DNA of 64,000 nt from Bacteroidota bacterium (GTDB lineage Bacteria > Bacteroidota > Bacteroidia > Palsa-965), in NCBI GenBank assembly GCA_016194975.1, contig JACQAM010000014.1, positions 1 through 64,000 of the forward strand, given 5' to 3'. Made by a program: the position numbers and the translations under genes. How positions within the stretch are numbered: the first letter of the stretch is position 1; every line of letters begins with the position of its first letter. Shown here piece by piece: positions 1 to 64,000 of the stretch. The notes beneath the pieces are model-generated. The model was not told the DNA's origin, made no database searches, and saw only the letters and a list, made by a program, of their open reading frames with translations.

Positions 1-16
1 AAAAGAATGGTTTAGG

Positions 17-46
17 AACCGCGAAGGCGCCAAGGCGCGAAGTTGA
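17..46. repeat. GC-rich intergenic repeat copy, window left end
   Basis: The bases read AACCGCGAAGG, then CGCCAAGG, then CGCGAAGTTGAA. The reverse complement matches 37903-37925 except that eight internal bases are missing there. The rest of 1-136 shows no gene; the next feature is the stop of the Mrp gene at 137. Confidence 0.5.
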
Positions 47-136
47 ATCGGAAAAGAGCAAACTGAGCCACTACCAAATTCCAATCGGTAAGTAGTTATT
101 TTGTTATTTGGATTTCTTTTTTGTCTTTTTTCAATA

Positions 137-1219
137 TTATTGTGCGGCAACTTCTATTTCCTTCGAATTTCTTATCGCAATGTGTCGTGCAACATTTCCT
201 GACATTTCGAGAAATGCTTTTGCCTGGATGGTATCATTCTGCAAAACAGCAGGGCGGCCGGCATCACCCGATTCGCAAATACTCTGCACTAATGGAATTT
301 GTCCGAGCAAAGGAACGCCGATGTCTTCTGCAAAACGTGCAGCTCCTTCTTTTCCGAAAATGAAATATTTATTTTCCGGAAGTTCTGCCGGTGTAAACCA
401 CGCCATATTTTCCACGATACCAAGCACCGGAACATTGATCGCCTGCATACGGAACATGGCCGCGCACTTGCGCGCATCAGCGAGCGCCACATTCTGCGGC
501 GTACTCACAATGACAGCGCCGGTAACAGGAACTGCAGCAACGAGAGAGAGATGAATATCGCCGGTGCCGGGAGGAAGATCCACGATCATATAATCGAGTT
601 CGCCCCATTCGGCTTCGGTGATCATTTGCGTGAGCGCACGCACCGCAATTGGCCCGCGCCATGCCACTGCTTCATTGCTATGTGCAAAAAATCCCATCGA
701 CATTATTTTCACTCCATAACTTTCAACCGGGATCATCATTGTTTTTCCGTTCACTTCTTTTAGCAAAGGTTTTTCGTTCATCACGTCGAACATGAGCGGA
801 GCAGACGGGCCATAAATGTCGGCATCTATCAATCCCACTTTTGCACCTGTCATTGCGAGCGCACACGCGAGATTGGAAGCAATGGTAGATTTTCCCACGC
901 CGCCTTTTCCGGAAGCAACAGCAATAATATTTTTTACACCGGGAAGCGCAGGCCCCTTTTTCTGCGTGGAAACATTAGATGTCATTTTTACTTCTACCTC
1001 CACATCCTTACTCACATAATATTTCACAGCATTCACACAGGCACGGTGTATGAGATCTTTCAGCGGGCAGGCAGGGGTCGTGAGCACAACGGTGAAAGAA
1101 ACTTTATTGTCGTTGATGACAAGTTCCTTTACCATTCCGAGTGTGACAATATCTTTTTTAAGATCCGGATCATCCACATTACGCAATGCATCAAGAACCT
1201 GATTGGTGGTGATATTCAT
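137..1219 (-). CDS. mrp: Mrp/NBP35 family Fe-S cluster carrier ATPase
   Basis: The 360-residue protein has an N-terminal MIP18/DUF59 domain (about 1-80), a linker, and a ParA-like P-loop ATPase domain opening with the deviant Walker A GKGGVGKST near residue 105. The later segment IVDLPPGTGD is the family's Walker B region. Proteins of this family carry and transfer [4Fe-4S] clusters to apo-enzymes in the cytosol. The CxxC pair that bridges the cluster in E. coli Mrp is not visible: the matching stretch reads MAWFTPAELPENKY, a form I recall as usual in Bacteroidota, so cluster binding may differ. The start is an ATG with no Shine-Dalgarno sequence. It stands alone here, next to unrelated genes. 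Confidence 0.93.
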   Translation of the reverse strand: MNITTNQVLDALRNVDDPDLKKDIVTLGMVKELVINDNKVSFTVVLTTPACPLKDLIHRACVNAVKYYVSKDVEVEVKMTSNVSTQKKGPALPGVKNIIAVASGKGGVGKSTIASNLACALAMTGAKVGLIDADIYGPSAPLMFDVMNEKPLLKEVNGKTMMIPVESYGVKIMSMGFFAHSNEAVAWRGPIAVRALTQMITEAEWGELDYMIVDLPPGTGDIHLSLVAAVPVTGAVIVSTPQNVALADARKCAAMFRMQAINVPVLGIVENMAWFTPAELPENKYFIFGKEGAARFAEDIGVPLLGQIPLVQSICESGDAGRPAVLQNDTIQAKAFLEMSGNVARHIAIRNSKEIEVAAQ

Positions 1220-1312
1220 AATGCAAAGTTAGTGAATTGAGGTCAGCACCGGTTGTCGGGAGTCAGCGCCGCTGACAACTGTTCATGGCAGGTCTTTTGT
1301 TACATTTCGGTT

Positions 1313-1765
1313 ATGAAACAAGGGATGATCTTCATTTTCCTATTGGTAAATACAGTTCTCTGTGCGCAAAAAAGTTATTACGTAGATATTGCTATCGACA
1401 GAATTTATGTGAATGGAGACTCGCTGAAGTTTCCGAGGGGGAAAAGAATTCAGGTGGAAACGAGTGGGAAAACAGATACTGTTTCGCTCGGGAAATGCGG
1501 TGGAGAAGAGATTGGGATGTGCGTGGTGATAAGGAAAATAAAAGATGGTGATCACTTACGTACGCAGATCGGTTATTCTTTTTTCAAAAAAAATAATGCG
1601 AAATGGGAACTCATTCACGACTTTGGTTTCGTGGATCGTTATGCGCTGAAAACATATTCTGCCAAAGCAAAATCTTCTGCGCCGAAAGAAGAATATAATT
1701 GCGAATACGGAGTCCCCGTTCAGTTTGCCGCGTATTTCAGGATGGAAGTGTATTCGAAGAATTAA
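1313..1765 (+). CDS. small exported hypothetical protein
   Basis: I chose the internal ATG because it gives a clean signal peptide (KQGMIFIFLLVNTVLCAQ) ending near residue 19; a longer frame from 1253 would put 20 polar residues ahead of it. The mature part is about 130 residues, rich in beta-like segments and lysine, with the motif SLGKCGGEEIGMCVV holding two cysteines. I do not recognise the family. Export to the periplasm is likely. No neighbour suggests a role. The 210 bp between its stop and 1976 holds nothing I can assign. Confidence 0.6.
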   Translation: MKQGMIFIFLLVNTVLCAQKSYYVDIAIDRIYVNGDSLKFPRGKRIQVETSGKTDTVSLGKCGGEEIGMCVVIRKIKDGDHLRTQIGYSFFKKNNAKWELIHDFGFVDRYALKTYSAKAKSSAPKEEYNCEYGVPVQFAAYFRMEVYSKN

Positions 1766-1975
1766 TAGTCCTGGATTTTTTGAATCATTAGAGTTTATAT
1801 CGATTAAGAGTTGTATAACAATGATTGCAAGCGCTCCATTATTAAAAACTGAGCATTTGCAAGGCATTCCCGATGCTCAGTCTGATTCATTTGAATGCCA
1901 AAAAGTTTCCTGTTGCGCATTTAGTATCTTATTCGGAATAAACTCTATTGAATGGAGCGCAGGAAAGTGCGACGG

Positions 1976-2320
1976 TTAAAGCTTCAGCTCCGTCCCCGGA
2001 TCCCAGAAATGATTTTTAAAATTCTGCACTTTGTCGTTGCGTACATGAATGCCTTCGTTCTCGAGTAATTCCTGCATGAGTGAAGGAGAAGCAAAATGAC
2101 TTTTCCCGGTAAGCAATCCTTCGCGATTCACGACGCGATGCGCGGGCACAGGTGAGTGATGCGAATGCGAACTGTTCATGGCCCAGCCCACCATGCGCGA
2201 AGAACCTTTCATGCCCAGGTATTTCGCAATTGCGCCGTACGTAGTGATGCGTCCTTTCGGAACGAGGCGAACCACTTCGTACACCATGTAAAAAAAATCC
2301 GATCCGGGTTTACCTTTCAT
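1976..2320 (-). CDS. alkyltransferase-like (ATL) DNA repair protein, PAHR motif
   Basis: The 114-residue protein is the DNA-binding domain of the O6-methylguanine-DNA methyltransferase family. Visible family features are the helix-turn-helix segment VPKGRITTYGAIAKYLG (residues 20-36), SSRMVGWAMNS and the active-site region VPAHRVVNREG. The catalytic PCHR motif reads PAHR at residues 59-62, so the alkyl-accepting cysteine is absent. Such proteins bind O6-alkylguanine and flag it for nucleotide excision repair rather than removing the alkyl group. The N-terminal domain of full MGMTs is absent, as is usual for ATLs. The gene is monocistronic. Confidence 0.88.
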   Translation of the reverse strand: MKGKPGSDFFYMVYEVVRLVPKGRITTYGAIAKYLGMKGSSRMVGWAMNSSHSHHSPVPAHRVVNREGLLTGKSHFASPSLMQELLENEGIHVRNDKVQNFKNHFWDPGTELKL

Positions 2321-2422
2321 TTTGCTCCGTTAAATTTAACGAAGCATCGGCAGAAATTTCAAGAAGAAAGTGAAGAATAGTTTTCAATAAAGAATTGTTC
2401 ATTTACAACTGAACAAAAAAAA

Positions 2423-2446
2423 ACAGGCGACCCTGAGATCGCCTGT
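2423..2446 (-). terminator. rho-independent terminator of the 2467-4029 gene
   Basis: ACAGGCGA and TCGCCTGT form a perfect 8-bp stem with an 8-base loop. A run of A on the plus strand just left of it (2415-2423) gives the U-tract for minus-strand transcription. It sits 20 bp past the stop codon. Confidence 0.85.
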
Positions 2447-2466
2447 CCATAAAAAGTGTGAGTGAA

Positions 2467-4029
2467 TTATTCTACAATGAATTTTGTTTCACCAATGAGA
2501 TTTGAATTCACATCGGTAATACGCACGAGGTAAACACCTTTGCTATAACCCGTGGTTTGCAGATCAACAGGAGTGTTCATGACTAATTCCTGTTCTTTTG
2601 CATCAAGCAAGCGTCCTGTAGCATCGTAAACCGAGATCACCGTTTTCCCAACAACTCCCGGAATATTTACATGAAGCATTTCTCCGTTGGCAACCGGTGA
2701 GGGGTAAACGGCCACATCGGCAATATTCGAACCGTGTTCCTGCACACTGAAGAGTGTACAGAAATCAGCTTCGGTTGCGAGAATTGAAACAGTTCCGGTG
2801 CTAAGTGCTGTTCCATTTGCATTTTCAGTAATGCGGAAAAAAGGAACCGACTGTGAATAAGGAGCGCCTGCACCTGTGGTGTTTTGTGCAGTAGCATTGA
2901 ATTGCTGACAACCGGAATTGAAATTTCCATCCATTTTGATCAGGCCAATTCCGGAAAGGCCGGAACTATTATCGGTGTAATAACCCGTAAGTGCAACGCC
3001 ACCGTCGCTGGTCAGTGTGAAGGAAGGATTAGTGAGCATAGAGTTGGAGCCATCCCCGTAGGTGAAAGACCGGATGATATTTCCATTCGGATCAGAGAGC
3101 ACGTACTCGGTCTGGTAATTCATCATCCACATATCAGAAGCTTCGAGGAAAAGATTTCCATTCGGAAGAACTGCAACGTGAGAGAAAGAAAAATAACCAA
3201 GCGCAGGATCGGTGTACGTTTTGTACCAGGTAATATTTCCGCTTGCATCCGTTTTCATCAGGAATGCAATATAATCTTCATAACCTGCAATGATGTATCC
3301 TCCACCAGGAAGAGCTGCAATGGAATTGGTATGATAATACGATGATCCGTTGGAAAGTGTTTTTGTCCACATCATATTTCCGCTTGCGTCAGATTTTACA
3401 AGGGCTATATCAGATGAACGTTTGCCGGTGAAGATCATGCTTCCATCAGAATTCACAACACAATCGAAACTCGGATCTTTTGCTGAAATTGAAGTATCGG
3501 CAGTGAAAGAATAATTCCATTGTGCAACGCCATTGCCATCTGTTTTAAGCGCACCTATTTTTTCATAGAGCGATTCGGAGATCATATATCCTCCATCCAG
3601 CGTTTGACGCACTTTCGCAGAATTATAAGTATAACCGTTGGTGGAATACTGGTGCGTAGAAAGAATACTTCCGCCCGCATCCAGCAAAGTCAGATAATAT
3701 CTCGTACTCATGAAAGAAGAATCAGATCCTTCCGACAAAACATAATACCCAAGAGAAGTATTTTGTCCCACTTCGTCGAGCGCAGCGCCCGATGCGAGTG
3801 AAATTGATTTTGTCCAGGTAACCGTTCCATTCGCATCCGTGCGGATAAGATAGTTGCCGGCATTATAGGAACTAGCACCAATTAAATAACCGCCGTCGCT
3901 GCACTGAATAATGCTTTTAGGAGAAGGCGTGTTGGTGAAAGGAATAGAGATCGCTTTCTGGAAATTGCTTTGTGCGAATGCCATTGCTCCGCAAATAGAA
4001 AGCAAAGTGAAGGAGTATAACTTTTTCAT
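2467..4029 (-). CDS. T9SS-secreted repeat protein (paralog 1)
   Basis: The 520-residue protein starts at the ATG giving MKKLYSFTLLSICGAMAFAQ, a signal peptide; the frame extends 41 codons upstream but that part is not signal-like. The body holds repeats of roughly 50 residues with the pattern DGGY-[LIM]-I ... KTDASGN-W-K, suggesting a beta-propeller-like fold. The last ~75 residues (VYPSPVANGEML ... KGVYLVRI) are a type IX C-terminal sorting domain, so the protein should cross the outer membrane and be attached or released there. It is a tandem paralog of the next minus-strand gene (4191-5777). Ligand and function are unknown. Confidence 0.85.
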   Translation of the reverse strand: MKKLYSFTLLSICGAMAFAQSNFQKAISIPFTNTPSPKSIIQCSDGGYLIGASSYNAGNYLIRTDANGTVTWTKSISLASGAALDEVGQNTSLGYYVLSEGSDSSFMSTRYYLTLLDAGGSILSTHQYSTNGYTYNSAKVRQTLDGGYMISESLYEKIGALKTDGNGVAQWNYSFTADTSISAKDPSFDCVVNSDGSMIFTGKRSSDIALVKSDASGNMMWTKTLSNGSSYYHTNSIAALPGGGYIIAGYEDYIAFLMKTDASGNITWYKTYTDPALGYFSFSHVAVLPNGNLFLEASDMWMMNYQTEYVLSDPNGNIIRSFTYGDGSNSMLTNPSFTLTSDGGVALTGYYTDNSSGLSGIGLIKMDGNFNSGCQQFNATAQNTTGAGAPYSQSVPFFRITENANGTALSTGTVSILATEADFCTLFSVQEHGSNIADVAVYPSPVANGEMLHVNIPGVVGKTVISVYDATGRLLDAKEQELVMNTPVDLQTTGYSKGVYLVRITDVNSNLIGETKFIVE

Positions 4030-4190
4030 GTAACGGGGTATTAGTTCGAAGTCTAAAGTAAAACGAAAATCCGTAGAAATCAAGCACAAATTCTGCAACT
4101 TCTTACCAGTCCAGAAGAGGGGAACCCCCGTTTTCTCAATGAAACACAACATTTATGCTGAATTTGCCAATATTCAGGATAAACAGTTTC

Positions 4191-5777
4191 TCAGTCGATC
4201 GCAAATTTTCCTGCCCCTACCAATTCATTTTTCTCATTGGTAATCCTCAGCATGTAAATTCCTTTTGCCAATCCCGAAGTTTCCAATTCTGTTTTTTCCT
4301 GAACGCCGCTGAAAGTGCGGTTGAATTTTTTTACCGTTTTTCCAATCACGTCGTAAAAAGTCAGAAAGTATTCCCCGGAGAAGTGATCTGTTTCAATAAA
4401 AATATTTTCTCCCTGCTCCACCGGCGAAGGATAAATTTTCAAAACATCTTCCGCCTGATTATTTTCATTCACAGAAAAAAGCGTGCAGAAGTCGGCCTGG
4501 GTAAAAGGAAGATTGGTAGAATGAAAATTCAACGATGTCACCGCCGACCAGTTTTCATTGAGGAAATAAAAAGTATCGGGTTGTATAGTGGGAATGGGCG
4601 CTGCCGTATCAGGGAAAATTGTGTAAGGATTCGAAAGACAGGAAAAATTTCCGCCGGTGTTTGTTCGCAGAATACTTTCTCCGGAAAGACTGTTGGCCTG
4701 ATCTACCGCGTACCCGCTGAGCACTATTTCATCAAGCGGTGTAATGCACATCGCAGAATTATAAAATTCAAGCGAGTTTCCATCACCGATCGTATTTGCG
4801 CTTAGTACATTCCCTGCAGCATCAAGCCGCATCGTGAAATCGAGAAATGATGTATAAAATGAAGCTCCTGAAATTTCAATTTCTCCGGAAGAAAGTTCAT
4901 ACATATCAGTAAAAGAAAAATCGCTCGCAGAAGTGGCAACGGAAGGAAATGCATCGTACCAGGAAATATTTCCTGACGTATCTGTTTTCATTATAAATCT
5001 GTCGTTGCCGGCATCTCCTGCGATCAGGTAACCACCCGTAGCATGCGCGGTAATAAAAGGCAGAAAGCCCGATTGACCGTCGGAATATCCGTGGATCCAT
5101 ATTGTTTGTCCGGCTGCATTTGTTTTCTGAAGAACAAGATGAGAAGATGCTGTGCCTGATAACAACAAACTTCCATCGTCATTTATTAAACAATCGTAGG
5201 AAGAATTTACCGGCCACAAAAATGTAGAATTGTTGGAAACTGCATGCGCCCAGAGAACGTTTCCGGAAGCATCGGTACGGATCATCGCCATTTTATAATA
5301 AAGACAGGTAGCAATGCAGAATCCACCGGCGCTGTCCTGTTGAATGTGCGGATCATAAGAAGTATAATCATCGGTTGGAATTCTTTTCGTGGAAAGAAGA
5401 TTTCCATTCACGTCAAGAAAAGTGATAAAATAATTTACAATATTCGAAGCGGAATCCATGTATTCGCCGAAAAGATAATAGCCGCCATTCACAGATTCCG
5501 CCACTTGAAATGTATTCATCTGGTCAGCATTCGAAGGAGGCGTTACCGATCGCGCCCATTGCATTTGGCCGTTCACATCCGTGCGCACCACGTAGGCGCC
5601 CTGTTGAGGAAAAGTGTTCATGTCCATGCAAAGGACGTAACCGCCATCGCTGCAGCGCGAAACATCTTTCATCTTCGAACTGTTTGCGAAGGAAATGGAA
5701 AGTGCATTCGCAAATGGAGTTTGCGCACTTAATCCAACTGAAAAAAGAAATATAAAAACAAGAAAAAGATTTTTCAT
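4191..5777 (-). CDS. T9SS-secreted repeat protein (paralog 2)
   Basis: The 528-residue protein begins at an internal ATG giving the signal peptide MKNLFLVFIFLFSVGLSAQ. It shares architecture and wording with the downstream gene: repeats with CSDGGYVLC, VRTDVNGQMQWARS, IRTDASGNVLWAH and MKTDTSGNISWYD, then a T9SS sorting domain starting at KIYPSPVEQGENI and ending in GIYMLRITNEKNELVGAGKF. The two genes lie head to tail 161 bp apart and probably arose by tandem duplication followed by strong divergence. I see no enzymatic motif. A cell-surface or secreted role is inferred from the signals only. Confidence 0.85.
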   Translation of the reverse strand: MKNLFLVFIFLFSVGLSAQTPFANALSISFANSSKMKDVSRCSDGGYVLCMDMNTFPQQGAYVVRTDVNGQMQWARSVTPPSNADQMNTFQVAESVNGGYYLFGEYMDSASNIVNYFITFLDVNGNLLSTKRIPTDDYTSYDPHIQQDSAGGFCIATCLYYKMAMIRTDASGNVLWAHAVSNNSTFLWPVNSSYDCLINDDGSLLLSGTASSHLVLQKTNAAGQTIWIHGYSDGQSGFLPFITAHATGGYLIAGDAGNDRFIMKTDTSGNISWYDAFPSVATSASDFSFTDMYELSSGEIEISGASFYTSFLDFTMRLDAAGNVLSANTIGDGNSLEFYNSAMCITPLDEIVLSGYAVDQANSLSGESILRTNTGGNFSCLSNPYTIFPDTAAPIPTIQPDTFYFLNENWSAVTSLNFHSTNLPFTQADFCTLFSVNENNQAEDVLKIYPSPVEQGENIFIETDHFSGEYFLTFYDVIGKTVKKFNRTFSGVQEKTELETSGLAKGIYMLRITNEKNELVGAGKFAID

Positions 5778-5901
5778 GCGGGGTTGAATGAAGAAAGATA
5801 GCGGAATAGCAGTTGAATTGCAAGTAAAGTTTCCGGGGTAATGCATTTGAATTAATGGTTTAATTAATTTTCTGTTAACATACCCTTATCGCATTTGCCC
5901 C

Positions 5902-5909
5902 TACATTTG
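5902..5909 (+). promoter_or_regulatory. TACATTTG: Bacteroidota-type -7 element
   Basis: This matches the TAnnTTTG element of Bacteroidota promoters and lies 24 bp ahead of the response regulator ATG. A clear -33 TTTG is not seen. Confidence 0.45.
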
Positions 5910-5933
5910 TTAGAGAATTCTGAATTTATTGAT

Positions 5934-6611
5934 ATGAATGAAACGCACAGGATATTAGTGGTGGATGATGAAGAGGATATTCTTGAATTCCTTACTTATA
6001 ATCTGAAGAAAGAAGGATACGCTGTTTTCACAGCAAGTGGTGGTAAAGAAGCGCTGGAAATTTCCGCAAAAGAAAAACCAGATCTCGTTTTACTCGATGT
6101 GATGATGCCCGGCCTCGACGGAATGGAAGTTTGCGCGCGCATGCGGCAGATGAAAGGAATGGACAAAACCATCATCGCATTTCTCACTGCGCGGAGTGAA
6201 GATTATTCCCACATCGCCGGATTCGATGCCGGCGCCGATGATTACATCAACAAACCCATTCGCCCGCGCGTGCTCATGAGCCGGATAAAAGCATTGCTGA
6301 AAAGAATTCCGTCCGCAGAAGATTCAAAAGTGCTCGACCTCGGCGGAATAAAAATTGACCGCGACAGTTATCTTATTTACAAAGACGGGAATGATATTTC
6401 ACTTCCGAGAAAAGAATTTGAATTGCTTTCATTGCTCGCTTCCAAGCCGGGAAAAGTTTTTGCGCGTGAAGAAATTATGAATAAAGTGTGGGGCGATGAA
6501 GTGGTGGTGGGCGACAGAACGATAGATGTGCATGTGCGAAAACTTAGAGAGAAGATCGGGGAAGATTATATAAAGACGGTGAAAGGCGTGGGCTATAAAT
6601 TTGATTTCTGA
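5934..6611 (+). CDS. OmpR/PhoB-family response regulator
   Basis: The 225-residue protein has a receiver domain with acidic pocket D11-D12, phospho-acceptor D55 (LVLLDVMMPG), T85 and K107 (NKP), followed by a C-terminal winged-helix DNA-binding domain (LPRKEFELLSLLASKPGKV ... RTIDVHVRKLREKIG). The start is the ATG before NETHRILVVDDEE; the upstream extension is not conserved-looking. A histidine kinase gene follows 96 bp downstream on the same strand and is its likely partner. The pair resembles PhoB/PhoR-type systems, but the stimulus and regulon cannot be read from the sequence. Confidence 0.92.
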   Translation: MNETHRILVVDDEEDILEFLTYNLKKEGYAVFTASGGKEALEISAKEKPDLVLLDVMMPGLDGMEVCARMRQMKGMDKTIIAFLTARSEDYSHIAGFDAGADDYINKPIRPRVLMSRIKALLKRIPSAEDSKVLDLGGIKIDRDSYLIYKDGNDISLPRKEFELLSLLASKPGKVFAREEIMNKVWGDEVVVGDRTIDVHVRKLREKIGEDYIKTVKGVGYKFDF

Positions 6612-6707
6612 ATAGTTTGAGCAATGAGTATTGAGCGGTGAGATGCTGTAGTGCTGATCAATAAATTTTCAACTCATAACTCAAAACTCAAAACTATCTT
6701 TGTCCCG

Positions 6708-7751
6708 ATGAAACAACCTTCCCTGCGAAAAGTTGCATTTCTTACGGCGTTGCTTTCCGGTGTTGTTGCCGGAGGAACTACGTTTATCATTTCACTTTCT
6801 TACCATGTTTCTGTAGCGTGGTTTATTTCACTGATCGTTTTCCTTTCAACCGGGTTCATCAGCTATTTTGTTTTTTTCTACTACGTGAGGAATTTTGTGA
6901 ATCGCCCGATCAACGCGCTTTACAAAGCTATTTACAATCTGAAAGGGGACGACAGCGGGAAAACAGAAATCCCTGATTTTGAAGATCCGCTTCGTGAAAT
7001 TCAGAAAGAAGTTTCCGACTGGATGCAGAACCGGTCGCACGAAATAGAAGATCTGAAAAAACTGGAAAATTACCGGAGAGAATTTCTCGGCAATGTTTCT
7101 CACGAATTGAAAACACCCATCTTCAATATACAGGGTTATGTTACAACACTACTCGATGGCGGACTCAATGATCCGAACATCAACCGCAATTATCTCGAGC
7201 GTGCGGAAAAAGGTGTGGAACGCATGATCAATATAGTGGAAGATTTAGAAAGTATTTCACGCCTCGAAGCCGGGCAGATGATCATCGAGCGCACTCCATT
7301 CGACATTTATGCGCTGGTGATGGAAGTTTATTATTCGCAGGAAATGAAAGCGAAGAGCAGAAAAGTTTCCATGAAATTCCGCGAAACGTATAAAGCAGTT
7401 TATGTGAATGCAGATAAAGACCGGATCCGCCAGGTGCTCACGAATCTTATTACGAATTCCATCAAGTATGGAAAAGAAGGAGGGGAAACTGAAACGCGTT
7501 TTTACGATATGGATGATCATATCCTCGTGGAAATTTCTGACAACGGGATCGGAATTTCGAAAGAACATCTTCCGCGTTTGTTCGAACGTTTCTATCGCGT
7601 GGATAAAGGAAGATCGAGAGAGCAGGGTGGTACCGGGCTCGGGCTCGCGATCGTAAAACATATTCTCGAAGCACACGGACAAACCATCAACGTACGCAGC
7701 AGCGAAGGGATCGGATCTACATTTTCTTTTACATTACCGAAAGTAAATTAG
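6708..7751 (+). CDS. membrane sensor histidine kinase (PhoR-like)
   Basis: The 347-residue protein has two transmembrane helices near residues 8-30 and 37-59 with almost no periplasmic loop, a short HAMP-like linker, an H-box NVSHELKTP with H132, an N-box (LTNLITNSIKYG), and G-boxes (DNGIGIS, GGTGLGLAIVKHI). It should autophosphorylate and pass phosphate to the regulator encoded just upstream. The near absence of an extracytoplasmic sensor domain suggests that it senses a membrane or protein-protein signal. The 96-bp spacer before it holds a low-complexity run of CTCAAAACT words. Confidence 0.92.
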   Translation: MKQPSLRKVAFLTALLSGVVAGGTTFIISLSYHVSVAWFISLIVFLSTGFISYFVFFYYVRNFVNRPINALYKAIYNLKGDDSGKTEIPDFEDPLREIQKEVSDWMQNRSHEIEDLKKLENYRREFLGNVSHELKTPIFNIQGYVTTLLDGGLNDPNINRNYLERAEKGVERMINIVEDLESISRLEAGQMIIERTPFDIYALVMEVYYSQEMKAKSRKVSMKFRETYKAVYVNADKDRIRQVLTNLITNSIKYGKEGGETETRFYDMDDHILVEISDNGIGISKEHLPRLFERFYRVDKGRSREQGGTGLGLAIVKHILEAHGQTINVRSSEGIGSTFSFTLPKVN

Positions 7752-7762
7752 CGTATTTCGTA

Positions 7763-8845
7763 CTACTTATGCAGCACTTTTCTCACTCTTCTTTCCAGCG
7801 CAAGTTTATCAGCGTAGATCCCGAATAAATTCATCTGTGCTTTTTCGCGTATCGCTTTTCCGAGGTTGAATTTTTTTTGTGGGAAAGAAACCAGGTGACG
7901 CATCTGCGAGTGATAACCGGCGAGATATTCCTGTTCGGTTTGTCCCGGAGTGGGAATGACAATGGGTGTGATGTTCAATGCAGAAAGATCGCAGAGCGCA
8001 GAATATCCCGGCCGGCACAACACATGCATCGATGCCATGAGATTTTCTTTCAGTTCATCATCATTCATGTGATCAGCGATCGTAACGTGCGGAAACTTAC
8101 GCTCCGTTTTTTTTCCGCCTTCGGGTAATCCGCGCACGAGAAGAATTTCTTCAGAAAATTTTGCACATTCATCCATCACTGTTTTTTCGAGAATGGAACG
8201 CTGCGGTTCCGGGCCCGAGAGTACGATCGTCAGCCACCATTTCTGTTTTCGCGATTCGAGAATATCCTGCGGCAGGAATCGCGTGAGCGGCCCCACGTAA
8301 TGTGTGAAGGGATGATTCCCCTCTTCATGGCCGAGTTCTCCCGACATATTTATTTTTCCGTCTACATCCGGCACCCAAACTTCATCGAACAGTTCATAGT
8401 ATTTTTTGTGAAATTTTGTCGCTGCTTTTTTTCCGAATGGAGTAAGCACATTCAATTGATGGGTGATGTAAACATTGTAAGTTTCCGGTGTGCGGCAACC
8501 AAAACGATTATCGGATACGATAATGTCAATTTCATTTTCTGCAACTATTTTCCTTATGGTTTTTCTTTCGTTCCGCACACGAGCCGCAATGAAAGGAGAA
8601 AGCATGGCAAGATGTAAAGCAAGAAAACGATGGCGCGGATAAGTGATATTGTAACCCGGAAATTTCAACACACGCAGATCGGGAAATTCTTTCTTCAGGA
8701 ATTTTGCAGGTTTTCCCCCTGCTGCAAGGATCACGTCCGCCTTCTGCCGGAGAAATTCTTTTATCACCGGCACGCACCGCGTAGCATGGCCAAGGCCCCA
8801 GTCAAGCGGAGCAATAAGAACTCGTTTTTTAACGGATGAAGGCAT
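7763..8845 (-). CDS. GT-B-like glycosyltransferase family protein
   Basis: The 360-residue soluble protein opens with RVLIAPLDWGLGHATRC, the N-terminal Rossmann strand and loop typical of MurG-like GT-B enzymes. It has a second lobe from about residue 200 (WWLTIVLSGPEPQRS) and a sugar-nucleotide-binding style segment (CRPGYSALCDLSALNITPIVIPTPGQTEQEYLA). Similar proteins are common in Bacteroidota and are annotated only as glycosyltransferase. Donor and acceptor are unknown. It converges with the histidine kinase gene (11 bp between stops) and diverges from trmB. Confidence 0.75.
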   Translation of the reverse strand: MPSSVKKRVLIAPLDWGLGHATRCVPVIKEFLRQKADVILAAGGKPAKFLKKEFPDLRVLKFPGYNITYPRHRFLALHLAMLSPFIAARVRNERKTIRKIVAENEIDIIVSDNRFGCRTPETYNVYITHQLNVLTPFGKKAATKFHKKYYELFDEVWVPDVDGKINMSGELGHEEGNHPFTHYVGPLTRFLPQDILESRKQKWWLTIVLSGPEPQRSILEKTVMDECAKFSEEILLVRGLPEGGKKTERKFPHVTIADHMNDDELKENLMASMHVLCRPGYSALCDLSALNITPIVIPTPGQTEQEYLAGYHSQMRHLVSFPQKKFNLGKAIREKAQMNLFGIYADKLALERRVRKVLHK

Positions 8846-8859
8846 TGTTTCTCCTCCGG

Positions 8860-8957
8860 CATTTACAATTTACGATTTACAATGTACGATTTATTGAGTT
8901 TTTATTTTCAGGTATTATCGCAGAAATTGTCCATCGTAAATTGTAAATCGTACATTA
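8860..8957. repeat. AT-rich spacer of recurring TTTACAATTTACGATTTACAATG words
   Basis: The spacer between the glycosyltransferase and trmB starts contains near-repeats of TTTACAA and TACGAT, and their reverse complement near 8930-8957 (CGTAAATTGTAAATCGTACA). The two blocks can pair imperfectly. It belongs to the degenerate spacer class seen throughout the backbone. Confidence 0.5.
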
Positions 8958-8963
8958 TTTTTG
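8956..8963 (+). promoter_or_regulatory. TATTTTTG: -7 element for trmB
   Basis: This matches TAnnTTTG and lies 8 bp upstream of the trmB ATG, so the leader would be very short or absent. The -33 element is unclear. Confidence 0.35.
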
Positions 8964-8971
8964 CATTCCTC

Positions 8972-9682
8972 ATGTACAAGAACAAACTCACCCGTTTTGC
9001 AGAAATGAAATCCATGCCGCACGTGGTGGAATATGGTTTTTATGATCTGAAAAAAAGTTTACACCCTTTGCGTGGAAAATGGAAGGAAAATTTTTTTCAT
9101 AATGAAAATCCAATCGTATTGGAACTGGGTTGTGGAAAGGGAGAATACACAGTAGGACTTGCCGAACGTTTCCCGGGAAAGAATTTCATTGGCATCGACA
9201 TCAAGGGCGCACGCATGCACAGGGGCGCGAGCATGGCGCAGGAAAAAAAACTGGACAATGCCGCATTTATCCGCACACGCATCGATTTCATTAATGGTTT
9301 TTTTTCGGAGAATGAAGTGAGTGAAATCTGGATCACATTCGCTGATCCGCAAAAAGAAAAACCGAACAAACGGCTCACGGCTCCTGTTTTCCTGAAACGC
9401 TATGCGCATCTTTTAAAATCAAACGGAATCATCCATCTCAAAACAGACAGCGAACTGCTGCATAATTTCACGATCGGGATCATTGACAAAGAAGAACACA
9501 AAAAATTATTCTCTTCGAAAGATGTGTATGGCGAAATAAAAGAAGAAGGCCACCTGCTCACGACGATCCAAACTACCTACGAAAAAAAATTTCTGAAAGA
9601 ATCGAAGAAGATCACTTACGTTGCTTTTCATTTGAAGAAAGATTACGCGAAAGGAGAAAAAATATTCCCGCTGGATGAATGA
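8972..9682 (+). CDS. trmB: tRNA (guanine-N7-)-methyltransferase TrmB
   Basis: The 236-residue protein carries the SAM-binding motif VLELGCGKGEY, then FIGIDIKGARMHRGA and ITFADPQKEKPNKRL, which are signatures of TrmB. The enzyme methylates G46 in the variable loop of tRNAs. The internal ATG giving MYKNKLTRFAEMKS is chosen because TrmB proteins start about there and because the upstream frame is spacer repeat. The length is normal for the family. It stands alone and is followed by an M16 peptidase gene with its own promoter. Confidence 0.95.
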   Translation: MYKNKLTRFAEMKSMPHVVEYGFYDLKKSLHPLRGKWKENFFHNENPIVLELGCGKGEYTVGLAERFPGKNFIGIDIKGARMHRGASMAQEKKLDNAAFIRTRIDFINGFFSENEVSEIWITFADPQKEKPNKRLTAPVFLKRYAHLLKSNGIIHLKTDSELLHNFTIGIIDKEEHKKLFSSKDVYGEIKEEGHLLTTIQTTYEKKFLKESKKITYVAFHLKKDYAKGEKIFPLDE

Positions 9683-9693
9683 AAATTTTGGCA

Positions 9694-9727
9694 TTTGGAT
9701 TTTCTTTCCCCCAATGAACTATATTTG
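9694..9727 (+). promoter_or_regulatory. TTTG / TATATTTG promoter of the M16 peptidase gene
   Basis: TTTG at 9694-9697 and TATATTTG at 9720-9727 match the -33/-7 pair of Bacteroidota primary promoters with 22-bp spacing. The ATG is 20 bp downstream. Confidence 0.6.
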
Positions 9728-9746
9728 TTCCTCTAAAAATCGGCAC

Positions 9747-12674
9747 ATGAAAAAGATCCTCTTTTCACTCTCCATTATTTTTTCTTTCTCCGCAGTTGCG
9801 CAACAGCAAACAAAATTCATTGAGAAAGTAGAATCGAATGGCCCGGGTAATCTCGTTATTCCTTATTCGAAATACGAATTGCCCAATGGGCTCGACCTCG
9901 TTATTGCAGAAGATCATTCCGATCCTATCGTGTACGTGGATGTAACGTATCACGTTGGTTCCGCACGCGAGCAGGAAGGACGTTCGGGCTTCGCACATTT
10001 TTTCGAACACATGATGTTCCAGGGATCAGCGCATGTTGCCGACGAAGAGCATTTCAAACTCATCACGGAAGCCGGTGGAGAAATGAATGGTTCTACCAAT
10101 ACCGACCGCACGAATTATTTTGAAACGGTGCCATCGAATAATCTTGAACTCGCTATGTGGCTCGAAGCAGACCGCATGGGATTTCTTCTTGATTCTGTTA
10201 CTCAGCAGAAATTCGAAATTCAGCGCGCCACAGTGAAAAATGAAAGAGGACAGCGTTACGACAATGCTCCTTATGGATTGGTGTGGGAAAAGATCGGTGA
10301 AGCCATGTATCCCGAAGGGCATCCGTATTCCTGGGAAACGATCGGGTACATTGATGATCTCAATCGTGTGAATGTGCAGGACCTCAAGAATTTTTTCATG
10401 CGCTGGTACGGACCCAACAATGCTACCCTTACTATTGCCGGTGATGTGAATACGGCAGAAGTTTTAAAACTTGCAGAAAAATATTTCTCTCCCATTCCGC
10501 GCGGACCCGAAGTGACCAACATGCCAAAGATGCCTGCATCACTTTCTTCTGACCGCTGCATTTCTTATGAGGACAATGTGCGTTTTCCTCAATTGACAAT
10601 GGCATTTCCGGGAGTTCCTTCGAATGATCCTGATGAAGCGCCGCTGGATGCACTGTGCAATATTATTTCGGAAGGAAAAGGATCCATCTTCTATAAAACT
10701 TTCGTGGAAACAAAAATTGCACAGAGCGCAAATATGTACAGCGCTACAATGGAACTCGCCGGGCAGATTGCGATGAATGTGAAAACATATCCCGGGCATA
10801 CGCCGCATGAAGCAGACAGTCTCATAAAAATTGCATTGGCACAATTTGAAAAAACCGGCGCGACAGATGAAGATGTGAAACGTTACCAGCTTACTGTGGA
10901 AGGATACATGCTCGATAATATGACGAGTGTGCAGGGAAAAGGATCTGTACTTGCGCAATACAATACATTTTACGGAAATCCGAATCTTGTGCAGAAAGAT
11001 CTTGATCGTTACAAAAGCGTAACGAAAGAAGATGTAATGCGCGTTTACAATAAATATATCAAAGGAAAAGCGGCGGTAGTGCTTACCGTTTGCCCGAAAG
11101 GACATCCTGAAATGAAAGCGCGCCCCGATAATTATATTCCTCCGGCGCACAAAGCAGGAGCGGAAGAAAGCGCCGAATACAAAAATCTTCATTACAACCG
11201 TGCCGTCGATAATTTCGATCGTGGTGTTCATCCTGTTGCAGGGCCAACTCCCGCAGTGAAAGCGCCGGCCATCTGGAGAGATGTTTTCGCAAATGGATTG
11301 AAAGTGATCGGAACAACTTCCACGGAAATTCCGCGCACGTACATGCAGATCAACGTGAGCGCGGGGCACCGGCAGGAGGACACGTCGAAGGCGGGCGTTG
11401 CGTACATGCTCGTGCGCATGATGGATCAATCAACGGAAAATCATTCGGCGGCGGATCTTGAAAAACAATTTGAATTGCTCGGAAGCGATGTGAGTGTTTC
11501 TGTTACCAATGAAGAGATCACAGTGAACATTACCTGCTTCACCAGAAATCTCGATGCGACACTAGCACTCGTGAATGAAAAAATATTTCATCCGAAATTC
11601 GCCGCGACCGAATTTGATCTCGTGAAAAAACAACAGATGGAATCCATTGCGAACATGTCCACCTCAGCAGGAGCAATGGCTTCTTTCATTTACGCGCGAG
11701 AAATTTATGGCGCTAATAATATTCAAGGTTACCCGCTCATCGGAACGGCTTCAACTGTTTCACGGCTAACGATCGATGATGTGAAAGCCTACTATCAAAA
11801 AATGTTTTCTCCGAATATCGGCAACTGCATCGTGGTGAGCGATCTTACTCCGAGTGCTATGGGAAGTAAACTGAAATTTCTTCAGGACTGGAAATCCACG
11901 AATGCTGTTTTGCGCACGCGCGAAGAATTGCTTCCGAAAAATGCGGCAGGGCAAACAAAGATTTTCCTCTTCAATAAACCGGAAGCAGCGCAATCGGAAA
12001 TACGCGTGGGCCGCTTGGCAATGCCGTATGATGCAACCGGGGAATATTATAAATCGACGATCATGAATTATGAGCTTGGCGGAAATTTCAATTCGCATCT
12101 GAACCTGAAATTGCGCGAAGAAAAAGGATGGACGTACGGAGCAGGATCGGGTTTTGGCGGAACAAATTATGTGGGAACATTTACTTCTTATGCGGGGGTG
12201 AAATGGGATGCATCCGACAGTTCCGTTGTTGAATTCATGAAAGCGATAAAAGATTATGCTGATAATGGAATTACCAATGATGAACTCGAGTACACGAAAA
12301 AATCCGTTTCGCAGAGTGAAGCTTTGGCGTATGAAGATCCGTACCAGAAATTATATTATTTAAAAAATATTATTTTCTACGGACTGCCCGATAATTATAT
12401 GGAAGAGCAGCACAAAGTGCTCATGGCGCTGACCAAACCGGAAATAGACGGGCTCGCAAAAAAATGGCTCGATCCCGATCACATGGTGATCACGGTGATC
12501 GGCGACAAGGATAAAATTCTTCCCGGGCTCGAAAATCTCGGTTACGAAATTGTGATCGTGGATGCGAATGGAAATACAACGGCCGATATTCCGGCGAAAA
12601 AAGATGTTCCGAATATTGCCGGAAATAAAAAGAAGAAGAACGGAAAGAAAAATCTGAAATTGAAGGGACAGTAA
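9747..12674 (+). CDS. M16 family zinc metallopeptidase, secreted
   Basis: The 975-residue protein has a signal peptide (MKKILFSLSIIFSFSAVAQ) and the inverted zinc motif HFFEH at residues 84-88, with the downstream glutamate in VKNERGQRYDN. The C-terminal half (from about residue 510) is a second M16 lobe pair lacking HxxEH, as in the inactive half of pitrilysin-type enzymes. The fused four-lobe form explains the length. It ends in a lysine-rich tail (KKKKNGKKNLKLKGQ) rather than a T9SS domain, so a periplasmic location is more likely. It probably degrades peptides; substrates are unknown. It is monocistronic, with its own promoter and terminator. Confidence 0.92.
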   Translation: MKKILFSLSIIFSFSAVAQQQTKFIEKVESNGPGNLVIPYSKYELPNGLDLVIAEDHSDPIVYVDVTYHVGSAREQEGRSGFAHFFEHMMFQGSAHVADEEHFKLITEAGGEMNGSTNTDRTNYFETVPSNNLELAMWLEADRMGFLLDSVTQQKFEIQRATVKNERGQRYDNAPYGLVWEKIGEAMYPEGHPYSWETIGYIDDLNRVNVQDLKNFFMRWYGPNNATLTIAGDVNTAEVLKLAEKYFSPIPRGPEVTNMPKMPASLSSDRCISYEDNVRFPQLTMAFPGVPSNDPDEAPLDALCNIISEGKGSIFYKTFVETKIAQSANMYSATMELAGQIAMNVKTYPGHTPHEADSLIKIALAQFEKTGATDEDVKRYQLTVEGYMLDNMTSVQGKGSVLAQYNTFYGNPNLVQKDLDRYKSVTKEDVMRVYNKYIKGKAAVVLTVCPKGHPEMKARPDNYIPPAHKAGAEESAEYKNLHYNRAVDNFDRGVHPVAGPTPAVKAPAIWRDVFANGLKVIGTTSTEIPRTYMQINVSAGHRQEDTSKAGVAYMLVRMMDQSTENHSAADLEKQFELLGSDVSVSVTNEEITVNITCFTRNLDATLALVNEKIFHPKFAATEFDLVKKQQMESIANMSTSAGAMASFIYAREIYGANNIQGYPLIGTASTVSRLTIDDVKAYYQKMFSPNIGNCIVVSDLTPSAMGSKLKFLQDWKSTNAVLRTREELLPKNAAGQTKIFLFNKPEAAQSEIRVGRLAMPYDATGEYYKSTIMNYELGGNFNSHLNLKLREEKGWTYGAGSGFGGTNYVGTFTSYAGVKWDASDSSVVEFMKAIKDYADNGITNDELEYTKKSVSQSEALAYEDPYQKLYYLKNIIFYGLPDNYMEEQHKVLMALTKPEIDGLAKKWLDPDHMVITVIGDKDKILPGLENLGYEIVIVDANGNTTADIPAKKDVPNIAGNKKKKNGKKNLKLKGQ

Positions 12675-12695
12675 AATTCCGGGAAACAATTATTG

Positions 12696-12723
12696 AAAAG
12701 GGTCGGCCGTGGGTGGCCCTTTT
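12696..12723 (+). terminator. terminator of the M16 peptidase gene
   Basis: AAAAGGGTC pairs with GGCCCTTTT (one G-T pair) around a 10-base loop, 21 bp past the stop. The 3' arm ends in a short T run. Confidence 0.8.
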
Positions 12724-12741
12724 ATGCGAAGGGCGTCTCTA

Positions 12742-13311
12742 TCAATATAACTCCACCAATTCCCAATCCCGCATATCGAGAATTTTTACACGGGCACACT
12801 CGTGTAGGGCTACATCCATAAAAACAAATGCTGTGAAAACCATTGCACCTCCCGCAATTGCTGCCCCGGAAATACCAGGAGAAGAATGACTGCTGTGATT
12901 AGAATGAGCGCAACTTCCTTCGTCATATTCTTCCGGGCGTTCGGTCACAATGTGATAAATTCCATTGAGAGAAACATAAACGGTATCCGGAATTATTTTC
13001 AACCCGGTAGTATCCAGATTGGTGTACCAGTCATAGTCTTTTTTGCTGAGATGCTGGATGCACAATGAATCTCCTTTCATCCCGAGAAAAATTCCTTCTT
13101 CCCCTTCTCCTTTATAGCGGATGAATGAAACGGCGTCTCCATTGTAAATGGCATATAATTTTTCCGGTTTACTTTTCATTCTGAAAACGACATCATAAGA
13201 AAACGGAATATTTGTTCCGGATGAATCTTTTTTCGTTTCCTGTGCATGCAAATGAAAATTCAGTACCAGTGAAAAAATGCAGAAAAATATTCCAGGGAAA
13301 ATAAATTTCAT
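12742..13311 (-). CDS. exported hypothetical protein with C-terminal membrane segment
   Basis: The 189-residue protein has a signal peptide (MKFIFPGIFFCIFSLVLNFHLHAQ), a central soluble part of about 110 residues, and a hydrophobic segment near residues 148-170 (GISGAAIAGGAMVFTAFVF) followed by a short tail. A His/Ser patch (CAHSNHSSHSS) precedes the membrane segment. I do not recognise the family. The layout suggests a protein anchored in the inner membrane by its C-terminus or a small envelope protein. It converges with the M16 gene across the terminator. Confidence 0.6.
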   Translation of the reverse strand: MKFIFPGIFFCIFSLVLNFHLHAQETKKDSSGTNIPFSYDVVFRMKSKPEKLYAIYNGDAVSFIRYKGEGEEGIFLGMKGDSLCIQHLSKKDYDWYTNLDTTGLKIIPDTVYVSLNGIYHIVTERPEEYDEGSCAHSNHSSHSSPGISGAAIAGGAMVFTAFVFMDVALHECARVKILDMRDWELVELY

Positions 13312-13355
13312 TCGGGAAAAGCGTTTGAGTTGCTAATACAAAAATCGTTCCGTAA

Positions 13356-13389
13356 AAAAAACTCCTCCGCTTTCACGAAGGAGTTTTTT
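13356..13389 (-). terminator. terminator of the 13417-15192 gene
   Basis: AAAAAACTCCT and AGGAGTTTTT (13379-13389) form an 11-bp stem with a 12-base loop. On the minus strand it ends in a U run 28 bp past the stop. Confidence 0.85.
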
Positions 13390-13416
13390 GGAATTTGTTA
13401 GTTGTATTTTTCTTTT

Positions 13417-15192
13417 TTACTCGACGATCAGTTTGTCTGTTGCCAATCGTTTATCTCCCTGTTTCACTTCCACGAAATACATTCCGCTGTTCAGCATATC
13501 GCGGCTGATGTAGATGATGGAATTTTTCAGTTCCGCTTCTGAGTAAACTAATTTTCCATTCATGTCATACACATTCAGCGAAAGATTATTCAATCCATAC
13601 TGGCCGAAATTCATCAGGTGAATAGAAGCATCTTCATTGATCGCAGGATTCGGATAAACGCCGATAGCGAGTGGTTTGTAAATGGAATAATTTGTCGAGA
13701 GCGGGTAAGCGCCTTCGTTGATCGTGTAGGCTGTGTTCGAAGCCATGGATGGAACATGATCAACAATTCCGGAAGGCCAAACAACTACTGCGCTATCCAT
13801 AGAAGTATTCGCACCCAAACCAAAATGAAGTGTGAGCGAATTTTGAATTCCATAACCTTCGCCCGAACGCACTTCGCGAACTTGTATTCCCCACGGGCCA
13901 TAAATTTTTACGATTGCACCAACGCCGTTTTTATTCGACATGCCTGTTGTTGCTCCGCCAACGAGATTGAATTTTATCCAGTGGTTTCCATTGCTCGTGG
14001 TGTTCATCCACACTTTATCATTGCGCGAAGTATTTGCTGTTTGATAAATGTCGCAATAGCTCGCATACACATCGAGGAATCCGTCGTTGTTCAGGTCGCC
14101 AACACCGTGTGCAGTGATCTGGTTCGTGCTGTATGGAAATGGATTTGCAAGAGCCGTGAACGTGTGATTACCATTATTCATGTAAACAAGATGATTGCTT
14201 CCGGAGATCATCAGATCGAGATAACCGTCATTGTTGAAATCCTGGAAAGTTGCATTCTCACCGAAGATGGTCGTGGTGTTTGCAATTCCGGAACCACTCA
14301 TCATATTTGTGAAAACTCCGCTTCCATTATTCACCATTAGTTTTGAATTCACATCGTAATTCAGAACGAATGCATCCATGTCGCCATCATTATCAATATC
14401 GCCCCACGCTGTGCTCCATCCCTGCGCACCATCGCGCAATCCTGTCCAGTTCGTTACATCCTGCGTAAAAGTTCCGTTTCCGTTATTGATCCACACCTGG
14501 TCAATGCGGCGCGGATCTGTAGAATTAGTTACGCCCTGGCGGCAATGTGTGACCATGCAATCGACAAATCCGTCGTTGTTCACATCGGTCCAGATAGAAG
14601 CATAATTTCCGCTGTTGTCAGAAGCAGGAACAGTTGCAAGCGGCATGAGCGAATTGTCCCACGTCCAGTTTCCTGCGCCATTGTTCACATAAATATTTGG
14701 TGATGCATCGTCGTTGCAAACAAATCCATCGAGTTTCGAATCATTATTGATGTCGAAAAAATTACATCCCTGCACAAAAATAAAAGGAGCGCCGGTGGTG
14801 GTTGCCCAGTTGTTGCTTGAGTACGTGCTCGCGCCTGTACGTGTGAGTACAATGGTATTTCCGTAATCGCCCCAGAAGACATCATTGAATCCATCGTTGT
14901 TCACATCGCCTACACACATTCCCCAGGGATCACCGATGTTATTGGAAAAAGATGTTTCTCCGAACAGCGCGTTCGGTGCATTCTGGTATTCGATGTACAT
15001 CGTCGTGTTCATGCTTGCGCGAACGATGTCGTCTTTAAAATCGCCGTTCATGTCGCACACGCCTACGCCATCGCCGCTATGAAAAGCGGGAGTCGGAAGT
15101 ACTGTTGCTGTTTGATCGGAGAAAGATGCGGTTTGCGAATGCATCGCGAGTGCGAGTGCGCAGAGTGCGGAAGTAGTAAAGATTTTTTTCAT
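13417..15192 (-). CDS. FG-GAP/VCBS repeat protein with ASPIC-UnbV domain and T9SS tail (copy 1)
   Basis: The 591-residue protein has a signal peptide (MKKIFTTSALCALALAMHSQ) and a string of FG-GAP/VCBS repeats with calcium-loop motifs such as DVNNDGFVDCM, DIDNDGDMDAF and DFNNDGYLDLM, consistent with a seven-bladed propeller. An ASPIC/UnbV domain follows near residues 400-490 (NGVGAIVKIYG, VREVRSGEGYGIQN, VVWPSG), then a T9SS sorting domain (GVYPNPAINEDASIHL ... SGMYFVEVKQGDKR). The order matches CRTAC1-like proteins. It is a close tandem paralog of the gene at 15272. Likely secreted and calcium-binding; the partner is unknown. Confidence 0.92.
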   Translation of the reverse strand: MKKIFTTSALCALALAMHSQTASFSDQTATVLPTPAFHSGDGVGVCDMNGDFKDDIVRASMNTTMYIEYQNAPNALFGETSFSNNIGDPWGMCVGDVNNDGFNDVFWGDYGNTIVLTRTGASTYSSNNWATTTGAPFIFVQGCNFFDINNDSKLDGFVCNDDASPNIYVNNGAGNWTWDNSLMPLATVPASDNSGNYASIWTDVNNDGFVDCMVTHCRQGVTNSTDPRRIDQVWINNGNGTFTQDVTNWTGLRDGAQGWSTAWGDIDNDGDMDAFVLNYDVNSKLMVNNGSGVFTNMMSGSGIANTTTIFGENATFQDFNNDGYLDLMISGSNHLVYMNNGNHTFTALANPFPYSTNQITAHGVGDLNNDGFLDVYASYCDIYQTANTSRNDKVWMNTTSNGNHWIKFNLVGGATTGMSNKNGVGAIVKIYGPWGIQVREVRSGEGYGIQNSLTLHFGLGANTSMDSAVVVWPSGIVDHVPSMASNTAYTINEGAYPLSTNYSIYKPLAIGVYPNPAINEDASIHLMNFGQYGLNNLSLNVYDMNGKLVYSEAELKNSIIYISRDMLNSGMYFVEVKQGDKRLATDKLIVE

Positions 15193-15216
15193 GGGCGGTG
15201 ATGGATTTATTCGGAG

Positions 15217-15254
15217 AAAAAAAAGTCCTCTTTGCATGCAGGAGGACTTTTTTT
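15217..15254 (-). terminator. terminator of the 15272-17059 gene
   Basis: A run of A followed by AAGTCCTC (15217-15230) pairs with GAGGACTTTTTTT (15242-15254) around an 11-base loop that contains the palindrome TTGCATGCA. It lies between the two tandem paralogs, so each is transcribed separately. Confidence 0.85.
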
Positions 15255-15271
15255 CAACGATGAGTGGATGA

Positions 15272-17059
15272 TTATTGAACGATCATTTTTTCTTCAGCAA
15301 TGCGTTTGTCGCCTTTGCTGATCTGCACGAAATACATTCCGGTTTTAAATTCCGAAGTATTCACATTGATAATTGAATTTTTCAATTCTGCTTCGGAGTA
15401 AACCACTTTTCCATTCACGTCATAAACGTTGAGAGAAAGATTGTTCAATCCGTACTGCGCAAAATTATTCAGGTGAATGGAAACATTTCCGTCGGCAGAA
15501 GGATTCGGATAAACACCGATGTTCAATGGATTTTGCGCAATGGAATGTGTTGACAATGGAGATTGTCCTTCATTCACTGTGTAGCCGGCATCAGCGCCGA
15601 GTCCGAGCATGTGATCCACAATACCCGACGGCCAGATGATAGTGGTGCTGTCGATGTTGGTTGCAGATCCGAGTCCGAAATAAACAGAGAGTGAATTTTC
15701 CAATCCATAACCTTCGCCGGAACGAACTTCGCGAACTTGTTCTCCCCATGATCCATAAATTTTCACGATTGCACCAATTCCGTTTTTATTCGACATTCCC
15801 GGTGTTGCACCGCCTATGAGATTGTATTTCACCCAATGATTTCCATTGGTGCTGTTCGTGTTGATCCAGACTTTATCATTTCTTGCAGATGGACTGTTGT
15901 AAAGATTTGCATAAGTAGCATACACATCAAGAAAACCATCGCCATTCAGATCACCGATCCCCTGTCCGCGAATTTGGTTGTTGGAATACGGGAAAGGAGT
16001 TGAGATATTGGTGAACGTATTGTTGTGATTATTCCTGTAGAGATAATGATTGTCGCCCGTGATGAGAAGATCGAGGTAGCCGTCATTGTCAAAATCAGAC
16101 CATGTTGCATTTTCTCCGAAGTAAGTTGTAGTAGTAGGAATTCCGGAAGCAGCCATCACGTCGGTGAAAACACCGTTTCCATTATTGATCATGAGTTTTG
16201 AATTCACATCGTAATTCAGAACGAATGCATCCATGTCTCCGTCATTGTCAATATCACCCCATGCTGTGCTCCATCCCTGTGCTCCATCGCGAAGATTGGT
16301 CCAGTTGGTTACGTCTTGTGTGTAAGTTCCGTTTCCGTTGTTGATGAAGATCTGGTCAATGCGGCGCGCATCAAGAGGATTGGTTACGCTCTGCCGGCAA
16401 TGTGTGATCATGCAATCAATGTAACCATCATTATTCACGTCGGTCCAGATGGATGCATAATTTCCGCTGTTGTCGGAAGCTGGAGAAGTTGCGAGTGGCA
16501 TAATAGTTTGATCAAAAATCCATCCACCGAAAGCCCCGTTGCCTTTATAAAGTTTAGGCATTCCGGTATCGTGGCAAATGAACATATCAAGACTTCCGTC
16601 GTTATTGATATCGGCGAAGTTGCAACCTTGAGTGAAAACAGAACTGCCACCATAAGTGAGCGTCACATTTTCATAAGTGAAATTGGTCGATGCGTTTGAC
16701 GTGAGAAGATACGCGTTGGTGCTGCTGCCCTGGAACACGTCATTGTATCCGTCATTATTGTAATCACCAACGCAGAGTCCCCATGGTGAACCGAATGATC
16801 CTACATAACGCATGTTGGTGAACATGGCATTCGGAGCATTCTGAAATTCGAGGAACATTTTTTTGTTGGCGCTGTCACGAATGATGTCATCTTTGAAATC
16901 ATTATTCATGTCGCATACACCGACGGCATTTCCGCTATGACAAGTGGTGTAAGTAAGGAGCGTTGAAGTCTGATCGGAAAACGCTGTGATGGTTTGCGCA
17001 GAGAGGGCAACTGGGAGCAGGCCAAGCGCAAAAAGGATTTTGGGTAGATTTTGTTTCAT
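15272..17059 (-). CDS. FG-GAP/VCBS repeat protein with ASPIC-UnbV domain and T9SS tail (copy 2)
   Basis: The 595-residue protein begins with MKQNLPKILFALGLLPVALSAQ, a signal peptide. It has the same domains in the same order as copy 1, and long stretches are nearly identical, for example DARRIDQIFINNGNGTYTQD, GDIDNDGDMDAFVLNYDVNS and the ASPIC/UnbV segment VREVRSGEGYGLENSLSVYF. The T9SS sorting domain (GVYPNPSADGNVSIHL ... GMYFVQISKGDKR) is intact. The two copies are probably a recent tandem duplication, with most differences in the first ~200 residues, which may reflect different partners. Confidence 0.92.
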   Translation of the reverse strand: MKQNLPKILFALGLLPVALSAQTITAFSDQTSTLLTYTTCHSGNAVGVCDMNNDFKDDIIRDSANKKMFLEFQNAPNAMFTNMRYVGSFGSPWGLCVGDYNNDGYNDVFQGSSTNAYLLTSNASTNFTYENVTLTYGGSSVFTQGCNFADINNDGSLDMFICHDTGMPKLYKGNGAFGGWIFDQTIMPLATSPASDNSGNYASIWTDVNNDGYIDCMITHCRQSVTNPLDARRIDQIFINNGNGTYTQDVTNWTNLRDGAQGWSTAWGDIDNDGDMDAFVLNYDVNSKLMINNGNGVFTDVMAASGIPTTTTYFGENATWSDFDNDGYLDLLITGDNHYLYRNNHNNTFTNISTPFPYSNNQIRGQGIGDLNGDGFLDVYATYANLYNSPSARNDKVWINTNSTNGNHWVKYNLIGGATPGMSNKNGIGAIVKIYGSWGEQVREVRSGEGYGLENSLSVYFGLGSATNIDSTTIIWPSGIVDHMLGLGADAGYTVNEGQSPLSTHSIAQNPLNIGVYPNPSADGNVSIHLNNFAQYGLNNLSLNVYDVNGKVVYSEAELKNSIINVNTSEFKTGMYFVQISKGDKRIAEEKMIVQ

Positions 17060-17144
17060 TATTGTTGATTTAGGAAGGGACTTGTTATGATTTGAATCAG
17101 CTATATTATCAAAAATACGTGGCATTAACAAGTGGCAGGATCAT

Positions 17145-17175
17145 TTTGTAAGCAAAATCATTGTCCTTACATTAG
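17145..17175 (+). promoter_or_regulatory. TTTG / TACATTAG promoter ahead of the cytochrome gene
   Basis: TTTG (17145-17148) and TACATTAG (17168-17175, one mismatch to TAnnTTTG) are spaced by 19 bp, the same spacing as the HU gene promoter in this window. If real, translation must start downstream, which favours the TTG at 17195. Confidence 0.4.
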
Positions 17176-17194
17176 ATGTTCCAAAAAAGTAGCA

Positions 17195-19144
17195 TTGGCA
17201 AAAACTTACTTTTTCCGATTCCGGAAATTTATCATTCTCATTCTCGCTGTGAGTCTAGTGATCATGGGTGCAAATATCCGCAACATGAAAGCGGAAGCAC
17301 GCACTTTTCACACGCCGGCTGAACTTGCGCGATTGCATGATATGCTGCAATCGCAACCTTTTGATACCAATACTTATTTCGCAACCGGTGGGCGTTGCGG
17401 CGGATGTCATGGCCACGATCCCACACAAATTTCACTCTATACTTCGTGGGGAGAAGATGTAAATATCATGGATGACTGGCAGGGAACTATGATGGCGAAT
17501 GCGGCAAAAGATCCGTTGTGGAGAGCGAAAGTGAGTCACGAAATTTTAGTGAATCCCGGAATAGCAACCGAAATACAAGACAAATGCACGCGCTGTCACG
17601 CGCCTACGGGAAGATTTGAAAGTATGTATCTCGGCCAGCCGCATTATACAATGGCGATGCTCGCGACCGATACATTCGGACTCGACGGAGTGAATTGCAG
17701 CGCGTGCCATCAACAGCAGGATACATTGATGGGAAATAATTTTTCCGGTGATCTTCATTACATGCAGAAACATGTTTATGGTCCGTACGATACTATTGTG
17801 AGTGCAGTGATGGAATTTTTTGTCGGGTTCACTCCTTCAGGAAGCCCGCATGTAAAAAAATCCGAGTTCTGTGCTTCCTGCCATACGCTGCTTACTCAAA
17901 CCGTAGATCTTTCCGGAAATTATACAGGAGGAACTTTCATTGAGCAGGCAACTTTTCATGAATGGAAAAATTCTGTTTATCGGACAGATAGTTTGCAATG
18001 CCAGCATTGTCATATCCCCCAGATTAACGATCCGATAAAACTCGCAACGAATTATCCTTTCATTCCCGGACGATCTCCATTCGGGCGGCACCATCTCGTT
18101 GGCGGAAATGCTTTCATGCTGAAACTCATGCAGAATAATATAACGCAGGTAGGAGCTACTTGTAATCCCAGCAATTTCGATACGACCATCGCGCGCACAA
18201 CGCGGCAACTGCGCGACAGCACACTCATCATGGCAGTAACGCAAATGAATCGTACAGTGGATACGGTTTATTATGATGTGGATCTCACTAATCGTTGCGG
18301 GCATAAATTTCCTTCCGGTTATCCATCGCGAATTGCATGGATACAAATGGTGGTTACCGATCCGATGGGCGATACACTTTATGCAAATGGTTTGCAGGAT
18401 GTGGTTGGAAATTTAATTGGCCGCGATCCCGGATTCGAACCGCATCATGATGTTTGCTATACGGGCAATGATGTGCAGATCTATGAAATGGTAATGGGTG
18501 ATGTGAATAATAATCCGACAACTGTATTGGAAAGAGCGGACACGTGTTTAAAAGACAACCGCATTTGTCCGAAAGGATTTTCCGCTTCACATCCTTCTTA
18601 TGATTCTACAAAGATCATCGGTATCGGAAATGATCCTGATTTCAATTACAACGGGCCCACCGAAGGAACAGGCGGTGACAATGTTCACTATCATATTTTC
18701 CTCAATGGTTACAGCGGGCAATTGAATGTAACGGTGAAAGTTTATTATTCTTCTGTGCCGCGTGCATGGCTCAATGAACTTTTTTCTTATTCATCGCCGG
18801 AGATCAGTTCGTTCAACACCATGTACAATACCGCCGACCAGACGCCGATGCTTGTTGCACAAGTGGACATGAATAACACGATCACGAATATTGATCAGCA
18901 TGGCAATGCAGTTCCGCAGATAGAAGTTTATCCGAATCCTACATCAGACGGAAAAATTCATTTCACCAACTGGCAGACTTCCGGAATTCAATCGGTGCGT
19001 GTGTATGATCTCCAGGGAAAAGAAGTGGTTTCTCCTATAGAAGGAAAAGAATTCACCGGTGAACTGATGCTGCCACGCAAGGGTGTTTATTTCGTGGTGC
19101 TGGAAACAAGAAGTGGAAGAGTGGTGAAAAAAGTAATTTACTAA
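17195..19144 (+). CDS. multiheme cytochrome c with T9SS sorting domain
   Basis: From the TTG at 17195 the protein is 649 residues; an ATG at 17132 would add 21 residues and lie upstream of the candidate promoter. A signal anchor (FIILILAVSLVIMG) is followed by five CxxCH heme-attachment motifs: CGGCH, CTRCH, CSACH, CASCH and CQHCH. Further conserved-looking histidines include RCGHKFPSGYPSR. The last ~75 residues are a T9SS sorting domain (EVYPNPTSDGKIHF ... RKGVYFVVLETRSGR). A multiheme cytochrome sent to the cell surface could move electrons to or from external acceptors, but no partner is encoded nearby. It diverges from the FG-GAP gene. Confidence 0.88.
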   Translation: MAKTYFFRFRKFIILILAVSLVIMGANIRNMKAEARTFHTPAELARLHDMLQSQPFDTNTYFATGGRCGGCHGHDPTQISLYTSWGEDVNIMDDWQGTMMANAAKDPLWRAKVSHEILVNPGIATEIQDKCTRCHAPTGRFESMYLGQPHYTMAMLATDTFGLDGVNCSACHQQQDTLMGNNFSGDLHYMQKHVYGPYDTIVSAVMEFFVGFTPSGSPHVKKSEFCASCHTLLTQTVDLSGNYTGGTFIEQATFHEWKNSVYRTDSLQCQHCHIPQINDPIKLATNYPFIPGRSPFGRHHLVGGNAFMLKLMQNNITQVGATCNPSNFDTTIARTTRQLRDSTLIMAVTQMNRTVDTVYYDVDLTNRCGHKFPSGYPSRIAWIQMVVTDPMGDTLYANGLQDVVGNLIGRDPGFEPHHDVCYTGNDVQIYEMVMGDVNNNPTTVLERADTCLKDNRICPKGFSASHPSYDSTKIIGIGNDPDFNYNGPTEGTGGDNVHYHIFLNGYSGQLNVTVKVYYSSVPRAWLNELFSYSSPEISSFNTMYNTADQTPMLVAQVDMNNTITNIDQHGNAVPQIEVYPNPTSDGKIHFTNWQTSGIQSVRVYDLQGKEVVSPIEGKEFTGELMLPRKGVYFVVLETRSGRVVKKVIY

Positions 19145-19176
19145 ATACAAATTTTGAATCATCCCGCTGATCCGAA

Positions 19177-19929
19177 ATGAGAAAATTATTTTTCTTACCT
19201 GTTTTTTTTGTGTCAATAAAAATTTTCGCACAACCCTGCGGACTCACTTTACTCGTGCTTTCTACTTACTCGGCTCCTTGCGGCTATTGTAATTCTTCCA
19301 TCTGGGTAGGAAATTCCGGCGCGCAGGGGCCCGTTACGTACGCGTGGGTAACCGGACAAACAACCGATTCCATCACCGCACTTTGCCCGGGAAATTATAT
19401 CTGCACCGTTACTGATTCGGCGAATTGCACTTCCACCGGAACGATCACGATCACTTCAACTCCGCCACCAACAATTACGATCACCACTACAGATGTGAGT
19501 TGTGATTCCTGCTGCGATGGAACGGCAACAGCAACAGCAAGTGGAGGCACTCCGCCTTATACTTATCTCTGGTCCGATAATCAAACGACTGCTACGGCAA
19601 CGGGACTGTGCGCAGAAAAACTTATTTGTTGTGTGACCGATGCGAATGGATGTTCTACGTGCGATTCGCTCGAAGTATTTTCAATTACAGGAATAAAAAA
19701 TAATTCAGTCGGCGAAAATCTCATTACTGTTTTTCCGGATCCCGTGCAGGATGAAATATTTTTTTCACAACGTGCCGATATTTTTCTTGCAGATGGACAG
19801 GGAAGAATAATTTATTCCGCAAAAGCAACAGACCATTTTTATGTCAATGAACTTTCACCCGGAATTTATTTCATCGTACTTTCATCGGGAACAAAAGTGA
19901 TCGCGAGAAAAAAGATAATAAAGTACTGA
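19177..19929 (+). CDS. SprB-repeat-like secreted protein with short C-terminal sorting-like domain
   Basis: The 250-residue protein has a signal peptide (MRKLFFLPVFFVSIKIFAQ) and two SprB/PKD-like repeats: one ends GNYICTVTDSANC, and the second runs DVSCDSCCDGTATATASGG to CCVTDANGCSTC. It is rich in cysteine. The tail (VFPDPVQDEIFF ... SPGIYFIVLSSGTKVIARKK) resembles a shortened T9SS domain. SprB repeats are named after the mobile gliding adhesin of Flavobacterium, but a protein this small is more likely a minor surface component. It follows the cytochrome gene by 32 bp on the same strand and may be co-transcribed. Confidence 0.75.
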   Translation: MRKLFFLPVFFVSIKIFAQPCGLTLLVLSTYSAPCGYCNSSIWVGNSGAQGPVTYAWVTGQTTDSITALCPGNYICTVTDSANCTSTGTITITSTPPPTITITTTDVSCDSCCDGTATATASGGTPPYTYLWSDNQTTATATGLCAEKLICCVTDANGCSTCDSLEVFSITGIKNNSVGENLITVFPDPVQDEIFFSQRADIFLADGQGRIIYSAKATDHFYVNELSPGIYFIVLSSGTKVIARKKIIKY

Positions 19930-19932
19930 GGC

Positions 19933-20562
19933 ATGCGTTTCATCCTTCTTTTTTCGGCCCTTCTTCTCACCGGTTCCTGTGCCGGCTGGAAAAATGCAAA
20001 ACTTCAGAAGAGAAATGAAAAATTGCAGCAGAAAAATGCAGGATCAAAAACGAAATTGAGCGTGGCGGTCACTGTAGAAAATCTTGCCGAGGATCTTTCC
20101 ATTTTTGCAACACACAATGATGAAATTGTTTTTCTCGTTTATGAATTCGGTCCCGATACAAATGCCGTTCCTTCATTGCTCATCTCCGAATACCAGGTGT
20201 TCGATTCTATAGGAGAAAAAAAAGAATTTGTTTCCGACAGTTTTGCGTTGCTTGCAAATGGACAGCTTGATTTTGTAATGCTGGAAATCGATGGGAATAA
20301 AAACCTGGAACAGATAGAACCCATAGTGCGCCTGAACCTGCAGAAAATAAAACGGGCTTACGAAACGAATAATGATTCTATTCTCACGGTGTTTTTCGGA
20401 GACGATGATGTGCTCGGTGTAGACTACGCGCCATTGTCAACCGCGGAGAACGGAAAGGAAAACGAGATCATCGTTTCAGGAGTACATTTTTTCGATAAAT
20501 ATTATTACCGCCTTGAATATTCTCTTTTGCTCAGCGGAAATAAAGAGCGCCATCTTAACTAA
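19933..20562 (+). CDS. hypothetical lipoprotein
   Basis: The 209-residue protein has a lipobox (LLLTGSC, cysteine at residue 16), a lysine-rich segment (NAKLQKRNEKLQQKN) that may form a short coiled coil, and then an acidic domain of about 150 residues. It starts 3 bp after the stop of the preceding gene and so belongs to the same transcription unit. I do not recognise the family and see no catalytic motif. Confidence 0.6.
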   Translation: MRFILLFSALLLTGSCAGWKNAKLQKRNEKLQQKNAGSKTKLSVAVTVENLAEDLSIFATHNDEIVFLVYEFGPDTNAVPSLLISEYQVFDSIGEKKEFVSDSFALLANGQLDFVMLEIDGNKNLEQIEPIVRLNLQKIKRAYETNNDSILTVFFGDDDVLGVDYAPLSTAENGKENEIIVSGVHFFDKYYYRLEYSLLLSGNKERHLN

Positions 20563-20625
20563 AACACTTGGTGCTCTGCCCATCTTTCCTAAATTTGGCA
20601 GACTTCTTGCGAAGAAAGATCACCC

Positions 20626-21273
20626 ATGAAAAACACCCTGCTTTTATTTTTCATTTTTATTTCCGGCGGGAAAATATTTTCGCAAACACTGACGACCAGC
20701 GATACTGTTTTATTTTCCACTACGGGCGATACCGTACTCATGCGCGGGACCGTGGTACGTGCGGGCGGGGGAAACATCAATACTTTTTTTTCCATTTATA
20801 AAAAAGCACCCAGGGCAGATTCCTGTATCGATGTCGCCAAGATCCGGCTCACGAATACGCGCGCGATGGGACTGAGTGATATTCCCGCCGATACGATAAA
20901 AAAATATCATCTCTACAATAAAGGAGTGAAAATGAATTTCGATTCCATTCCAGGTTCGTCTTTCAAAGCCATGGAATTGGAAAAAGAAGACAAAGGGCCC
21001 AACCCGCAGGATCCATCGCTGGAAATTTACGCCTCCACATTTTTCTACACACTCATCGCAGAGAAAAAAATTCTACTGCAGGAAGAAAAATTTCAAACGG
21101 TGTACGAAGCAAAACAGGATGAAGGAGTGAACCGCAGCGATATTGTTCTCGTGAGCGCTTTCAAAATGGTGGGCGGATCGAAGTATTTTATTTTTGTCGG
21201 CGTAAAACGAACGCATTTCGAATCGGACGGCACGATGACGACTGATATGAAATTGAAACGGTTCATTTTATAA
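20626..21273 (+). CDS. exported hypothetical protein
   Basis: The 215-residue protein has a signal peptide (MKNTLLLFFIFISGGKIFSQ) and a mature part with alternating beta-like segments (DTVLFSTTGDTVLMRGTVVR). No known domain is recognised. It follows the lipoprotein gene by 63 bp on the same strand. The 250 bp downstream holds a repeat-type spacer, so the group 19177-21273 may be an envelope operon of unknown role. Confidence 0.6.
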   Translation: MKNTLLLFFIFISGGKIFSQTLTTSDTVLFSTTGDTVLMRGTVVRAGGGNINTFFSIYKKAPRADSCIDVAKIRLTNTRAMGLSDIPADTIKKYHLYNKGVKMNFDSIPGSSFKAMELEKEDKGPNPQDPSLEIYASTFFYTLIAEKKILLQEEKFQTVYEAKQDEGVNRSDIVLVSAFKMVGGSKYFIFVGVKRTHFESDGTMTTDMKLKRFIL

Positions 21274-21312
21274 TTCTGAATTTTACTGCCCACGTGACCG
21301 CACGCAGGGAAC

Positions 21313-21356
21313 GAATTGCGAATCCCGAACAAGTTCGGGACGAATATTCGAATTAC
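21313..21356. repeat. CCCGAAC-AA-GTTCGGG hairpin in repeat spacer
   Basis: A perfect 7-bp stem (21324-21330 with 21333-21339) is embedded in GCGAAT ... ACGAATATTCGAAT. A near-identical element lies at 61621-61636. The rest of 21274-21523 is low-complexity spacer (for example TTACCAATTACCAATAAC) with no gene visible. Confidence 0.6.
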
Positions 21357-21523
21357 AGGTTAAGAAATTCATTTGACTGCCACTGAAAACTACTGCTACT
21401 GCCTACTTTTTCCTGAATCCCCACTTACCAATTACCAATAACTCCTCGTCCTATTACACGTAAATTAGCCCTGGAAGCGGTATGGAATAAAATATTCCCC
21501 GCGTCCTAATAAGGAAAGCAGTT

Positions 21524-22111
21524 ATGCGGTTCTTCCCGTGGAAACGAAAATACAATCTGCACGACGACGAGTTGGTCGCGCGTTACCGTGCTACCGGCGA
21601 TAAAGCTTTCGTTGGGGAACTGTACACGCGTTATGCACATCTTATTTTCGGATTGTGCCTGAAATATTTCCGCGATAAGGAACTGGCTCGCGATGCGGTG
21701 CTGCAGCTCTTTGAAAAAATGTTTGTGGTACTGAAAAAAAATAAGCCGGAGAATTTCAAAGTGTGGCTCACTTACGTGGCAAGGAATCATTGCATTTCCG
21801 AATTGCGGAAGATGAAAGTGAATGAAGAGCGGATGGAGAAATATTTTCACGAGGAAAAAGAAATCGGCGGCGATGATCTTCCCGGTGAACGGAGTGAAAA
21901 ACTTTTGTCGAGAGAAGATCAGCTCCTGAATCTCGAAGCGGCAGTCCTGCAACTCGGCGATGAACAGCGAACATGCATTGAACTTTTTTATTTCAAAGAG
22001 AAATCCTACGAAGAAATAGCGTCCATTACAGGATTCACCGACAAACAGGTGAAAAGTTATCTGCAGAACGGAAAAAGAAATTTAAAACTCATCCTCGAAA
22101 AAAGAACATGA
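21524..22111 (+). CDS. ECF-type RNA polymerase sigma-70 factor
   Basis: The 195-residue protein has sigma region 2 (DDELVARYRATGDKAFVGEL ... RDAVLQLFEKMF) and region 4 (LGDEQRTCIELFYFKEKSYEEIASITGFTDKQVKSYL), with no region 1 or 3, the layout of an extracytoplasmic-function sigma factor. It would direct RNA polymerase to a special promoter set. Its stop overlaps the ATG of the next gene by 4 bp (ATGA), so the two are translationally coupled; that gene encodes a membrane protein likely to act as its anti-sigma or partner. Confidence 0.9.
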   Translation: MRFFPWKRKYNLHDDELVARYRATGDKAFVGELYTRYAHLIFGLCLKYFRDKELARDAVLQLFEKMFVVLKKNKPENFKVWLTYVARNHCISELRKMKVNEERMEKYFHEEKEIGGDDLPGERSEKLLSREDQLLNLEAAVLQLGDEQRTCIELFYFKEKSYEEIASITGFTDKQVKSYLQNGKRNLKLILEKRT

Positions 22112-23187
22112 ACACATTCCCGCATAAAGAGCACTTGTCCGAAGAAGAACTGAAAAATGTTCTCAGTGGAAAAAATGATGCGCACGTGAAAAAATTACTG
22201 GACGATTGTGAACTTTCGCGCGATGCGATCGAAGGTTACCAGGTGGTTCCCGGTGCGATCGCGGAACTCCCATCGCTTCAGAAAAAAATTGCTGCGCGAT
22301 CGGGAATGAGCGGCGCATCATTCTTTATGAATACAATTTTCATTGCGGCCATTGCTATTATCATTGGCCTTCCTGCTTATTTTTTCTGGCCGCGCAATAA
22401 TTCTTCTTCTGCTACCTCACCTTCGTCGACGGTTGTGCAGAATAATATTCCTGAAAAAAATTCTCCCGGCGTTGCCCCGGTATTGACACCGCAGTCGGAA
22501 CATTTTGTAAATCCTGATGCCAAACCAGTTCCGGAAATAAAACCCGTTGTTGCAAAAAAAGATTCTTCAGGAAAATATTCTGCAGCTACTATCGATAATT
22601 CCGATGAAGACATTCCGCAGTTGCTCGAACAGAAACCGGTTATTCCCTCTCACCCGGAAGGGAGTTATAATGCATCTGTGGGATTCATCTTCGATCTTAA
22701 AATAACAGAATTTGAAAAATACGATCACGAAAAAATTCCGGCGAAGGAACTTAATTTTACCGGCGTTGCTGCTGCGTATGAAGATTCGATTGCGCAGAAA
22801 GAAGATCTGAAGTTGACGGAGGCGCCCCGCGAAGTTTCTGCAGAAAAATTTCTCGACGAAGGATTACTCGCTTTTTATGACGGACACTACGGCCTTTGCA
22901 TTACTAAAATGGATGTGCTGCGCAAGAATGATCCGAACGACCTGAACGCTGCTTTTTATTCCGGCGTGAGTTATGTGAAACTCGAAATGTTTGCGAAAGC
23001 AATTCCTTATTTCGATGCCGTGCTCAATTCTCCGAATAATGTTTTTCATGAAGAAGCAAAATGGTACAAAGCGCAGGCACTTCTCGGATTAGGAGAAAAA
23101 GAAACTGCGAAAATTCTCCTCGGTGAAATTGTTTCCGGCAATGGATTCTATAGTGAAAAAGCGGCCGGTCTCCTGAAAAAGTTATGA
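22108..23187 (+). CDS. membrane TPR protein, probable anti-sigma partner
   Basis: The 359-residue protein has a short cytoplasmic N-terminal region (LSEEELKNVLSGKNDAHVKKL), one transmembrane helix near residues 74-94 (FMNTIFIAAIAIIIGLPAYF), a proline- and serine-rich linker, and C-terminal tetratricopeptide-like helices (EKFLDEGLLAFYDGHYGLCI, FAKAIPYFDAVLN). The translational overlap with the sigma gene and the single-span topology fit an anti-sigma factor. I see no zinc-binding anti-sigma HxxxCxxC motif, so the inhibitory domain is either unusual or absent. The alternative is a periplasmic TPR scaffold regulated with the sigma factor. Confidence 0.65.
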   Translation: MNTFPHKEHLSEEELKNVLSGKNDAHVKKLLDDCELSRDAIEGYQVVPGAIAELPSLQKKIAARSGMSGASFFMNTIFIAAIAIIIGLPAYFFWPRNNSSSATSPSSTVVQNNIPEKNSPGVAPVLTPQSEHFVNPDAKPVPEIKPVVAKKDSSGKYSAATIDNSDEDIPQLLEQKPVIPSHPEGSYNASVGFIFDLKITEFEKYDHEKIPAKELNFTGVAAAYEDSIAQKEDLKLTEAPREVSAEKFLDEGLLAFYDGHYGLCITKMDVLRKNDPNDLNAAFYSGVSYVKLEMFAKAIPYFDAVLNSPNNVFHEEAKWYKAQALLGLGEKETAKILLGEIVSGNGFYSEKAAGLLKKL

Positions 23188-23190
23188 GCG

Positions 23191-23276
23191 CTGAGTTTTG
23201 TGTTTTGGGAAAATGAAATCGTGAATTATTTTTTTTCTCGTTACTCATTACTCAAAACCCAAAACCCAAAACTCAG
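23191..23276. repeat. imperfect inverted repeat CTGAGTTTTGTGTTTTGGG
   Basis: Arms 23191-23209 and 23258-23276 are complementary at 18 of 19 positions, around 48 AT-rich bases. It lies between the TPR gene and ctaA and could end the sigma operon. The right arm is made of the CCCAAAACCC and CTCAAAAC words seen in other spacers. Confidence 0.6.
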
Positions 23277-23290
23277 TACCTTAGCGGCGA

Positions 23291-24346
23291 ATGCAAAAGC
23301 CGGATACCGACAAACTTTTTCTTAAGCTGGCCACTACCACCCTGATTTTTCTTTACCTCGTTATCATTGCCGGATCGGTAGTGCGCGCTACCGGAAGCGG
23401 AATGGGTTGCCCTGACTGGCCGAAATGTTTCGGATATTACATTCCACCTACAGATCCTTCTCAGGTTGAATTTCATGCGGAAGTCCCTTATAAAAAAGGA
23501 ATGATGATCATTGCGGACGATACGTTGTGGAGGGCAAGAAAAGATTTTGCTTCCGGAAAAAAATTCGATAGTAGTAACTGGGAAAAATTTCCGGATTATA
23601 ATTCCACGAAATTTTTTGTAGTGCAAACATGGACGGAATATATCAATCGTTTGCTCGGTGCATTCAGCGGACTCTTTACTTTTTTACTTTTCATCGTTTC
23701 TGTTTTCCGCTGGAGAAAAGATAAACTTTCGATTTTTTTATTGCTCATCGGAATAATGGTGCTCGCTTTCATCGGGTGGATGGGAAAAGTGGTGGTGAAT
23801 TCAAATCTCACTCCGCTGATGATCACCTTTCACATGCTCAGCGCGCTCGTGATGATCGCGCTCGTCATTGCGGCGCGCGCGCGCGTGTGCATGCATACAC
23901 GGCAATTGCAGAAAATTTCATTGGGGAAAGCAGAAAAGATCCTGCTCGTCTTCGTGCTGCTCGCGACACTCGACCAGGTGATCTTCGGAACGCAGGTGCG
24001 CCAGCAAATCGATGTGATCAATGGAAATATGAGCGGACTATCGAGAGAAACTTGGATCACGCAGTTGAACGGCATTTACACGTATCACAAAATAATGGCG
24101 GTGGTTGTGGCGATCACGAATATTATTCTTTTCATAATGCTGTGGAAGAAAAAACCGGGCCTGCAGAATAAATTACTGATCTCTTCCTTGTTACTCATCG
24201 TGCTTGCCGAATATGGTGCCGGCGTGGTCATGCATAATTTTTCCATTCCGGCATTTGTGCAACCGGTCCATCTTGTTTTAGCAATGTTACTTTTTGGAAT
24301 TCAGTTTGCGCTCTTCATGCGCTCCTGGAAAAATTCGAAAATTTAA
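23291..24346 (+). CDS. ctaA: heme A synthase (COX15/CtaA family)
   Basis: The 351-residue integral membrane protein has about eight transmembrane helices. Conserved family segments are IIAGSVVRATGSGMGCPDWP near residues 25-44, TEYINRLLG, FHMLSA, YHKIMA and QPVHLVLAM, which hold the expected glutamate and histidine heme ligands. The enzyme oxidises the C8 methyl of heme O to make heme A for aa3-type cytochrome oxidases. A hydrophilic insert of ~70 residues follows the first helix, as I recall for Bacteroidota versions. It is convergent with gldD. Presence of the gene implies an aerobic respiratory chain with heme A. Confidence 0.93.
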   Translation: MQKPDTDKLFLKLATTTLIFLYLVIIAGSVVRATGSGMGCPDWPKCFGYYIPPTDPSQVEFHAEVPYKKGMMIIADDTLWRARKDFASGKKFDSSNWEKFPDYNSTKFFVVQTWTEYINRLLGAFSGLFTFLLFIVSVFRWRKDKLSIFLLLIGIMVLAFIGWMGKVVVNSNLTPLMITFHMLSALVMIALVIAARARVCMHTRQLQKISLGKAEKILLVFVLLATLDQVIFGTQVRQQIDVINGNMSGLSRETWITQLNGIYTYHKIMAVVVAITNIILFIMLWKKKPGLQNKLLISSLLLIVLAEYGAGVVMHNFSIPAFVQPVHLVLAMLLFGIQFALFMRSWKNSKI

Positions 24347-24402
24347 GAATTCGAAATTCGAAGTTTTTTTTTCATACACATTCAACGACTTCCACTCATA
24401 AC

Positions 24403-25056
24403 TCATTCGTTCTTGTTGAGAGATTTCATTTCAATTGGCATAGTCAGCAGTTCCATCGTTTGCTCTTTCCACTTCAGGGTCCACAGCATGTGATAAATAT
24501 CTTTCGTGATGAATTCGAGAACAGGGGCGAGTGAATCTTTGTTTGGTGCTGAATAAAAATAAAGTGATCCGCGCAGAAAATTAGTCGTGCTGTCGGTCAC
24601 ATAAAATTGTAAAGAAGTGGCTGCATTTCCACTGAGCATTTCCACCGAACCGAAAACATGTTCCTGCGCATTGATGATTGCCGAATCGCGCAATCCGCCT
24701 GCAACCTGGCTGTGCGCTTCGGTAAGCTGCCAGCTTTCATTGATCAGTTCTTCCAGCATAGAATCGCTGTGAAATTCTTTGTAGCTGAGATAAAGTGTTG
24801 CTTTGAACGGTGCGAAATACATATCGCGCCAGTATTTTTCAGCATTAGGAGCAGCGCTTTTATAGAGGTGGGAGTAAACGGGAATTTCAAAGGTGAATGG
24901 ACAACTGTCGTCCGATTGTACGTATTTTTTCTCCGGAAGTTTTATCCGGAAATATCCACGTGGCTTCGGTGTTCCAATGGAATCATCATCGTCGCAGGAA
25001 TGGATGAGCGGAAAAATAAAAAGCAAAAGAAAAAAATTCGGAAGTAGTTTTCGCAT
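24403..25056 (-). CDS. gldD: gliding motility lipoprotein GldD
   Basis: The 217-residue protein has a lipoprotein signal (LLLFIFPLIHSC, cysteine at residue 21) followed by an acidic stretch (DDDD) and the GldD-type segment KPRGYFRIKLPEKKYVQSDD. GldD is required for gliding and for assembly of the type IX secretion machinery in Flavobacterium. The order mutY, ssb, gldD on one strand matches the neighbourhood I know from gliding Bacteroidota, though gldE is not present between ssb and gldD here. It supports the presence of a functional T9SS, consistent with the many sorting domains in the window. Confidence 0.88.
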   Translation of the reverse strand: MRKLLPNFFLLLFIFPLIHSCDDDDSIGTPKPRGYFRIKLPEKKYVQSDDSCPFTFEIPVYSHLYKSAAPNAEKYWRDMYFAPFKATLYLSYKEFHSDSMLEELINESWQLTEAHSQVAGGLRDSAIINAQEHVFGSVEMLSGNAATSLQFYVTDSTTNFLRGSLYFYSAPNKDSLAPVLEFITKDIYHMLWTLKWKEQTMELLTMPIEMKSLNKNE

Positions 25057-25184
25057 GAATACAAATGTAGCGCTTACGGTTTGCTGTTTGCAGTTTTCAG
25101 CAGAGTATTGTTTGTGGAGTATTGCTATTCAATATTTTTTTGGAGCGCATCTTCAGCTCATTTAAGTTTCTCCGGTCCCGTCAC

Positions 25185-25202
25185 GCCCCGGGTACCCGGG
25201 GC
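25185..25202. repeat. 18-bp perfect GC palindrome GCCCCGGGTACCCGGGGC
   Basis: A perfect palindrome lies in the otherwise AT-rich gap between gldD and ssb (25057-25339) and is followed by GCATACCGGGGCTGGG. Nothing else is recognisable in the gap. Confidence 0.75.
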
Positions 25203-25339
25203 ATACCGGGGCTGGGAAAATTTCTCCATCACTTTTTTGTACCTGTTACCTTCCATAAAAACGAAGCTTGTAAAAGAAATGTTGTTTTCTTTCAAATAAA
25301 AAAGGATCCAAAATTTTTTTGAATCCCTGAATCCGTGAA

Positions 25340-25894
25340 TTAAAACGGAAGATCGTCCGGCGTATCCGGTAAAACAGCAGGATGATTCGGTTCTGCTTTC
25401 GGATCAATCGGAACAGAAGTCTGTTGTTGCTGGTAATACAATTGCTGCGGATTCGGTTGCCCGGGCTGAGTAGTTACCTGTCCGTCTGCATTCGCATTTG
25501 CATTTGTATTTCCCTGCTGGTTGTATTGCGGGCGAACATAACCGGTTCCGTTCTGATCTTCGCGCCTGTTAAGGATCGTGAGCACGTCGCCGAAAATTTC
25601 TGTCGTGTAACGTTTCTGCCCCGTCTCTTTATCTTCCCATGAACGAGACCGGATCTTTCCTTCGAGATAAACCATTTGTCCTTTGCGAAGATATTTCTCC
25701 GCTACTTCAGCAAGCCGTCTCCACAGCACGATCTGGTGCCATTCGGTTTGTTCATTTTTATTTCCGTTTTTATCCCTGAATGTTTCAGTTGTTGCCATTG
25801 GGAAATTTGCAACGGCAATTCCTCCTTCGAGGTACTTCACCTCCGGGTCTCTTCCGAGATTCCCGATGAGGATCACTTTGTTTACACCTGGCAT
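25340..25894 (-). CDS. ssb: single-stranded DNA-binding protein
   Basis: The 184-residue protein has the OB-fold core (NKVILIGNLGRDPEVKYL ... GQMVYLEGKIRSRSWEDKE) in the first ~110 residues, a disordered Asn/Gln-rich linker (GNTNANANADGQ, QQLYYQQQQ), and the acidic tip DDLPF that binds SSB-interacting repair and replication proteins. It acts as a tetramer on single-stranded DNA. The gene sits between mutY and gldD on the same strand. Confidence 0.95.
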   Translation of the reverse strand: MPGVNKVILIGNLGRDPEVKYLEGGIAVANFPMATTETFRDKNGNKNEQTEWHQIVLWRRLAEVAEKYLRKGQMVYLEGKIRSRSWEDKETGQKRYTTEIFGDVLTILNRREDQNGTGYVRPQYNQQGNTNANANADGQVTTQPGQPNPQQLYYQQQQTSVPIDPKAEPNHPAVLPDTPDDLPF

Positions 25895-26010
25895 TTTTTC
25901 TTTTTTTATAGGTTAATGTATCCTTGATATAAGGTTTTATATAGCATGCAAAGATACGAAGTGAGTTATGAATTACTAATTAATACGGCTATACAAATTG
26001 CGGATAATTG

Positions 26011-27048
26011 CTAACTGGCCAGGTAAACTGCGATCACAGCAGGGAAAGCGTAACGATCAATTTCATTCTGCCGTACAGCAATGGAATTTTTCAATGATAA
26101 TTTTTTCCGTGAATTGATCTCGATAAACCGCACCAGCAAACGCTGGTGGCTGAGCACATGTTTAATTTGCGGAGAGATTTTTTTTACGTCCAACTTATTT
26201 TTCCCCACTAGTTTTTTCCAGTCTTCCGAAGCGAATAATTTTTTTTCCGAAACCTTTTTTTTCGTTTCGATCAGCGGGAATTCGTAAAGATTTTTCCAGA
26301 TGTCGTTCTCCGTGCGTTTCCTGATGATGATTTTATTATTGTTCCTGAAAATGAAATAATAAAAAAACCGATCGGTAATTTTTGTTTTCTTCGACTTCAC
26401 CGGAAGTTTTGAAATAAGATTTTTCTTCCGCGCAACACAATACAACACAAACGGACAATTCCCGCAATCCGGATTTTTCGGAACACATTGCCTCGCGCCG
26501 AATTCCATTACTGCCTGGTTATGATCGCCGGGATTTTTTTTATCGAGCAATTCATTGGCCAGCTCACGGAATATTTTTTTTCCTTTCGTGGAATCGATAG
26601 CCGTTTTTATTCCGAACAGCCGGGAAAGGAAACGAAACACATTTCCATCCACCACCGCTTTTGCTTCACCAAAACAAATAGAAGAAACGGCAGCAGCCGT
26701 GTACTCACCGATCCCTTTAAGGCGCATTAGTTCTTCCGAATTTTGCGGAAATTTTCCCGCCCGTTCTTTGGCAATATTTTTCGCCGTGTGATGAAGATTT
26801 CTCGCCCTTGAATAATAGCCGAGCCCCTGCCAGGTTTTCATTACTTGGTCCTCAGTGGCGTCAGCAAGAGCAAATACATGCGGAAATTTCCGGACAAACT
26901 CCTTATAATAAGGAAGGCCCTGTTCAACCCTCGTTTGCTGGAGAATGATCTCCGAAAGCCATACTTTATAAGGATCCTTTGTGCCGCGCCAGGGCAGTTC
27001 CCTCTTGTTTTTGATGTACCATTGATGTAAAATCCGAGCGAAATCCAT
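26011..27048 (-). CDS. mutY: A/G-specific adenine glycosylase MutY
   Basis: The 345-residue protein has the endonuclease III-type glycosylase fold: ELPWRGTKDPYKVWLSEIIL, the helix-hairpin-helix LMRLKGIGEYTAAAV with the catalytic aspartate in AVVDGNVFRF, and the iron-sulfur cluster loop with four cysteines (CVPKNPDCGNCPFVLYC). A C-terminal NUDIX-like domain (about 225-345) recognises 8-oxoguanine. MutY removes adenine mispaired with 8-oxoG. It diverges from the HU gene and leads the mutY-ssb-gldD group. Confidence 0.95.
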   Translation of the reverse strand: MDFARILHQWYIKNKRELPWRGTKDPYKVWLSEIILQQTRVEQGLPYYKEFVRKFPHVFALADATEDQVMKTWQGLGYYSRARNLHHTAKNIAKERAGKFPQNSEELMRLKGIGEYTAAAVSSICFGEAKAVVDGNVFRFLSRLFGIKTAIDSTKGKKIFRELANELLDKKNPGDHNQAVMEFGARQCVPKNPDCGNCPFVLYCVARKKNLISKLPVKSKKTKITDRFFYYFIFRNNNKIIIRKRTENDIWKNLYEFPLIETKKKVSEKKLFASEDWKKLVGKNKLDVKKISPQIKHVLSHQRLLVRFIEINSRKKLSLKNSIAVRQNEIDRYAFPAVIAVYLAS

Positions 27049-27087
27049 TGAAATTCCGAAAGTTCTGAAAACAAAAGTAGTTTGAAA

Positions 27088-27118
27088 TTTGGGAGGTCGC
27101 CGAAAAAGAGTAATTTTG
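27088..27118 (+). promoter_or_regulatory. TTTG / TAATTTTG promoter of the HU gene
   Basis: TTTG at 27088-27091 and TAATTTTG at 27111-27118 match the Bacteroidota -33/-7 consensus with 19-bp spacing. The leader to the ATG at 27177 is about 50 bases. Confidence 0.65.
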
Positions 27119-27176
27119 CGCCCTCAAAAGGGGAGAAACCTATTCTTAAACTCTTGAAAGTAAATAGCTTATAGCA

Positions 27177-27467
27177 ATGACAAAAGCAGAAATAGTAAAT
27201 GAGATCGCGGAAAAGACCGGCGTTGAAAAAGCTGCCGTTCAGGCCTCCGTTGAAACATTAATGAAAGTGGTGAAGAATGCCCTCACCCGTGGTGATAATG
27301 TTTACCTCCGTGGCTTCGGTAGTTTCATAGTGAAACGCCGTGCTGAAAAAACAGGCCGCAACATTTCAAAGAATACAACCGTCATCATTCCTGCCCACAA
27401 CGTTCCGGCTTTCAAACCGGCAAAAACTTTCGTGGAGCGCGTGAAGAAGAATGTGAAAGTTGAATAA
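27177..27467 (+). CDS. HU family DNA-binding protein
   Basis: The 96-residue protein matches HU/IHF across its length: KAEIVNEIAEKTGVEKAAV, then LRGFGSFIVKRRAEKTGRN and the beta-arm tip with NVPAFKPAKTF. It bends and compacts DNA as a dimer. It has its own promoter. The next gene begins 13 bp after the stop if the ATG at 27481 is used, so the two may share a transcript. Confidence 0.95.
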   Translation: MTKAEIVNEIAEKTGVEKAAVQASVETLMKVVKNALTRGDNVYLRGFGSFIVKRRAEKTGRNISKNTTVIIPAHNVPAFKPAKTFVERVKKNVKVE

Positions 27468-27480
27468 TTCCACACATCAC

Positions 27481-28344
27481 ATGCGCAGGATTTCCACTTC
27501 ACAAATGGCGGTGATCGGCGCCGCTGTAGTCAGTACCGTTCTTTTATGTATTGTTCATACGTGGCCCTCTCACGGAAAAATTTCCATGCCTCCGCCAATG
27601 ATGAATTCGGCGCAGGGACTTTCCATCGATGTTGTTGTGAATAGCGAAAAAGCAAAACTGAAACCGGAAATTCTTAATTCGGTCAACTTCATTGAAGCTT
27701 CACTTTCTTCTGAGCGCGATGCGAATAAACGCCGACAGGCTTATGACAGTCTCATCAGTCTGCTAAGCACATCACGCTCTTATATTCTCAGCGCTTGGTA
27801 TGCCGAAGAGAAAGCAAATAAAACATCCGGCAGTTCTGCAGACTGGGAAGCAGCAGGAGATCGTTTTACCAATGCGGCGCAATTCGTGACCGATGAAAAA
27901 GAAATTCCTGCCATTTTTCAGTCGGCAGTCAATTGTTTCAATAAGTCGCTCACACTTGATCCAAAAAACCTCGATGCAAAAGTAGGACTCGGATTGTGTG
28001 CAGTGAACGACACGGAACACCCGGAACAGGGAATAAAAATGATCCTCGATGTGATCGCGGAAGATTCCAACAACCTGAATGCGCAACTTGCTCTCGGAGA
28101 TCTTTCCATCCGCCGCGGCGCTCCTGATAAAGCGATCGTGCGTTACAGCAATGCATTGAGAATTCAACCCGCCATGATCGATCTGTATGTGAGACTCGCA
28201 GATCTTTACAAAGAAACCGGCGATACCGCCAGTGCAATTTCCAACCTGGAAATGTACGTTCAGCATTCGAACGACCCGGTGATGAAAAATGATGTGGAGA
28301 ACGATATCCGTTCACTCCGCGAGAGCCTCGGTAAAAAGAAATAA
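27481..28344 (+). CDS. membrane-anchored TPR protein
   Basis: The 287-residue protein has an N-terminal signal anchor (QMAVIGAAVVSTVLLCIV) and at least three tetratricopeptide repeats in the second half (FQSAVNCFNKSLTLDPKN, LGDLSIRRGAPDKAIVRYSN, LADLYKETGDTASAISNLEM). TPR helices act as protein-binding scaffolds in the periplasm. I chose the ATG at 27481; a TTG at 27460 would overlap the HU gene. The placement between HU and RNase G is one I recall from other Bacteroidota. Function is unknown. Confidence 0.75.
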   Translation: MRRISTSQMAVIGAAVVSTVLLCIVHTWPSHGKISMPPPMMNSAQGLSIDVVVNSEKAKLKPEILNSVNFIEASLSSERDANKRRQAYDSLISLLSTSRSYILSAWYAEEKANKTSGSSADWEAAGDRFTNAAQFVTDEKEIPAIFQSAVNCFNKSLTLDPKNLDAKVGLGLCAVNDTEHPEQGIKMILDVIAEDSNNLNAQLALGDLSIRRGAPDKAIVRYSNALRIQPAMIDLYVRLADLYKETGDTASAISNLEMYVQHSNDPVMKNDVENDIRSLRESLGKKK

Positions 28345-28373
28345 AAAAGTATTAACCTAAAAAACTAAGATCT

Positions 28374-28469
28374 ATGCCAAGCGGCAAAAAACGTAAACGT
28401 CATAAAATGGCGACTCACAAGCGTAAAAAACGTCTTCGTAAGAACCGTCACAAGAAGAAGAACCGCTAA
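28374..28469 (+). CDS. 31-residue AURKAIP1/COX24-domain basic protein
   Basis: This short frame encodes MPSGKKRKRHKMATHKRKKR and eleven more residues, almost all Lys, Arg, His or Asn. The sequence matches the tiny AURKAIP1/COX24-domain proteins of Bacteroidota, related to the C-terminal domain of mitochondrial mS38, a ribosome-associated protein. A ribosomal role is therefore likely but is inferred. It starts 29 bp after the TPR gene and precedes a structured region and RNase G. Confidence 0.85.
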   Translation: MPSGKKRKRHKMATHKRKKRLRKNRHKKKNR

Positions 28470-28484
28470 ACAGCAGCAGTATCA

Positions 28485-28546
28485 AGCGGCAGAAGGCAGG
28501 TTGTATTAGAATACAACAAGGCCGCTGCAGCTCAGCAACTGCCGCT
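28485..28546 (+). other. nested hairpin between the COX24-type gene and rng
   Basis: An outer 8-bp stem AGCGGCAG/CTGCCGCT (28485-28492 with 28539-28546) encloses a perfect inner hairpin TTGTATT-AG-AATACAA (28501-28516) and a GCCGCTGCAGC segment. There is no U-tract directly after it, so it may be a processing site, an attenuator or mRNA leader structure rather than a simple terminator. Confidence 0.55.
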
Positions 28547-28644
28547 GACCCCGTTCCCTTCCAACATTCAATTAATTGCACGGAATCCATTCTCCCGAAA
28601 GGCAGAATGTGTTCTGTGCTTCACCTTATTCAAAAAACAATAAC

Positions 28645-30195
28645 GTGTCAAACGAACTCATCATCGATGCAACAGGCAGCGAAGTGGTGATCGCACTCAT
28701 GAACGACAAACGATTGGTGGAGCTTAACCGCGAAAAAACCAATACACAGTTTGCCGTCGGCGACATCTACCTCGGGCGTGTGCGCAAAGTGATGCCCGGA
28801 CTCAACGCTGCATTCGTGGATGTCGGTTACGAGAAAGATGCTTTCCTTCATTATTTCGATCTCGGCCCGCAGGTACTTTCGCTCAACAAATATGTGCGGA
28901 TGACCATCACCGGAAAACAGAAACATGCTGCGCTTGCTTATTTCAAACCCGAGCATGACATTCACAAGGATGGAAAAATTTCTGACGTGCTCCAGTCTGA
29001 TCAGCAGGTGATGGTGCAGGTTGCTAAAGAACCCATCTCCACAAAAGGCCCGCGCATTACTACCGAACTTTCCATTGCAGGAAGATATATTGTACTCATT
29101 CCGTTCGCGGATAAAGTTTCTGTTTCGCAAAAAATCCGCAGTCACGAAGAGAAAGACCGGTTGAAGCGTTTGATCATGAGCATCAAGCCGAAAAATTTTG
29201 GTGTGATCGTCCGAACAGTTGCCGAAGGAAAAGGCGTTGCCGATCTTGATGCCGACATGAATGATCTCGTGAACAAATGGAATACCTGTTTCCAGGAACT
29301 TACAAAATCAAAACCTCCTGCGCGCGTACTCGGGGAACTCAATCGCACTTCTGCAATTCTCCGCGATCTGCTCAACGCATCATTCGCCGCGATCACTGTG
29401 AATGACGGGCGTATGTTCGACGAGATAAAAGAATATCTCCAGAACATTGCACCCGACAAAGAAAAAATTCTGAAACTTCACAAAGGCCCGCAACCTGTTT
29501 TCGAAAGTCTTGGTGTCGATCGCCAGATCAAAGCGCTCTTCGGAAAAACGGTGACTATGAAAACCGGCGCGTATCTTATCGTCGAACATACCGAAGCATT
29601 GCACGTTATTGATGTGAACAGCGGCAATCGATCGAAGTCGCATGCCGACCAGGAAACGAATGCGCTCGAAGTGAATCTCGAAGCAGCAACAGAAGTTGCG
29701 CGCCAGTTGCGCCTGCGCGATATGGGTGGAATTATTGTCGTTGATTTCATTGACATGCATTCGCCGAATAACCGCCGTACACTTTTCAATAAGTTGCGCG
29801 ATGAGATGAAAGGTGATCGTGCAAAACATACCATTCTTCCACCGAGTAAATTCGGATTGATCCAGATCACGCGCGAACGTGTGCGTCCGGAAACGAGCGT
29901 GGATACTTCTGAAAAATGTCCGACCTGCGGAGGCACCGGAGAAATCCAGTCGAGCATTCTTCTCATCGACCAGATCGAAAATAATCTGCGTTACGTTTTA
30001 AAAGAGCAGAATGAAAAAGCAGTTACCGTTTGTGTTCATCCTTATCTCGAGGCGTATCTTACAAAAGGATGGCCATCGCTGCGGTGGAAATGGAAACGCC
30101 GTTACGGAAAACCAATTAAAATAAAACCGGTTTCTTCCTATCAGTTTCTCGAATACCATTTCCTGAATAAAAATGATGACGAGATAAAAGTTTAG
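28645..30195 (+). CDS. rng: ribonuclease G (Rne/Rng family)
   Basis: The 516-residue protein starts at a GTG giving VSNELIIDATGSEVVIAL; upstream codons to 28576 are in frame but not family-like. The S1 RNA-binding domain covers about residues 35-125 (GDIYLGRVRKVMPGLNAAFV). The catalytic region has the metal-binding aspartates in IDVNSGNR and VDFIDM, and the zinc-link CPTCGGTGE follows. RNase G cleaves 16S rRNA precursors and mRNAs at single-stranded AU-rich sites. It lacks the long C-terminal scaffold of RNase E. A terminator follows. Confidence 0.95.
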   Translation: MSNELIIDATGSEVVIALMNDKRLVELNREKTNTQFAVGDIYLGRVRKVMPGLNAAFVDVGYEKDAFLHYFDLGPQVLSLNKYVRMTITGKQKHAALAYFKPEHDIHKDGKISDVLQSDQQVMVQVAKEPISTKGPRITTELSIAGRYIVLIPFADKVSVSQKIRSHEEKDRLKRLIMSIKPKNFGVIVRTVAEGKGVADLDADMNDLVNKWNTCFQELTKSKPPARVLGELNRTSAILRDLLNASFAAITVNDGRMFDEIKEYLQNIAPDKEKILKLHKGPQPVFESLGVDRQIKALFGKTVTMKTGAYLIVEHTEALHVIDVNSGNRSKSHADQETNALEVNLEAATEVARQLRLRDMGGIIVVDFIDMHSPNNRRTLFNKLRDEMKGDRAKHTILPPSKFGLIQITRERVRPETSVDTSEKCPTCGGTGEIQSSILLIDQIENNLRYVLKEQNEKAVTVCVHPYLEAYLTKGWPSLRWKWKRRYGKPIKIKPVSSYQFLEYHFLNKNDDEIKV

Positions 30196-30223
30196 AAAAG
30201 GAAAAAATAAAATCACAAATTGC

Positions 30224-30257
30224 AAAAGATCCCGGAAGTTTTCATCCCGGGATTTTT
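30224..30257 (+). terminator. terminator of rng
   Basis: ATCCCGG (30229-30235) pairs with CCGGGAT (30247-30253) around an 11-base loop and is followed by TTTT. It lies 33 bp past the rng stop. Confidence 0.85.
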
Positions 30258-30300
30258 CATTTGTGAAGAATGAATTAGCTTTGAATCAAAATAATTTTAC

Positions 30301-30780
30301 ATGAAAACAAAAAAAATATTTCTGACCACAATGCTTGCGATTTTATTCGCAGCATTTTCAATTTCTTCCGGCGCACAGACTTCAACGGGGAAAACTGCGG
30401 CATTGCAAACCATCGGCATGCAGGGAGGGCTCGTACTTTATCAGACTTACCAGCTCATCGGCGCTATGAACGACGGATACATTAACAAAGCATGGGAAGC
30501 AAAAACGGTGACCGATATCATGGATGAACAGGTGACGATGCTCGACAATATGACTGCTCAGTACAACACGTTGCTTGCTTCAAAATTTCTAACCGATCCT
30601 TCTGACACTGCAACCGTTCACGAAATGATGCGCGGAATTCAGTACCTGAAAGATGAAGCGAAAGGATTGCATGATATGGTGACCGACAATTCTGATGATG
30701 CAAAAAAAGAATACAACACGGCAAGAGATGAATCGTGGAAGATCATTGCTGATGTGCTCGGATTGAAAGACGGAAATTAA
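30301..30780 (+). CDS. exported hypothetical protein
   Basis: The 159-residue protein has a signal peptide (TTMLAILFAAFSISSGAQT) and a mature part that is almost entirely helical, with regular heptad-like spacing (VTDIMDEQVTMLDNMTAQYN). This suggests a small periplasmic helical bundle. I do not recognise the family. It lies alone after the rng terminator. Confidence 0.6.
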   Translation: MKTKKIFLTTMLAILFAAFSISSGAQTSTGKTAALQTIGMQGGLVLYQTYQLIGAMNDGYINKAWEAKTVTDIMDEQVTMLDNMTAQYNTLLASKFLTDPSDTATVHEMMRGIQYLKDEAKGLHDMVTDNSDDAKKEYNTARDESWKIIADVLGLKDGN

Positions 30781-30820
30781 TTGGGAGTCAGGGGAAAATA
30801 AATTTATTGTTTAACAGAAA

Positions 30821-31396
30821 ATGATTGTTTCTAATTACACTGCTTATGTTTTACTGGGAATTATATGCGTCCTGATTTTTTTCTTGTCCTTGGCTTTACT
30901 CGATAAACTCTTTACAAAACGTAAAGGAATAATTCCCCCACTCGCAATTCTGAGTACTGCCTGCCTGAGTTATTTTCCGCATTGTCTCGGAACGCCGATC
31001 TGTGTTTTTGAGAATGGGAAGATCGATGAATCGTATGCAATCTTCGAACCCGGGTTTAAATTTTCCAACGGGCATGAAATAAACATCAGGGATTATTACA
31101 GCGAATCAGGGATGGTTTTCATCAACAATTCCAGCGACTCGCTCGTGGTTGAAATGGAAATTTATCACAAAGTGATCGGGAATAATATTGATTACAGTAC
31201 AGGAAGAGCGATTAACTGTTTCATCTATCCTTATAGCGCTACAAAATATTCCGGGAACATCCCGCAGTATTTTTTCGAGCATCGCCCACCTGCCGGCCTA
31301 AAATTCGAAAGGAATGACGGCAGCTATGAAATTTATTATTGGCTGAGAAAATTCGAACCGCGAGATGAAGACAGGCAGATCGGGTTAGAATTCTGA
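30821..31396 (+). CDS. hypothetical membrane-anchored protein
   Basis: The 191-residue protein has one strong transmembrane helix at residues 8-28 (VLLGIICVLIFFLSLALLDKL), a second weaker hydrophobic stretch (PPLAILSTACLSYFPHCLGT), and a C-terminal domain of about 125 residues rich in aromatic residues. No motif is recognised. It follows the previous small gene by 40 bp on the same strand, so co-transcription is possible. Confidence 0.55.
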   Translation: MIVSNYTAYVLLGIICVLIFFLSLALLDKLFTKRKGIIPPLAILSTACLSYFPHCLGTPICVFENGKIDESYAIFEPGFKFSNGHEINIRDYYSESGMVFINNSSDSLVVEMEIYHKVIGNNIDYSTGRAINCFIYPYSATKYSGNIPQYFFEHRPPAGLKFERNDGSYEIYYWLRKFEPRDEDRQIGLEF

Positions 31397-31527
31397 AACA
31401 TGGTTATTGGTCAATAGTCATTGGCCATTTGAATTTTGAAAATCAGAATTTGAGATTTGAAGAAATTATTTTCGAATAAGATGCTGGTCCGATTATTTTC
31501 TCTTAGTTTAAACAAAAAAAATGACCC

Positions 31528-31974
31528 ATGAATGTAATGCGCATTACCACCGAGATCAACGCCCCGGCCGAAAAAGTTTTCCGCCTGCTGACTCAAAAAG
31601 AAAATTTTAAAGACTGGTGGAGAGGATTTATCAGTCTCGATTATAAGAATGAACCTGATCAGCAGAATCCGGTTGGTACAAAATTTCACGTGGTGTACAG
31701 AGCGGGATTCCGGCGCGACAAGGTTTCATTCGACTGCGAAATAACTACCTACAAAAAAAACGAACAATATTCTTTTACCGCATCCAACCGTTTCGGAAAC
31801 AGCGACGCATCCTACCGGCTCACCTCTGTAAACGGAAAAACTATCCTGGAATTCGAAGCGAATTATGTTCCTCCGAAAATTCTTGTTCCTTTCGTTATTA
31901 TGGCAAAATGGGATCTGAAATTTCATACCAAAAGGAATTTAAACCGGTTGAAACTACTCGCCGAGAAAAATTGA
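31528..31974 (+). CDS. SRPBCC (START-like) family protein
   Basis: The 148-residue protein opens with MRITTEINAPAEKVFRLLTQ, the signature of the SRPBCC/polyketide-cyclase-like fold, and continues with WWRGFISLDY and a long C-terminal helix (WDLKFHTKRNLNRLKLLAE). The fold has a deep hydrophobic pocket that binds lipids or other small ligands. The ligand is unknown. It is flanked by a repeat-type spacer (31397-31527). Confidence 0.75.
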   Translation: MNVMRITTEINAPAEKVFRLLTQKENFKDWWRGFISLDYKNEPDQQNPVGTKFHVVYRAGFRRDKVSFDCEITTYKKNEQYSFTASNRFGNSDASYRLTSVNGKTILEFEANYVPPKILVPFVIMAKWDLKFHTKRNLNRLKLLAEKN

Positions 31975-31990
31975 TTCACAACATTTCTTC

Positions 31991-32269
31991 TTATTGCGGC
32001 AACTGGTGCTCAGAGAGCATCCATTCTCCGCTACCACCGAAATAATAATATTTACTGCTGCCATCCGCTGTGTTCAGGATGATGCAATGCATAGTGTTCG
32101 CATCTTCACTCATCGTTACGGTGTATTTACCGATCTGGCTGCTTCCCTCGTCAATAAAATTTTCAGGACGCGGAGCAGCATCAGCGGTAGAAACGGAACG
32201 AATCAGGAATCCGGCGCCGAACAGTACAAGCGTGATTCCGATGCAGATCTGGAGGAATTTGTTTTTCAT
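31991..32269 (-). CDS. small hypothetical membrane or exported protein
   Basis: The 92-residue protein starts at the ATG giving MKNKFLQICIGITLVLFGAG, a signal anchor or peptide, followed by a soluble domain of about 60 residues (GSSQIGKYTVTMSEDANTMH). I do not recognise it. It converges with the SRPBCC gene, 16 bp between stops. Confidence 0.5.
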   Translation of the reverse strand: MKNKFLQICIGITLVLFGAGFLIRSVSTADAAPRPENFIDEGSSQIGKYTVTMSEDANTMHCIILNTADGSSKYYYFGGSGEWMLSEHQLPQ

Positions 32270-32418
32270 AGTTGTTTTTTTTGCAAGATAGAGAATCATT
32301 GGGATTTGAAATTTGAGTTTCGGATATTGGGAATTTGTAACATTATTACGCTGTAACTTTATTCACCGGCACCCGTTATGGAATAGAAGTTGCTGCTTCA
32401 TCGTTTAATAAAACGCAG

Positions 32419-33276
32419 ATGTTCCATTGCCATTTTTTCTTTTCTTCTTTTTTGCGAATGCTATTCATAGCAGCGTTCTCATTTTTTGTGCAGGAAGTTT
32501 TTGCGCAGAAAATTCTCAACGGAAATTTTGAAGATAATTCTGCAAGCGAATGCAAGACGAATCTTGTGAATGAAGAATTCTCCTCGTTCATGAAGAATTG
32601 TTACGCTTACGGAGCGGGAAATGAACTCGACATACAGGATGGCCAGTGCGGATATGGAACTCCCTTCGAAGGAAAATGGTTCATCTCGCTCGCCACACCT
32701 TCCGGCCCCGACGGATTTGCGTTGCAACTCAGCTCCCCTTTCATTTCCGGCGTCACTTACAGAATTTCTTTCGAAGCCCTCGCGAGTACTATGTTCGGCA
32801 ACGGATTGGATTCGCTCGTGTTCGGCGTGAGCGACAGTAAAGAGGTGCAGGGCACGGAAATTTTTTCTATTCAACCCATACAGAATGATAAATGGCAGAA
32901 AAAGGAATTTTCTTTTAAATCGCCGGCAACGGGAATTTATCTCACGATTCAGAATAAAGGAGAACGCCGTGCATGGAATTTTATTGACGATGTGAAAATG
33001 GTGAATGATCCTTCTCCCATAAATTTTTCCACGAGCCCGGTTGCGGGATTTGTAACCGTGAATGAAAAAGAAATGACAGAGCTTCGCGTGGTGGATAAAG
33101 ACGGCAAGATCGTGAAGAGTGAAAAATTGCAGATGGCGAATGAAGTGGAGATCGATACTACCGGGTTCACAGAAAAAAATTATTCATTAGTGATCGTCAC
33201 GAGGAAAAAAACTTTGTCGTACCGATTTGTGAATGCGGAGGAAAAAGATCCGGCAGAAATAAAAAAAGAGGATTGA
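32419..33276 (+). CDS. secreted protein with galactose-binding-like fold and sorting-like tail
   Basis: The 285-residue protein has a signal peptide (MLFIAAFSFFVQEVFAQ, possible second start at 32458). The next part (KILNGNFEDNSASECKTN ... YLTIQNKGERRAWNFIDDVK) has the NGNFE opening and WNFIDDVKM ending of DUF642/carbohydrate-binding, jelly-roll style domains. A further beta-sandwich (PVAGFVTVNEKEMTELRVVD ... NYSLVIVTRKKTLSYRF) resembles a T9SS sorting domain, but an extra acidic tail (NAEEKDPAEIKKED) follows, so export by T9SS is uncertain. It may bind a surface glycan. Confidence 0.6.
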   Translation: MFHCHFFFSSFLRMLFIAAFSFFVQEVFAQKILNGNFEDNSASECKTNLVNEEFSSFMKNCYAYGAGNELDIQDGQCGYGTPFEGKWFISLATPSGPDGFALQLSSPFISGVTYRISFEALASTMFGNGLDSLVFGVSDSKEVQGTEIFSIQPIQNDKWQKKEFSFKSPATGIYLTIQNKGERRAWNFIDDVKMVNDPSPINFSTSPVAGFVTVNEKEMTELRVVDKDGKIVKSEKLQMANEVEIDTTGFTEKNYSLVIVTRKKTLSYRFVNAEEKDPAEIKKED

Positions 33277-33374
33277 TCAGGAATTTTCTACAAAATGAGT
33301 AATGGTTGTAAGCAGATATAACAATATTCAGGAATTGATTTGACAATCTGGCAAAACCAGAATTTCATTTGTGA

Positions 33375-33905
33375 TTAGCGCAGGGAATTAAGTGTCTTGA
33401 AATGCAGCATATAATCGAAGGAATTAAAACAGAGTGCTATTCCGTTTATCCTTCCATCATCAGGTTCATTCATGCTAGGATCGGAATTCCATCGTACCCC
33501 GAATTTGTGCGATTTGCAATAAGGAACAGGAACATTCCAAAACGTCACTCTTGTCATTAAACCGGCCATTTGTGCTTGGCCTAAATTGAGTCGCAGTTCC
33601 TCATATTTTTCAGGTAGCGCTCCGCAAATGCAACACTCATCGGGCCATATCCATAATGCAGGATCGGGGGTTAACTCAGCATAACGTACAGCAAAGTGGT
33701 GACCTTCTTCGATTGTTCCCTTTTCAACTAGTGCTATTTGATTTTTCTTTTTTATGTGATAGGTTTTGCATGTCGGGCATTTGTCGATGTTCATGATTTT
33801 CATTTTCGCTCCGCACTGTAGGCAGTTAAATGTTCGCACAAATAACAAATAAATGATGCCTCCTGTTCCGAGAACTCCAACTAGTATCCATGCCCAAGGT
33901 TCCAT
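33375..33905 (-). CDS. membrane-anchored protein with zinc-ribbon-like cysteine pairs
   Basis: The 176-residue protein has an N-terminal transmembrane helix (WAWILVGVLGTGGIIYLLFV), then a CLQCGAKMKIMNIDKCPTC zinc-ribbon-like knuckle pair, and a second pair in CCICGALPEKYEE. The C-terminal half is soluble. Four or more cysteines in CxxC pairs suggest a structural zinc site in the cytosol. I cannot assign a function. Confidence 0.6.
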   Translation of the reverse strand: MEPWAWILVGVLGTGGIIYLLFVRTFNCLQCGAKMKIMNIDKCPTCKTYHIKKKNQIALVEKGTIEEGHHFAVRYAELTPDPALWIWPDECCICGALPEKYEELRLNLGQAQMAGLMTRVTFWNVPVPYCKSHKFGVRWNSDPSMNEPDDGRINGIALCFNSFDYMLHFKTLNSLR

Positions 33906-33956
33906 TTCTTGATAAGTGTTTAATGATTATTTTTTGAAAAATAATAATAAGATTGA

Positions 33957-34712
33957 TCAGGAATTTTCCGAGAAAGCAAAATGCGCGTAATCCGCGAGAA
34001 CAATATTCAGGAATTGTGCTGTGGGCAATTGTTGAGGCGGCGGATAAACGCCCATTACCGTTTTCACTTTGTGCCCGAGATATTCCAGCAACCGGTGATT
34101 TCCTGTTTCGAATGATTGCGCCATCACATCGCGGATAATATTCAGATCGCGATCAGAAAGATTCGCCACTTGCGGAAATACAACACGGTAATTCGGATTT
34201 ATGTTTGCAAGAATAGTATTGCGCAAAAAAGATTTTTGTTTTGTTTTGATCACGATCGTTCCTGCTATCATATCGCCGATACGCTGCGTTTTATTGCTGA
34301 TGATGGCAACCGGTAATGCGAGACACGTGAGCGCGCCCAATTCTCCTTCGAACAAACGCGTTGCCCAGCGGAAAGCAAAATCTCCAATGCCGGCGGGAGT
34401 TCCGTTCGTCTTCACCACTTTCAATCCCATGATTATTTTCCCGATCGTTCTTCCGTTGAAAATAGATTCGCACCACAACGTATAAGTGAGAATAGGAACA
34501 GGAATGAGAATTCCGATCACGCTCGAATATTGCTGCTGATCTTCCCATTTCATCGACTGTACCACTTCACCGAGAATAAAAAATGCGATCATGAGGTACG
34601 CCGTAAAAAAAACAAGATCGAGAAGCCGCGCAAGTAATCGCTCACCGATGTTCGCGGTCTGGTAATTGATCGCTACGTTCTGCGTGGTGAGTATGCGGGC
34701 TGAGTCTGACAT
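33957..34712 (-). CDS. RDD family membrane protein
   Basis: The 251-residue protein has the RDD opening (IGERLLARLLDLVFFTAYLM), two to three transmembrane helices, and the second conserved block NGRTIGKIIMGLKVVKTNG, followed by a cytoplasmic tail of ~90 residues. Members are small membrane proteins of uncertain function, some linked to transport. It diverges from the SpoIIM/MoxR/DUF58 operon, with which RDD genes often co-occur in Bacteroidota. Confidence 0.85.
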   Translation of the reverse strand: MSDSARILTTQNVAINYQTANIGERLLARLLDLVFFTAYLMIAFFILGEVVQSMKWEDQQQYSSVIGILIPVPILTYTLWCESIFNGRTIGKIIMGLKVVKTNGTPAGIGDFAFRWATRLFEGELGALTCLALPVAIISNKTQRIGDMIAGTIVIKTKQKSFLRNTILANINPNYRVVFPQVANLSDRDLNIIRDVMAQSFETGNHRLLEYLGHKVKTVMGVYPPPQQLPTAQFLNIVLADYAHFAFSENS

Positions 34713-34715
34713 AAG

Positions 34716-34870
34716 TACGAATTGCGAATCTCACGAATGTACGAAGAGAGAATGGATGTTGGAAGATAGCTGATGAGATCGTTTTAGAAAAACTAATCGA
34801 CTACAACAGATGAAATAAATCCATCATCTATCTTCCAAAGTCAATTCGTATATTCGTACGTATTCGCATT
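34716..34870. repeat. long imperfect inverted repeat before the SpoIIM-like operon
   Basis: The left arm (GAATGTACGAA ... GGATGTTGGAAGATAGCTGATG) pairs imperfectly with the right arm (CATCATCTATCTTCCAAAGT ... TTCGTATATTCGTACG). The right arm holds the TTCGTATATTCGTA word found at several other places. The TTG start of the next gene lies only 10 bp downstream. Confidence 0.6.
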
Positions 34871-34879
34871 TCATTCCCT

Positions 34880-36157
34880 TTGAAAGAAATAACTTTCCTC
34901 AAACAGAATCATCAGAAGTGGCAGCAGTTCGAAGCGTTGCTCAATTCCACGCAGGGAGGAAATCCCGATGCGCTTGCCGATCTTTTTATCCGTGTGACCG
35001 ACGATCTTTCTTGGGCACGAACTTTTTATCCCGGATCGAATACCGAAAAATATCTCAACGATATGGCGGCGCGCATTCACCAGGAAATTTACAAGAACAA
35101 AAAAGAAAGACGCAGCCGCATTCTCACTTTCTGGACGCACGAGTTACCGCTCACGATGGCGAAACACAGAATGAATCTCCTCATTGTATTTGCAATTTTC
35201 TTCGTGTCGGTGTGGGTGGGAATTGTTTCTGCCAAACACGATGAAGGTTTTGTGCGGCTCATACTCGGCGACAGTTACGTGGATATGACGCTCGACAACA
35301 TCAGCAAGGGCGATCCGATGGGTGTGTACAAACAGGATAATCATTTCGTGATGTTCTTCGCGATCGCGCTCAATAATTCTATGGTGGCGATGCTTTGCAT
35401 TCTCGCAGGGCTTGCAGGATGGGCAGGTGTGGCGATGATGCAATTCCGCAATGGAGTAATGCTCGGTGCGTTCATGTATTTTCTTGCCGCTCACGGTTAC
35501 ATGCGCGAAGCAACGCTCACCGTTTGGATTCACGGCGTGATCGAGATCTTTTGCATTGTTGTTGCGGGCGCTGCGGGAATGGCAATGGGAAATGGATTGT
35601 ATTTCCCGGGTGCGTGGCCGCGTGGCGTGTCGTTCATGCGCGGTGCGCGCGAAGCATTGAAGATAGGTGTGGGATTAATTCCATTCTTTTTTCTCGCGGC
35701 TTTCTTCGAAGGATTCATTACGAGATATACGGAGATGAATGATGTGGTTCGCGAATTCATCATCATCACGGCGCTCATTCTCATGGTATCGTATTTTATT
35801 TTCTGGCCCATGTTCGTGCGTCCTGATGTTACAAAATTATCGAGAGTGGTGGCTGATGACGATACATCTGTAATCAAAAGAGAACTGAATGCAAAATTTA
35901 TTTTCAAATTAGTGATCGGAATATTGCTCATCGTTCTTCCCACACTCGCATTCTCGATGCACGAGATCACCGGCGACAAAACAGAAACGGTTGCGAAATT
36001 TTTCTATGTGCTCTGCGGGTGCGGCGGCATTGCACTTATTGTATTTGCATTCCTGAACAGGAGACAAACAGAAGAATCACAATTGGAAATAGACCGGAAA
36101 AAAACAAAATCAGTAAAAGAGGAGTATGAACGGGAAGCCACAGCCACTAAGGTTTGA
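34880..36157 (+). CDS. SpoIIM-like (stage II sporulation protein M/DUF95) membrane protein
   Basis: The 425-residue protein uses a TTG start (KEITFLKQNHQKWQQFEALL follows). A soluble N-terminal part of about 95 residues precedes six or so transmembrane helices with the DUF95/SpoIIM pattern (NNSMVAMLCILAGLAGWAGV, LTVWIHGVIEIFCIVVAGAA). This organism does not sporulate as far as Bacteroidota are known, so the name reflects fold only. It opens an operon with a further membrane protein, DUF4129, DUF4350, MoxR and DUF58 genes. Its stop overlaps the next start by 32 bp. Confidence 0.82.
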   Translation: MKEITFLKQNHQKWQQFEALLNSTQGGNPDALADLFIRVTDDLSWARTFYPGSNTEKYLNDMAARIHQEIYKNKKERRSRILTFWTHELPLTMAKHRMNLLIVFAIFFVSVWVGIVSAKHDEGFVRLILGDSYVDMTLDNISKGDPMGVYKQDNHFVMFFAIALNNSMVAMLCILAGLAGWAGVAMMQFRNGVMLGAFMYFLAAHGYMREATLTVWIHGVIEIFCIVVAGAAGMAMGNGLYFPGAWPRGVSFMRGAREALKIGVGLIPFFFLAAFFEGFITRYTEMNDVVREFIIITALILMVSYFIFWPMFVRPDVTKLSRVVADDDTSVIKRELNAKFIFKLVIGILLIVLPTLAFSMHEITGDKTETVAKFFYVLCGCGGIALIVFAFLNRRQTEESQLEIDRKKTKSVKEEYEREATATKV

Positions 36158-37097
36158 ACGCGTACGCGGGTTCGGGAAGATCATGAGCGACACGCGCACG
36201 TTCGTGCGGGAAAACTTCATCGTGTTTTTCAAGACCATGCTTTTTCTCGTTGGGCCATTTGCATTGCTCACCTGTTCGCTCGAAACATTTTACAAAGTGA
36301 ATCTGCTCGGCCCGAATGAAACGCCGGATTTCAACAAGATCGGTTCCTTTCTCGCGCTGTCAACTATTTATTCCAATCTGCGCTGGGCAATCAACGGATT
36401 CATCACCGCAATTGTTGTCAGTCATTTTGTGAAAGTGTATCGTTTCAAAGGTGCTGGAAATTTCGATGTGGGCGATGTGTCGCGTTCCATCTTCAAAGAT
36501 TTTTTCGGAACGCTGCTTTCTTTCGTGGTGCTTTTTGTTTCTGTCGGCATTGTCTGCACCGTGCTCGGATATCTCATTTACGGAATGGCGGAAGTTTCAC
36601 TCGCAGGCGCCATCCTTCTTATTCTTGCGGGATGGCTCGGTTACATACTGCTTCGTTTTCCATTCTGGTATTTTGTGTATTCGGTTTTTTTCGCGCGAAC
36701 GTCTGAAGAAAAAAATAAAAATGTGTTTGCAGGAATGTCGCTCGCCGGAAAAGTATTTGCCGGCAACTGGTGGATCACGTGGGTAATATTTTTCCTGATG
36801 TGGCTAATACTTTATGCGATCGGGATCACGGTCGCCATGCCTGCACGCATTGCCGCGTGGATCGCCGAGCTTTCTTCACTGAGTATTGACGAGAGCAGCA
36901 CCGACTGGAAAATGATACAGACCATTCTACTTTCCATTGGAGAATTTGCCAAGACTATGATCGATGCGGTTTTCATGGTAACGATCGCGTTGCAATTTTT
37001 CAACCTGAAAGAAAAAGCGGACGGGCAGGGAACAGTGAAGCTGGTGGAAACCATCGGCGAGAAAAAAGACGAAGAAGAAATGGAATATACCTGGTAA
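36126..37097 (+). CDS. polytopic membrane protein of the MoxR operon
   Basis: The 323-residue protein has about six transmembrane helices (for example FFKTMLFLVGPFALLTCSLE and LLSFVVLFVSVGIVCTVLGY) and a charged C-terminal tail. It overlaps the SpoIIM-like gene by 32 bp and the DUF4129 gene by 1 bp (TAATG), so it is translationally linked to both. I do not recognise a named family. Position implies a role with the MoxR/DUF58 system. Confidence 0.7.
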   Translation: MNGKPQPLRFERVRGFGKIMSDTRTFVRENFIVFFKTMLFLVGPFALLTCSLETFYKVNLLGPNETPDFNKIGSFLALSTIYSNLRWAINGFITAIVVSHFVKVYRFKGAGNFDVGDVSRSIFKDFFGTLLSFVVLFVSVGIVCTVLGYLIYGMAEVSLAGAILLILAGWLGYILLRFPFWYFVYSVFFARTSEEKNKNVFAGMSLAGKVFAGNWWITWVIFFLMWLILYAIGITVAMPARIAAWIAELSSLSIDESSTDWKMIQTILLSIGEFAKTMIDAVFMVTIALQFFNLKEKADGQGTVKLVETIGEKKDEEEMEYTW

Positions 37098-37849
37098 TGA
37101 TGAACGCGATGAAAAAAATAATTTTTCTTTTGCTCTTCCTTTTCGCAGGAACGGGAATTTCATTTGCGCAGGCGGAAAAACATAAAATGAAATTCGATTC
37201 ATCCGCAGTGAAACCGAGATCGCCCTCTGCTTCCACTAAAGATGATTATGTGAAAGATGATTTTTATAAATACGATACGAAAGATAAAGCCGATCGTGAA
37301 GAACCGAATGTGTTCGACCGCATGTGGAATAGTTTCTGGGAAAGATTATTCGACAACATGCGCGACGTTGATCCGAAGCGCGGGCCGAATCCGTGGAGCA
37401 TTTTGTGGATCCTCATTCTCGTTACACTCATTGTTCTCGTTGTGCTCAAAGTCACCAACTCGGGAGTGAATACTATTTTCGCAGGAAAAAGAAAGAACAT
37501 GGAGCATGCCGATGCTTCCATGGAGGACGTAGACATTCACGCGATCAATTATGAACAGGTGATCGCTGAAGCGCGGGCGAAAAAAGATTTCCGTCTTGCA
37601 GTGCGCCTCTGGTTCCTGCGCACGCTGAAAGAACTCACCGATCGTGAACTCGTGGCGTGGAAAACCGACAAGACCAACAGCGATTATTATTACGAACTCA
37701 GTGGAAATGTATTGCAGAATGAATTCGGCGATGTGAGTTATGTGTATGACCACATCTGGTACGGCGATTTTCCCGTCGATGAAAATTCCTATGGTGATGC
37801 TGAAGATAAATTCAGGATATTTCATTCACACATCGACTCATCAAAATGA
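37097..37849 (+). CDS. DUF4129 domain membrane protein
   Basis: The 250-residue protein has a signal peptide (FLLLFLFAGTGISFAQA), a periplasmic part of ~80 residues, a transmembrane helix near residues 97-115 (WSILWILILVTLIVLVVLKV), and the DUF4129 domain in the cytosolic C-terminus (EARAKKDFRLAVRLWFLRTL, LVAWKTDKTNSDYYYEL, YDHIWYGDFPVDE). DUF4129 is usually found with transglutaminase or MoxR/DUF58 genes, as here. The exact role is unknown. Confidence 0.85.
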   Translation: MMNAMKKIIFLLLFLFAGTGISFAQAEKHKMKFDSSAVKPRSPSASTKDDYVKDDFYKYDTKDKADREEPNVFDRMWNSFWERLFDNMRDVDPKRGPNPWSILWILILVTLIVLVVLKVTNSGVNTIFAGKRKNMEHADASMEDVDIHAINYEQVIAEARAKKDFRLAVRLWFLRTLKELTDRELVAWKTDKTNSDYYYELSGNVLQNEFGDVSYVYDHIWYGDFPVDENSYGDAEDKFRIFHSHIDSSK

Positions 37850-37902
37850 ATTCTGAAAAGAAAAATAAAATAATGATTAAGGGACCATTTGCTTTATTGC
37901 AG

Positions 37903-37925
37903 TTCAACTTCGCGCCTTCGCGGTT
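37903..37925. repeat. TTCAACTTCGCGCCTTCGCGGTT repeat in the operon gap
   Basis: This element matches the reverse complement of 17-46 apart from an 8-base internal gap. It lies in the 198-bp space between the DUF4129 and DUF4350 genes, where GGGAC at 37881-37885 is echoed by GTCCC at 37929-37933. No gene is seen in the gap. Confidence 0.55.
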
Positions 37926-38047
37926 ACTGTCCCATATTTTTTTTAACCGCAAAGTCCTAAGACTATTTCACGCAGGTACACAGGTGAAAAATCTCATAAG
38001 GATGACAAGCAGGTTTTTCATTTCATGCTAAAATTATTTAAAGAATT

Positions 38048-39274
38048 TTGAAAAAGAACTGGCCCTACTTTCTCCTGCTCGCGATCGTACTGTTCGTGCT
38101 GTTCCGCATGTCGGAAAAAGCTTCAGCGAAACGCGTGGACTGGAAAGATAATTTCACGATGTCGTCGAAGAATCCTTACGGCTGTTATATTTTCGATCAG
38201 TACCTCGGTGAAATGATGGGCGGAAAAACAGATCACATCAATCTCACCGCCTACCAGAATCTTGCAGGAAAAAAATTCACCGATCATAATTATGTTTTTG
38301 TGAACAGTGATTTCTCTCCTTCCATGCAGGATGTGGTGAACCTTGTGAAATTTGTGGAAGCGGGAAATGATGTGCTCATCTCTGCTCGCGATTTCGGTTT
38401 ACTCGCCGACACACTGAAATTTCAATTGGGCGATCCGCTGTACATTGACATCAGTAAAAAACCGAACAACACTACGCTCGGTTCAATGGTGAACCAGGGA
38501 AATGCTTTTGTGGAATCCAATCTTGTGAATCCTTCTTTGCACCTGAAAAAAAATGCAAGTTTTGATCATACCACTTACGAACTTGCATTCACCGCTTTCG
38601 ATACACTGCGTTCAATTGTTCTCGGGCAGGATGGGAGAGGATATGCGAATTATTTGCGCATCCCGAAGGGAAAAGGATCTTTTTTCATTCACACATTGCC
38701 CGACGCTTTTGGAAATTATTATGCAGCGAATGCGAATACCGTGGATTATCTGCTGAACGTAGTCTCGTATCTTCCATCGCAGGAAACTTTTATTGACACA
38801 CATTACAAGATCGGGCGGAAAGAAAATGACGATACACGTCGCTATATTTTTTCCGAACCAGCTTTGCGGTTAGGTTACGTGGTACTCATCATTGCCGGGC
38901 TCATCGGATTTTTTCTCGGTGGCAAAAGGCGTCAGCGTCCCGTTCCCGTGGTCACTCCTCCTGCTAATTCCACACTTGAATTCGTGGAGCAGGTGGGCGC
39001 TTTGTATTACAATCTCGGAAACCACGGCGATATCGTTTACAAAAAAATAAATTATTTTCTCGAATCGGTACGCTCGCGTTTTTATGTACAGACCAATGTG
39101 TTCGACGAGAAATTTTTAGTGCGCCTCGAAAATCTTTCGGGCATGCAGCGCGATGAAGTGCGCCAGTTATTCAGCACGATAGATTACCTGCGTAAAGCGC
39201 CGGGTGTTTCTGCCAATGAACTGAAACGACTCGAAGAACAGATCAGGAATTTCAATACAAAAAGTAAACGGTGA
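38048..39274 (+). CDS. DUF4350 domain membrane protein
   Basis: The 408-residue protein starts at a TTG (KKNWPYFLLLAIVLFVLFRM follows), giving an N-terminal transmembrane helix. The DUF4350 region has the segment SSKNPYGCYIFDQYLGEMMG and a Rossmann-like part (HNYVFVNSDFSPSMQDVVNL). A second helix (LGYVVLIIAGLIGFFLGG, near residue 280) leads to a cytosolic tail. It belongs to the SpoIIM/DUF4129/MoxR/DUF58 operon. Biochemical function is unknown. Confidence 0.8.
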   Translation: MKKNWPYFLLLAIVLFVLFRMSEKASAKRVDWKDNFTMSSKNPYGCYIFDQYLGEMMGGKTDHINLTAYQNLAGKKFTDHNYVFVNSDFSPSMQDVVNLVKFVEAGNDVLISARDFGLLADTLKFQLGDPLYIDISKKPNNTTLGSMVNQGNAFVESNLVNPSLHLKKNASFDHTTYELAFTAFDTLRSIVLGQDGRGYANYLRIPKGKGSFFIHTLPDAFGNYYAANANTVDYLLNVVSYLPSQETFIDTHYKIGRKENDDTRRYIFSEPALRLGYVVLIIAGLIGFFLGGKRRQRPVPVVTPPANSTLEFVEQVGALYYNLGNHGDIVYKKINYFLESVRSRFYVQTNVFDEKFLVRLENLSGMQRDEVRQLFSTIDYLRKAPGVSANELKRLEEQIRNFNTKSKR

Positions 39275-39284
39275 TATGAGGGAA

Positions 39285-39407
39285 GATTACAGATTTTTAC
39301 GGAGAATGCAGATTACGGATTCAACAGATGTACAGACCTGTTTGATTTACTTCATCTGTAAATTCGTTTTTTCTGTAATTTGTATTCTCCGTAAAAATCC
39401 GTAATCC
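39285..39407. repeat. imperfect inverted repeat GATTACAGATTTTTACGGAG
   Basis: The left arm 39285-39319 and right arm 39372-39407 are complementary over about 35 bases with a few mismatches. It sits between the DUF4350 and moxR genes inside an operon. It uses the GATTACAGAT word also seen at 41944, 43634 and 60900. Confidence 0.65.
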
Positions 39408-39447
39408 ACCCGCCATAAATAAATTCAATAACAAGAAAACAAATACC

Positions 39448-40431
39448 ATGTCAGACCAGCCACAAGTATTCACGAACAGGATCCCACTCGAGGATCTGAA
39501 AAAAGCCGTACTCGATATTCGCACCGAGATCGGAAAAATAATAGTAGGACAGGAACGCACCGTCGATCTGCTCATCGCCGCTTTACTTTCCGACGGGCAT
39601 GTTCTCATTGAAGGTGTTCCCGGTGTTGCAAAAACACTCACGGCAAAATTGCTCGCACGAACGGTGTCGGTAAAATTTTCGCGCATACAATTCACGCCCG
39701 ACCTCATGCCTTCGGATGTGATCGGCACGAGTGTGTTCAGCGCAAAGAGCAATGAATTTGAATATCGCGAAGGGCCCATCTTTGCGAATATCGTTCTCAT
39801 TGACGAGATCAACCGCGCTCCTGCAAAAACACAATCTGCATTGTTCGAATCGATGGAAGAACGGCAGGTGACTGTTGACGGAAAAACAAGATTGCTTGAT
39901 GCGCCATTCATGGTGGTGGCCACGCAGAACCCGGTGGAGCAGGAGGGAACTTATCGTTTGCCCGAAGCGCAACTCGATCGTTTTCTTTTCAAGATTGATG
40001 TGGATTATCCGACGCTGGCGAATGAAACAAAAATTCTCGCCGATTTTCATGCGCGGAAAAATTCCATGGATCTCACCAGTGTGAAACCGGTGGTGACTGC
40101 AGAACAACTGAAAGGATACCGCCAGAAAGTTTACAGTTTGCACGTGGAGCCGAATCTTCTGATGTACATCGCGCAAATGGTGAACATGACGAGAAACAAC
40201 AGCGCACTTTATCTCGGAGCATCACCGCGCGCGTCGCTCGCAATACTCACGAGTGCGAAAGCGATCGCGGCCATGCGCGGAAGAGATTTTGTAACGCCCG
40301 ATGATATTCGCGAAGTAGCAATTCCTGTTTTGCAGCACCGCGTAATGCTCACACCTGAAAAAGAAATGGAAGGACAAACATCACGCGACGTAGTAAAAAC
40401 AATTATTCAGCAAGTGGAAATTCCGAGGTAA
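39448..40431 (+). CDS. MoxR family AAA+ ATPase
   Basis: The 327-residue protein has the MoxR AAA+ core: Walker A EGVPGVAKT, the segment RIQFTPDLMPSDVIGTSVF, Walker B IVLIDEINRAPAKTQSALFE, and sensor 1 in VVATQNPVEQEGTYRLPEAQ, plus a C-terminal lid (YLGASPRASLAILTSAKAIA). MoxR ATPases act as chaperones that activate or assemble complexes together with VWA/DUF58 proteins. The stop is immediately followed by the TTG start of the DUF58 gene, so the two are coupled. Confidence 0.95.
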   Translation: MSDQPQVFTNRIPLEDLKKAVLDIRTEIGKIIVGQERTVDLLIAALLSDGHVLIEGVPGVAKTLTAKLLARTVSVKFSRIQFTPDLMPSDVIGTSVFSAKSNEFEYREGPIFANIVLIDEINRAPAKTQSALFESMEERQVTVDGKTRLLDAPFMVVATQNPVEQEGTYRLPEAQLDRFLFKIDVDYPTLANETKILADFHARKNSMDLTSVKPVVTAEQLKGYRQKVYSLHVEPNLLMYIAQMVNMTRNNSALYLGASPRASLAILTSAKAIAAMRGRDFVTPDDIREVAIPVLQHRVMLTPEKEMEGQTSRDVVKTIIQQVEIPR

Positions 40432-41937
40432 TTGAAATTCTGGAGATCCATATTTTTTTCCGGGAGATTTTTTCTCGTGTGCGGGTTACTCGCGCTGCTG
40501 TGCGTGCTTGCGTATCTCGTGCCCGAGTACAAGGAGAATGCCTTTATCATTTGTATTATTTCTTCCATTGCCGGCGGCGCAGTTTTTATTCTGATGTTCG
40601 TTCTCCGCGTTACAAAATTAGTCCGCTTCAATTATGCGACGGTAGCTTTGCCTTTGCTAATTGGCGCCGGCATTGGTATTTCATTTTATTTCAGCGATGC
40701 ACTTTACCCGATCGCAAAAATTTCTGCTTACGCATTACCCGCAGTTGTTGTCGCTGATTTTCTTTTATTGTGGAGCAGGCCGAAAGGAATTTTTGCAAGG
40801 AGGGATATGATGGATAAACTTTCGAACGGCGACCAGAATGAAATTTCCATCACTATAGAAAATAAATTTCCCTTTCCTGTTTTTATCAATGTGATCGATG
40901 AACTCCCGGTGCAGTTCCAGGCGCGCGATCTTTCGTTCAAAGGATTTCTCGGCCCGTTCGCAGCGAAAAAACTAACGTATCATGTGCGGCCCGTGCGCAG
41001 GGGAGAATACACTTTCGGTTATGTGAATGTGATCACCACTTCCATGCTCGGCCTCATGATGCGCCGTTTCCGTTTCGATAATGAGCAGATGGTTCCTGTT
41101 TATCCGTCCTTCATCCAGATGCGACGTTATGAATTACTCGCGATCTCGAATCGGTTGACAGAAGCCGGAATAAAAAAGATCCGCCGCATGGGGCAGAACA
41201 TGGAGTTCGACCAGATCAAGGAATATGTGAGTGGCGATGATCCGCGGAGAGTGAACTGGAAAGCAACTGCGCGAAGAGGAAGACTGATGGTGAATACTTA
41301 CCAGGATGAAAAATCGCAACAAGTGTATTCGGTGATAGACATGGGACGCGTGATGCAAATGCCATTCGAAGAAATGACACTGCTCGATTACGCGATCAAT
41401 GCAAGTCTCGTCATCAGCAACATCGCTATGCTGAAATATGATAAAGCGGGAATCGTTACGTTCTCGAAAAAAGTTCACACGCAATTGCCGGCAGAGCGGA
41501 GAGGATTGCAGTTGTATAAAATCATGGAACTGCTTTACGCCGCGAAGACGGGCTACCAGGAAAGTGATTTCGGAAAATTATATGCAGCCATCAAGCAACG
41601 TGTAACGCAGCGGAGTTTATTGTTGCTCTACACAAATTTCGAAACGCTGTCGAGTATGCAGCGGCAACTTTTATATTTCCGGCGGCTTGCGAAAGATCAT
41701 CTGGTCGTCGTGATATTTTTCGAGAATACAGAGTTACGTTCTTTCCTGAATAAAAAACCACGAACCATCCAGGAAATTTATTACCAGACCATCGCGGAAA
41801 AATTTGCTTACGAGAAAAAATTAATTGTGAAAGAATTAGAGAAGTACGGAATTCACGCAGTGTACACGGCTCCGCAGAATTTAACGGTGAACACGATCAA
41901 TAAATATCTTGAGTTGAAAGCGAGAGGATTGATCTGA
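40432..41937 (+). CDS. DUF58 domain protein
   Basis: The 501-residue protein starts at TTG directly after the moxR stop. It has two pairs of transmembrane helices in the first ~110 residues and the DUF58 signature (EFDQIKEYVSGDDPRRVNWK) near residue 265, followed by a VWA-like fold (VYSVIDMGRVMQMP). It is the usual partner of MoxR. Its last 185 bp, together with the downstream spacer, are duplicated at 43442-43712, so an identical-looking but orphan 3' fragment exists 1.7 kb away. Confidence 0.9.
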   Translation: MKFWRSIFFSGRFFLVCGLLALLCVLAYLVPEYKENAFIICIISSIAGGAVFILMFVLRVTKLVRFNYATVALPLLIGAGIGISFYFSDALYPIAKISAYALPAVVVADFLLLWSRPKGIFARRDMMDKLSNGDQNEISITIENKFPFPVFINVIDELPVQFQARDLSFKGFLGPFAAKKLTYHVRPVRRGEYTFGYVNVITTSMLGLMMRRFRFDNEQMVPVYPSFIQMRRYELLAISNRLTEAGIKKIRRMGQNMEFDQIKEYVSGDDPRRVNWKATARRGRLMVNTYQDEKSQQVYSVIDMGRVMQMPFEEMTLLDYAINASLVISNIAMLKYDKAGIVTFSKKVHTQLPAERRGLQLYKIMELLYAAKTGYQESDFGKLYAAIKQRVTQRSLLLLYTNFETLSSMQRQLLYFRRLAKDHLVVVIFFENTELRSFLNKKPRTIQEIYYQTIAEKFAYEKKLIVKELEKYGIHAVYTAPQNLTVNTINKYLELKARGLI

Positions 41938-42022
41938 GGGAGGATTACAGATATACAGATTACTAAAGAGCCCACACGCAAGATCGCTTCACTCGCGATG
42001 ACCAACGCACAATCTGTATATC
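41753..42022 (+). repeat. 270-bp direct repeat, left copy (DUF58 3' end plus spacer)
   Basis: It matches 43442-43712 with three substitutions and one 1-bp indel as I align them (about 98.5% identity). It covers the last 61 codons of the DUF58 gene and an 85-bp spacer. The spacer forms nested hairpins: CAGATATACAGATT pairs with AATCTGTATATCTG, and ATCGCTTCACTCGCGAT lies inside. The two copies enclose two genes. Confidence 0.92.
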
Positions 42023-42125
42023 TGTATTATCTGGAATTCGATGCCTGGCTGTTAAGAATTTTCGAGGAGATGGATTATCATAGTATAATTGGGTAAGTTT
42101 GAAATAGGATAATTATTTTATAAAA

Positions 42126-42539
42126 TTGGGAACAAAAGCAATTCGTTATTTTATTCCGTTATTTATTTCAGGTTACTTCCTTATCAGCATTATTACCAAT
42201 TGTTATTCTGAAATTTTCCCTTTTTCTGCTTTTAAACTTTACTCGGTCATTCCAAATAAGATGGAAGAGTATGATATACTTCTCAATCAGGGCGAAAACA
42301 ATTCTGTATTTCTTTTAGCCGGAAATGATTCGTTATCGGATACAGAAAGAAAATATTTCAGATATATTCTGAAGGAATTGGGCCAAAATCACACAAACAA
42401 TCCAATTGTTTTTCCTGAAAGCATTCAGCGAAAGGTCAAAAATTACCCGAATGCCTGGTTTGTCAAATTAACAGGCGATTACATGGCTGCGGCCTGCGAA
42501 AATAAAATTCACACGGAATTGATCTCAAAAATTAAATGA
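42126..42539 (+). CDS. small membrane-anchored protein of the repeat-flanked pair
   Basis: The 137-residue protein has a TTG start and an N-terminal transmembrane helix (IRYFIPLFISGYFLISIITN), followed by a soluble part of about 105 residues. Its stop overlaps the ATG of the next gene by 4 bp (ATGA). I do not recognise the family. It and its partner lie between the two copies of the 270-bp repeat, so they were probably acquired together. Confidence 0.6.
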   Translation: MGTKAIRYFIPLFISGYFLISIITNCYSEIFPFSAFKLYSVIPNKMEEYDILLNQGENNSVFLLAGNDSLSDTERKYFRYILKELGQNHTNNPIVFPESIQRKVKNYPNAWFVKLTGDYMAAACENKIHTELISKIK

Positions 42540-43513
42540 TTCACCGATTAATTCATTTATTTTGGGACCGGTCAATTGCTGGCGGCGATGCTATTTTCTC
42601 CACTGAAACGGAAAAGAAATTCAAACGCTCAGTGATCATCGTAAAATTATTTTACTGTGTTTTATTTTCCATATCCCTTCTTTGTTTGTCCGGCTTCTCT
42701 CCCTTTCCGAAGTGGCATACACTTCTTTCTTCGGAAGAACTATTCCTTCCATTATGGCCTGTGCGCTGGATAAATCTGGCGGAATGGTCATCCTCGGTAA
42801 ATTCTATTATGTTAGCCTTTCCATTAACTACATTTCTGGCTGTTTGTGCCGGAACCCGTTATCGGTTTATCCGCATTGCAGTATTCCTGTCTCTGTTTCT
42901 ATATCTTGCGTTGGTTAGTTCTTTCGGCAAGACAGACCATTACCTGCATTTATTCCTTCTCGCCTCTTTCTTATTTATTTTTTTGCCTGAGCGATCAAAG
43001 AAAAAAGAAATCAACCAGGTAAATTACCTTAAGATCATATGGGGGCTGCAGCTTTTCATTCTTGCCAGTTATTCTGCATCGGGACTGTTTAAAATAGCGG
43101 GCATTTTTTATCAATTGTACCAAGGGCAGGTTTCAGCTTTGTCTAACGAAGGGCTGGCGCGGGATATTGCAGCTACCGAATTTATTTCTAACCACAAATC
43201 CATTTTAGGAAGTATGCCAAAAAATTTTATTTCACCCGTTTTTACATTTTTGCTGCTGTGCTCCTATTGCATAGAACTTGTATCCGTATTTATTGCTTTC
43301 CGCCCTTCCTGGCATAGGATATGGGGAATCCTTCTTATTCTACTGCATATTTTTATTTTACTCAATATAGGCCCGGATTTTAGCTTTCAGGTTGTCTTGA
43401 TTGCACTGATTCTTGTTAACAGCCCTTTCACCCCTTCCCGGAAAAACCACGAACCATCCTGGAAATTTATTACCAGACCATCGCGGAAAAATTTGCGTAC
43501 GAGAAAAAATTAA
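42536..43513 (+). CDS. polytopic membrane protein (HTTM-like), chimeric C-terminus
   Basis: The 325-residue protein has about seven or eight hydrophobic helices (SVIIVKLFYCVLFSISLLCL, FLSLFLYLALVSSFGKTDHY, IWGILLILLHIFILLNIGPD). The layout, with HxxH-like positions near DHYLHLFLL, resembles HTTM/vitamin-K-carboxylase-like membrane proteins, but only weakly. The last ~23 residues (from about 303) are read out of frame from the duplicated DUF58 sequence, so its own C-terminus was lost or replaced when the repeat formed. It is translationally coupled to the small protein upstream. Confidence 0.6.
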   Translation: MIHRLIHLFWDRSIAGGDAIFSTETEKKFKRSVIIVKLFYCVLFSISLLCLSGFSPFPKWHTLLSSEELFLPLWPVRWINLAEWSSSVNSIMLAFPLTTFLAVCAGTRYRFIRIAVFLSLFLYLALVSSFGKTDHYLHLFLLASFLFIFLPERSKKKEINQVNYLKIIWGLQLFILASYSASGLFKIAGIFYQLYQGQVSALSNEGLARDIAATEFISNHKSILGSMPKNFISPVFTFLLLCSYCIELVSVFIAFRPSWHRIWGILLILLHIFILLNIGPDFSFQVVLIALILVNSPFTPSRKNHEPSWKFITRPSRKNLRTRKN

Positions 43514-43626
43514 TTGTAAAAGAATTAGAGAAGTACGGAATTCACGCAGTGTACACGGCTCCGCAGAATTTAACGGTGAACACGATCAATAAATATCTTG
43601 AGTTGAAAGCGAGAGGATTGATCTGA
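43442..43626 (+). pseudogene. orphan 3' fragment of the DUF58 gene
   Basis: In the DUF58 frame this segment encodes the same C-terminal ~61 residues and stop as 41753-41937. It has no start of its own and its first 72 bp are used in another frame by the HTTM-like gene. Confidence 0.88.
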
Positions 43627-43712
43627 GGGAGGATTACAGATAATACAGATTACTAAAGAGCCCACACGCAAGATCGCTTCACTCGCGATGACCAACGCAC
43701 AATCTGTATATC
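43442..43712 (+). repeat. 270-bp direct repeat, right copy
   Basis: This is the second copy of 41753-42022, offset by 1689-1690 bp. Its left end lies inside the HTTM-like gene. After 43712 the sequence departs (CCTCACATCCTGTAATCTTCC) and runs through a TTCGTATATTCGTATGTATTCG spacer into the AT-rich island. The 331-bp gap 43514-43844 holds only this copy and the spacer. Confidence 0.92.
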
Positions 43713-43844
43713 CTCACATCCTGTAATCTTCCCAATTCGTATATTCGTATGTATTCGAGTACATCTACTTGGTGACCAATGCTGTGTGCCGTTGGTAACT
43801 TTCCCTTCCTAACGAATCCCTAACGCCTATATGGGAATAGTGCA

Positions 43845-44570
43845 TTAGGACTTTTCTGATTTTTCCTTTAGTTTCCTTTGATTAGACAATTGTTCGTATA
43901 ATTCCTTTATAGATTCAAATTTTTCCTGTTCTTTTTGTCGCCCTTTATATGCTACTACTATTTCGGAAAATTCCGAACCCCATAAATCAAAACCGTACCG
44001 AGTTCCACAATCTGTTCTCGATTTGGGAACAGGGCAAAAACAATTCCAAATAAATCCGTTTAATTCTTCCCAAGAAATAAATTTAGATTCATTATGCGAT
44101 GTATTTCTTTCAACGGAAAAAATAATTGGTCTAATAGTAACTATCCCAAAAGAAACTTTGATTGGACAACTTTTAAAATTATTCTCCTTTTTATTTGGTT
44201 TGAGAAGCTTAACCATCTCTTCTGAAATCTGTTTTATTGAATTCTTTTCAAATAAACCAATCCAGTTTAGAATTTTTTCCCAAGACTCTGGAATTAATAA
44301 ACTGTCATTGAAATGAAGTTGCTGCCCTTTACTCTTAACTTCAGAAACCACAATATCAATATTATTTGGTACTTCAAGATAAGGCGAAGAGTTGTGTTCG
44401 GTTTCATCTTGAGAATGAAGGGGAAATCGGACAGCGAGTATGTCTACTTCTCCAATTTCCTTACCGTCTTGATTTGAATGAAGCACAAACCCCGAAGTAA
44501 AATATCCATTCAATCTCAAATAGAGTTTGGATAGATTTTCCTGAATGATAGATTCTTCTTTTCTCGTCAT
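43845..44570 (-). CDS. PD-(D/E)XK nuclease-like hypothetical protein
   Basis: The 241-residue protein has an early segment GKEIGEVDILAVRFP (residues 36-50) and, about 25 residues later, NIDIVVSEVKSKGQQL. The spacing and chemistry (E..D ... EVK) match the catalytic core of PD-(D/E)XK nucleases, as in Mrr-like and VSR-like restriction enzymes. No DNA-binding domain is recognised, and the C-terminus is a charged coiled-coil-like helix. It lies at the left end of the island and diverges from a tyrosine recombinase gene. Nuclease activity is inference from the motif. Confidence 0.6.
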   Translation of the reverse strand: MTRKEESIIQENLSKLYLRLNGYFTSGFVLHSNQDGKEIGEVDILAVRFPLHSQDETEHNSSPYLEVPNNIDIVVSEVKSKGQQLHFNDSLLIPESWEKILNWIGLFEKNSIKQISEEMVKLLKPNKKENNFKSCPIKVSFGIVTIRPIIFSVERNTSHNESKFISWEELNGFIWNCFCPVPKSRTDCGTRYGFDLWGSEFSEIVVAYKGRQKEQEKFESIKELYEQLSNQRKLKEKSEKS

Positions 44571-44579
44571 TAGTTAACG

Positions 44580-44592
44580 CTTGTTCAACAAG
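44580..44592. promoter_or_regulatory. CTTGTT-C-AACAAG palindrome between divergent genes
   Basis: A 13-bp perfect inverted repeat lies 10 bp upstream of the PD-(D/E)XK gene start and is flanked by GTTA and TAAC. It could be an operator shared by the divergent nuclease-like and recombinase genes. Confidence 0.35.
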
Positions 44593-44712
44593 ATAACAAA
44601 ACGCAGATAGAAATGTTATCACAAAGCAGTGAATCTTCCCAAAAATTGATTGATACCCCACCTTTTCAAGTCGCCTGATGTACACTTTTGTCCTTACCAA
44701 CATATAAAAACT

Positions 44713-45651
44713 ATGAAAACAATCCACGAAGCAATTAAAGCATTTTTATTCCATTGCCATTACGAAAAAAAACTTAGCTCTAAAACTATGAAAGCATACG
44801 AGCTTGACTGCAAACAATTTTTGAACTTTCTCAATCAAGAAAAACTTGCGAAAGAATTAACCTTAATTGACAAGCACTCTATTAAATCGTATTTACATCA
44901 TTTGAAAGATGTGAAGCCAAAGACTCTTCGCCGAAAAGTTGCAACGCTGAAAACAATGTTCAACTTTCTGGAATTCGAAGACGAGATCTTGATTAATCCA
45001 TTCAGAAAGATGAGAATTCAAATAAAGGAACCAAAAATGCTTCCTAAAGTAATGACTTTAGTAGAAGTAAAAAAAATTCTTAGTCACGCACAAAGCGAAG
45101 TTGGGAGTGAAGAGTATAACATTCGTTCTGTCCGTTATAAAGAGCGAGCCCGCAATCAGGCAATTCTTGAATTAATGTTTGCTACTGGCATGCGTGTTTC
45201 AGAAGTGTGTTGTCTTCGACCTGAAGATGTTGATTTGAAATCTGGACAGATAAGAATCATGGGAAAAGGTAGTCGTCAACGTATCATTCAGATTTGTCAT
45301 GAAGCCGTGCTTCATTCTTTAAGCAAATATGAAACTATGTTTTTCAAACAAGCCAGAAAAAAGGGATGTTTTTTTCTCAATCGACGAAAATCAAAACTCT
45401 CAGAGCAATCGATTAGGATTATGATTTCTAAATATTCGAAGAAAGCTGGCGTAGAAAAACATATCACGCCTCACACATTTCGACATTCATTCGCAACGCT
45501 ACTTCTTGAACAAGATGTTGACATTAAATACATTCAACAATTTCTGGGGCATAGTTCTATTAATACAACGCAGATATACACTCACGTAAATGCAAATAAA
45601 CAGAAAGAAATATTAAGCGTTAAGCACCCGAGATTATTAATTGCATTGTGA
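44713..45651 (+). CDS. tyrosine recombinase/integrase (XerC/D-like)
   Basis: The 312-residue protein starts at the ATG giving MKTIHEAIKAFLFHCHYEKK. It has an N-terminal SAM-like core-binding domain (residues 1-90) and the catalytic domain with the R-K-H-R-H-Y set: ATGMRVSEVCCLRPEDVDL, KGSRQR, TPHTFRHSFATLLLE, FLGHSSINTTQIYTHV. It has no arm-binding domain and no IntI-type insertion. It is a likely integrase of the island, or part of a smaller element nested in it. The downstream gene frame opens only 9 bp after the stop. Confidence 0.92.
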   Translation: MKTIHEAIKAFLFHCHYEKKLSSKTMKAYELDCKQFLNFLNQEKLAKELTLIDKHSIKSYLHHLKDVKPKTLRRKVATLKTMFNFLEFEDEILINPFRKMRIQIKEPKMLPKVMTLVEVKKILSHAQSEVGSEEYNIRSVRYKERARNQAILELMFATGMRVSEVCCLRPEDVDLKSGQIRIMGKGSRQRIIQICHEAVLHSLSKYETMFFKQARKKGCFFLNRRKSKLSEQSIRIMISKYSKKAGVEKHITPHTFRHSFATLLLEQDVDIKYIQQFLGHSSINTTQIYTHVNANKQKEILSVKHPRLLIAL

Positions 45652-45725
45652 ATGGTTAATGCAGGATAACTAAATATTATCTCTTTGAGAAAGATGATTA
45701 TTCGGAATTAAATCAACGTTTATTC

Positions 45726-46814
45726 TTGCCACTAAGAGAAAGTGGAGAAATGTCTGCTGATCCATCTGGATGGCTTGACACATATTCCTGTGTAAGTGAG
45801 GATAAATCTTTTCCACAAGAAATTCAGAAGTACTACTCTGATTTTTACAGTCAACTGCATCACATTAAAAGAGATATTATACCTCTGCTTTCTTCTTGGG
45901 AAAAAAGAGAATTACAACCTGAAAATTTAACCCTTTGCCACTCCGCTACAGTCGGATCAGCTATTGCACTTGCATTTTTGATAGCTAAAGGAATAAAAAC
46001 TATTATTCTAGAGGCCCCCTTCTATTTTGCCACTTTCTATCAGGCTGAAACGTTTGGCTTTAAGATCATTCGGGTGCCATCGTTCCTTGATCAGCAATTC
46101 AAACTATTTATAGATCCGGATTTAATCAAGAAAAATTCTCCGTGTGCTGTTTTTCTTACCCAACCCCGAACTGCACTAGGGATTAATCAAGAAGTCAAAG
46201 ATCTTCTTGCTTTGTCACACGTATTGGGGGAACAAAACTATTTGATTATTGATGAAGCGACCGAACAATTCTTTCCTAGCACATTAAGTGATTTCAATTT
46301 TGCCGAATATCCTAACGTGATAAAAATAAGGAGCATTTTTAAGGGTCTTGGAATTAATGGAGTGCGTTTGGCATGTCTTATACACCACGAAAAATATAGA
46401 GATCAGATCGCTGAAGAAATGGAGGTCATGCAAGGGGCTTTGGATTATTATAGTCTAATGTTAGCGGCGGAAATGGGCAAAGACGTAAACAGATTTTCGG
46501 CGCTTCTTCGTGCAGCAAATAATCAGGTTTTGAAACTTCGCAGTAAAGTAGACTTGCAGCTGAAAGGAACAAGCTGTTCTGTATCTCCGATCGTCAACGG
46601 GTATATTGGATCTGCAGTAATTAAGTTGCGCTCGGAATTACAGAGAGGTGAATTTTTAGAATATTGTGCCCGATCCAGAATGCCAGTAATTGTTGGATCA
46701 AGTATGGGGTTTGCGAGACATAAAGGATTTGAATTTGTTCGTCTCAATTATTTTAACCGGGAACATCATCTGTTAAAGGGGCTTGAAATAATGAGTTCAT
46801 TCGAAAGTCTCTGA
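45726..46814 (+). CDS. PLP-dependent aminotransferase-like protein (fold type I)
   Basis: The 362-residue frame has the features of class I/II aminotransferases: LCHSATVGSAIALAF (cofactor phosphate region), YLIIDEATEQFF with the PLP-pyridine aspartate, SIFKGLGINGVRLAC with the Schiff-base lysine, and a C-terminal arginine in FVRLNYFNREHH. The start is uncertain: TTG at 45726 and ATG at 45750 are possible, yet coding-like sequence (KYYLFEKDDYSELNQRLFL) continues upstream to a stop at 45657 with no ATG, so the 5' end may have been cut by the recombinase insertion. The substrate is unknown. It converges with the pentapeptide gene, with 5 bp between. Confidence 0.7.
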   Translation: MPLRESGEMSADPSGWLDTYSCVSEDKSFPQEIQKYYSDFYSQLHHIKRDIIPLLSSWEKRELQPENLTLCHSATVGSAIALAFLIAKGIKTIILEAPFYFATFYQAETFGFKIIRVPSFLDQQFKLFIDPDLIKKNSPCAVFLTQPRTALGINQEVKDLLALSHVLGEQNYLIIDEATEQFFPSTLSDFNFAEYPNVIKIRSIFKGLGINGVRLACLIHHEKYRDQIAEEMEVMQGALDYYSLMLAAEMGKDVNRFSALLRAANNQVLKLRSKVDLQLKGTSCSVSPIVNGYIGSAVIKLRSELQRGEFLEYCARSRMPVIVGSSMGFARHKGFEFVRLNYFNREHHLLKGLEIMSSFESL

Positions 46815-46819
46815 ATTTC

Positions 46820-48289
46820 CTAAGACTTTGGTTCAAAATTTATCCAGCCTTTGAGTGTTTTCATTAGTTGCTTATAGCGGGGTAAACTGAATTGTACGAC
46901 TAAAGACAATTCGTGATGGCCAGGCAATAAAGTTTTAAGGCGAAAACTAAGAGCTTCTGACTTATTTAAGCCAGTATTTTCGATCTTAAACATCTGATTA
47001 TCTCTAAGAATATTATTTTCCTTACTTCTGATTTTTCTCGTTTGCACATCTAATTTATTAAGCTCCACTTTGAATTTCGTTGTAAAAATGAACAAGATAT
47101 AAGGCCATGCATCCTTTATTTTTTCCCAGTGTAAATACAGTTCATTTGGTGAATTGTGTTTTACAATCTTTCCAAAAGTTACGGGCGCTATGTCAAGTAA
47201 TGGTCTGAGTTTTTCATAGTAATACTCTTTTTCAAGTGGTCCCTCGACAAGAATCCGGCAATAACCTGCTTCCTCATAATCCAGAAGCAAATCCTCAGCG
47301 GCATCCAAATACTTTTCCAGAATTCGCTCAAGCGAAAGAAAAACCCCATCTGATGTTCTTTGCAAGTCGATAAATTCGGGTTTGCTTGCAAAGGCATCCG
47401 ATAATTTTGCGCTCACCTCAAACAATTGAGCTAAGGTTCTCAGTCGAACCTTGTCCTGATCAAATTGATAAAGAAGAAATTCGTGAAGCCTTTCGATGTG
47501 TAGTCTAAATCGGTTGGGGTTTTTACTCAAACCAATCCAATCATTTACAACGAATAGGCTTTCCACTTCATCACTGGGTTCCGAGATTATCGAAGGTTTG
47601 AGAAAGTAAGCCAACCTGAATTCTTCAATTCTGTTTGACGTATTTTGGAATTTGGATAACTCGCTTGTGAACTCGGTCAAATTGATTTTTTTGTCGCCTC
47701 TCTGCCTGAACACGAAAGTGCAGTTGTCGCACCTTGAAGCTTCAATACCAAAATTTCCTGTAATAGTTTCATATTCTAATCTGGAATAGCTAAAGCTACA
47801 GTCAAGTAGAATGCTTGACTCTATCATTTTATTTGAGGTTGTACATTTCGCAAACGAACAGTTGAAAAATCTGCAATCGGAAATGATCACGTTCGTGAAA
47901 TCACATTCCTGAAATGTGCAGTCTCTAAAATCTGACAGGGTTATTGCAGTCTGATTAAAAGTACATTTTGAGAAGTGGCTATTGCTTAAAAGGTTGTTGT
48001 TGTGTGAGGCATGATTCAGATTGCAATTTTGAAACGTTGATCGATTAATGTGACAATCCTTTAAGTCGACATTATAAAAACTTACAGACTTGGCATTAAG
48101 GTTTTCAATACGGGATGATATAAGGTTGGTGTGATTTAAGCGATGCTTACGCGACATGTTACCTGTAATCGAACAGTTGGATACATTTTTCGCATTAAAC
48201 ATCACTCCGGGAATTTCTGTAAAGTTCAGTGTTACTCCATTAGGATATTCCACGAGATTTTTCCATTCTTTAGTAAGCCCCTTTTTCAT
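46820..48289 (-). CDS. pentapeptide-repeat protein with unknown C-terminal domain
   Basis: The 489-residue protein starts at the ATG that overlaps the upstream gene stop by 4 bp. Residues ~30-190 are pentapeptide-type repeats of the A(D/N)LXX or CXFXX kind (for example NCSITGNMS, DCHINRSTFQNCNLNHASH, FRDCTFQECDFTNVIISDCR), which fold as a right-handed quadrilateral beta-helix. The remaining ~300 residues are mostly helical and unrecognised (LLDYEEAGYCRILVEG). Pentapeptide proteins can mimic DNA or act as effectors. It is the last gene of a three-gene minus-strand operon. Confidence 0.75.
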   Translation of the reverse strand: MKKGLTKEWKNLVEYPNGVTLNFTEIPGVMFNAKNVSNCSITGNMSRKHRLNHTNLISSRIENLNAKSVSFYNVDLKDCHINRSTFQNCNLNHASHNNNLLSNSHFSKCTFNQTAITLSDFRDCTFQECDFTNVIISDCRFFNCSFAKCTTSNKMIESSILLDCSFSYSRLEYETITGNFGIEASRCDNCTFVFRQRGDKKINLTEFTSELSKFQNTSNRIEEFRLAYFLKPSIISEPSDEVESLFVVNDWIGLSKNPNRFRLHIERLHEFLLYQFDQDKVRLRTLAQLFEVSAKLSDAFASKPEFIDLQRTSDGVFLSLERILEKYLDAAEDLLLDYEEAGYCRILVEGPLEKEYYYEKLRPLLDIAPVTFGKIVKHNSPNELYLHWEKIKDAWPYILFIFTTKFKVELNKLDVQTRKIRSKENNILRDNQMFKIENTGLNKSEALSFRLKTLLPGHHELSLVVQFSLPRYKQLMKTLKGWINFEPKS

Positions 48290-48708
48290 TTTGATTCGAT
48301 TAAGATTATTCCGCCGCAAACTAACAGTACACCAATAAAAAATCTCAGGTCAAACTTCTCATGATTGAAGAATATGCCTAGAAGCACAAGAACTATTAAG
48401 TAAGAAGATTCATATACTCCTGCGTACGCAACTCCTTTTTTCACTGTTAAAAAATACCATATACATACGTATACAACATTCAGAACGAGATATGGAATAA
48501 CGTATGATTCGAAACAAGCAGATTTGAATTTTGACGTTGCGGAAATTGAACCTTCCCAGAAGTAAGCAATAGCGGTTATTATTACATAGCAAATCAGATT
48601 CAGTGCCGAGGTAACAAACAGACTTTGATATTTCTGTGTATAAAGGGAATACCAGAAGGTTATTAACGCTGTTGTCAGCGTAAACATAAGCGGTATGGCT
48701 ATCCTCAT
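48286..48708 (-). CDS. half-size EamA/SMR-like membrane transporter
   Basis: The 140-residue protein has five or so transmembrane helices (IPLMFTLTTALITFWYSLYT, NLICYVIITAIAYFW, VLNVVYVCIWYFLTV, SSYLIVLVLLGIFF, FIGVLLVCGGIILI) in the pattern of the drug/metabolite transporter superfamily, half the size of classical EamA proteins. It could export a small molecule as a dimer. It starts 16 bp after the 421-residue gene and overlaps the pentapeptide gene by 4 bp, so the three are co-translated. Confidence 0.7.
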   Translation of the reverse strand: MRIAIPLMFTLTTALITFWYSLYTQKYQSLFVTSALNLICYVIITAIAYFWEGSISATSKFKSACFESYVIPYLVLNVVYVCIWYFLTVKKGVAYAGVYESSYLIVLVLLGIFFNHEKFDLRFFIGVLLVCGGIILIESK

Positions 48709-48724
48709 CTCAGATAATATTTAG

Positions 48725-49990
48725 TTATCGCTCAATAAAGCGAAAGATAGCATTCTTATCCGTTTCACCATTTTTGTATTTCCGACGGTATGATTGCCTG
48801 CCACCTTTATTAATTCCAGTTATAATTTCTTCGATTTGATTATAGTGTTCGTCAGCCTCACCCAAATATTCGGGAATACTCCAAACATAAGTCGCGTGCG
48901 TTTCCAAAAGTTCCCAAATAAAATGATTGTAACCTCCGCAACTAATCAGGAAAACAAAACCAAAACTCGGTTTGAGCGTAAATCGAAGTTTGATTTCTTC
49001 GGAATGATAATTAGAAAGCAATTGCAATTGTTCACGGCTTCGCACGGCGGTTTTTTGCATCAGGATATTAAGAAGTTGAGCGTCCGTTTGCGCGAAAACA
49101 TTTCCTTTTTCTTCGAAAGACAATGCTGAGAATACATCATCTGCCGTATATAATGACTTATCAACTAATTGTGGGGCGGCTTTAACAAGTTCCAAAGTGC
49201 GATATTCTTTTATCTTTTCGATCAAAGCAGGATTGATTGCTTGAATTTCGGGAGAAGTTGCTTCAACTGAAATAACATCACCACTTTCCACTTTTATAAT
49301 TGCTTGAACCTCTATTCGTTTCACGCCAAGTTTGCGAGAAAACCAGTTTTTAACGGTATCATATTCTTTTCTGATGTATTCGTTATCAATTCGAAATTCA
49401 ACAACAGAATAAACTTCTTTTATTCTATGTTGAAACGAAACATACCCGTCATGAAAAATGACATGAGAAAATGGAACGGAAAAATTTACATTAATGTTTT
49501 GTTGAAAAGGGGATTCGGATATAATCGCAGGATGGTTAATATCCACTGTACCAAAAACGTTTTTCGATTCATGACTAACCGGGAAAAGATGTTGATGCGG
49601 ATTTATTTGTTTCCCAAAAGCTGTTCCAAATCCTGGTTCGACTTTGCCTTTGGATTTGGGCGCAGTATTTTTGGCGATGCTCGCAAAAGCTATCGTTTGA
49701 TAGCTTGTTAGTAAAGGTTCCAATAAATTCCAATCTAGTCCCTCAAATATGAGCCGATCAATATTTAATTCATTTTGCTGGCTTTCGAACCGCGTATGAT
49801 CTTCAAAGGAATAACTTTTCACTTCAACATAAAACGGACCGTCTACACCTAATAAATTTACAAGCCACATTATTGTTCGGTTTTCACGAAAAGCAAATAC
49901 CCGTTTGGGAAGATTGGTTTTAGAATATGGAATCATAATTTCCTTATTCAGGAAAATACCCCTGTTAGTCATTTTGAACACATGCTCCAT
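48725..49990 (-). CDS. hypothetical protein, first gene of minus-strand operon
   Basis: From the ATG at 49990 the protein is 421 residues; a TTG at 50035 would add 15. It has no signal peptide or transmembrane helix. Visible parts are an N-terminal segment (PKRVFAFRENRTIMWLVNLL), a glycine-poor middle region, and a C-terminal half (SREQLQLLSNYHSEEIKLRF, GFVFLISCGGYNHFIWELLE) ending in a basic tail. I do not recognise the family. The operon with a transporter and a pentapeptide protein suggests synthesis or sensing of something exported, but that is a guess. Confidence 0.55.
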   Translation of the reverse strand: MEHVFKMTNRGIFLNKEIMIPYSKTNLPKRVFAFRENRTIMWLVNLLGVDGPFYVEVKSYSFEDHTRFESQQNELNIDRLIFEGLDWNLLEPLLTSYQTIAFASIAKNTAPKSKGKVEPGFGTAFGKQINPHQHLFPVSHESKNVFGTVDINHPAIISESPFQQNINVNFSVPFSHVIFHDGYVSFQHRIKEVYSVVEFRIDNEYIRKEYDTVKNWFSRKLGVKRIEVQAIIKVESGDVISVEATSPEIQAINPALIEKIKEYRTLELVKAAPQLVDKSLYTADDVFSALSFEEKGNVFAQTDAQLLNILMQKTAVRSREQLQLLSNYHSEEIKLRFTLKPSFGFVFLISCGGYNHFIWELLETHATYVWSIPEYLGEADEHYNQIEEIITGINKGGRQSYRRKYKNGETDKNAIFRFIER

Positions 49991-50082
49991 GGAAAGGAAG
50001 AAGGTAGTTAATTGGGTTAAATAACGCAAGTGCAAATTAGCTGTTTTACCAAATGATTGATGGTAATTTAAATTTTTAATTT

Positions 50083-50095
50083 ATATACAGTATAT
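50083..50095. promoter_or_regulatory. ATATAC-A-GTATAT palindrome between divergent operons
   Basis: A 13-bp perfect palindrome lies in the 174-bp region between the unknown minus-strand operon and thyA. It is a candidate operator; TATATTCG at 50137-50144, 20 bp before the thyA ATG, resembles a -7 element with one mismatch. Confidence 0.35.
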
Positions 50096-50164
50096 GTTTT
50101 TCTTTACAAGAATATCACAAAAGGGGTTCTATACCTTATATTCGTTGGTTATATTGCCGATTAT

Positions 50165-50959
50165 ATGAACCAATACGAAACCCTGCTCCGAAATGTCCTT
50201 GAAAACGGGGTTAAAAAAGCTGATAGAACGGGCACGGGTACCTTAAGTACTTTCGGAAATCAAATACGGTTTGATCTCGAGGAGGGGTTTCCTTTAATTA
50301 CTACGAAAAAACTTCATTTCAAATCTATTGCATATGAACTCCTTTGGTTTCTTCGGGGAGATACCAATATCAAATTCTTGCATGATAATAGCATAAGTAT
50401 TTGGGACGAGTGGATGCAACCGGGAGGAGAACTTGGTCCTGTATATGGTTACCAATGGCGCTCTTGGCCTGCACCCGACGGAAGACACATTGACCAACTT
50501 AGTGGTGTTATCGAAAGCATTAAAAAAAATCCAGACTCCCGCCGATTACTCATAAGTGCATGGAATGTTGCTGATATCGAAAAGATGGCCTTACCTCCAT
50601 GTCATGTACTGTTTCAGTTTTATGTAGCTGATGGACGACTTTCTTGCATGATGTATCAACGAAGTGCGGATATGTTCTTAGGTGTTCCATTCAATATTGC
50701 TTCTTATGCATTGTTGACTATGATGGTTGCTCATGTGACAGGATACAAGCCCGGTGAATTTGTTCACGCTTTGGCGGATACTCATATTTATCTTAATCAC
50801 CTCGATCAGGTAAAAGAGCAGTTGGCTCGCGAGCCTCGTCCATATCCAACATTGAAACTAAATCCTGAAATAAAATCGGTTTTTGATTTCAAATATGAAG
50901 ATTTGCAACTAGAAGGATATAACGCTCACCCATCAATTAAAGCCCCTATAGCTATATAG
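50165..50959 (+). CDS. thyA: thymidylate synthase ThyA
   Basis: The 264-residue protein is the same length as E. coli ThyA and keeps its numbering: catalytic C146 in [11 protein letters not shown]80 in WDEW, and N177 in [11 protein letters not shown]. The asparagine selects dUMP, whereas dCMP hydroxymethylases carry aspartate there, so a true thymidylate synthase (dUMP to dTMP with methylene-THF) is expected. Residue-level integrity suggests that it is active. It is unusual in opening a five-gene operon that continues with a DNA methylase 8 bp downstream, within an AT-rich island. It could supply dTMP or replace a chromosomal gene. Confidence 0.95.
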
Positions 50960-50967
50960 CTCGATTT

Positions 50968-51813
50968 ATGTCAGAACCCCAAGTCATAGAAGATATACTT
51001 CAAACAAAAGCTATCCCATTCCTGAGATGGACAGGATCAAAAAAATGGCTTGTATCAAGCTGTATAGATGATTTTTTACCCGTGAATTACAATAATTATC
51101 ATGAACCTTTTCTCGGTGGAGGAGCCATGTTTTTCCATTTAAATCCTTCTAAGGAAGTATATCTATACGATTTAAATGACGAATTGATCAATGTATATTC
51201 TCAATTAAGAGATAACATAGAAAATGTAATCAAACATCTGAGAACATTTGCAAATACGAAGGACGAATACTATAGAATTCGAAGTATGAAATGTCGTGCA
51301 GATCACGCAAGAGCCGCGCGATTTATTTATTTAAATCGAACTTCTTTCAACGGCATTTATCGTGTTAACCCACAAGGGAATTACAATGTTCCTTATGGCA
51401 AAAGGACTAATGTGGATATTGTAACGGAGGAAAATTTGCATCGGGTCAATTCAATTTTGCAAGGTGTAAATATTAAGCAAGGAGAATTTAGTAAGGCTTT
51501 GAATAATATTCGAGCTAATGATTTAGTTTATTTAGATCCTCCGTATACTGTTGCTCATGAAAATAATGGGTTCATAGAATATAACAGCAAATTATTTTCA
51601 TGGAAAGATCAAGAGAAGCTTGCCAATATGATAAAAGAAATTGATCGTAGAGGAGCCTATTTCATTTTATCAAATGCAGCACACTTTTCAATTAGAAAAT
51701 TATATCAAGGAGTTGGTAAGATAAAGTCTGTGAGTCGCTATAGTAAAGTTGGTGGAAGAAATAAAACAAGAGGTGTTTTTAATGAATTAATTATTACTAA
51801 CGTTAAGAAGTAG
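50968..51813 (+). CDS. DNA adenine N6-methylase, Dam/D12 class
   Basis: The 281-residue protein has the alpha-class adenine methylase motifs in order: FLRWTGSKKWL (residues 19-29), SAM motif EPFLGGGAMFFHL (46-58), and the catalytic DPPY at residues 190-193. The target-recognition region lies between them (RTSFNGIYRVNPQGNYN). It transfers a methyl group to adenine N6, with GATC the typical Dam target, though the site cannot be read from the sequence. No cognate restriction endonuclease is recognisable beside it. Spacing of 8 bp from thyA and 2 bp to the next gene implies one transcript. Confidence 0.9.
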   Translation: MSEPQVIEDILQTKAIPFLRWTGSKKWLVSSCIDDFLPVNYNNYHEPFLGGGAMFFHLNPSKEVYLYDLNDELINVYSQLRDNIENVIKHLRTFANTKDEYYRIRSMKCRADHARAARFIYLNRTSFNGIYRVNPQGNYNVPYGKRTNVDIVTEENLHRVNSILQGVNIKQGEFSKALNNIRANDLVYLDPPYTVAHENNGFIEYNSKLFSWKDQEKLANMIKEIDRRGAYFILSNAAHFSIRKLYQGVGKIKSVSRYSKVGGRNKTRGVFNELIITNVKK

Positions 51814-51815
51814 CT

Positions 51816-53018
51816 TTGGAAACTCAGGAAAAAATATCGGTAATTAATATTGCAGTCATGAGTGATTTGCATTGCTACCATCCTAAAGATGACAAGTGGC
51901 CTATTGATTCATATTTGACTTCAAATAAATTAAGATCCCCATCGAAAGATCATCCGATTCAAGCATTACTTGAAATACTTCCATCGATAGTAGATTCGAA
52001 AATTGATTATTTGTTATGTCCGGGAGATGTTGCAAACAGAGCCGATCAGCAAGGTTTTATTGATGGCTGGGGGTTCGTTTTAGAAATTGGGCAAGCACTA
52101 AAAGTTGATGAAATAATTTCCACGTTAGGTAATCATGATGTTGACTCCAGACATATTGGCTCTACTGATATATATACAATAGCAAAAGGAATAAAAAAGG
52201 GATTTCCGATTAATGAAGTTAGTCTATGCAATGAATTTTGGGCTAATGGTTTCACTTTTGTGGAAAAAGAGAATGTACGTATTCTTGTTATCAATTCCGT
52301 ATTTTTTCATCACACTCAAAGTGAAATAGATAAAGGCAAAGTTGATCCCACACAACTAGAGGCAATTGAAAAATATTTGTCAAACCTAAATGATGATAAA
52401 TTGAAATTAGCACTTTGTCATCATCACCCACTGCCACATGAAAGATTCAAATTGGGTTCAGGCGACGTGATAGTTGGCGGGAATGAGTTAATCGATTTAC
52501 TGAACAAGTATAAATTTGATTTACTTATACACGGACATAAGCATGATCCTTGGTTAAGGTATGCTCCTGGCAGTGGAAGTTCTGTTCCGATTTTTTCGGC
52601 AGGAAGCTTTTCAGCAACAACAAACCAAATATTAAATGGTAAACGAAATACTTTTCATCTGGTCACCCTTACAAAGACAGAAAATGCGTCTTACGGAAAA
52701 ATAAAAACGTGGGAATACTTACCAAACATAGGTTGGAAACTTGCTGATTCAGGTGATGATGGTTTCCCCGTACACTCCGGATTTGGATTTAAGGGTAAAA
52801 TAGTCGATTTGATAAATGATACGGATAGGGTAATTACAAAGGATTTTATGGATTGGGAAAAATTCATTAAAGAAGTACCAGAAGTTGAGTTCTTGACGCC
52901 AGACGAGTGTATTGAATTTCGAAATAGTCTTGAGATTCGATTTAATATAATTACTCATCCTCCGTTACCTAATCGACCAAAAATTATTGGTAAACCATAT
53001 AATCCATCGCAGCCGTGA
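51816..53018 (+). CDS. calcineurin-like metallophosphoesterase
   Basis: The 400-residue protein starts at TTG 2 bp after the methylase stop. All five metallophosphoesterase motifs are present: SDLH (D17, H19), GD (70-71), GNHD (105-108), the HHH cluster near 202-204, and GHKH (240-243). A further ~150 residues extend past the catalytic domain (TKTENASYGKIKTWEYL onward). Substrates of this superfamily range from nucleotides and cyclic nucleotides to DNA ends. It overlaps the next gene by 4 bp (GTGA), so it is tightly linked with the ATPase. Confidence 0.9.
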   Translation: METQEKISVINIAVMSDLHCYHPKDDKWPIDSYLTSNKLRSPSKDHPIQALLEILPSIVDSKIDYLLCPGDVANRADQQGFIDGWGFVLEIGQALKVDEIISTLGNHDVDSRHIGSTDIYTIAKGIKKGFPINEVSLCNEFWANGFTFVEKENVRILVINSVFFHHTQSEIDKGKVDPTQLEAIEKYLSNLNDDKLKLALCHHHPLPHERFKLGSGDVIVGGNELIDLLNKYKFDLLIHGHKHDPWLRYAPGSGSSVPIFSAGSFSATTNQILNGKRNTFHLVTLTKTENASYGKIKTWEYLPNIGWKLADSGDDGFPVHSGFGFKGKIVDLINDTDRVITKDFMDWEKFIKEVPEVEFLTPDECIEFRNSLEIRFNIITHPPLPNRPKIIGKPYNPSQP

Positions 53019-54880
53019 CAAATATTGAAAGTTTTCATATTTCATATAATGCACGACATCTTAAACCAGAAGATGTTGCACAAACTTTTATTTCAAATTC
53101 TGATTATAAAGAGTTGGTTCAGGATAATCATACAGTATTATTAGGAGCGCGCGGTTGTGGGAAAACAACCTTAATGAAAATGTTAACGTTGCCAGCATTA
53201 TACTCATGGAAGGACGAATTAGCAGAAGAATTCAGGCAAAAAATTAGTTTCTATGCTGTTTATATTTCTACAGACATTTATTGGAATGCGCAAAAAGATT
53301 CTTACAATGAACAATTGAAAAGCATGCCTAAATATGCTTTGGCTGTTTCGAAAGTTGCGGTAACTACCAACGTATTATATGCCTTATGTGAAACATTTGA
53401 AAATATTTTAAAATATAAAATTGAAAACAATGATATATCACAAGAAATTGAGTTGTCAAAAACTTTGATTGAAGGCTGGTCATTGCCTCCTACAATACCA
53501 AACATTGCAATGGTTAAAGAGTCTTTATTAAGGCGGGCAGATTTATTAAATAGACATATACAAAAGACAATATTTAATTGTGTCGATGATAGTGAAGTAA
53601 AATTAGAAAATGATTTTTTCTTTATTGATTATGACCCTGTTATTATAAATGCTATTTCAGCTTTTGAAAGAATATATAAAATAACTAATAATCCTAGGTG
53701 GGCCCTGTGTTTTGATGAATTAGAATTAGCCCCAATTTGGTTACAGGATCGATTATTTAATTCATTAAGGAGCCGAACTCAAAAGATTTTATACAAATTA
53801 AGTGCTAGTCCCATCTTGTCTATTTCTGACAATATCTCTGCGTCTCCGAATAACGATTTGAAATTGGTAAAAATGTGGCCACATGGCAAGAGAGATAAAT
53901 ATCAAGAATTTAGTGAAGCTATTCTGAAATCGCTTTTGTTCAAAAAATTCAATAGAGATATTGAACCTGAATTGATTTTCGGCTCCAATCCATTGTTTAG
54001 AAAAGATCATGAAAAAAAAGATTATGAAGAAGGAGGAGAAACATGGAAGCAAATTATTGACCTTGCTAAGGATGATCCTGATTTGAGAAAACTTCTCCAA
54101 GGACATCATATTAATCCTAAAAACCCCCAAGTCGGAGTTGAAAATAGGAGGAAACTAGACACTGTTTTACGTAAAATAAAACCCATTGTTTATTTCAGGA
54201 ATTATTATAGCACTTATGACATAAAATCTAAAAATAGAAAAGCTCGCTCTCGCAAAGCTTCAACTTTATTTTACGGCAAGGAAGTAATTTATAGGATATG
54301 CGACGGTAATCCGAGATGGTTGATTGGGATAGTAGAGGCTATACTTACAAAATGCAACAATAATAGAATTCAAAAAATTAGTGACGCTTCACAAGCAATG
54401 GTTCTAAAAAATATAGCTGATCAATTTTATAATGTTATAAAAACTATTCCAGGCGCAGTTTTTCAAACAAAACATAAAATGTATACTCTGTCAGGAATAT
54501 TAAAAGAAGTTGGAGATACATTTTTTAATGAAATTGTCATCGACAAATTTCAACGTGATCCGCATAGCACTTTTACTATCGACAAGGGTTTAAATCCTAG
54601 TATCATAAAAATTTTGGAAAAAGGAGCTTATCAAGGTGCAATTATCTTGATCGACCCTGCTGAAAACAGTTTTGATTTTGAGATGCGTGGTAAACGATTT
54701 AGACTTTCTTATTTATTATCTCCTTTATTTAAAATTCCTTTAAGGAAGTATGCTGCAATTCCGCTCAGCAAATGTTTGACAGGGAAAGAAATTATTATGA
54801 GCCCTCAAAAAACCGTAACAGGTACTCGAAAATCTGTACTAACCAATCAAACTGAATTACCATTTAATTTTAAAAAATAA
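53015..54880 (+). CDS. P-loop ATPase (ORC/CDC6-like AAA), unknown role
   Basis: The 621-residue protein starts at a GTG overlapping the phosphoesterase stop. The Walker A is GARGCGKTT (residues 44-52) and a Walker B-like CFDELELAP lies near residue 234. The opening (YNARHLKPEDVAQTFISNSD) and spacing recall bacterial ATPases annotated as ORC-CDC6-like, which occur in defence islands. The C-terminal ~270 residues are helical and basic, with no named domain (IRKARSRKASTLF-like basic patch near residue 410). It may act as the sensor or motor of the operon. Confidence 0.75.
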   Translation: MTNIESFHISYNARHLKPEDVAQTFISNSDYKELVQDNHTVLLGARGCGKTTLMKMLTLPALYSWKDELAEEFRQKISFYAVYISTDIYWNAQKDSYNEQLKSMPKYALAVSKVAVTTNVLYALCETFENILKYKIENNDISQEIELSKTLIEGWSLPPTIPNIAMVKESLLRRADLLNRHIQKTIFNCVDDSEVKLENDFFFIDYDPVIINAISAFERIYKITNNPRWALCFDELELAPIWLQDRLFNSLRSRTQKILYKLSASPILSISDNISASPNNDLKLVKMWPHGKRDKYQEFSEAILKSLLFKKFNRDIEPELIFGSNPLFRKDHEKKDYEEGGETWKQIIDLAKDDPDLRKLLQGHHINPKNPQVGVENRRKLDTVLRKIKPIVYFRNYYSTYDIKSKNRKARSRKASTLFYGKEVIYRICDGNPRWLIGIVEAILTKCNNNRIQKISDASQAMVLKNIADQFYNVIKTIPGAVFQTKHKMYTLSGILKEVGDTFFNEIVIDKFQRDPHSTFTIDKGLNPSIIKILEKGAYQGAIILIDPAENSFDFEMRGKRFRLSYLLSPLFKIPLRKYAAIPLSKCLTGKEIIMSPQKTVTGTRKSVLTNQTELPFNFKK

Positions 54881-54886
54881 TTTATA

Positions 54887-55876
54887 ATGAAACTTAAATA
54901 TGCGAATCAAATAAAGTTAAATGAACTAAGTGCTTCAAATTATGATGTTATTATTGTTGCATCAGGGTATGAAACTCGAGCAACTAGTCTTGCTCAAAAA
55001 TTAGAGGAACAAAATTCAAAACGTATAGTAATTGCTTTTGAAGAATGGCAGGATCATGAACAAAGAATAAAGAATGATGCCATTTTTAAAAGTCTGGGGT
55101 ATCTTCCTTATCCTGCTAAAGAAGGTAGCTGTGAATCTATTATTACAATTCTAAATGATGTTTTTCAAGATTTTTTATTCAAACAAGATGTTAGTGTTTT
55201 AATTGATTACTCGTGCATGACTAAGGTTTGGTATGCCACGATTATTAATTATTTTATTAACAAAGATTCCATCATTAGAAATCTTGACCTCACCTTTAGT
55301 TATACCCCTTCAAAATATTCTGATCCGCAACCGCCCATGCCGAACAAATATATGGGACCGATTCCAGGAATATATTGTGTATCCACTTCTAATAAACCCA
55401 CAGCTCTTATTATTGGATTAGGATATGAAATGGAAAGAGCACAGGGAATAGTCGAGTATCTTGACCCTAAAACAACTTATGCATTCTACTCAAATCCAGC
55501 TTTTGATAAAAAATTTGTTAGCGTAGTAGAAAAGAACAATGCCCAACTGCTCTCGTCTTTAGGTAAGGAAAATGTTTTTAAGCATCCGATAGGTGATTTG
55601 AAATCGACAGATGCACAATTAACATCTTTATGTTTGAGCCTTAAAAGCACTCATCGAATAATTTTGGCTCCTTTGGGACCGAAACCTTTTGCATTATTGT
55701 GCTTGTTGTTGTCGGCTCGTTATCCTGAAATTGACGTTTGGCGTGTTAGTGCAGGCGATTCAGGAAATAAGTATGATAGAAAACCCGCTAACACAGAACC
55801 TGTTATTTGCAGGATTGTTTTTGAAAGAGAATTAATTGCTACTGAAGAAAAACGTGAAGTAAGTATGACTTCATGA
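54887..55876 (+). CDS. two-lobed alpha/beta protein of unknown function
   Basis: The 329-residue protein has two Rossmann-like halves. The first opens NYDVIIVASGYETRATSLAQ and includes VSVLIDYSCMTKVWYATIIN; the second opens PTALIIGLGYEMERAQGIVE and includes HRIILAPLGPKPFALLCLLL and WRVSAGDSGNKYDRK. It has no signal peptide or membrane helix. The internal repetition of a glycine-containing strand-loop followed by YE-R suggests a duplicated ligand-binding fold, possibly like CARF or other nucleotide sensors, but I cannot place it. It ends the five-gene operon, 6 bp after the ATPase stop. Confidence 0.65.
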   Translation: MKLKYANQIKLNELSASNYDVIIVASGYETRATSLAQKLEEQNSKRIVIAFEEWQDHEQRIKNDAIFKSLGYLPYPAKEGSCESIITILNDVFQDFLFKQDVSVLIDYSCMTKVWYATIINYFINKDSIIRNLDLTFSYTPSKYSDPQPPMPNKYMGPIPGIYCVSTSNKPTALIIGLGYEMERAQGIVEYLDPKTTYAFYSNPAFDKKFVSVVEKNNAQLLSSLGKENVFKHPIGDLKSTDAQLTSLCLSLKSTHRIILAPLGPKPFALLCLLLSARYPEIDVWRVSAGDSGNKYDRKPANTEPVICRIVFERELIATEEKREVSMTS

Positions 55877-55919
55877 TTGCATCACGTAGTAGAGATTAGT
55901 AAATATTACCGAGAAGAAC

Positions 55920-56651
55920 TTAAGCATTCTTTTTTTTCGACGAATCCAATTCATTCAACATCTCGGAGAAAATGGGATTTGTTGTTGAAATAACTGTACA
56001 ACCATCCTTTTCTTTCATTTCAAATTTTGGTTCCCATCTCTCACAATATTCTTTCCATAATTTCAAAAAATATTCCTCCTCAACGAGATTTATTTCAAAC
56101 AAGAAAAACATATTTGAATCTCCCATCATTTCCGCAAACGCCAATAAATTTCCTTCAGGACTAACACCGTAAACAAGAGGACATTCGTCATATTCTTGTT
56201 TTGAATGTATATCATATACCTCAGTCAATATTTCTGGATCATACTTCAATAGTTCTTCGTAAGAAAGAGGCTCTTCATATTTTGCGGAATATTTGCTTAA
56301 CTCTGAAAATAAAAGGTTTGTAATTCCCCGACTATGATTATTGAGTCTTGTTTGCAAATCATTGGTAATGTGTACGGCTTCTTTAATTGCCCGGCTCATG
56401 TTTTCATTTTCTTTTCTCAATTGGTCATCCAGTGCCGAGCCTTCAATATATTTTTGGTAATTGATAATATAATCTGGCGTGACACAGAGAATCTCAGAAA
56501 TCTTAAATAATTGCTCGACAGTAATATGTGTTTCCCCACGTTCTTGCTTGCCATAAGTAGACGGTTCTATGCATAATTTTTCTGCCATTTGTTTTTTTGT
56601 CATTCCAATTCGCTCGCGAATGGCTCTAATGTTTAGATAAAACTGTGTCAT
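55920..56651 (-). CDS. Xre-family helix-turn-helix regulator
   Basis: The 243-residue protein starts at the ATG giving MTQFYLNIRAIRERIGMTKK. An HTH_3 domain fills residues 5-65 (MTKKQMAEKLCIEPSTYGKQERGETHI ending in a YIINYQ-type close). The C-terminal ~170 residues are acidic and helical, with no known fold (SYEELLKYDPEILTEV). It likely represses its own promoter: an inverted repeat TTTTGACA/TGTCAAAA flanks the -10 region upstream. It converges with the five-gene operon and diverges from the SIR2-like gene, so it could control either. Confidence 0.85.
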   Translation of the reverse strand: MTQFYLNIRAIRERIGMTKKQMAEKLCIEPSTYGKQERGETHITVEQLFKISEILCVTPDYIINYQKYIEGSALDDQLRKENENMSRAIKEAVHITNDLQTRLNNHSRGITNLLFSELSKYSAKYEEPLSYEELLKYDPEILTEVYDIHSKQEYDECPLVYGVSPEGNLLAFAEMMGDSNMFFLFEINLVEEEYFLKLWKEYCERWEPKFEMKEKDGCTVISTTNPIFSEMLNELDSSKKKNA

Positions 56652-56660
56652 GGTATTAGC

Positions 56661-56710
56661 TTTTGACAAAAATCGAACATTATATAATGCGAGAAAAGTC
56701 CCTGTCAAAA
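56661..56710 (-). promoter_or_regulatory. sigma70-consensus promoter with flanking operator half-sites
   Basis: On the minus strand TTGACA (56708-56703) and TATAAT (56684-56679) are both perfect, with 18-bp spacing; the TATAAT lies in the palindrome ATTATATAAT. TTTTGACA at 56661-56668 and TGTCAAAA at 56703-56710 are exact inverted copies, one overlapping the -35 and the other near the start site, as expected for an autoregulatory operator. Confidence 0.6.
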
Positions 56711-56864
56711 TATTCTATTTTCGAGTATTTCTCAAGTGTTAATAATAATATTATTGGGATTCTCAAGGTCAAGTGTGGTAAAAATATTCTGTTTTCTGCT
56801 TTTGTTTGCTTTTAGTTTCGTTTCAAAACTTTTCTTTTCTTCTGTTTGCATGTGCTTGTGCTGC

Positions 56865-56934
56865 TGAAGTACCCGCGAAGTCTCGCGAACTAGGCATGAA
56901 GTCTGGCGAAGCCTCTGTGAAGTACCCGCGAAGT
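56865..56934. repeat. two 17-bp direct repeats TGAAGTACCCGCGAAGT
   Basis: Exact copies lie at 56865-56881 and 56918-56934. Between and after them shorter words recur (GCGAA, TGAAGT, TTTGAAGTCCC, TTTGAAGATC). This is the most GC-rich spot in the 586-bp gap 56652-57237 between the Xre and SIR2-like genes. Iteron-like or regulator-binding roles are both possible. Confidence 0.6.
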
Positions 56935-56982
56935 AAAATCCAAGTGTAATCCAACCCTCTTTGAAGTCCCTTTGAAGATCAA

Positions 56983-57132
56983 ATGCAACCAAAAGAAAAA
57001 ATCAATTTTTTGCAAAAATTACGGGCTCGACTAAAAGATAGTTTAGAAGAAGAGAATACGGTTAAAAGTATGACACTTTGCGACACTCCCGAAACATCAA
57101 AGTGTATTAATTATTCAAAAACAGACCATTAA
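56983..57132 (+). CDS. possible small protein, 49 residues
   Basis: An ATG frame encodes QPKEKINFLQKLRARLKDSL followed by an acidic/polar C-terminal part, ending in TDH. The first 25 residues form a basic amphipathic helix. It sits in the gap ahead of the SIR2-like gene on the same strand. No family is recognised, and it may be chance. Confidence 0.3.
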   Translation: MQPKEKINFLQKLRARLKDSLEEENTVKSMTLCDTPETSKCINYSKTDH

Positions 57133-57237
57133 GACTTAGACTTTTTTAAGGCATTTTGATTTGATATATTAGAAGAGTAGAAAATTGGAAAAAAAATTTG
57201 CTTGGGGTTGGAGTTTTTCATTTAAATAAGTTTAACA

Positions 57238-58278
57238 ATGGCAAAAAAAAATATTGTTGATACAGTAATTTCAGGTGGTGGACATGTAGTAATTCTTGGT
57301 GCTGGAGCAAGTATTGCATCCACAATAAAAAACCCCGAACCTAGTGGAAAACAACTTCCATCAATGGACAATTTTATTGAAGTTGTAGGGCTAAAAGATA
57401 TCGTTGAAAAACTTCCGCCAGATTTAAGAGATTCTAACTTCGAGAATCTTTACAGCAAGTTACATGCTGCAAATCCAAAATCTAAAGAAATTCAAGAAAT
57501 TGAATTTAGGGTAAGCGATTATTTCAAAAGCATGAAACTTCCAGCAGTGCCCACAATCTATGACCTTTTGGTTTTGAGTCTGCGTTCTAAAGATTTGATT
57601 GCAACTTTTAACTGGGATCCGTTTTTATATCATGCATGGTGTAGAAACTATAATTGTGGGGATAGCCCACAAATTGCTTTTTTGCATGGCAACGTTGCAA
57701 TAGGATATTCAAAAGAATTAAGAGAGGCTGGTTACCCGGGAAAACATCCAAAGGACTCAGGGGTTTATTTTGAACCCACTCAACTTTTATTTCCGGTCAC
57801 AAATAAAAATTATAATCAAGATGACTTCACTATAGGGCAATGGGAGTTAACAAAAGATTTTATGCACTCTTCAACTACTAAGAGACTTACAATTTTTGGA
57901 TATGGTGCTCCGTCTTCAGATGTTGAAGCGATTCGTCTTATGAGCGAAGCATGGGGCGATCCTAGTAAGAGAAATATGGAGCAAGTTGAAATCATTGATA
58001 TAAGACCAGAAGAAGAAGTGAGAAAACAATGGGATAAATTCATACATCCGGGACACTATGATTATGGAACTAATTTTTTTGATTCTGTAATTGCACATTT
58101 TCCAAGAAGAACTAGCGAAAGTTGGTTTTGCCATTATCTGCCTATTACAACTGAAGATGCATTTATTGGTTCTCACCCAATTCCAAAAGAATTTAAAACA
58201 CTACAAGAAATGTGGAATTGGTTTAAACCATTGATTGATCAAGAGGAAAAATTTAAGGCAGAAAGTCCAACTAAGTAA
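57238..58278 (+). CDS. SIR2-like domain protein, probable NADase
   Basis: The 346-residue protein has a SIR2-type NAD-binding fold: GAGAS at residues 21-25, TFNWDPF with N125 and D127, the catalytic histidine in FLHG (H150), and a later IFGYGAPSSDVEAI segment typical of the SIR2_2 group. SIR2 domains in bacterial defence proteins (ThsA, DSR, SIR2-HerA) deplete NAD+ to stop infected cells. No partner domain is fused, so a separate trigger would be needed. It lies beside an Xre regulator in an integrase-bounded island. Defence is an inference from family and context. Confidence 0.78.
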   Translation: MAKKNIVDTVISGGGHVVILGAGASIASTIKNPEPSGKQLPSMDNFIEVVGLKDIVEKLPPDLRDSNFENLYSKLHAANPKSKEIQEIEFRVSDYFKSMKLPAVPTIYDLLVLSLRSKDLIATFNWDPFLYHAWCRNYNCGDSPQIAFLHGNVAIGYSKELREAGYPGKHPKDSGVYFEPTQLLFPVTNKNYNQDDFTIGQWELTKDFMHSSTTKRLTIFGYGAPSSDVEAIRLMSEAWGDPSKRNMEQVEIIDIRPEEEVRKQWDKFIHPGHYDYGTNFFDSVIAHFPRRTSESWFCHYLPITTEDAFIGSHPIPKEFKTLQEMWNWFKPLIDQEEKFKAESPTK

Positions 58279-58406
58279 TCGCAATTCTGATAGTATTTGT
58301 TATGGTACGTTTCAATACTTTAATCAAACCCATTCAATCCATCAGCGTGACTCCTGATACATTTTCTATTTCCTCTCTGAGAAATTAACACGGAAATAGA
58401 ACACAT

Positions 58407-58440
58407 ATTACGAGGAATGCAAAATCGCGCTCCTCGTAAT
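58407..58440. terminator. hairpin between SIR2-like gene and integrase
   Basis: ATTACGAGGA and TCCTCGTAAT form a perfect 10-bp stem around a 14-base loop, between two convergent genes (58278 and 58459). It can act in both directions, though U-tracts are weak. Confidence 0.6.
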
Positions 58441-58458
58441 AGAACAGATTATTATTGC

Positions 58459-59640
58459 CTATGCTACTCTCGTCAATGATTTATGTTTTGCCTGTTTTGA
58501 AATTTCTATATAAGGTAGTTTTGTTATTGCTTGCAGTTTAACCTGATCGGAGACTCTCGCGTAAATTGTTGTTGCCGACATGTCCGCGTGACCGAGTAGT
58601 TTTGAAACCGTGTAAAGGTCAACTCCGTTTTGAATAAGCCATGTAGCGTAGGTATGTCGCGCAAGATGAAATTTGAATTGTCTTTCAAAACCAACTGCCT
58701 CTTTCCATTTCCTCATTTGAATTGATAACATGCCTCGTAGCGACCAACCTTTTTTCTTTTCCACTTCAATCGACCAGCGAGGAAAAATAAATGGAGAAGC
58801 TGGCTCAACGTTTCCATTTTTTTCCCGCTTACGTGATTCGATAAGTGCAAGTGCCGAAGAAGTCAGCGGTATAATTACTTCCTCGTTCGTTTTCTTTTGC
58901 GTAAGAATTATTACCTGTTCCGTCTTGCCGTTGTTTTGGATGTTACGGATGTGATTCCAAGATACTCTTTGACAGTCGCTCCATCTCAATCCCGTGAAAC
59001 AACTGAAAAGAAACATTTGCCTTAATTGTTCATCAACTTTAGTGGTTTCTTTCTGAATAAAGGCGTTGAGTTCCTTTTCCGAAAGATGATCCGCTTTAGG
59101 TCGTTTCAGTTTAGGACGTTCATGTCTGTTGAATAGATTGTACGGATTTTGCACAATGTATCCGAGACACATCGCTTCTCGCAAAATCGTTCCCATGAAA
59201 GCGAAATACTGATGTACGGTATTGCTTACCATTCCTTCCTTTTTGAGAAATACGAGGAAAGATGCTAACCAAGGTTTATCAATCGCCAAAATCGGAAGTG
59301 GATTTTTTTCGCCATTGAACTTTTTGATTTTCTTCCGAATGTTTTGGTAGATGTGTTGAGAACGTAAACGAGGTAAACAAAGTTCATCGTACACATCAAA
59401 GAAATCCATTTCCTTTAATTTAATTTCACCTGGCAAACCTTTTCCCAACACGATCAATTCGCGCTCACGTTCCGATTTCATTTTCTTGGCAAGAATTATT
59501 TTTTCGTTTTTCTCTTCCGATGTATCGCTATTCCTTATGCGGATTTTCGTCCACTCCGTCCAGCGTTTACTTTTATAACTGATATCGAAATAAAAGGAGT
59601 ATCCCTTTTTGAGTTTCGATTTTCTTAATACTACTGACAT
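58459..59640 (-). CDS. site-specific integrase (phage-type tyrosine recombinase)
   Basis: The 393-residue protein has an N-terminal arm-binding domain (SVVLRKSKLKKGYSFYFDIS), a SAM-like core-binding domain (about 100-200), and the catalytic domain with CFTGLRWSDCQRVSW, a KT-rich turn, FHLARHTYATWLI, LLGHADMSATTIYARV. It is the common integrase type of Bacteroidota mobile elements and conjugative transposons. It points inward from the right edge of the island, so the attachment site is expected in the non-coding 395 bp to its right. Confidence 0.93.
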   Translation of the reverse strand: MSVVLRKSKLKKGYSFYFDISYKSKRWTEWTKIRIRNSDTSEEKNEKIILAKKMKSERERELIVLGKGLPGEIKLKEMDFFDVYDELCLPRLRSQHIYQNIRKKIKKFNGEKNPLPILAIDKPWLASFLVFLKKEGMVSNTVHQYFAFMGTILREAMCLGYIVQNPYNLFNRHERPKLKRPKADHLSEKELNAFIQKETTKVDEQLRQMFLFSCFTGLRWSDCQRVSWNHIRNIQNNGKTEQVIILTQKKTNEEVIIPLTSSALALIESRKREKNGNVEPASPFIFPRWSIEVEKKKGWSLRGMLSIQMRKWKEAVGFERQFKFHLARHTYATWLIQNGVDLYTVSKLLGHADMSATTIYARVSDQVKLQAITKLPYIEISKQAKHKSLTRVA

Positions 59641-60035
59641 ATCATTTAGTTTTGAATGTTCGACATTTAATGAATTGCAAATTGCTCATGCAATTGGCTT
59701 GCTTGTTTTAGTGTAGCCTTGCTCAAGGAGGGTTGCGAATGGGAAGGCTTAAAACGCCACGAACCGCCCTTTTGGAGCGGTTCGCTAGCTGGTTGAAAAT
59801 CGGAGCCAGACGAGGCTTAAATCGAAGCATTTTTAGGTAGTTTTGCGAAGGGTTTTCCCTTACGATTACCTAACGAATTTAAAGGGAATCAGGAGTAAAC
59901 AAAACCCTACCAAAAGCTACCAAAATCGCCCAAACCTATACCACCATTGGCTTTCAGCCCTGTTTGGTTTGCCTGTGGAAGTTATGCACACACACTTCGT
60001 ATATTCGTAATCCCCCGTAAAAAAATAAAAACGCT
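59641..60035. other. non-coding right border of the island, probable att region
   Basis: No gene is visible. The stretch holds a hairpin CGAACCGC/GCGGTTCG (59760-59767 with 59777-59784), an AT-rich run with near-repeats (TTACCTAACGAATTT, CCCTACCAAAAGCTACCAAA), and ends with the backbone spacer word TTCGTATATTCGTA at 59998-60009 shortly before the next gene. Junction of island and backbone probably lies here. Confidence 0.45.
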
Positions 60036-60881
60036 ATGATACCAAGTCACATCGCGCTGGTGGACCACACCGGAAAAATAAAACTCAGTGAACTCAATAT
60101 TGTCGCCGCTGCATTGCAGAAACAGGTCATTCGTGATTTTTCTCCATTGTGGAAAGTTGTTGCAACGGTTGATGCATTTGAAAAATCAAAAGATATTCCG
60201 GTTGGTTATTGGCCGGTCATCATCCGCAATCATGTGGCCGATGCTGCAGGATATCATCTCGACAAACAGGGACAACCCTTCGCACTCGTGGAATACGCAG
60301 GCGACTGGCCGATCACGGTGAGCCATGAAATTCTGGAGATGCTCGTCGATCCATTCGGGAATCGTCTTGTTCCGGGAAATTGCCTGAAGCAATGGACTGA
60401 AAAACATCCCGACAAAAAAGAATATTCGCGTGTGAGTTATCTCGTGGAAGTTTGTGATCCGTGCGAAGACGATGATTATTCTTACAAATGCAACGGCGTT
60501 CCCGTTTCTGATTTTATTACGCCACAATATTTCGATCCGGAAGGAACGAGTGGAGGACGCTATAGTTTTACCGGCGCTATCATGCAGCCGCGCACACTTC
60601 TGAAAAACGGTTATCTCACCTGGTACATTCCCGGTTCACACGAAATGTGGCAGGCGTACACAGGCCCGCGCGGAGGATTTACTTTTGAGAAAGATACCGA
60701 TCCGGAAGTGACCGGTTGTTTACGCGAAAGATCAGATCGTTGTTCGAATCGTTTTCGCGGCGGACATAGTGATTATGCTCCGCACCGTATTTTCCGGCCG
60801 AAGCTGAGTAAAAAAGAAAAAGGTTCGGAAGATAAAGCGAAGTCGCTGGAGAAATATATTCTTTCGATGACGAAAAAGTGA
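60036..60881 (+). CDS. hypothetical protein with HE-xx-EM putative metal site
   Basis: The 281-residue protein contains VSHEILEMLVDPFGNRLVPG near residue 95, resembling a metal-binding HExxE/M helix, then VEVCDPCEDDDYSYKCNG with three cysteines. The C-terminal part is basic (LSKKEKGSEDKAKSLEKYI). There is no signal peptide. I recall similar uncharacterised proteins in Bacteroidota and other phyla with SHE-xx-EM-xDP. Peptidase activity is possible but not shown. It is the first backbone gene right of the island. Confidence 0.55.
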   Translation: MIPSHIALVDHTGKIKLSELNIVAAALQKQVIRDFSPLWKVVATVDAFEKSKDIPVGYWPVIIRNHVADAAGYHLDKQGQPFALVEYAGDWPITVSHEILEMLVDPFGNRLVPGNCLKQWTEKHPDKKEYSRVSYLVEVCDPCEDDDYSYKCNGVPVSDFITPQYFDPEGTSGGRYSFTGAIMQPRTLLKNGYLTWYIPGSHEMWQAYTGPRGGFTFEKDTDPEVTGCLRERSDRCSNRFRGGHSDYAPHRIFRPKLSKKEKGSEDKAKSLEKYILSMTKK

Positions 60882-60983
60882 TTGAATTATGCTGTGAGGT
60901 TGGATTACAGATCCAAACAGATTCACGGATTGTTTTTCATCAGAAATAAATTGCGAACGAAAAACCAATTCGCATATTCGGTT

Positions 60984-61607
60984 TCATTCGTAATTTATTC
61001 CTCTCTTCACTTCCGCCAGCGCCGAAAAAAAATAAATATGTGAAGTGTTCTTGAGTGAACAGCGGTAACGCGTCCGGATTTTTTTTCCTTTCAAAAAAAC
61101 TTTTTCGCCGTAAATGAATTCGCTTCCTGCGGGTAATGTTTCGAGGTGAATAAAATCAGATGGCTTGTCGAATTTTCTTAGCGTGCGCAGCAAATGTGCA
61201 TCCGTGCAACTCGACGCGCGCGGGTCGCGCATGTACGCGATCACGGCCGCACGCACATCATCAGGAAAAATATCAAGACGCATAAAGGGGCGCATCAGTT
61301 CCTTGAAACATTCTTTCCATTCTTCGCCATGTGGTTTTACGCGGTTGCCAAAACGTTCGAAGCAAAGCAGGTGTGCGATCTCGTGCACGAGTGTGAGCAG
61401 GAATGCAAATTGATTCAGGTCGTTGTTGACGGTGATGGTATGATTTTTTCCCGGGAGCGGAGGATGATAATCGCCGAAACGCGTGGCGCGGCTTTTTTTT
61501 ATTTTGAGTTTGAAATTGAAATGCCAGATCCATTCGGCAAGCAAAGGAACAGCAGGAGCCGGAATATATTTTGCGAGAATATTACTATTGCGCTTGAGCT
61601 GATCCAT
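60984..61607 (-). CDS. SprT-like zinc metallopeptidase domain protein
   Basis: The 207-residue protein has the motif LTLVHEIAHLLCFERFGN (HExxH near residues 78-82) and a later HGEEW with a likely third ligand, the arrangement of SprT/Wss1-like domains. The last ~65 residues form a small beta domain (GSEFIYGEKVFLKGKKIRTR). SprT-like proteins act on DNA-protein crosslinks in eukaryotes; bacterial roles are poorly known. It converges with the previous gene; the 102-bp gap between them is repeat-type spacer (GATTACAGATCC). Confidence 0.8.
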   Translation of the reverse strand: MDQLKRNSNILAKYIPAPAVPLLAEWIWHFNFKLKIKKSRATRFGDYHPPLPGKNHTITVNNDLNQFAFLLTLVHEIAHLLCFERFGNRVKPHGEEWKECFKELMRPFMRLDIFPDDVRAAVIAYMRDPRASSCTDAHLLRTLRKFDKPSDFIHLETLPAGSEFIYGEKVFLKGKKIRTRYRCSLKNTSHIYFFSALAEVKRGINYE

Positions 61608-61620
61608 GGAAACGAATTAT

Positions 61621-61772
61621 CCCGAACATGTTCGGGACGAATGTGCGAATATACGAATGGAAGGCGGAGCATTGAAGATGGACTTGATCACAGAATTTAA
61701 TAATGAATTGATGATTCCATAAATGAAATAATTCCATCCTCCGTCTTCTATGCTCCATTCGTATATTTGCAC
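61621..61772. repeat. palindrome CCCGAACATGTTCGGG plus long imperfect inverted repeat
   Basis: A perfect 16-bp palindrome (61621-61636) is followed by an arm at about 61643-61682 (GTGCGAATATACGAATGG ...) whose reverse complement, with mismatches, occupies 61735-61772. The spacer separates divergent SprT-like and potassium channel genes. Confidence 0.65.
61762..61769 (+). promoter_or_regulatory. TATATTTG: -7 element for the channel gene
   Basis: This matches TAnnTTTG and lies 50 bp before the channel ATG. It sits inside the right arm of the inverted repeat, so the repeat may supply the promoter. Confidence 0.4.
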
Positions 61773-61819
61773 AATTAGTATTTAATAACTCTTAGTAAAC
61801 TTTTCGTATTTCATACTCA

Positions 61820-62833
61820 ATGAGGTCTTACAAATATTTCAAACGTCTTTACATTTCCGGCGCCATGCTTTTGCTGGTGATCATGATCGGTGTGGCCGGA
61901 TACATGACCATCGACAGCAGGTTCACTTTTCTCGACGCGCTTTACATGACCATCAATACCATCGGCACAGTTGGATTCCGGGAAGTGCATCCGTTGAATT
62001 CAACAGGTGAAATGTTCACTATCTTTCTAATCATAACTGGTTTTGGTACTTTTGCTTTTGCTGTTTCTTCACTCACGAGTTATATTTTAAACGGGGAATT
62101 CAGAAATTATTATTCAACCATAAGAAAATTGAACGCAATAGAAAAACTCTGGGGGCATGTGATCATTTGCGGATACGGACGCAACGGGCGGCAGGCGGCG
62201 CACATTCTCAAAAAACATGACAGGAGATTTGTGGTGATCGAGAATAAAAGAGAAATCGTCGATTCCATTACGCACCGCTATTCCGATCTTGTTCTCGATG
62301 GAGATGCCACGCAGGATGAAACGCTGGAGAAAGCAGGAATTATGCGTGCTGCGGCCATCATCACCACGTTGCCAACGGATGCCGATAATCTTTTCATTGT
62401 GCTTTCGGCGCGTTCGCTCAATCCGAAACTCACGATCATCAGCCGTGCGAGCGATGATAATTCCGATAAAAAATTAAAAACTGCCGGAGCGAATAATGTG
62501 ATCATGCCTGACAAGATCGGCGGTGCGCACATGGCTTCACTCGTTTTAAAACCAGATGTCATAGAATTCATCGATCACATTACCGGTCAGGGCGGTCCTG
62601 ACATCAATCTCGAAGAAATTACATTCGAAAATATTCCGGAAGCGTTGCGCAATAAATCCATCCGCGAACTGGAAATAAGAAACAAGTCGGGAGCGAATAT
62701 TGTAGGGTTCAAAAAAGGAAATGGTGAATTCATCATCAATCCCGATCCGGAAACGCAATTCATGCCGGATGGAAAATTATTTGTACTCGGCACGCCGGAG
62801 CAGATAGGAAAGCTAAGGGAGATGCTTACGTAA
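61820..62833 (+). CDS. potassium channel with RCK/TrkA-N domain
   Basis: The 337-residue protein has two transmembrane helices flanking a pore loop with the selectivity filter TIGTVGF (residues 47-53), followed by a cytosolic RCK domain with Rossmann motif CGYGRNG (around 118-124) and acidic ligand site VVIENK, then a TrkA-C domain (about 245-337). It forms tetrameric K+ channels gated by ligands bound to the RCK ring, as in MthK-type channels. The filter valine in place of the usual tyrosine (TVGF versus TVGY) is a common variant. Confidence 0.93.
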   Translation: MRSYKYFKRLYISGAMLLLVIMIGVAGYMTIDSRFTFLDALYMTINTIGTVGFREVHPLNSTGEMFTIFLIITGFGTFAFAVSSLTSYILNGEFRNYYSTIRKLNAIEKLWGHVIICGYGRNGRQAAHILKKHDRRFVVIENKREIVDSITHRYSDLVLDGDATQDETLEKAGIMRAAAIITTLPTDADNLFIVLSARSLNPKLTIISRASDDNSDKKLKTAGANNVIMPDKIGGAHMASLVLKPDVIEFIDHITGQGGPDINLEEITFENIPEALRNKSIRELEIRNKSGANIVGFKKGNGEFIINPDPETQFMPDGKLFVLGTPEQIGKLREMLT

Positions 62834-62853
62834 AGTGCAATTGGAAATCAGCA

Positions 62854-63786
62854 ATGAAAACAATTTTAATCACCGGCAGTAACGGACTCCTCGGGCAGAA
62901 ACTCGTTTATAATCTTCTTGCGCGGAATAAAAGACAGGCGGAGTGGAATATCATCGCAACATCTAAGGGAGAGAACCGCATCCGCGAAAAAAACGGTTAC
63001 ACGTATCAACCGCTCGACATTACGCAGAAAGAAGAAGTGGAGCAGGTTGTATTAAAACACAAACCCGATGTGATCATCAATACGGCCGCCATGACCAATG
63101 TGGATGCGTGTGAATCGAAGAGAGAGGAGGCAAGGATTTTGAATACAGATTCAGTAGGTTACATGGTTCATGCTATCCAGGATTCAAAATTCAAAATTCA
63201 AAATTGTCAATTGATTCATCTTTCAACAGATTTTGTTTTTGACGGGGAGAATGGCCCTTACAAAGAAGAAGACGAACCGCATCCTTTGAGTTATTATGCT
63301 GAGACAAAAATTGAAGCGGAAAAATTATTGATCAACTCAAAGATCAACTGGTGTATTGTGCGCACGATTATCGTTTACGGAATTGTGGACGGGCTCAGCC
63401 GATCGAATATTGTTTTATGGGCGAAAGATTCATTGACGAAAAAACGGAAAATAAATGTGGTGAATGATCAGTTCCGTTCACCTACACTTGCAGAGGATCT
63501 TGCAGAAGGATGCGTGTTGTGCGCGGAAAAAAATGCAAAGGGAGTTTTTCATATTTCAGGAAAAGACACAATGAGTATTCTCGAGTTGGTTCATCGCGTT
63601 GCCGATTTCTGGAAGCTGGATAAAAATCTGGTAACGCCGGTTTCTTCTTCCACGATCAATCAACCTGCAAAACGCCCGCCGCGTACCGGGTTCATCATTG
63701 ACAAAGCGAAAAAAATTCTTGGTTACGATCCGCATTCATTCGAAGAAGGGCTTGGGATTCTTGATGTGCAAATGCATAATGCATAA
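62854..63786 (+). CDS. rfbD: NAD(P)-dependent sugar reductase, RfbD family
   Basis: The 310-residue protein has the extended SDR fold of dTDP-4-dehydrorhamnose reductase: ITGSNGLLGQKLV, INTAAMTNVDACE, HLSTDFVFDGENGPYKEED and the catalytic YYAETKIEAEKLL (Y-xxx-K). It would reduce dTDP-4-keto-rhamnose to dTDP-L-rhamnose, although no other rml genes are in view, so another nucleotide sugar is possible. Residues 110-115 (SKFKIQ) are encoded by a triplicated TTCAAAA word, a spacer-type repeat inside the gene. It follows the channel gene by 20 bp on the same strand. Confidence 0.85.
   Translation: MKTILITGSNGLLGQKLVYNLLARNKRQAEWNIIATSKGENRIREKNGYTYQPLDITQKEEVEQVVLKHKPDVIINTAAMTNVDACESKREEARILNTDSVGYMVHAIQDSKFKIQNCQLIHLSTDFVFDGENGPYKEEDEPHPLSYYAETKIEAEKLLINSKINWCIVRTIIVYGIVDGLSRSNIVLWAKDSLTKKRKINVVNDQFRSPTLAEDLAEGCVLCAEKNAKGVFHISGKDTMSILELVHRVADFWKLDKNLVTPVSSSTINQPAKRPPRTGFIIDKAKKILGYDPHSFEEGLGILDVQMHNA
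63183..63203 (+). repeat. (TTCAAAA)x3 in the reductase gene
   Basis: Three exact 7-bp units lie in frame in the reductase coding sequence. The unit resembles the CTCAAAACTC and TTTGAATTTTGAAAA runs of intergenic spacers. Confidence 0.7.
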
Positions 63787-63817
63787 TGAAGGAGCGCTAA
63801 TTATACATTATGCATTA
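63777..63817 (+). terminator. perfect 12-bp inverted repeat at the reductase gene end
   Basis: TAATGCATAATG (63777-63788) pairs exactly with CATTATGCATTA (63806-63817). The left arm includes the stop codon. It probably ends the channel-reductase unit, although no U-tract follows. Confidence 0.55.
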
Positions 63818-63926
63818 AGTTTTCGTTGTACATATTTTTCTGAAGGCAACAGTAAATCGGCTTTTCGATCCTGCGAAAATGAAATTTGCGGGAGAAGAAT
63901 GAATAATAAGTAGATGAAATATTGTT

Positions 63927-64000
63927 TCATATCCTGATACCGATAATAAGCACATCATCCACCTGTTCGAGCTTTCCTTTCCAGTTGTTGAAAATATTTT
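63927..64000 (-). CDS. C-terminal end of a SpoIIE/PP2C-type phosphatase (partial)
   Basis: The last 23 codons of a minus-strand gene that continues past the window edge read NIFNNWKGKLEQVDDVLIIG and three more residues before the TGA. The pattern W-x-G-x-x-Q-x-DDVL-x-IGI is the closing motif of SpoIIE/RsbU-type serine phosphatases common in Bacteroidota, often fused to TPR or 7TMR sensor modules. The rest lies outside the window. Confidence 0.7.
   Translation of the reverse strand, partial: NIFNNWKGKLEQVDDVLIIGIRI

Follow-up and report, generated by a model that had tools for sequence, protein, structure and literature searches.

Integrative elements that use the 3′ end of a gene as their attB leave that gene intact, with a displaced 3′ end on the far side of the element. 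A duplicated gene end beside inserted DNA is also known from recombination experiments in E. coli. Working with a linearised plasmid, Amarir-Bouhram et al. (2011) obtained a PCR product indicative of a duplication in 56 of 60 analysed recombinants (PMC3240628). In 14 sequenced recombinants the duplications measured 109–950 bp, and were explained by circularisation followed by a single crossover (PMC3240628). The product of homology-facilitated illegitimate recombination (HFIR) is similar and includes an orphaned 3′ end, as has been argued for the T6SS effector loci of V. cholerae (PMC5361080); HFIR usually deletes recipient DNA (PMC3240628).

Here, we describe a locus with a duplicated gene end in a window of 64,000 nucleotides (the whole stretch of DNA that was analysed) from a Bacteroidota bacterium. 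As in the E. coli recombinants, the locus homologous to one end of the inserted DNA is directly duplicated beside it, without transposase or integrase. The E. coli scars were seen after engineered conjugation, whereas the event considered here is inferred from one natural genome. The locus also resembles HFIR and the displacement model for T6SS loci, in that homology at one end would anchor the fragment and a displaced 3′ gene end lies behind the newcomer. Unlike in HFIR, no deletion is visible, and the remnant duplicates the end of a gene that is intact. An intact DUF58 gene with a displaced 3′ end on the far side is likewise reminiscent of the integrative elements that target gene 3′ ends, but the insert has no integrase and the arrangement does not recur at DUF58. 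The features of the locus are listed in Table 1.

Table 1. Positions of the DUF58 locus, the insert and the neighbouring island in the window.
Feature	Position	Strand	Remarks
DUF58 gene, intact, 501 aa	40432..41937	+	Pfam DUF58, E 1.1e-17
Repeat copy A	41753..42022	+	Last 185 nt of DUF58 and most of the dispersed palindromic repeat
Member of the dispersed intergenic palindromic repeat family at copy A	41938..42045		Imperfect hairpin; right arm runs beyond the end of the 270-nt repeat
Unique insert, 1,419 bp	42023..43441		G+C 0.377 (flanking core genes, about 0.45)
Gene 1, protein of 137 aa, single transmembrane segment at the N-terminus	42126..42539	+	No family match
Gene 2, polytopic membrane protein of 325 aa, HTTM-like motifs	42536..43513	+	Last 23 residues read from copy B
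Repeat copy B	43442..43712	+	DUF58 3′ end without its gene, and palindromic repeat with right arm to about 43731
Left boundary candidate, 14-mer TTCGTATATTCGTA	43736..43749	+	Exact copy at island end
Low-GC genomic island with two tyrosine recombinases	43750..59995		ORF G+C 0.32–0.41; separate from the insert
Right boundary candidate, 14-mer TTCGTATATTCGTA	59996..60009	+	Exact copy at island end

The duplicated DUF58 end and the palindromic repeat

The original prediction, made from the sequence of the window, had described a 270-bp direct repeat with about 98.5% identity, and the repeat was found at the position given. Copy A (270 nt) and copy B (271 nt) are identical in 267 of 271 columns (98.5%). 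They differ at A41771/T43460, T41808/G43497 and G41829/A43518, and by a 1-nt insertion at 43642, which leaves identical runs of 18, 36, 20, 123 and 70 nt, the longest being 123 nt. The match has an E value of 2e-134 (BLAST within the window), which excludes chance. The first 185 nt of the repeat correspond to the final 61 codons of the DUF58 ORF (40432-41937), in line with the prediction. The remaining 85 nt, however, which had been taken for spacer, are part of a dispersed intergenic palindromic repeat rather than ordinary spacer.

In the genome itself (4.1 Mb, 28 contigs), the DUF58 part of the repeat has only two full matches, and the palindromic part has about 40 partial matches. A search of the window and the genome for a third copy of the 270-nt repeat, at the distal end of the neighbouring island, found none. 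Copy B is a headless DUF58 remnant; the rest of the gene is missing.

Copy B is derived relative to copy A at all three differences that could be polarised by relatives or by the hairpin partner. Gln is replaced by Leu at a position where the relatives read carry Q, E or K, GTG is replaced by GTA, and the hairpin arm has ATAAT instead of ATAT. Such derived states would fit relaxed selection on copy B, with the reservation that only three sites are informative and that one of these was polarised by hairpin pairing. They also imply that there has been some time for drift. The high identity is thus at most suggestive of a recent event, as had been claimed, since 98.5% may reflect the divergence between donor and recipient and copy B has already drifted somewhat. 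Homologous recombination between the copies would be able to excise the gene pair cleanly. Contrary to the original prediction, it would not restore DUF58: because the gene is already whole, excision would only remove the copy B remnant.

The inspected members of the palindromic family are about 110 nt long and have ends like GGGAAGATTACAG...CTGTAATCTTCCC. The right arm of the element at copy A is shared with C9:125022-125075 (96% over 54 nt). Long hairpins were predicted for both copy A and copy B, and no Rfam family matched across 39–61 kb. The 270-nt identity ends within the right arm of the palindromic element. Past this point copy A continues with TGTATTATCTGGAATTC and copy B with CTCACATCCTGTAATCTTCCC, each of which resembles the arms of family members elsewhere in the genome. 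The copies thus share the end of DUF58 and almost all of the palindromic element, followed by unrelated DNA. Separately, a very strong hairpin was noted at 39280-39411, between two genes upstream of DUF58. Its 57-nt arms show 79% complementarity, its DNA fold z-score is −9.6, and its ends are similar to the dispersed palindromic repeats.

The insert and its two genes

Between the copies the original prediction had placed 1.4 kb with two overlapping genes, which agrees with the 1,419 bp found and with the 4-nt overlap (ATGA) of gene 1 and gene 2. G+C contents were 0.43–0.49 in the core genes examined to the left of the insert. The junction of gene 2 with copy B lies at DUF58 codon 441 and gene 2 residue 303. 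Within the insert there is no transposase or integrase domain, and no inverted-repeat pair was found at its ends. Hence, lacking both a transposase and terminal inverted repeats, it does not qualify as a transposon or IS. The absence of a transposase noted in the prediction holds for the insert itself, but leaves out the adjoining island with its two tyrosine recombinase genes.

Neither gene had a Pfam or NCBIfam match above cut-off. Relatives of gene 2 were not found in samples of 59, 395 and 396 genomes, nor among plasmids, phages and viral contigs. Relatives of gene 1 were not found in a sample of 197 genomes, and relatives of neither gene were found among genome contigs. The genome samples covered relatives, the class and the phylum. 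Searching other genomes for the two genes, as had been proposed, hence yielded nothing usable in any of these collections. There is no second copy of gene 2 in its own genome. The weak matches of gene 1 and gene 2 that were inspected proved to be chance. The single-sequence structure prediction for gene 2 was poor (pLDDT 49.5).

Gene 2 was compared with the HTTM family (PF05090), using ten short HTTM-family proteins from genomes of the same class. It can be aligned in register with the motifs LQ..ilY..s.l.K..G and H......G..DF of these proteins, sharing Q..Y....K..G of the former. In hhalign, gene 2 scored 21.2 against HTTM over 102 columns (E 0.04, probability 1.3%), compared with 19.0 for the best of 60 shuffles and 18.1 for the best of 13 membrane-protein controls. 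With this E value and probability, the likeness is a lead rather than family membership, and we describe gene 2 as HTTM-like, short of significance. Unlike the HTTM proteins, it lacks a significant HMM or profile score; PF05090 matched neither gene 2 nor anything in genome G000.

At 8 of the 10 short HTTM loci a smaller ORF lies directly before or overlaps the HTTM gene. The insert has the same layout of two adjoining or overlapping genes, a small one followed by one for a polytopic protein of about 300 aa. Gene 1 gave no register-consistent match to the upstream partners of the short HTTM genes. Judged by the HTTM alignment, gene 2 would be nearly complete, with the junction at residue 303 replacing only a variable tail.

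Possible origins of the arrangement

The insert and the duplicated DUF58 end are probably the scar of a one-off fragment capture by ordinary recombination, without a dedicated enzyme. The captured DNA would have come from a close relative and measured about 1.7 kb, starting at codon 441 of DUF58, including the palindromic repeat and ending with gene 2. After circularisation, it would have entered the chromosome through a single RecA crossover within the 270-bp homology. Alternatively, homologous recombination at the DUF58 end combined with illegitimate joining at the gene 2 end would give the same product. The resulting order would be whole DUF58, copy A, insert, copy B and the old right flank.

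Capture is supported by the finding that exactly the common end is directly duplicated, with non-homologous DNA between the copies. The duplication stands on both sides of the insert, and the insert carries neither recombinase nor transposase, as in a single-crossover scar. Furthermore, both fragment ends appear to lie at arbitrary points of DUF58 and gene 2, which we count in favour of capture. Also in its favour are the second tail found in this genome alone, the derived states in copy B, and the different gene pair at this place in the nearest relative. These features are observed, as are the anatomy of the locus and the low G+C content of the insert; the donor, the circle and the crossover are inferred. 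Counting against it, the copies diverge abruptly within the palindromic repeat, possibly because of recombination between repeats in an earlier step.

Single-crossover integration or duplication-based capture, as originally proposed, is thus the best-fitting reading, with a signature that matches the E. coli recombinants (PMC3240628), although the adjacent 16-kb integrase-bearing island had been overlooked. A dedicated mobile element is not supported. The scar appears to be an ordinary product of a known process and no new kind of mobile element. It would provide a natural example of the scar described in laboratory recombinants, in which a copied gene end flanks an insert and the remnant is starting to decay. 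Because the process is known, little else is changed.

An artefact of assembly or strain mixture would have combined, in one contig, two alleles of the region to the right of DUF58, or a 1.7-kb circle with a chromosome that lacks the insert. The genome is a 28-contig assembly, and chimeras typically show adjacent copies that look like alleles. However, the longest identical run of 123 nt can be resolved with ordinary 150-nt reads, and no overlap that might lead to misjoining is present at the junction of gene 2 with copy B; for these reasons we consider a chimera unlikely. Moreover, the changes in copy B include a non-conservative one, unlike what is expected of a functional allele.

Still less likely, in our view, is integration by a tyrosine recombinase at the DUF58 3′ end, with the two genes as cargo of a small non-autonomous element that brings a replacement 3′ end. 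Gene 3′ ends are common integration targets, such an element would restore the gene as seen at DUF58, and two genes for tyrosine recombinases are present within 16 kb. The insert itself, however, has no recombinase, the nearest one lying outside copy B at 44650, and the island is bounded by a different 14-mer, TTCGTATATTCGTA, which is absent from the 270-bp repeat. In addition, the DUF58 tail was found in 114 of 295 genomes of the class, and two tails occur only in this genome. The proposed search for host-gene-end duplications in other genomes thus gave none for the DUF58 tail, which is single in all 113 other tail-bearing genomes (113/113). This implies that the DUF58 end is no recurrent attachment site.

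We assign a lower probability again to template switching or ectopic recombination, in which replication would leave at the DUF58 hairpin, copy the insert from incoming repeat-bearing DNA, return at codon 441 and recopy the 270 bp. This would agree with the right boundary of the repeat, which lies within a hairpin-forming element with many copies in the genome, and with copies that match perfectly for 70 nt and then abruptly differ, both ending in family-type arms. Against it, the genome holds no second gene 2 copy, so that the template must be incoming DNA, and the return point shows no verifiable microhomology. Finally, it is very improbable that a small cassette system uses the DUF58 3′ end and the palindromic repeat as its recombination module, with the dispersed hairpin repeats as swap sites for cargo gene pairs behind core genes and no integrase of its own.

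The DUF58 flank and the neighbouring island

A MoxR-type AAA gene (39448-40431) lies directly upstream of DUF58, and the DUF58 orthologues in genus relatives are 72–80% identical. In the nearest relative, DUF58 is followed by an unrelated gene pair and then by an SprT-like gene; in the genome studied here, the SprT-like gene stands to the right of the island. One gene of the unrelated pair may encode an MBOAT acyltransferase. As the interval from DUF58 to the SprT-like gene holds another gene pair in the relative, it is variable in the genus, which marks the flank of the conserved MoxR-DUF58 locus as a variable site. Compared with the genus orthologues of 445–452 aa, the DUF58 protein is extended near the N-terminus (40432-40690) by about 50 residues, which are apparently hydrophobic.

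In the 4.1-Mb genome, the 14-mer TTCGTATATTCGTA occurs five times without mismatch. Three of these are on this contig, including the two at the island ends (43736 and 59996), which have the same orientation. In shuffled windows at most one match was obtained, even with one mismatch allowed. The ORFs from 43845 to 59640 have a G+C content of 0.32–0.41, which returns to 0.42–0.47 beyond them. The right end holds a phage-integrase gene (58459-59640) whose product has an arm-binding domain, and near the left end there is a gene for a Xer-like recombinase (44650-45651). On these sequence features, positions 43736-60009 are likely to be an integrated island, distinct from the insert and about 16.3 kb long, with the 14-mers as putative attachment sites. 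The insert lies outside this island, which is situated immediately to the right of copy B.

Inside the island, the genes at 50968-55876 encode a D12-type adenine methyltransferase, a calcineurin-like phosphoesterase, an ORC-CDC6-like ATPase and a protein matching the PADLOC CARF6 models (E 4.5e-93). The phosphoesterase has an associated wHTH domain and partial similarity to an anti-phage phosphoesterase model. This gene cluster is possibly a defence system. Elsewhere in the window, two adjacent same-strand ORFs at 13417-17131 are paralogous, with stretches that are 70–83% identical at the DNA level.
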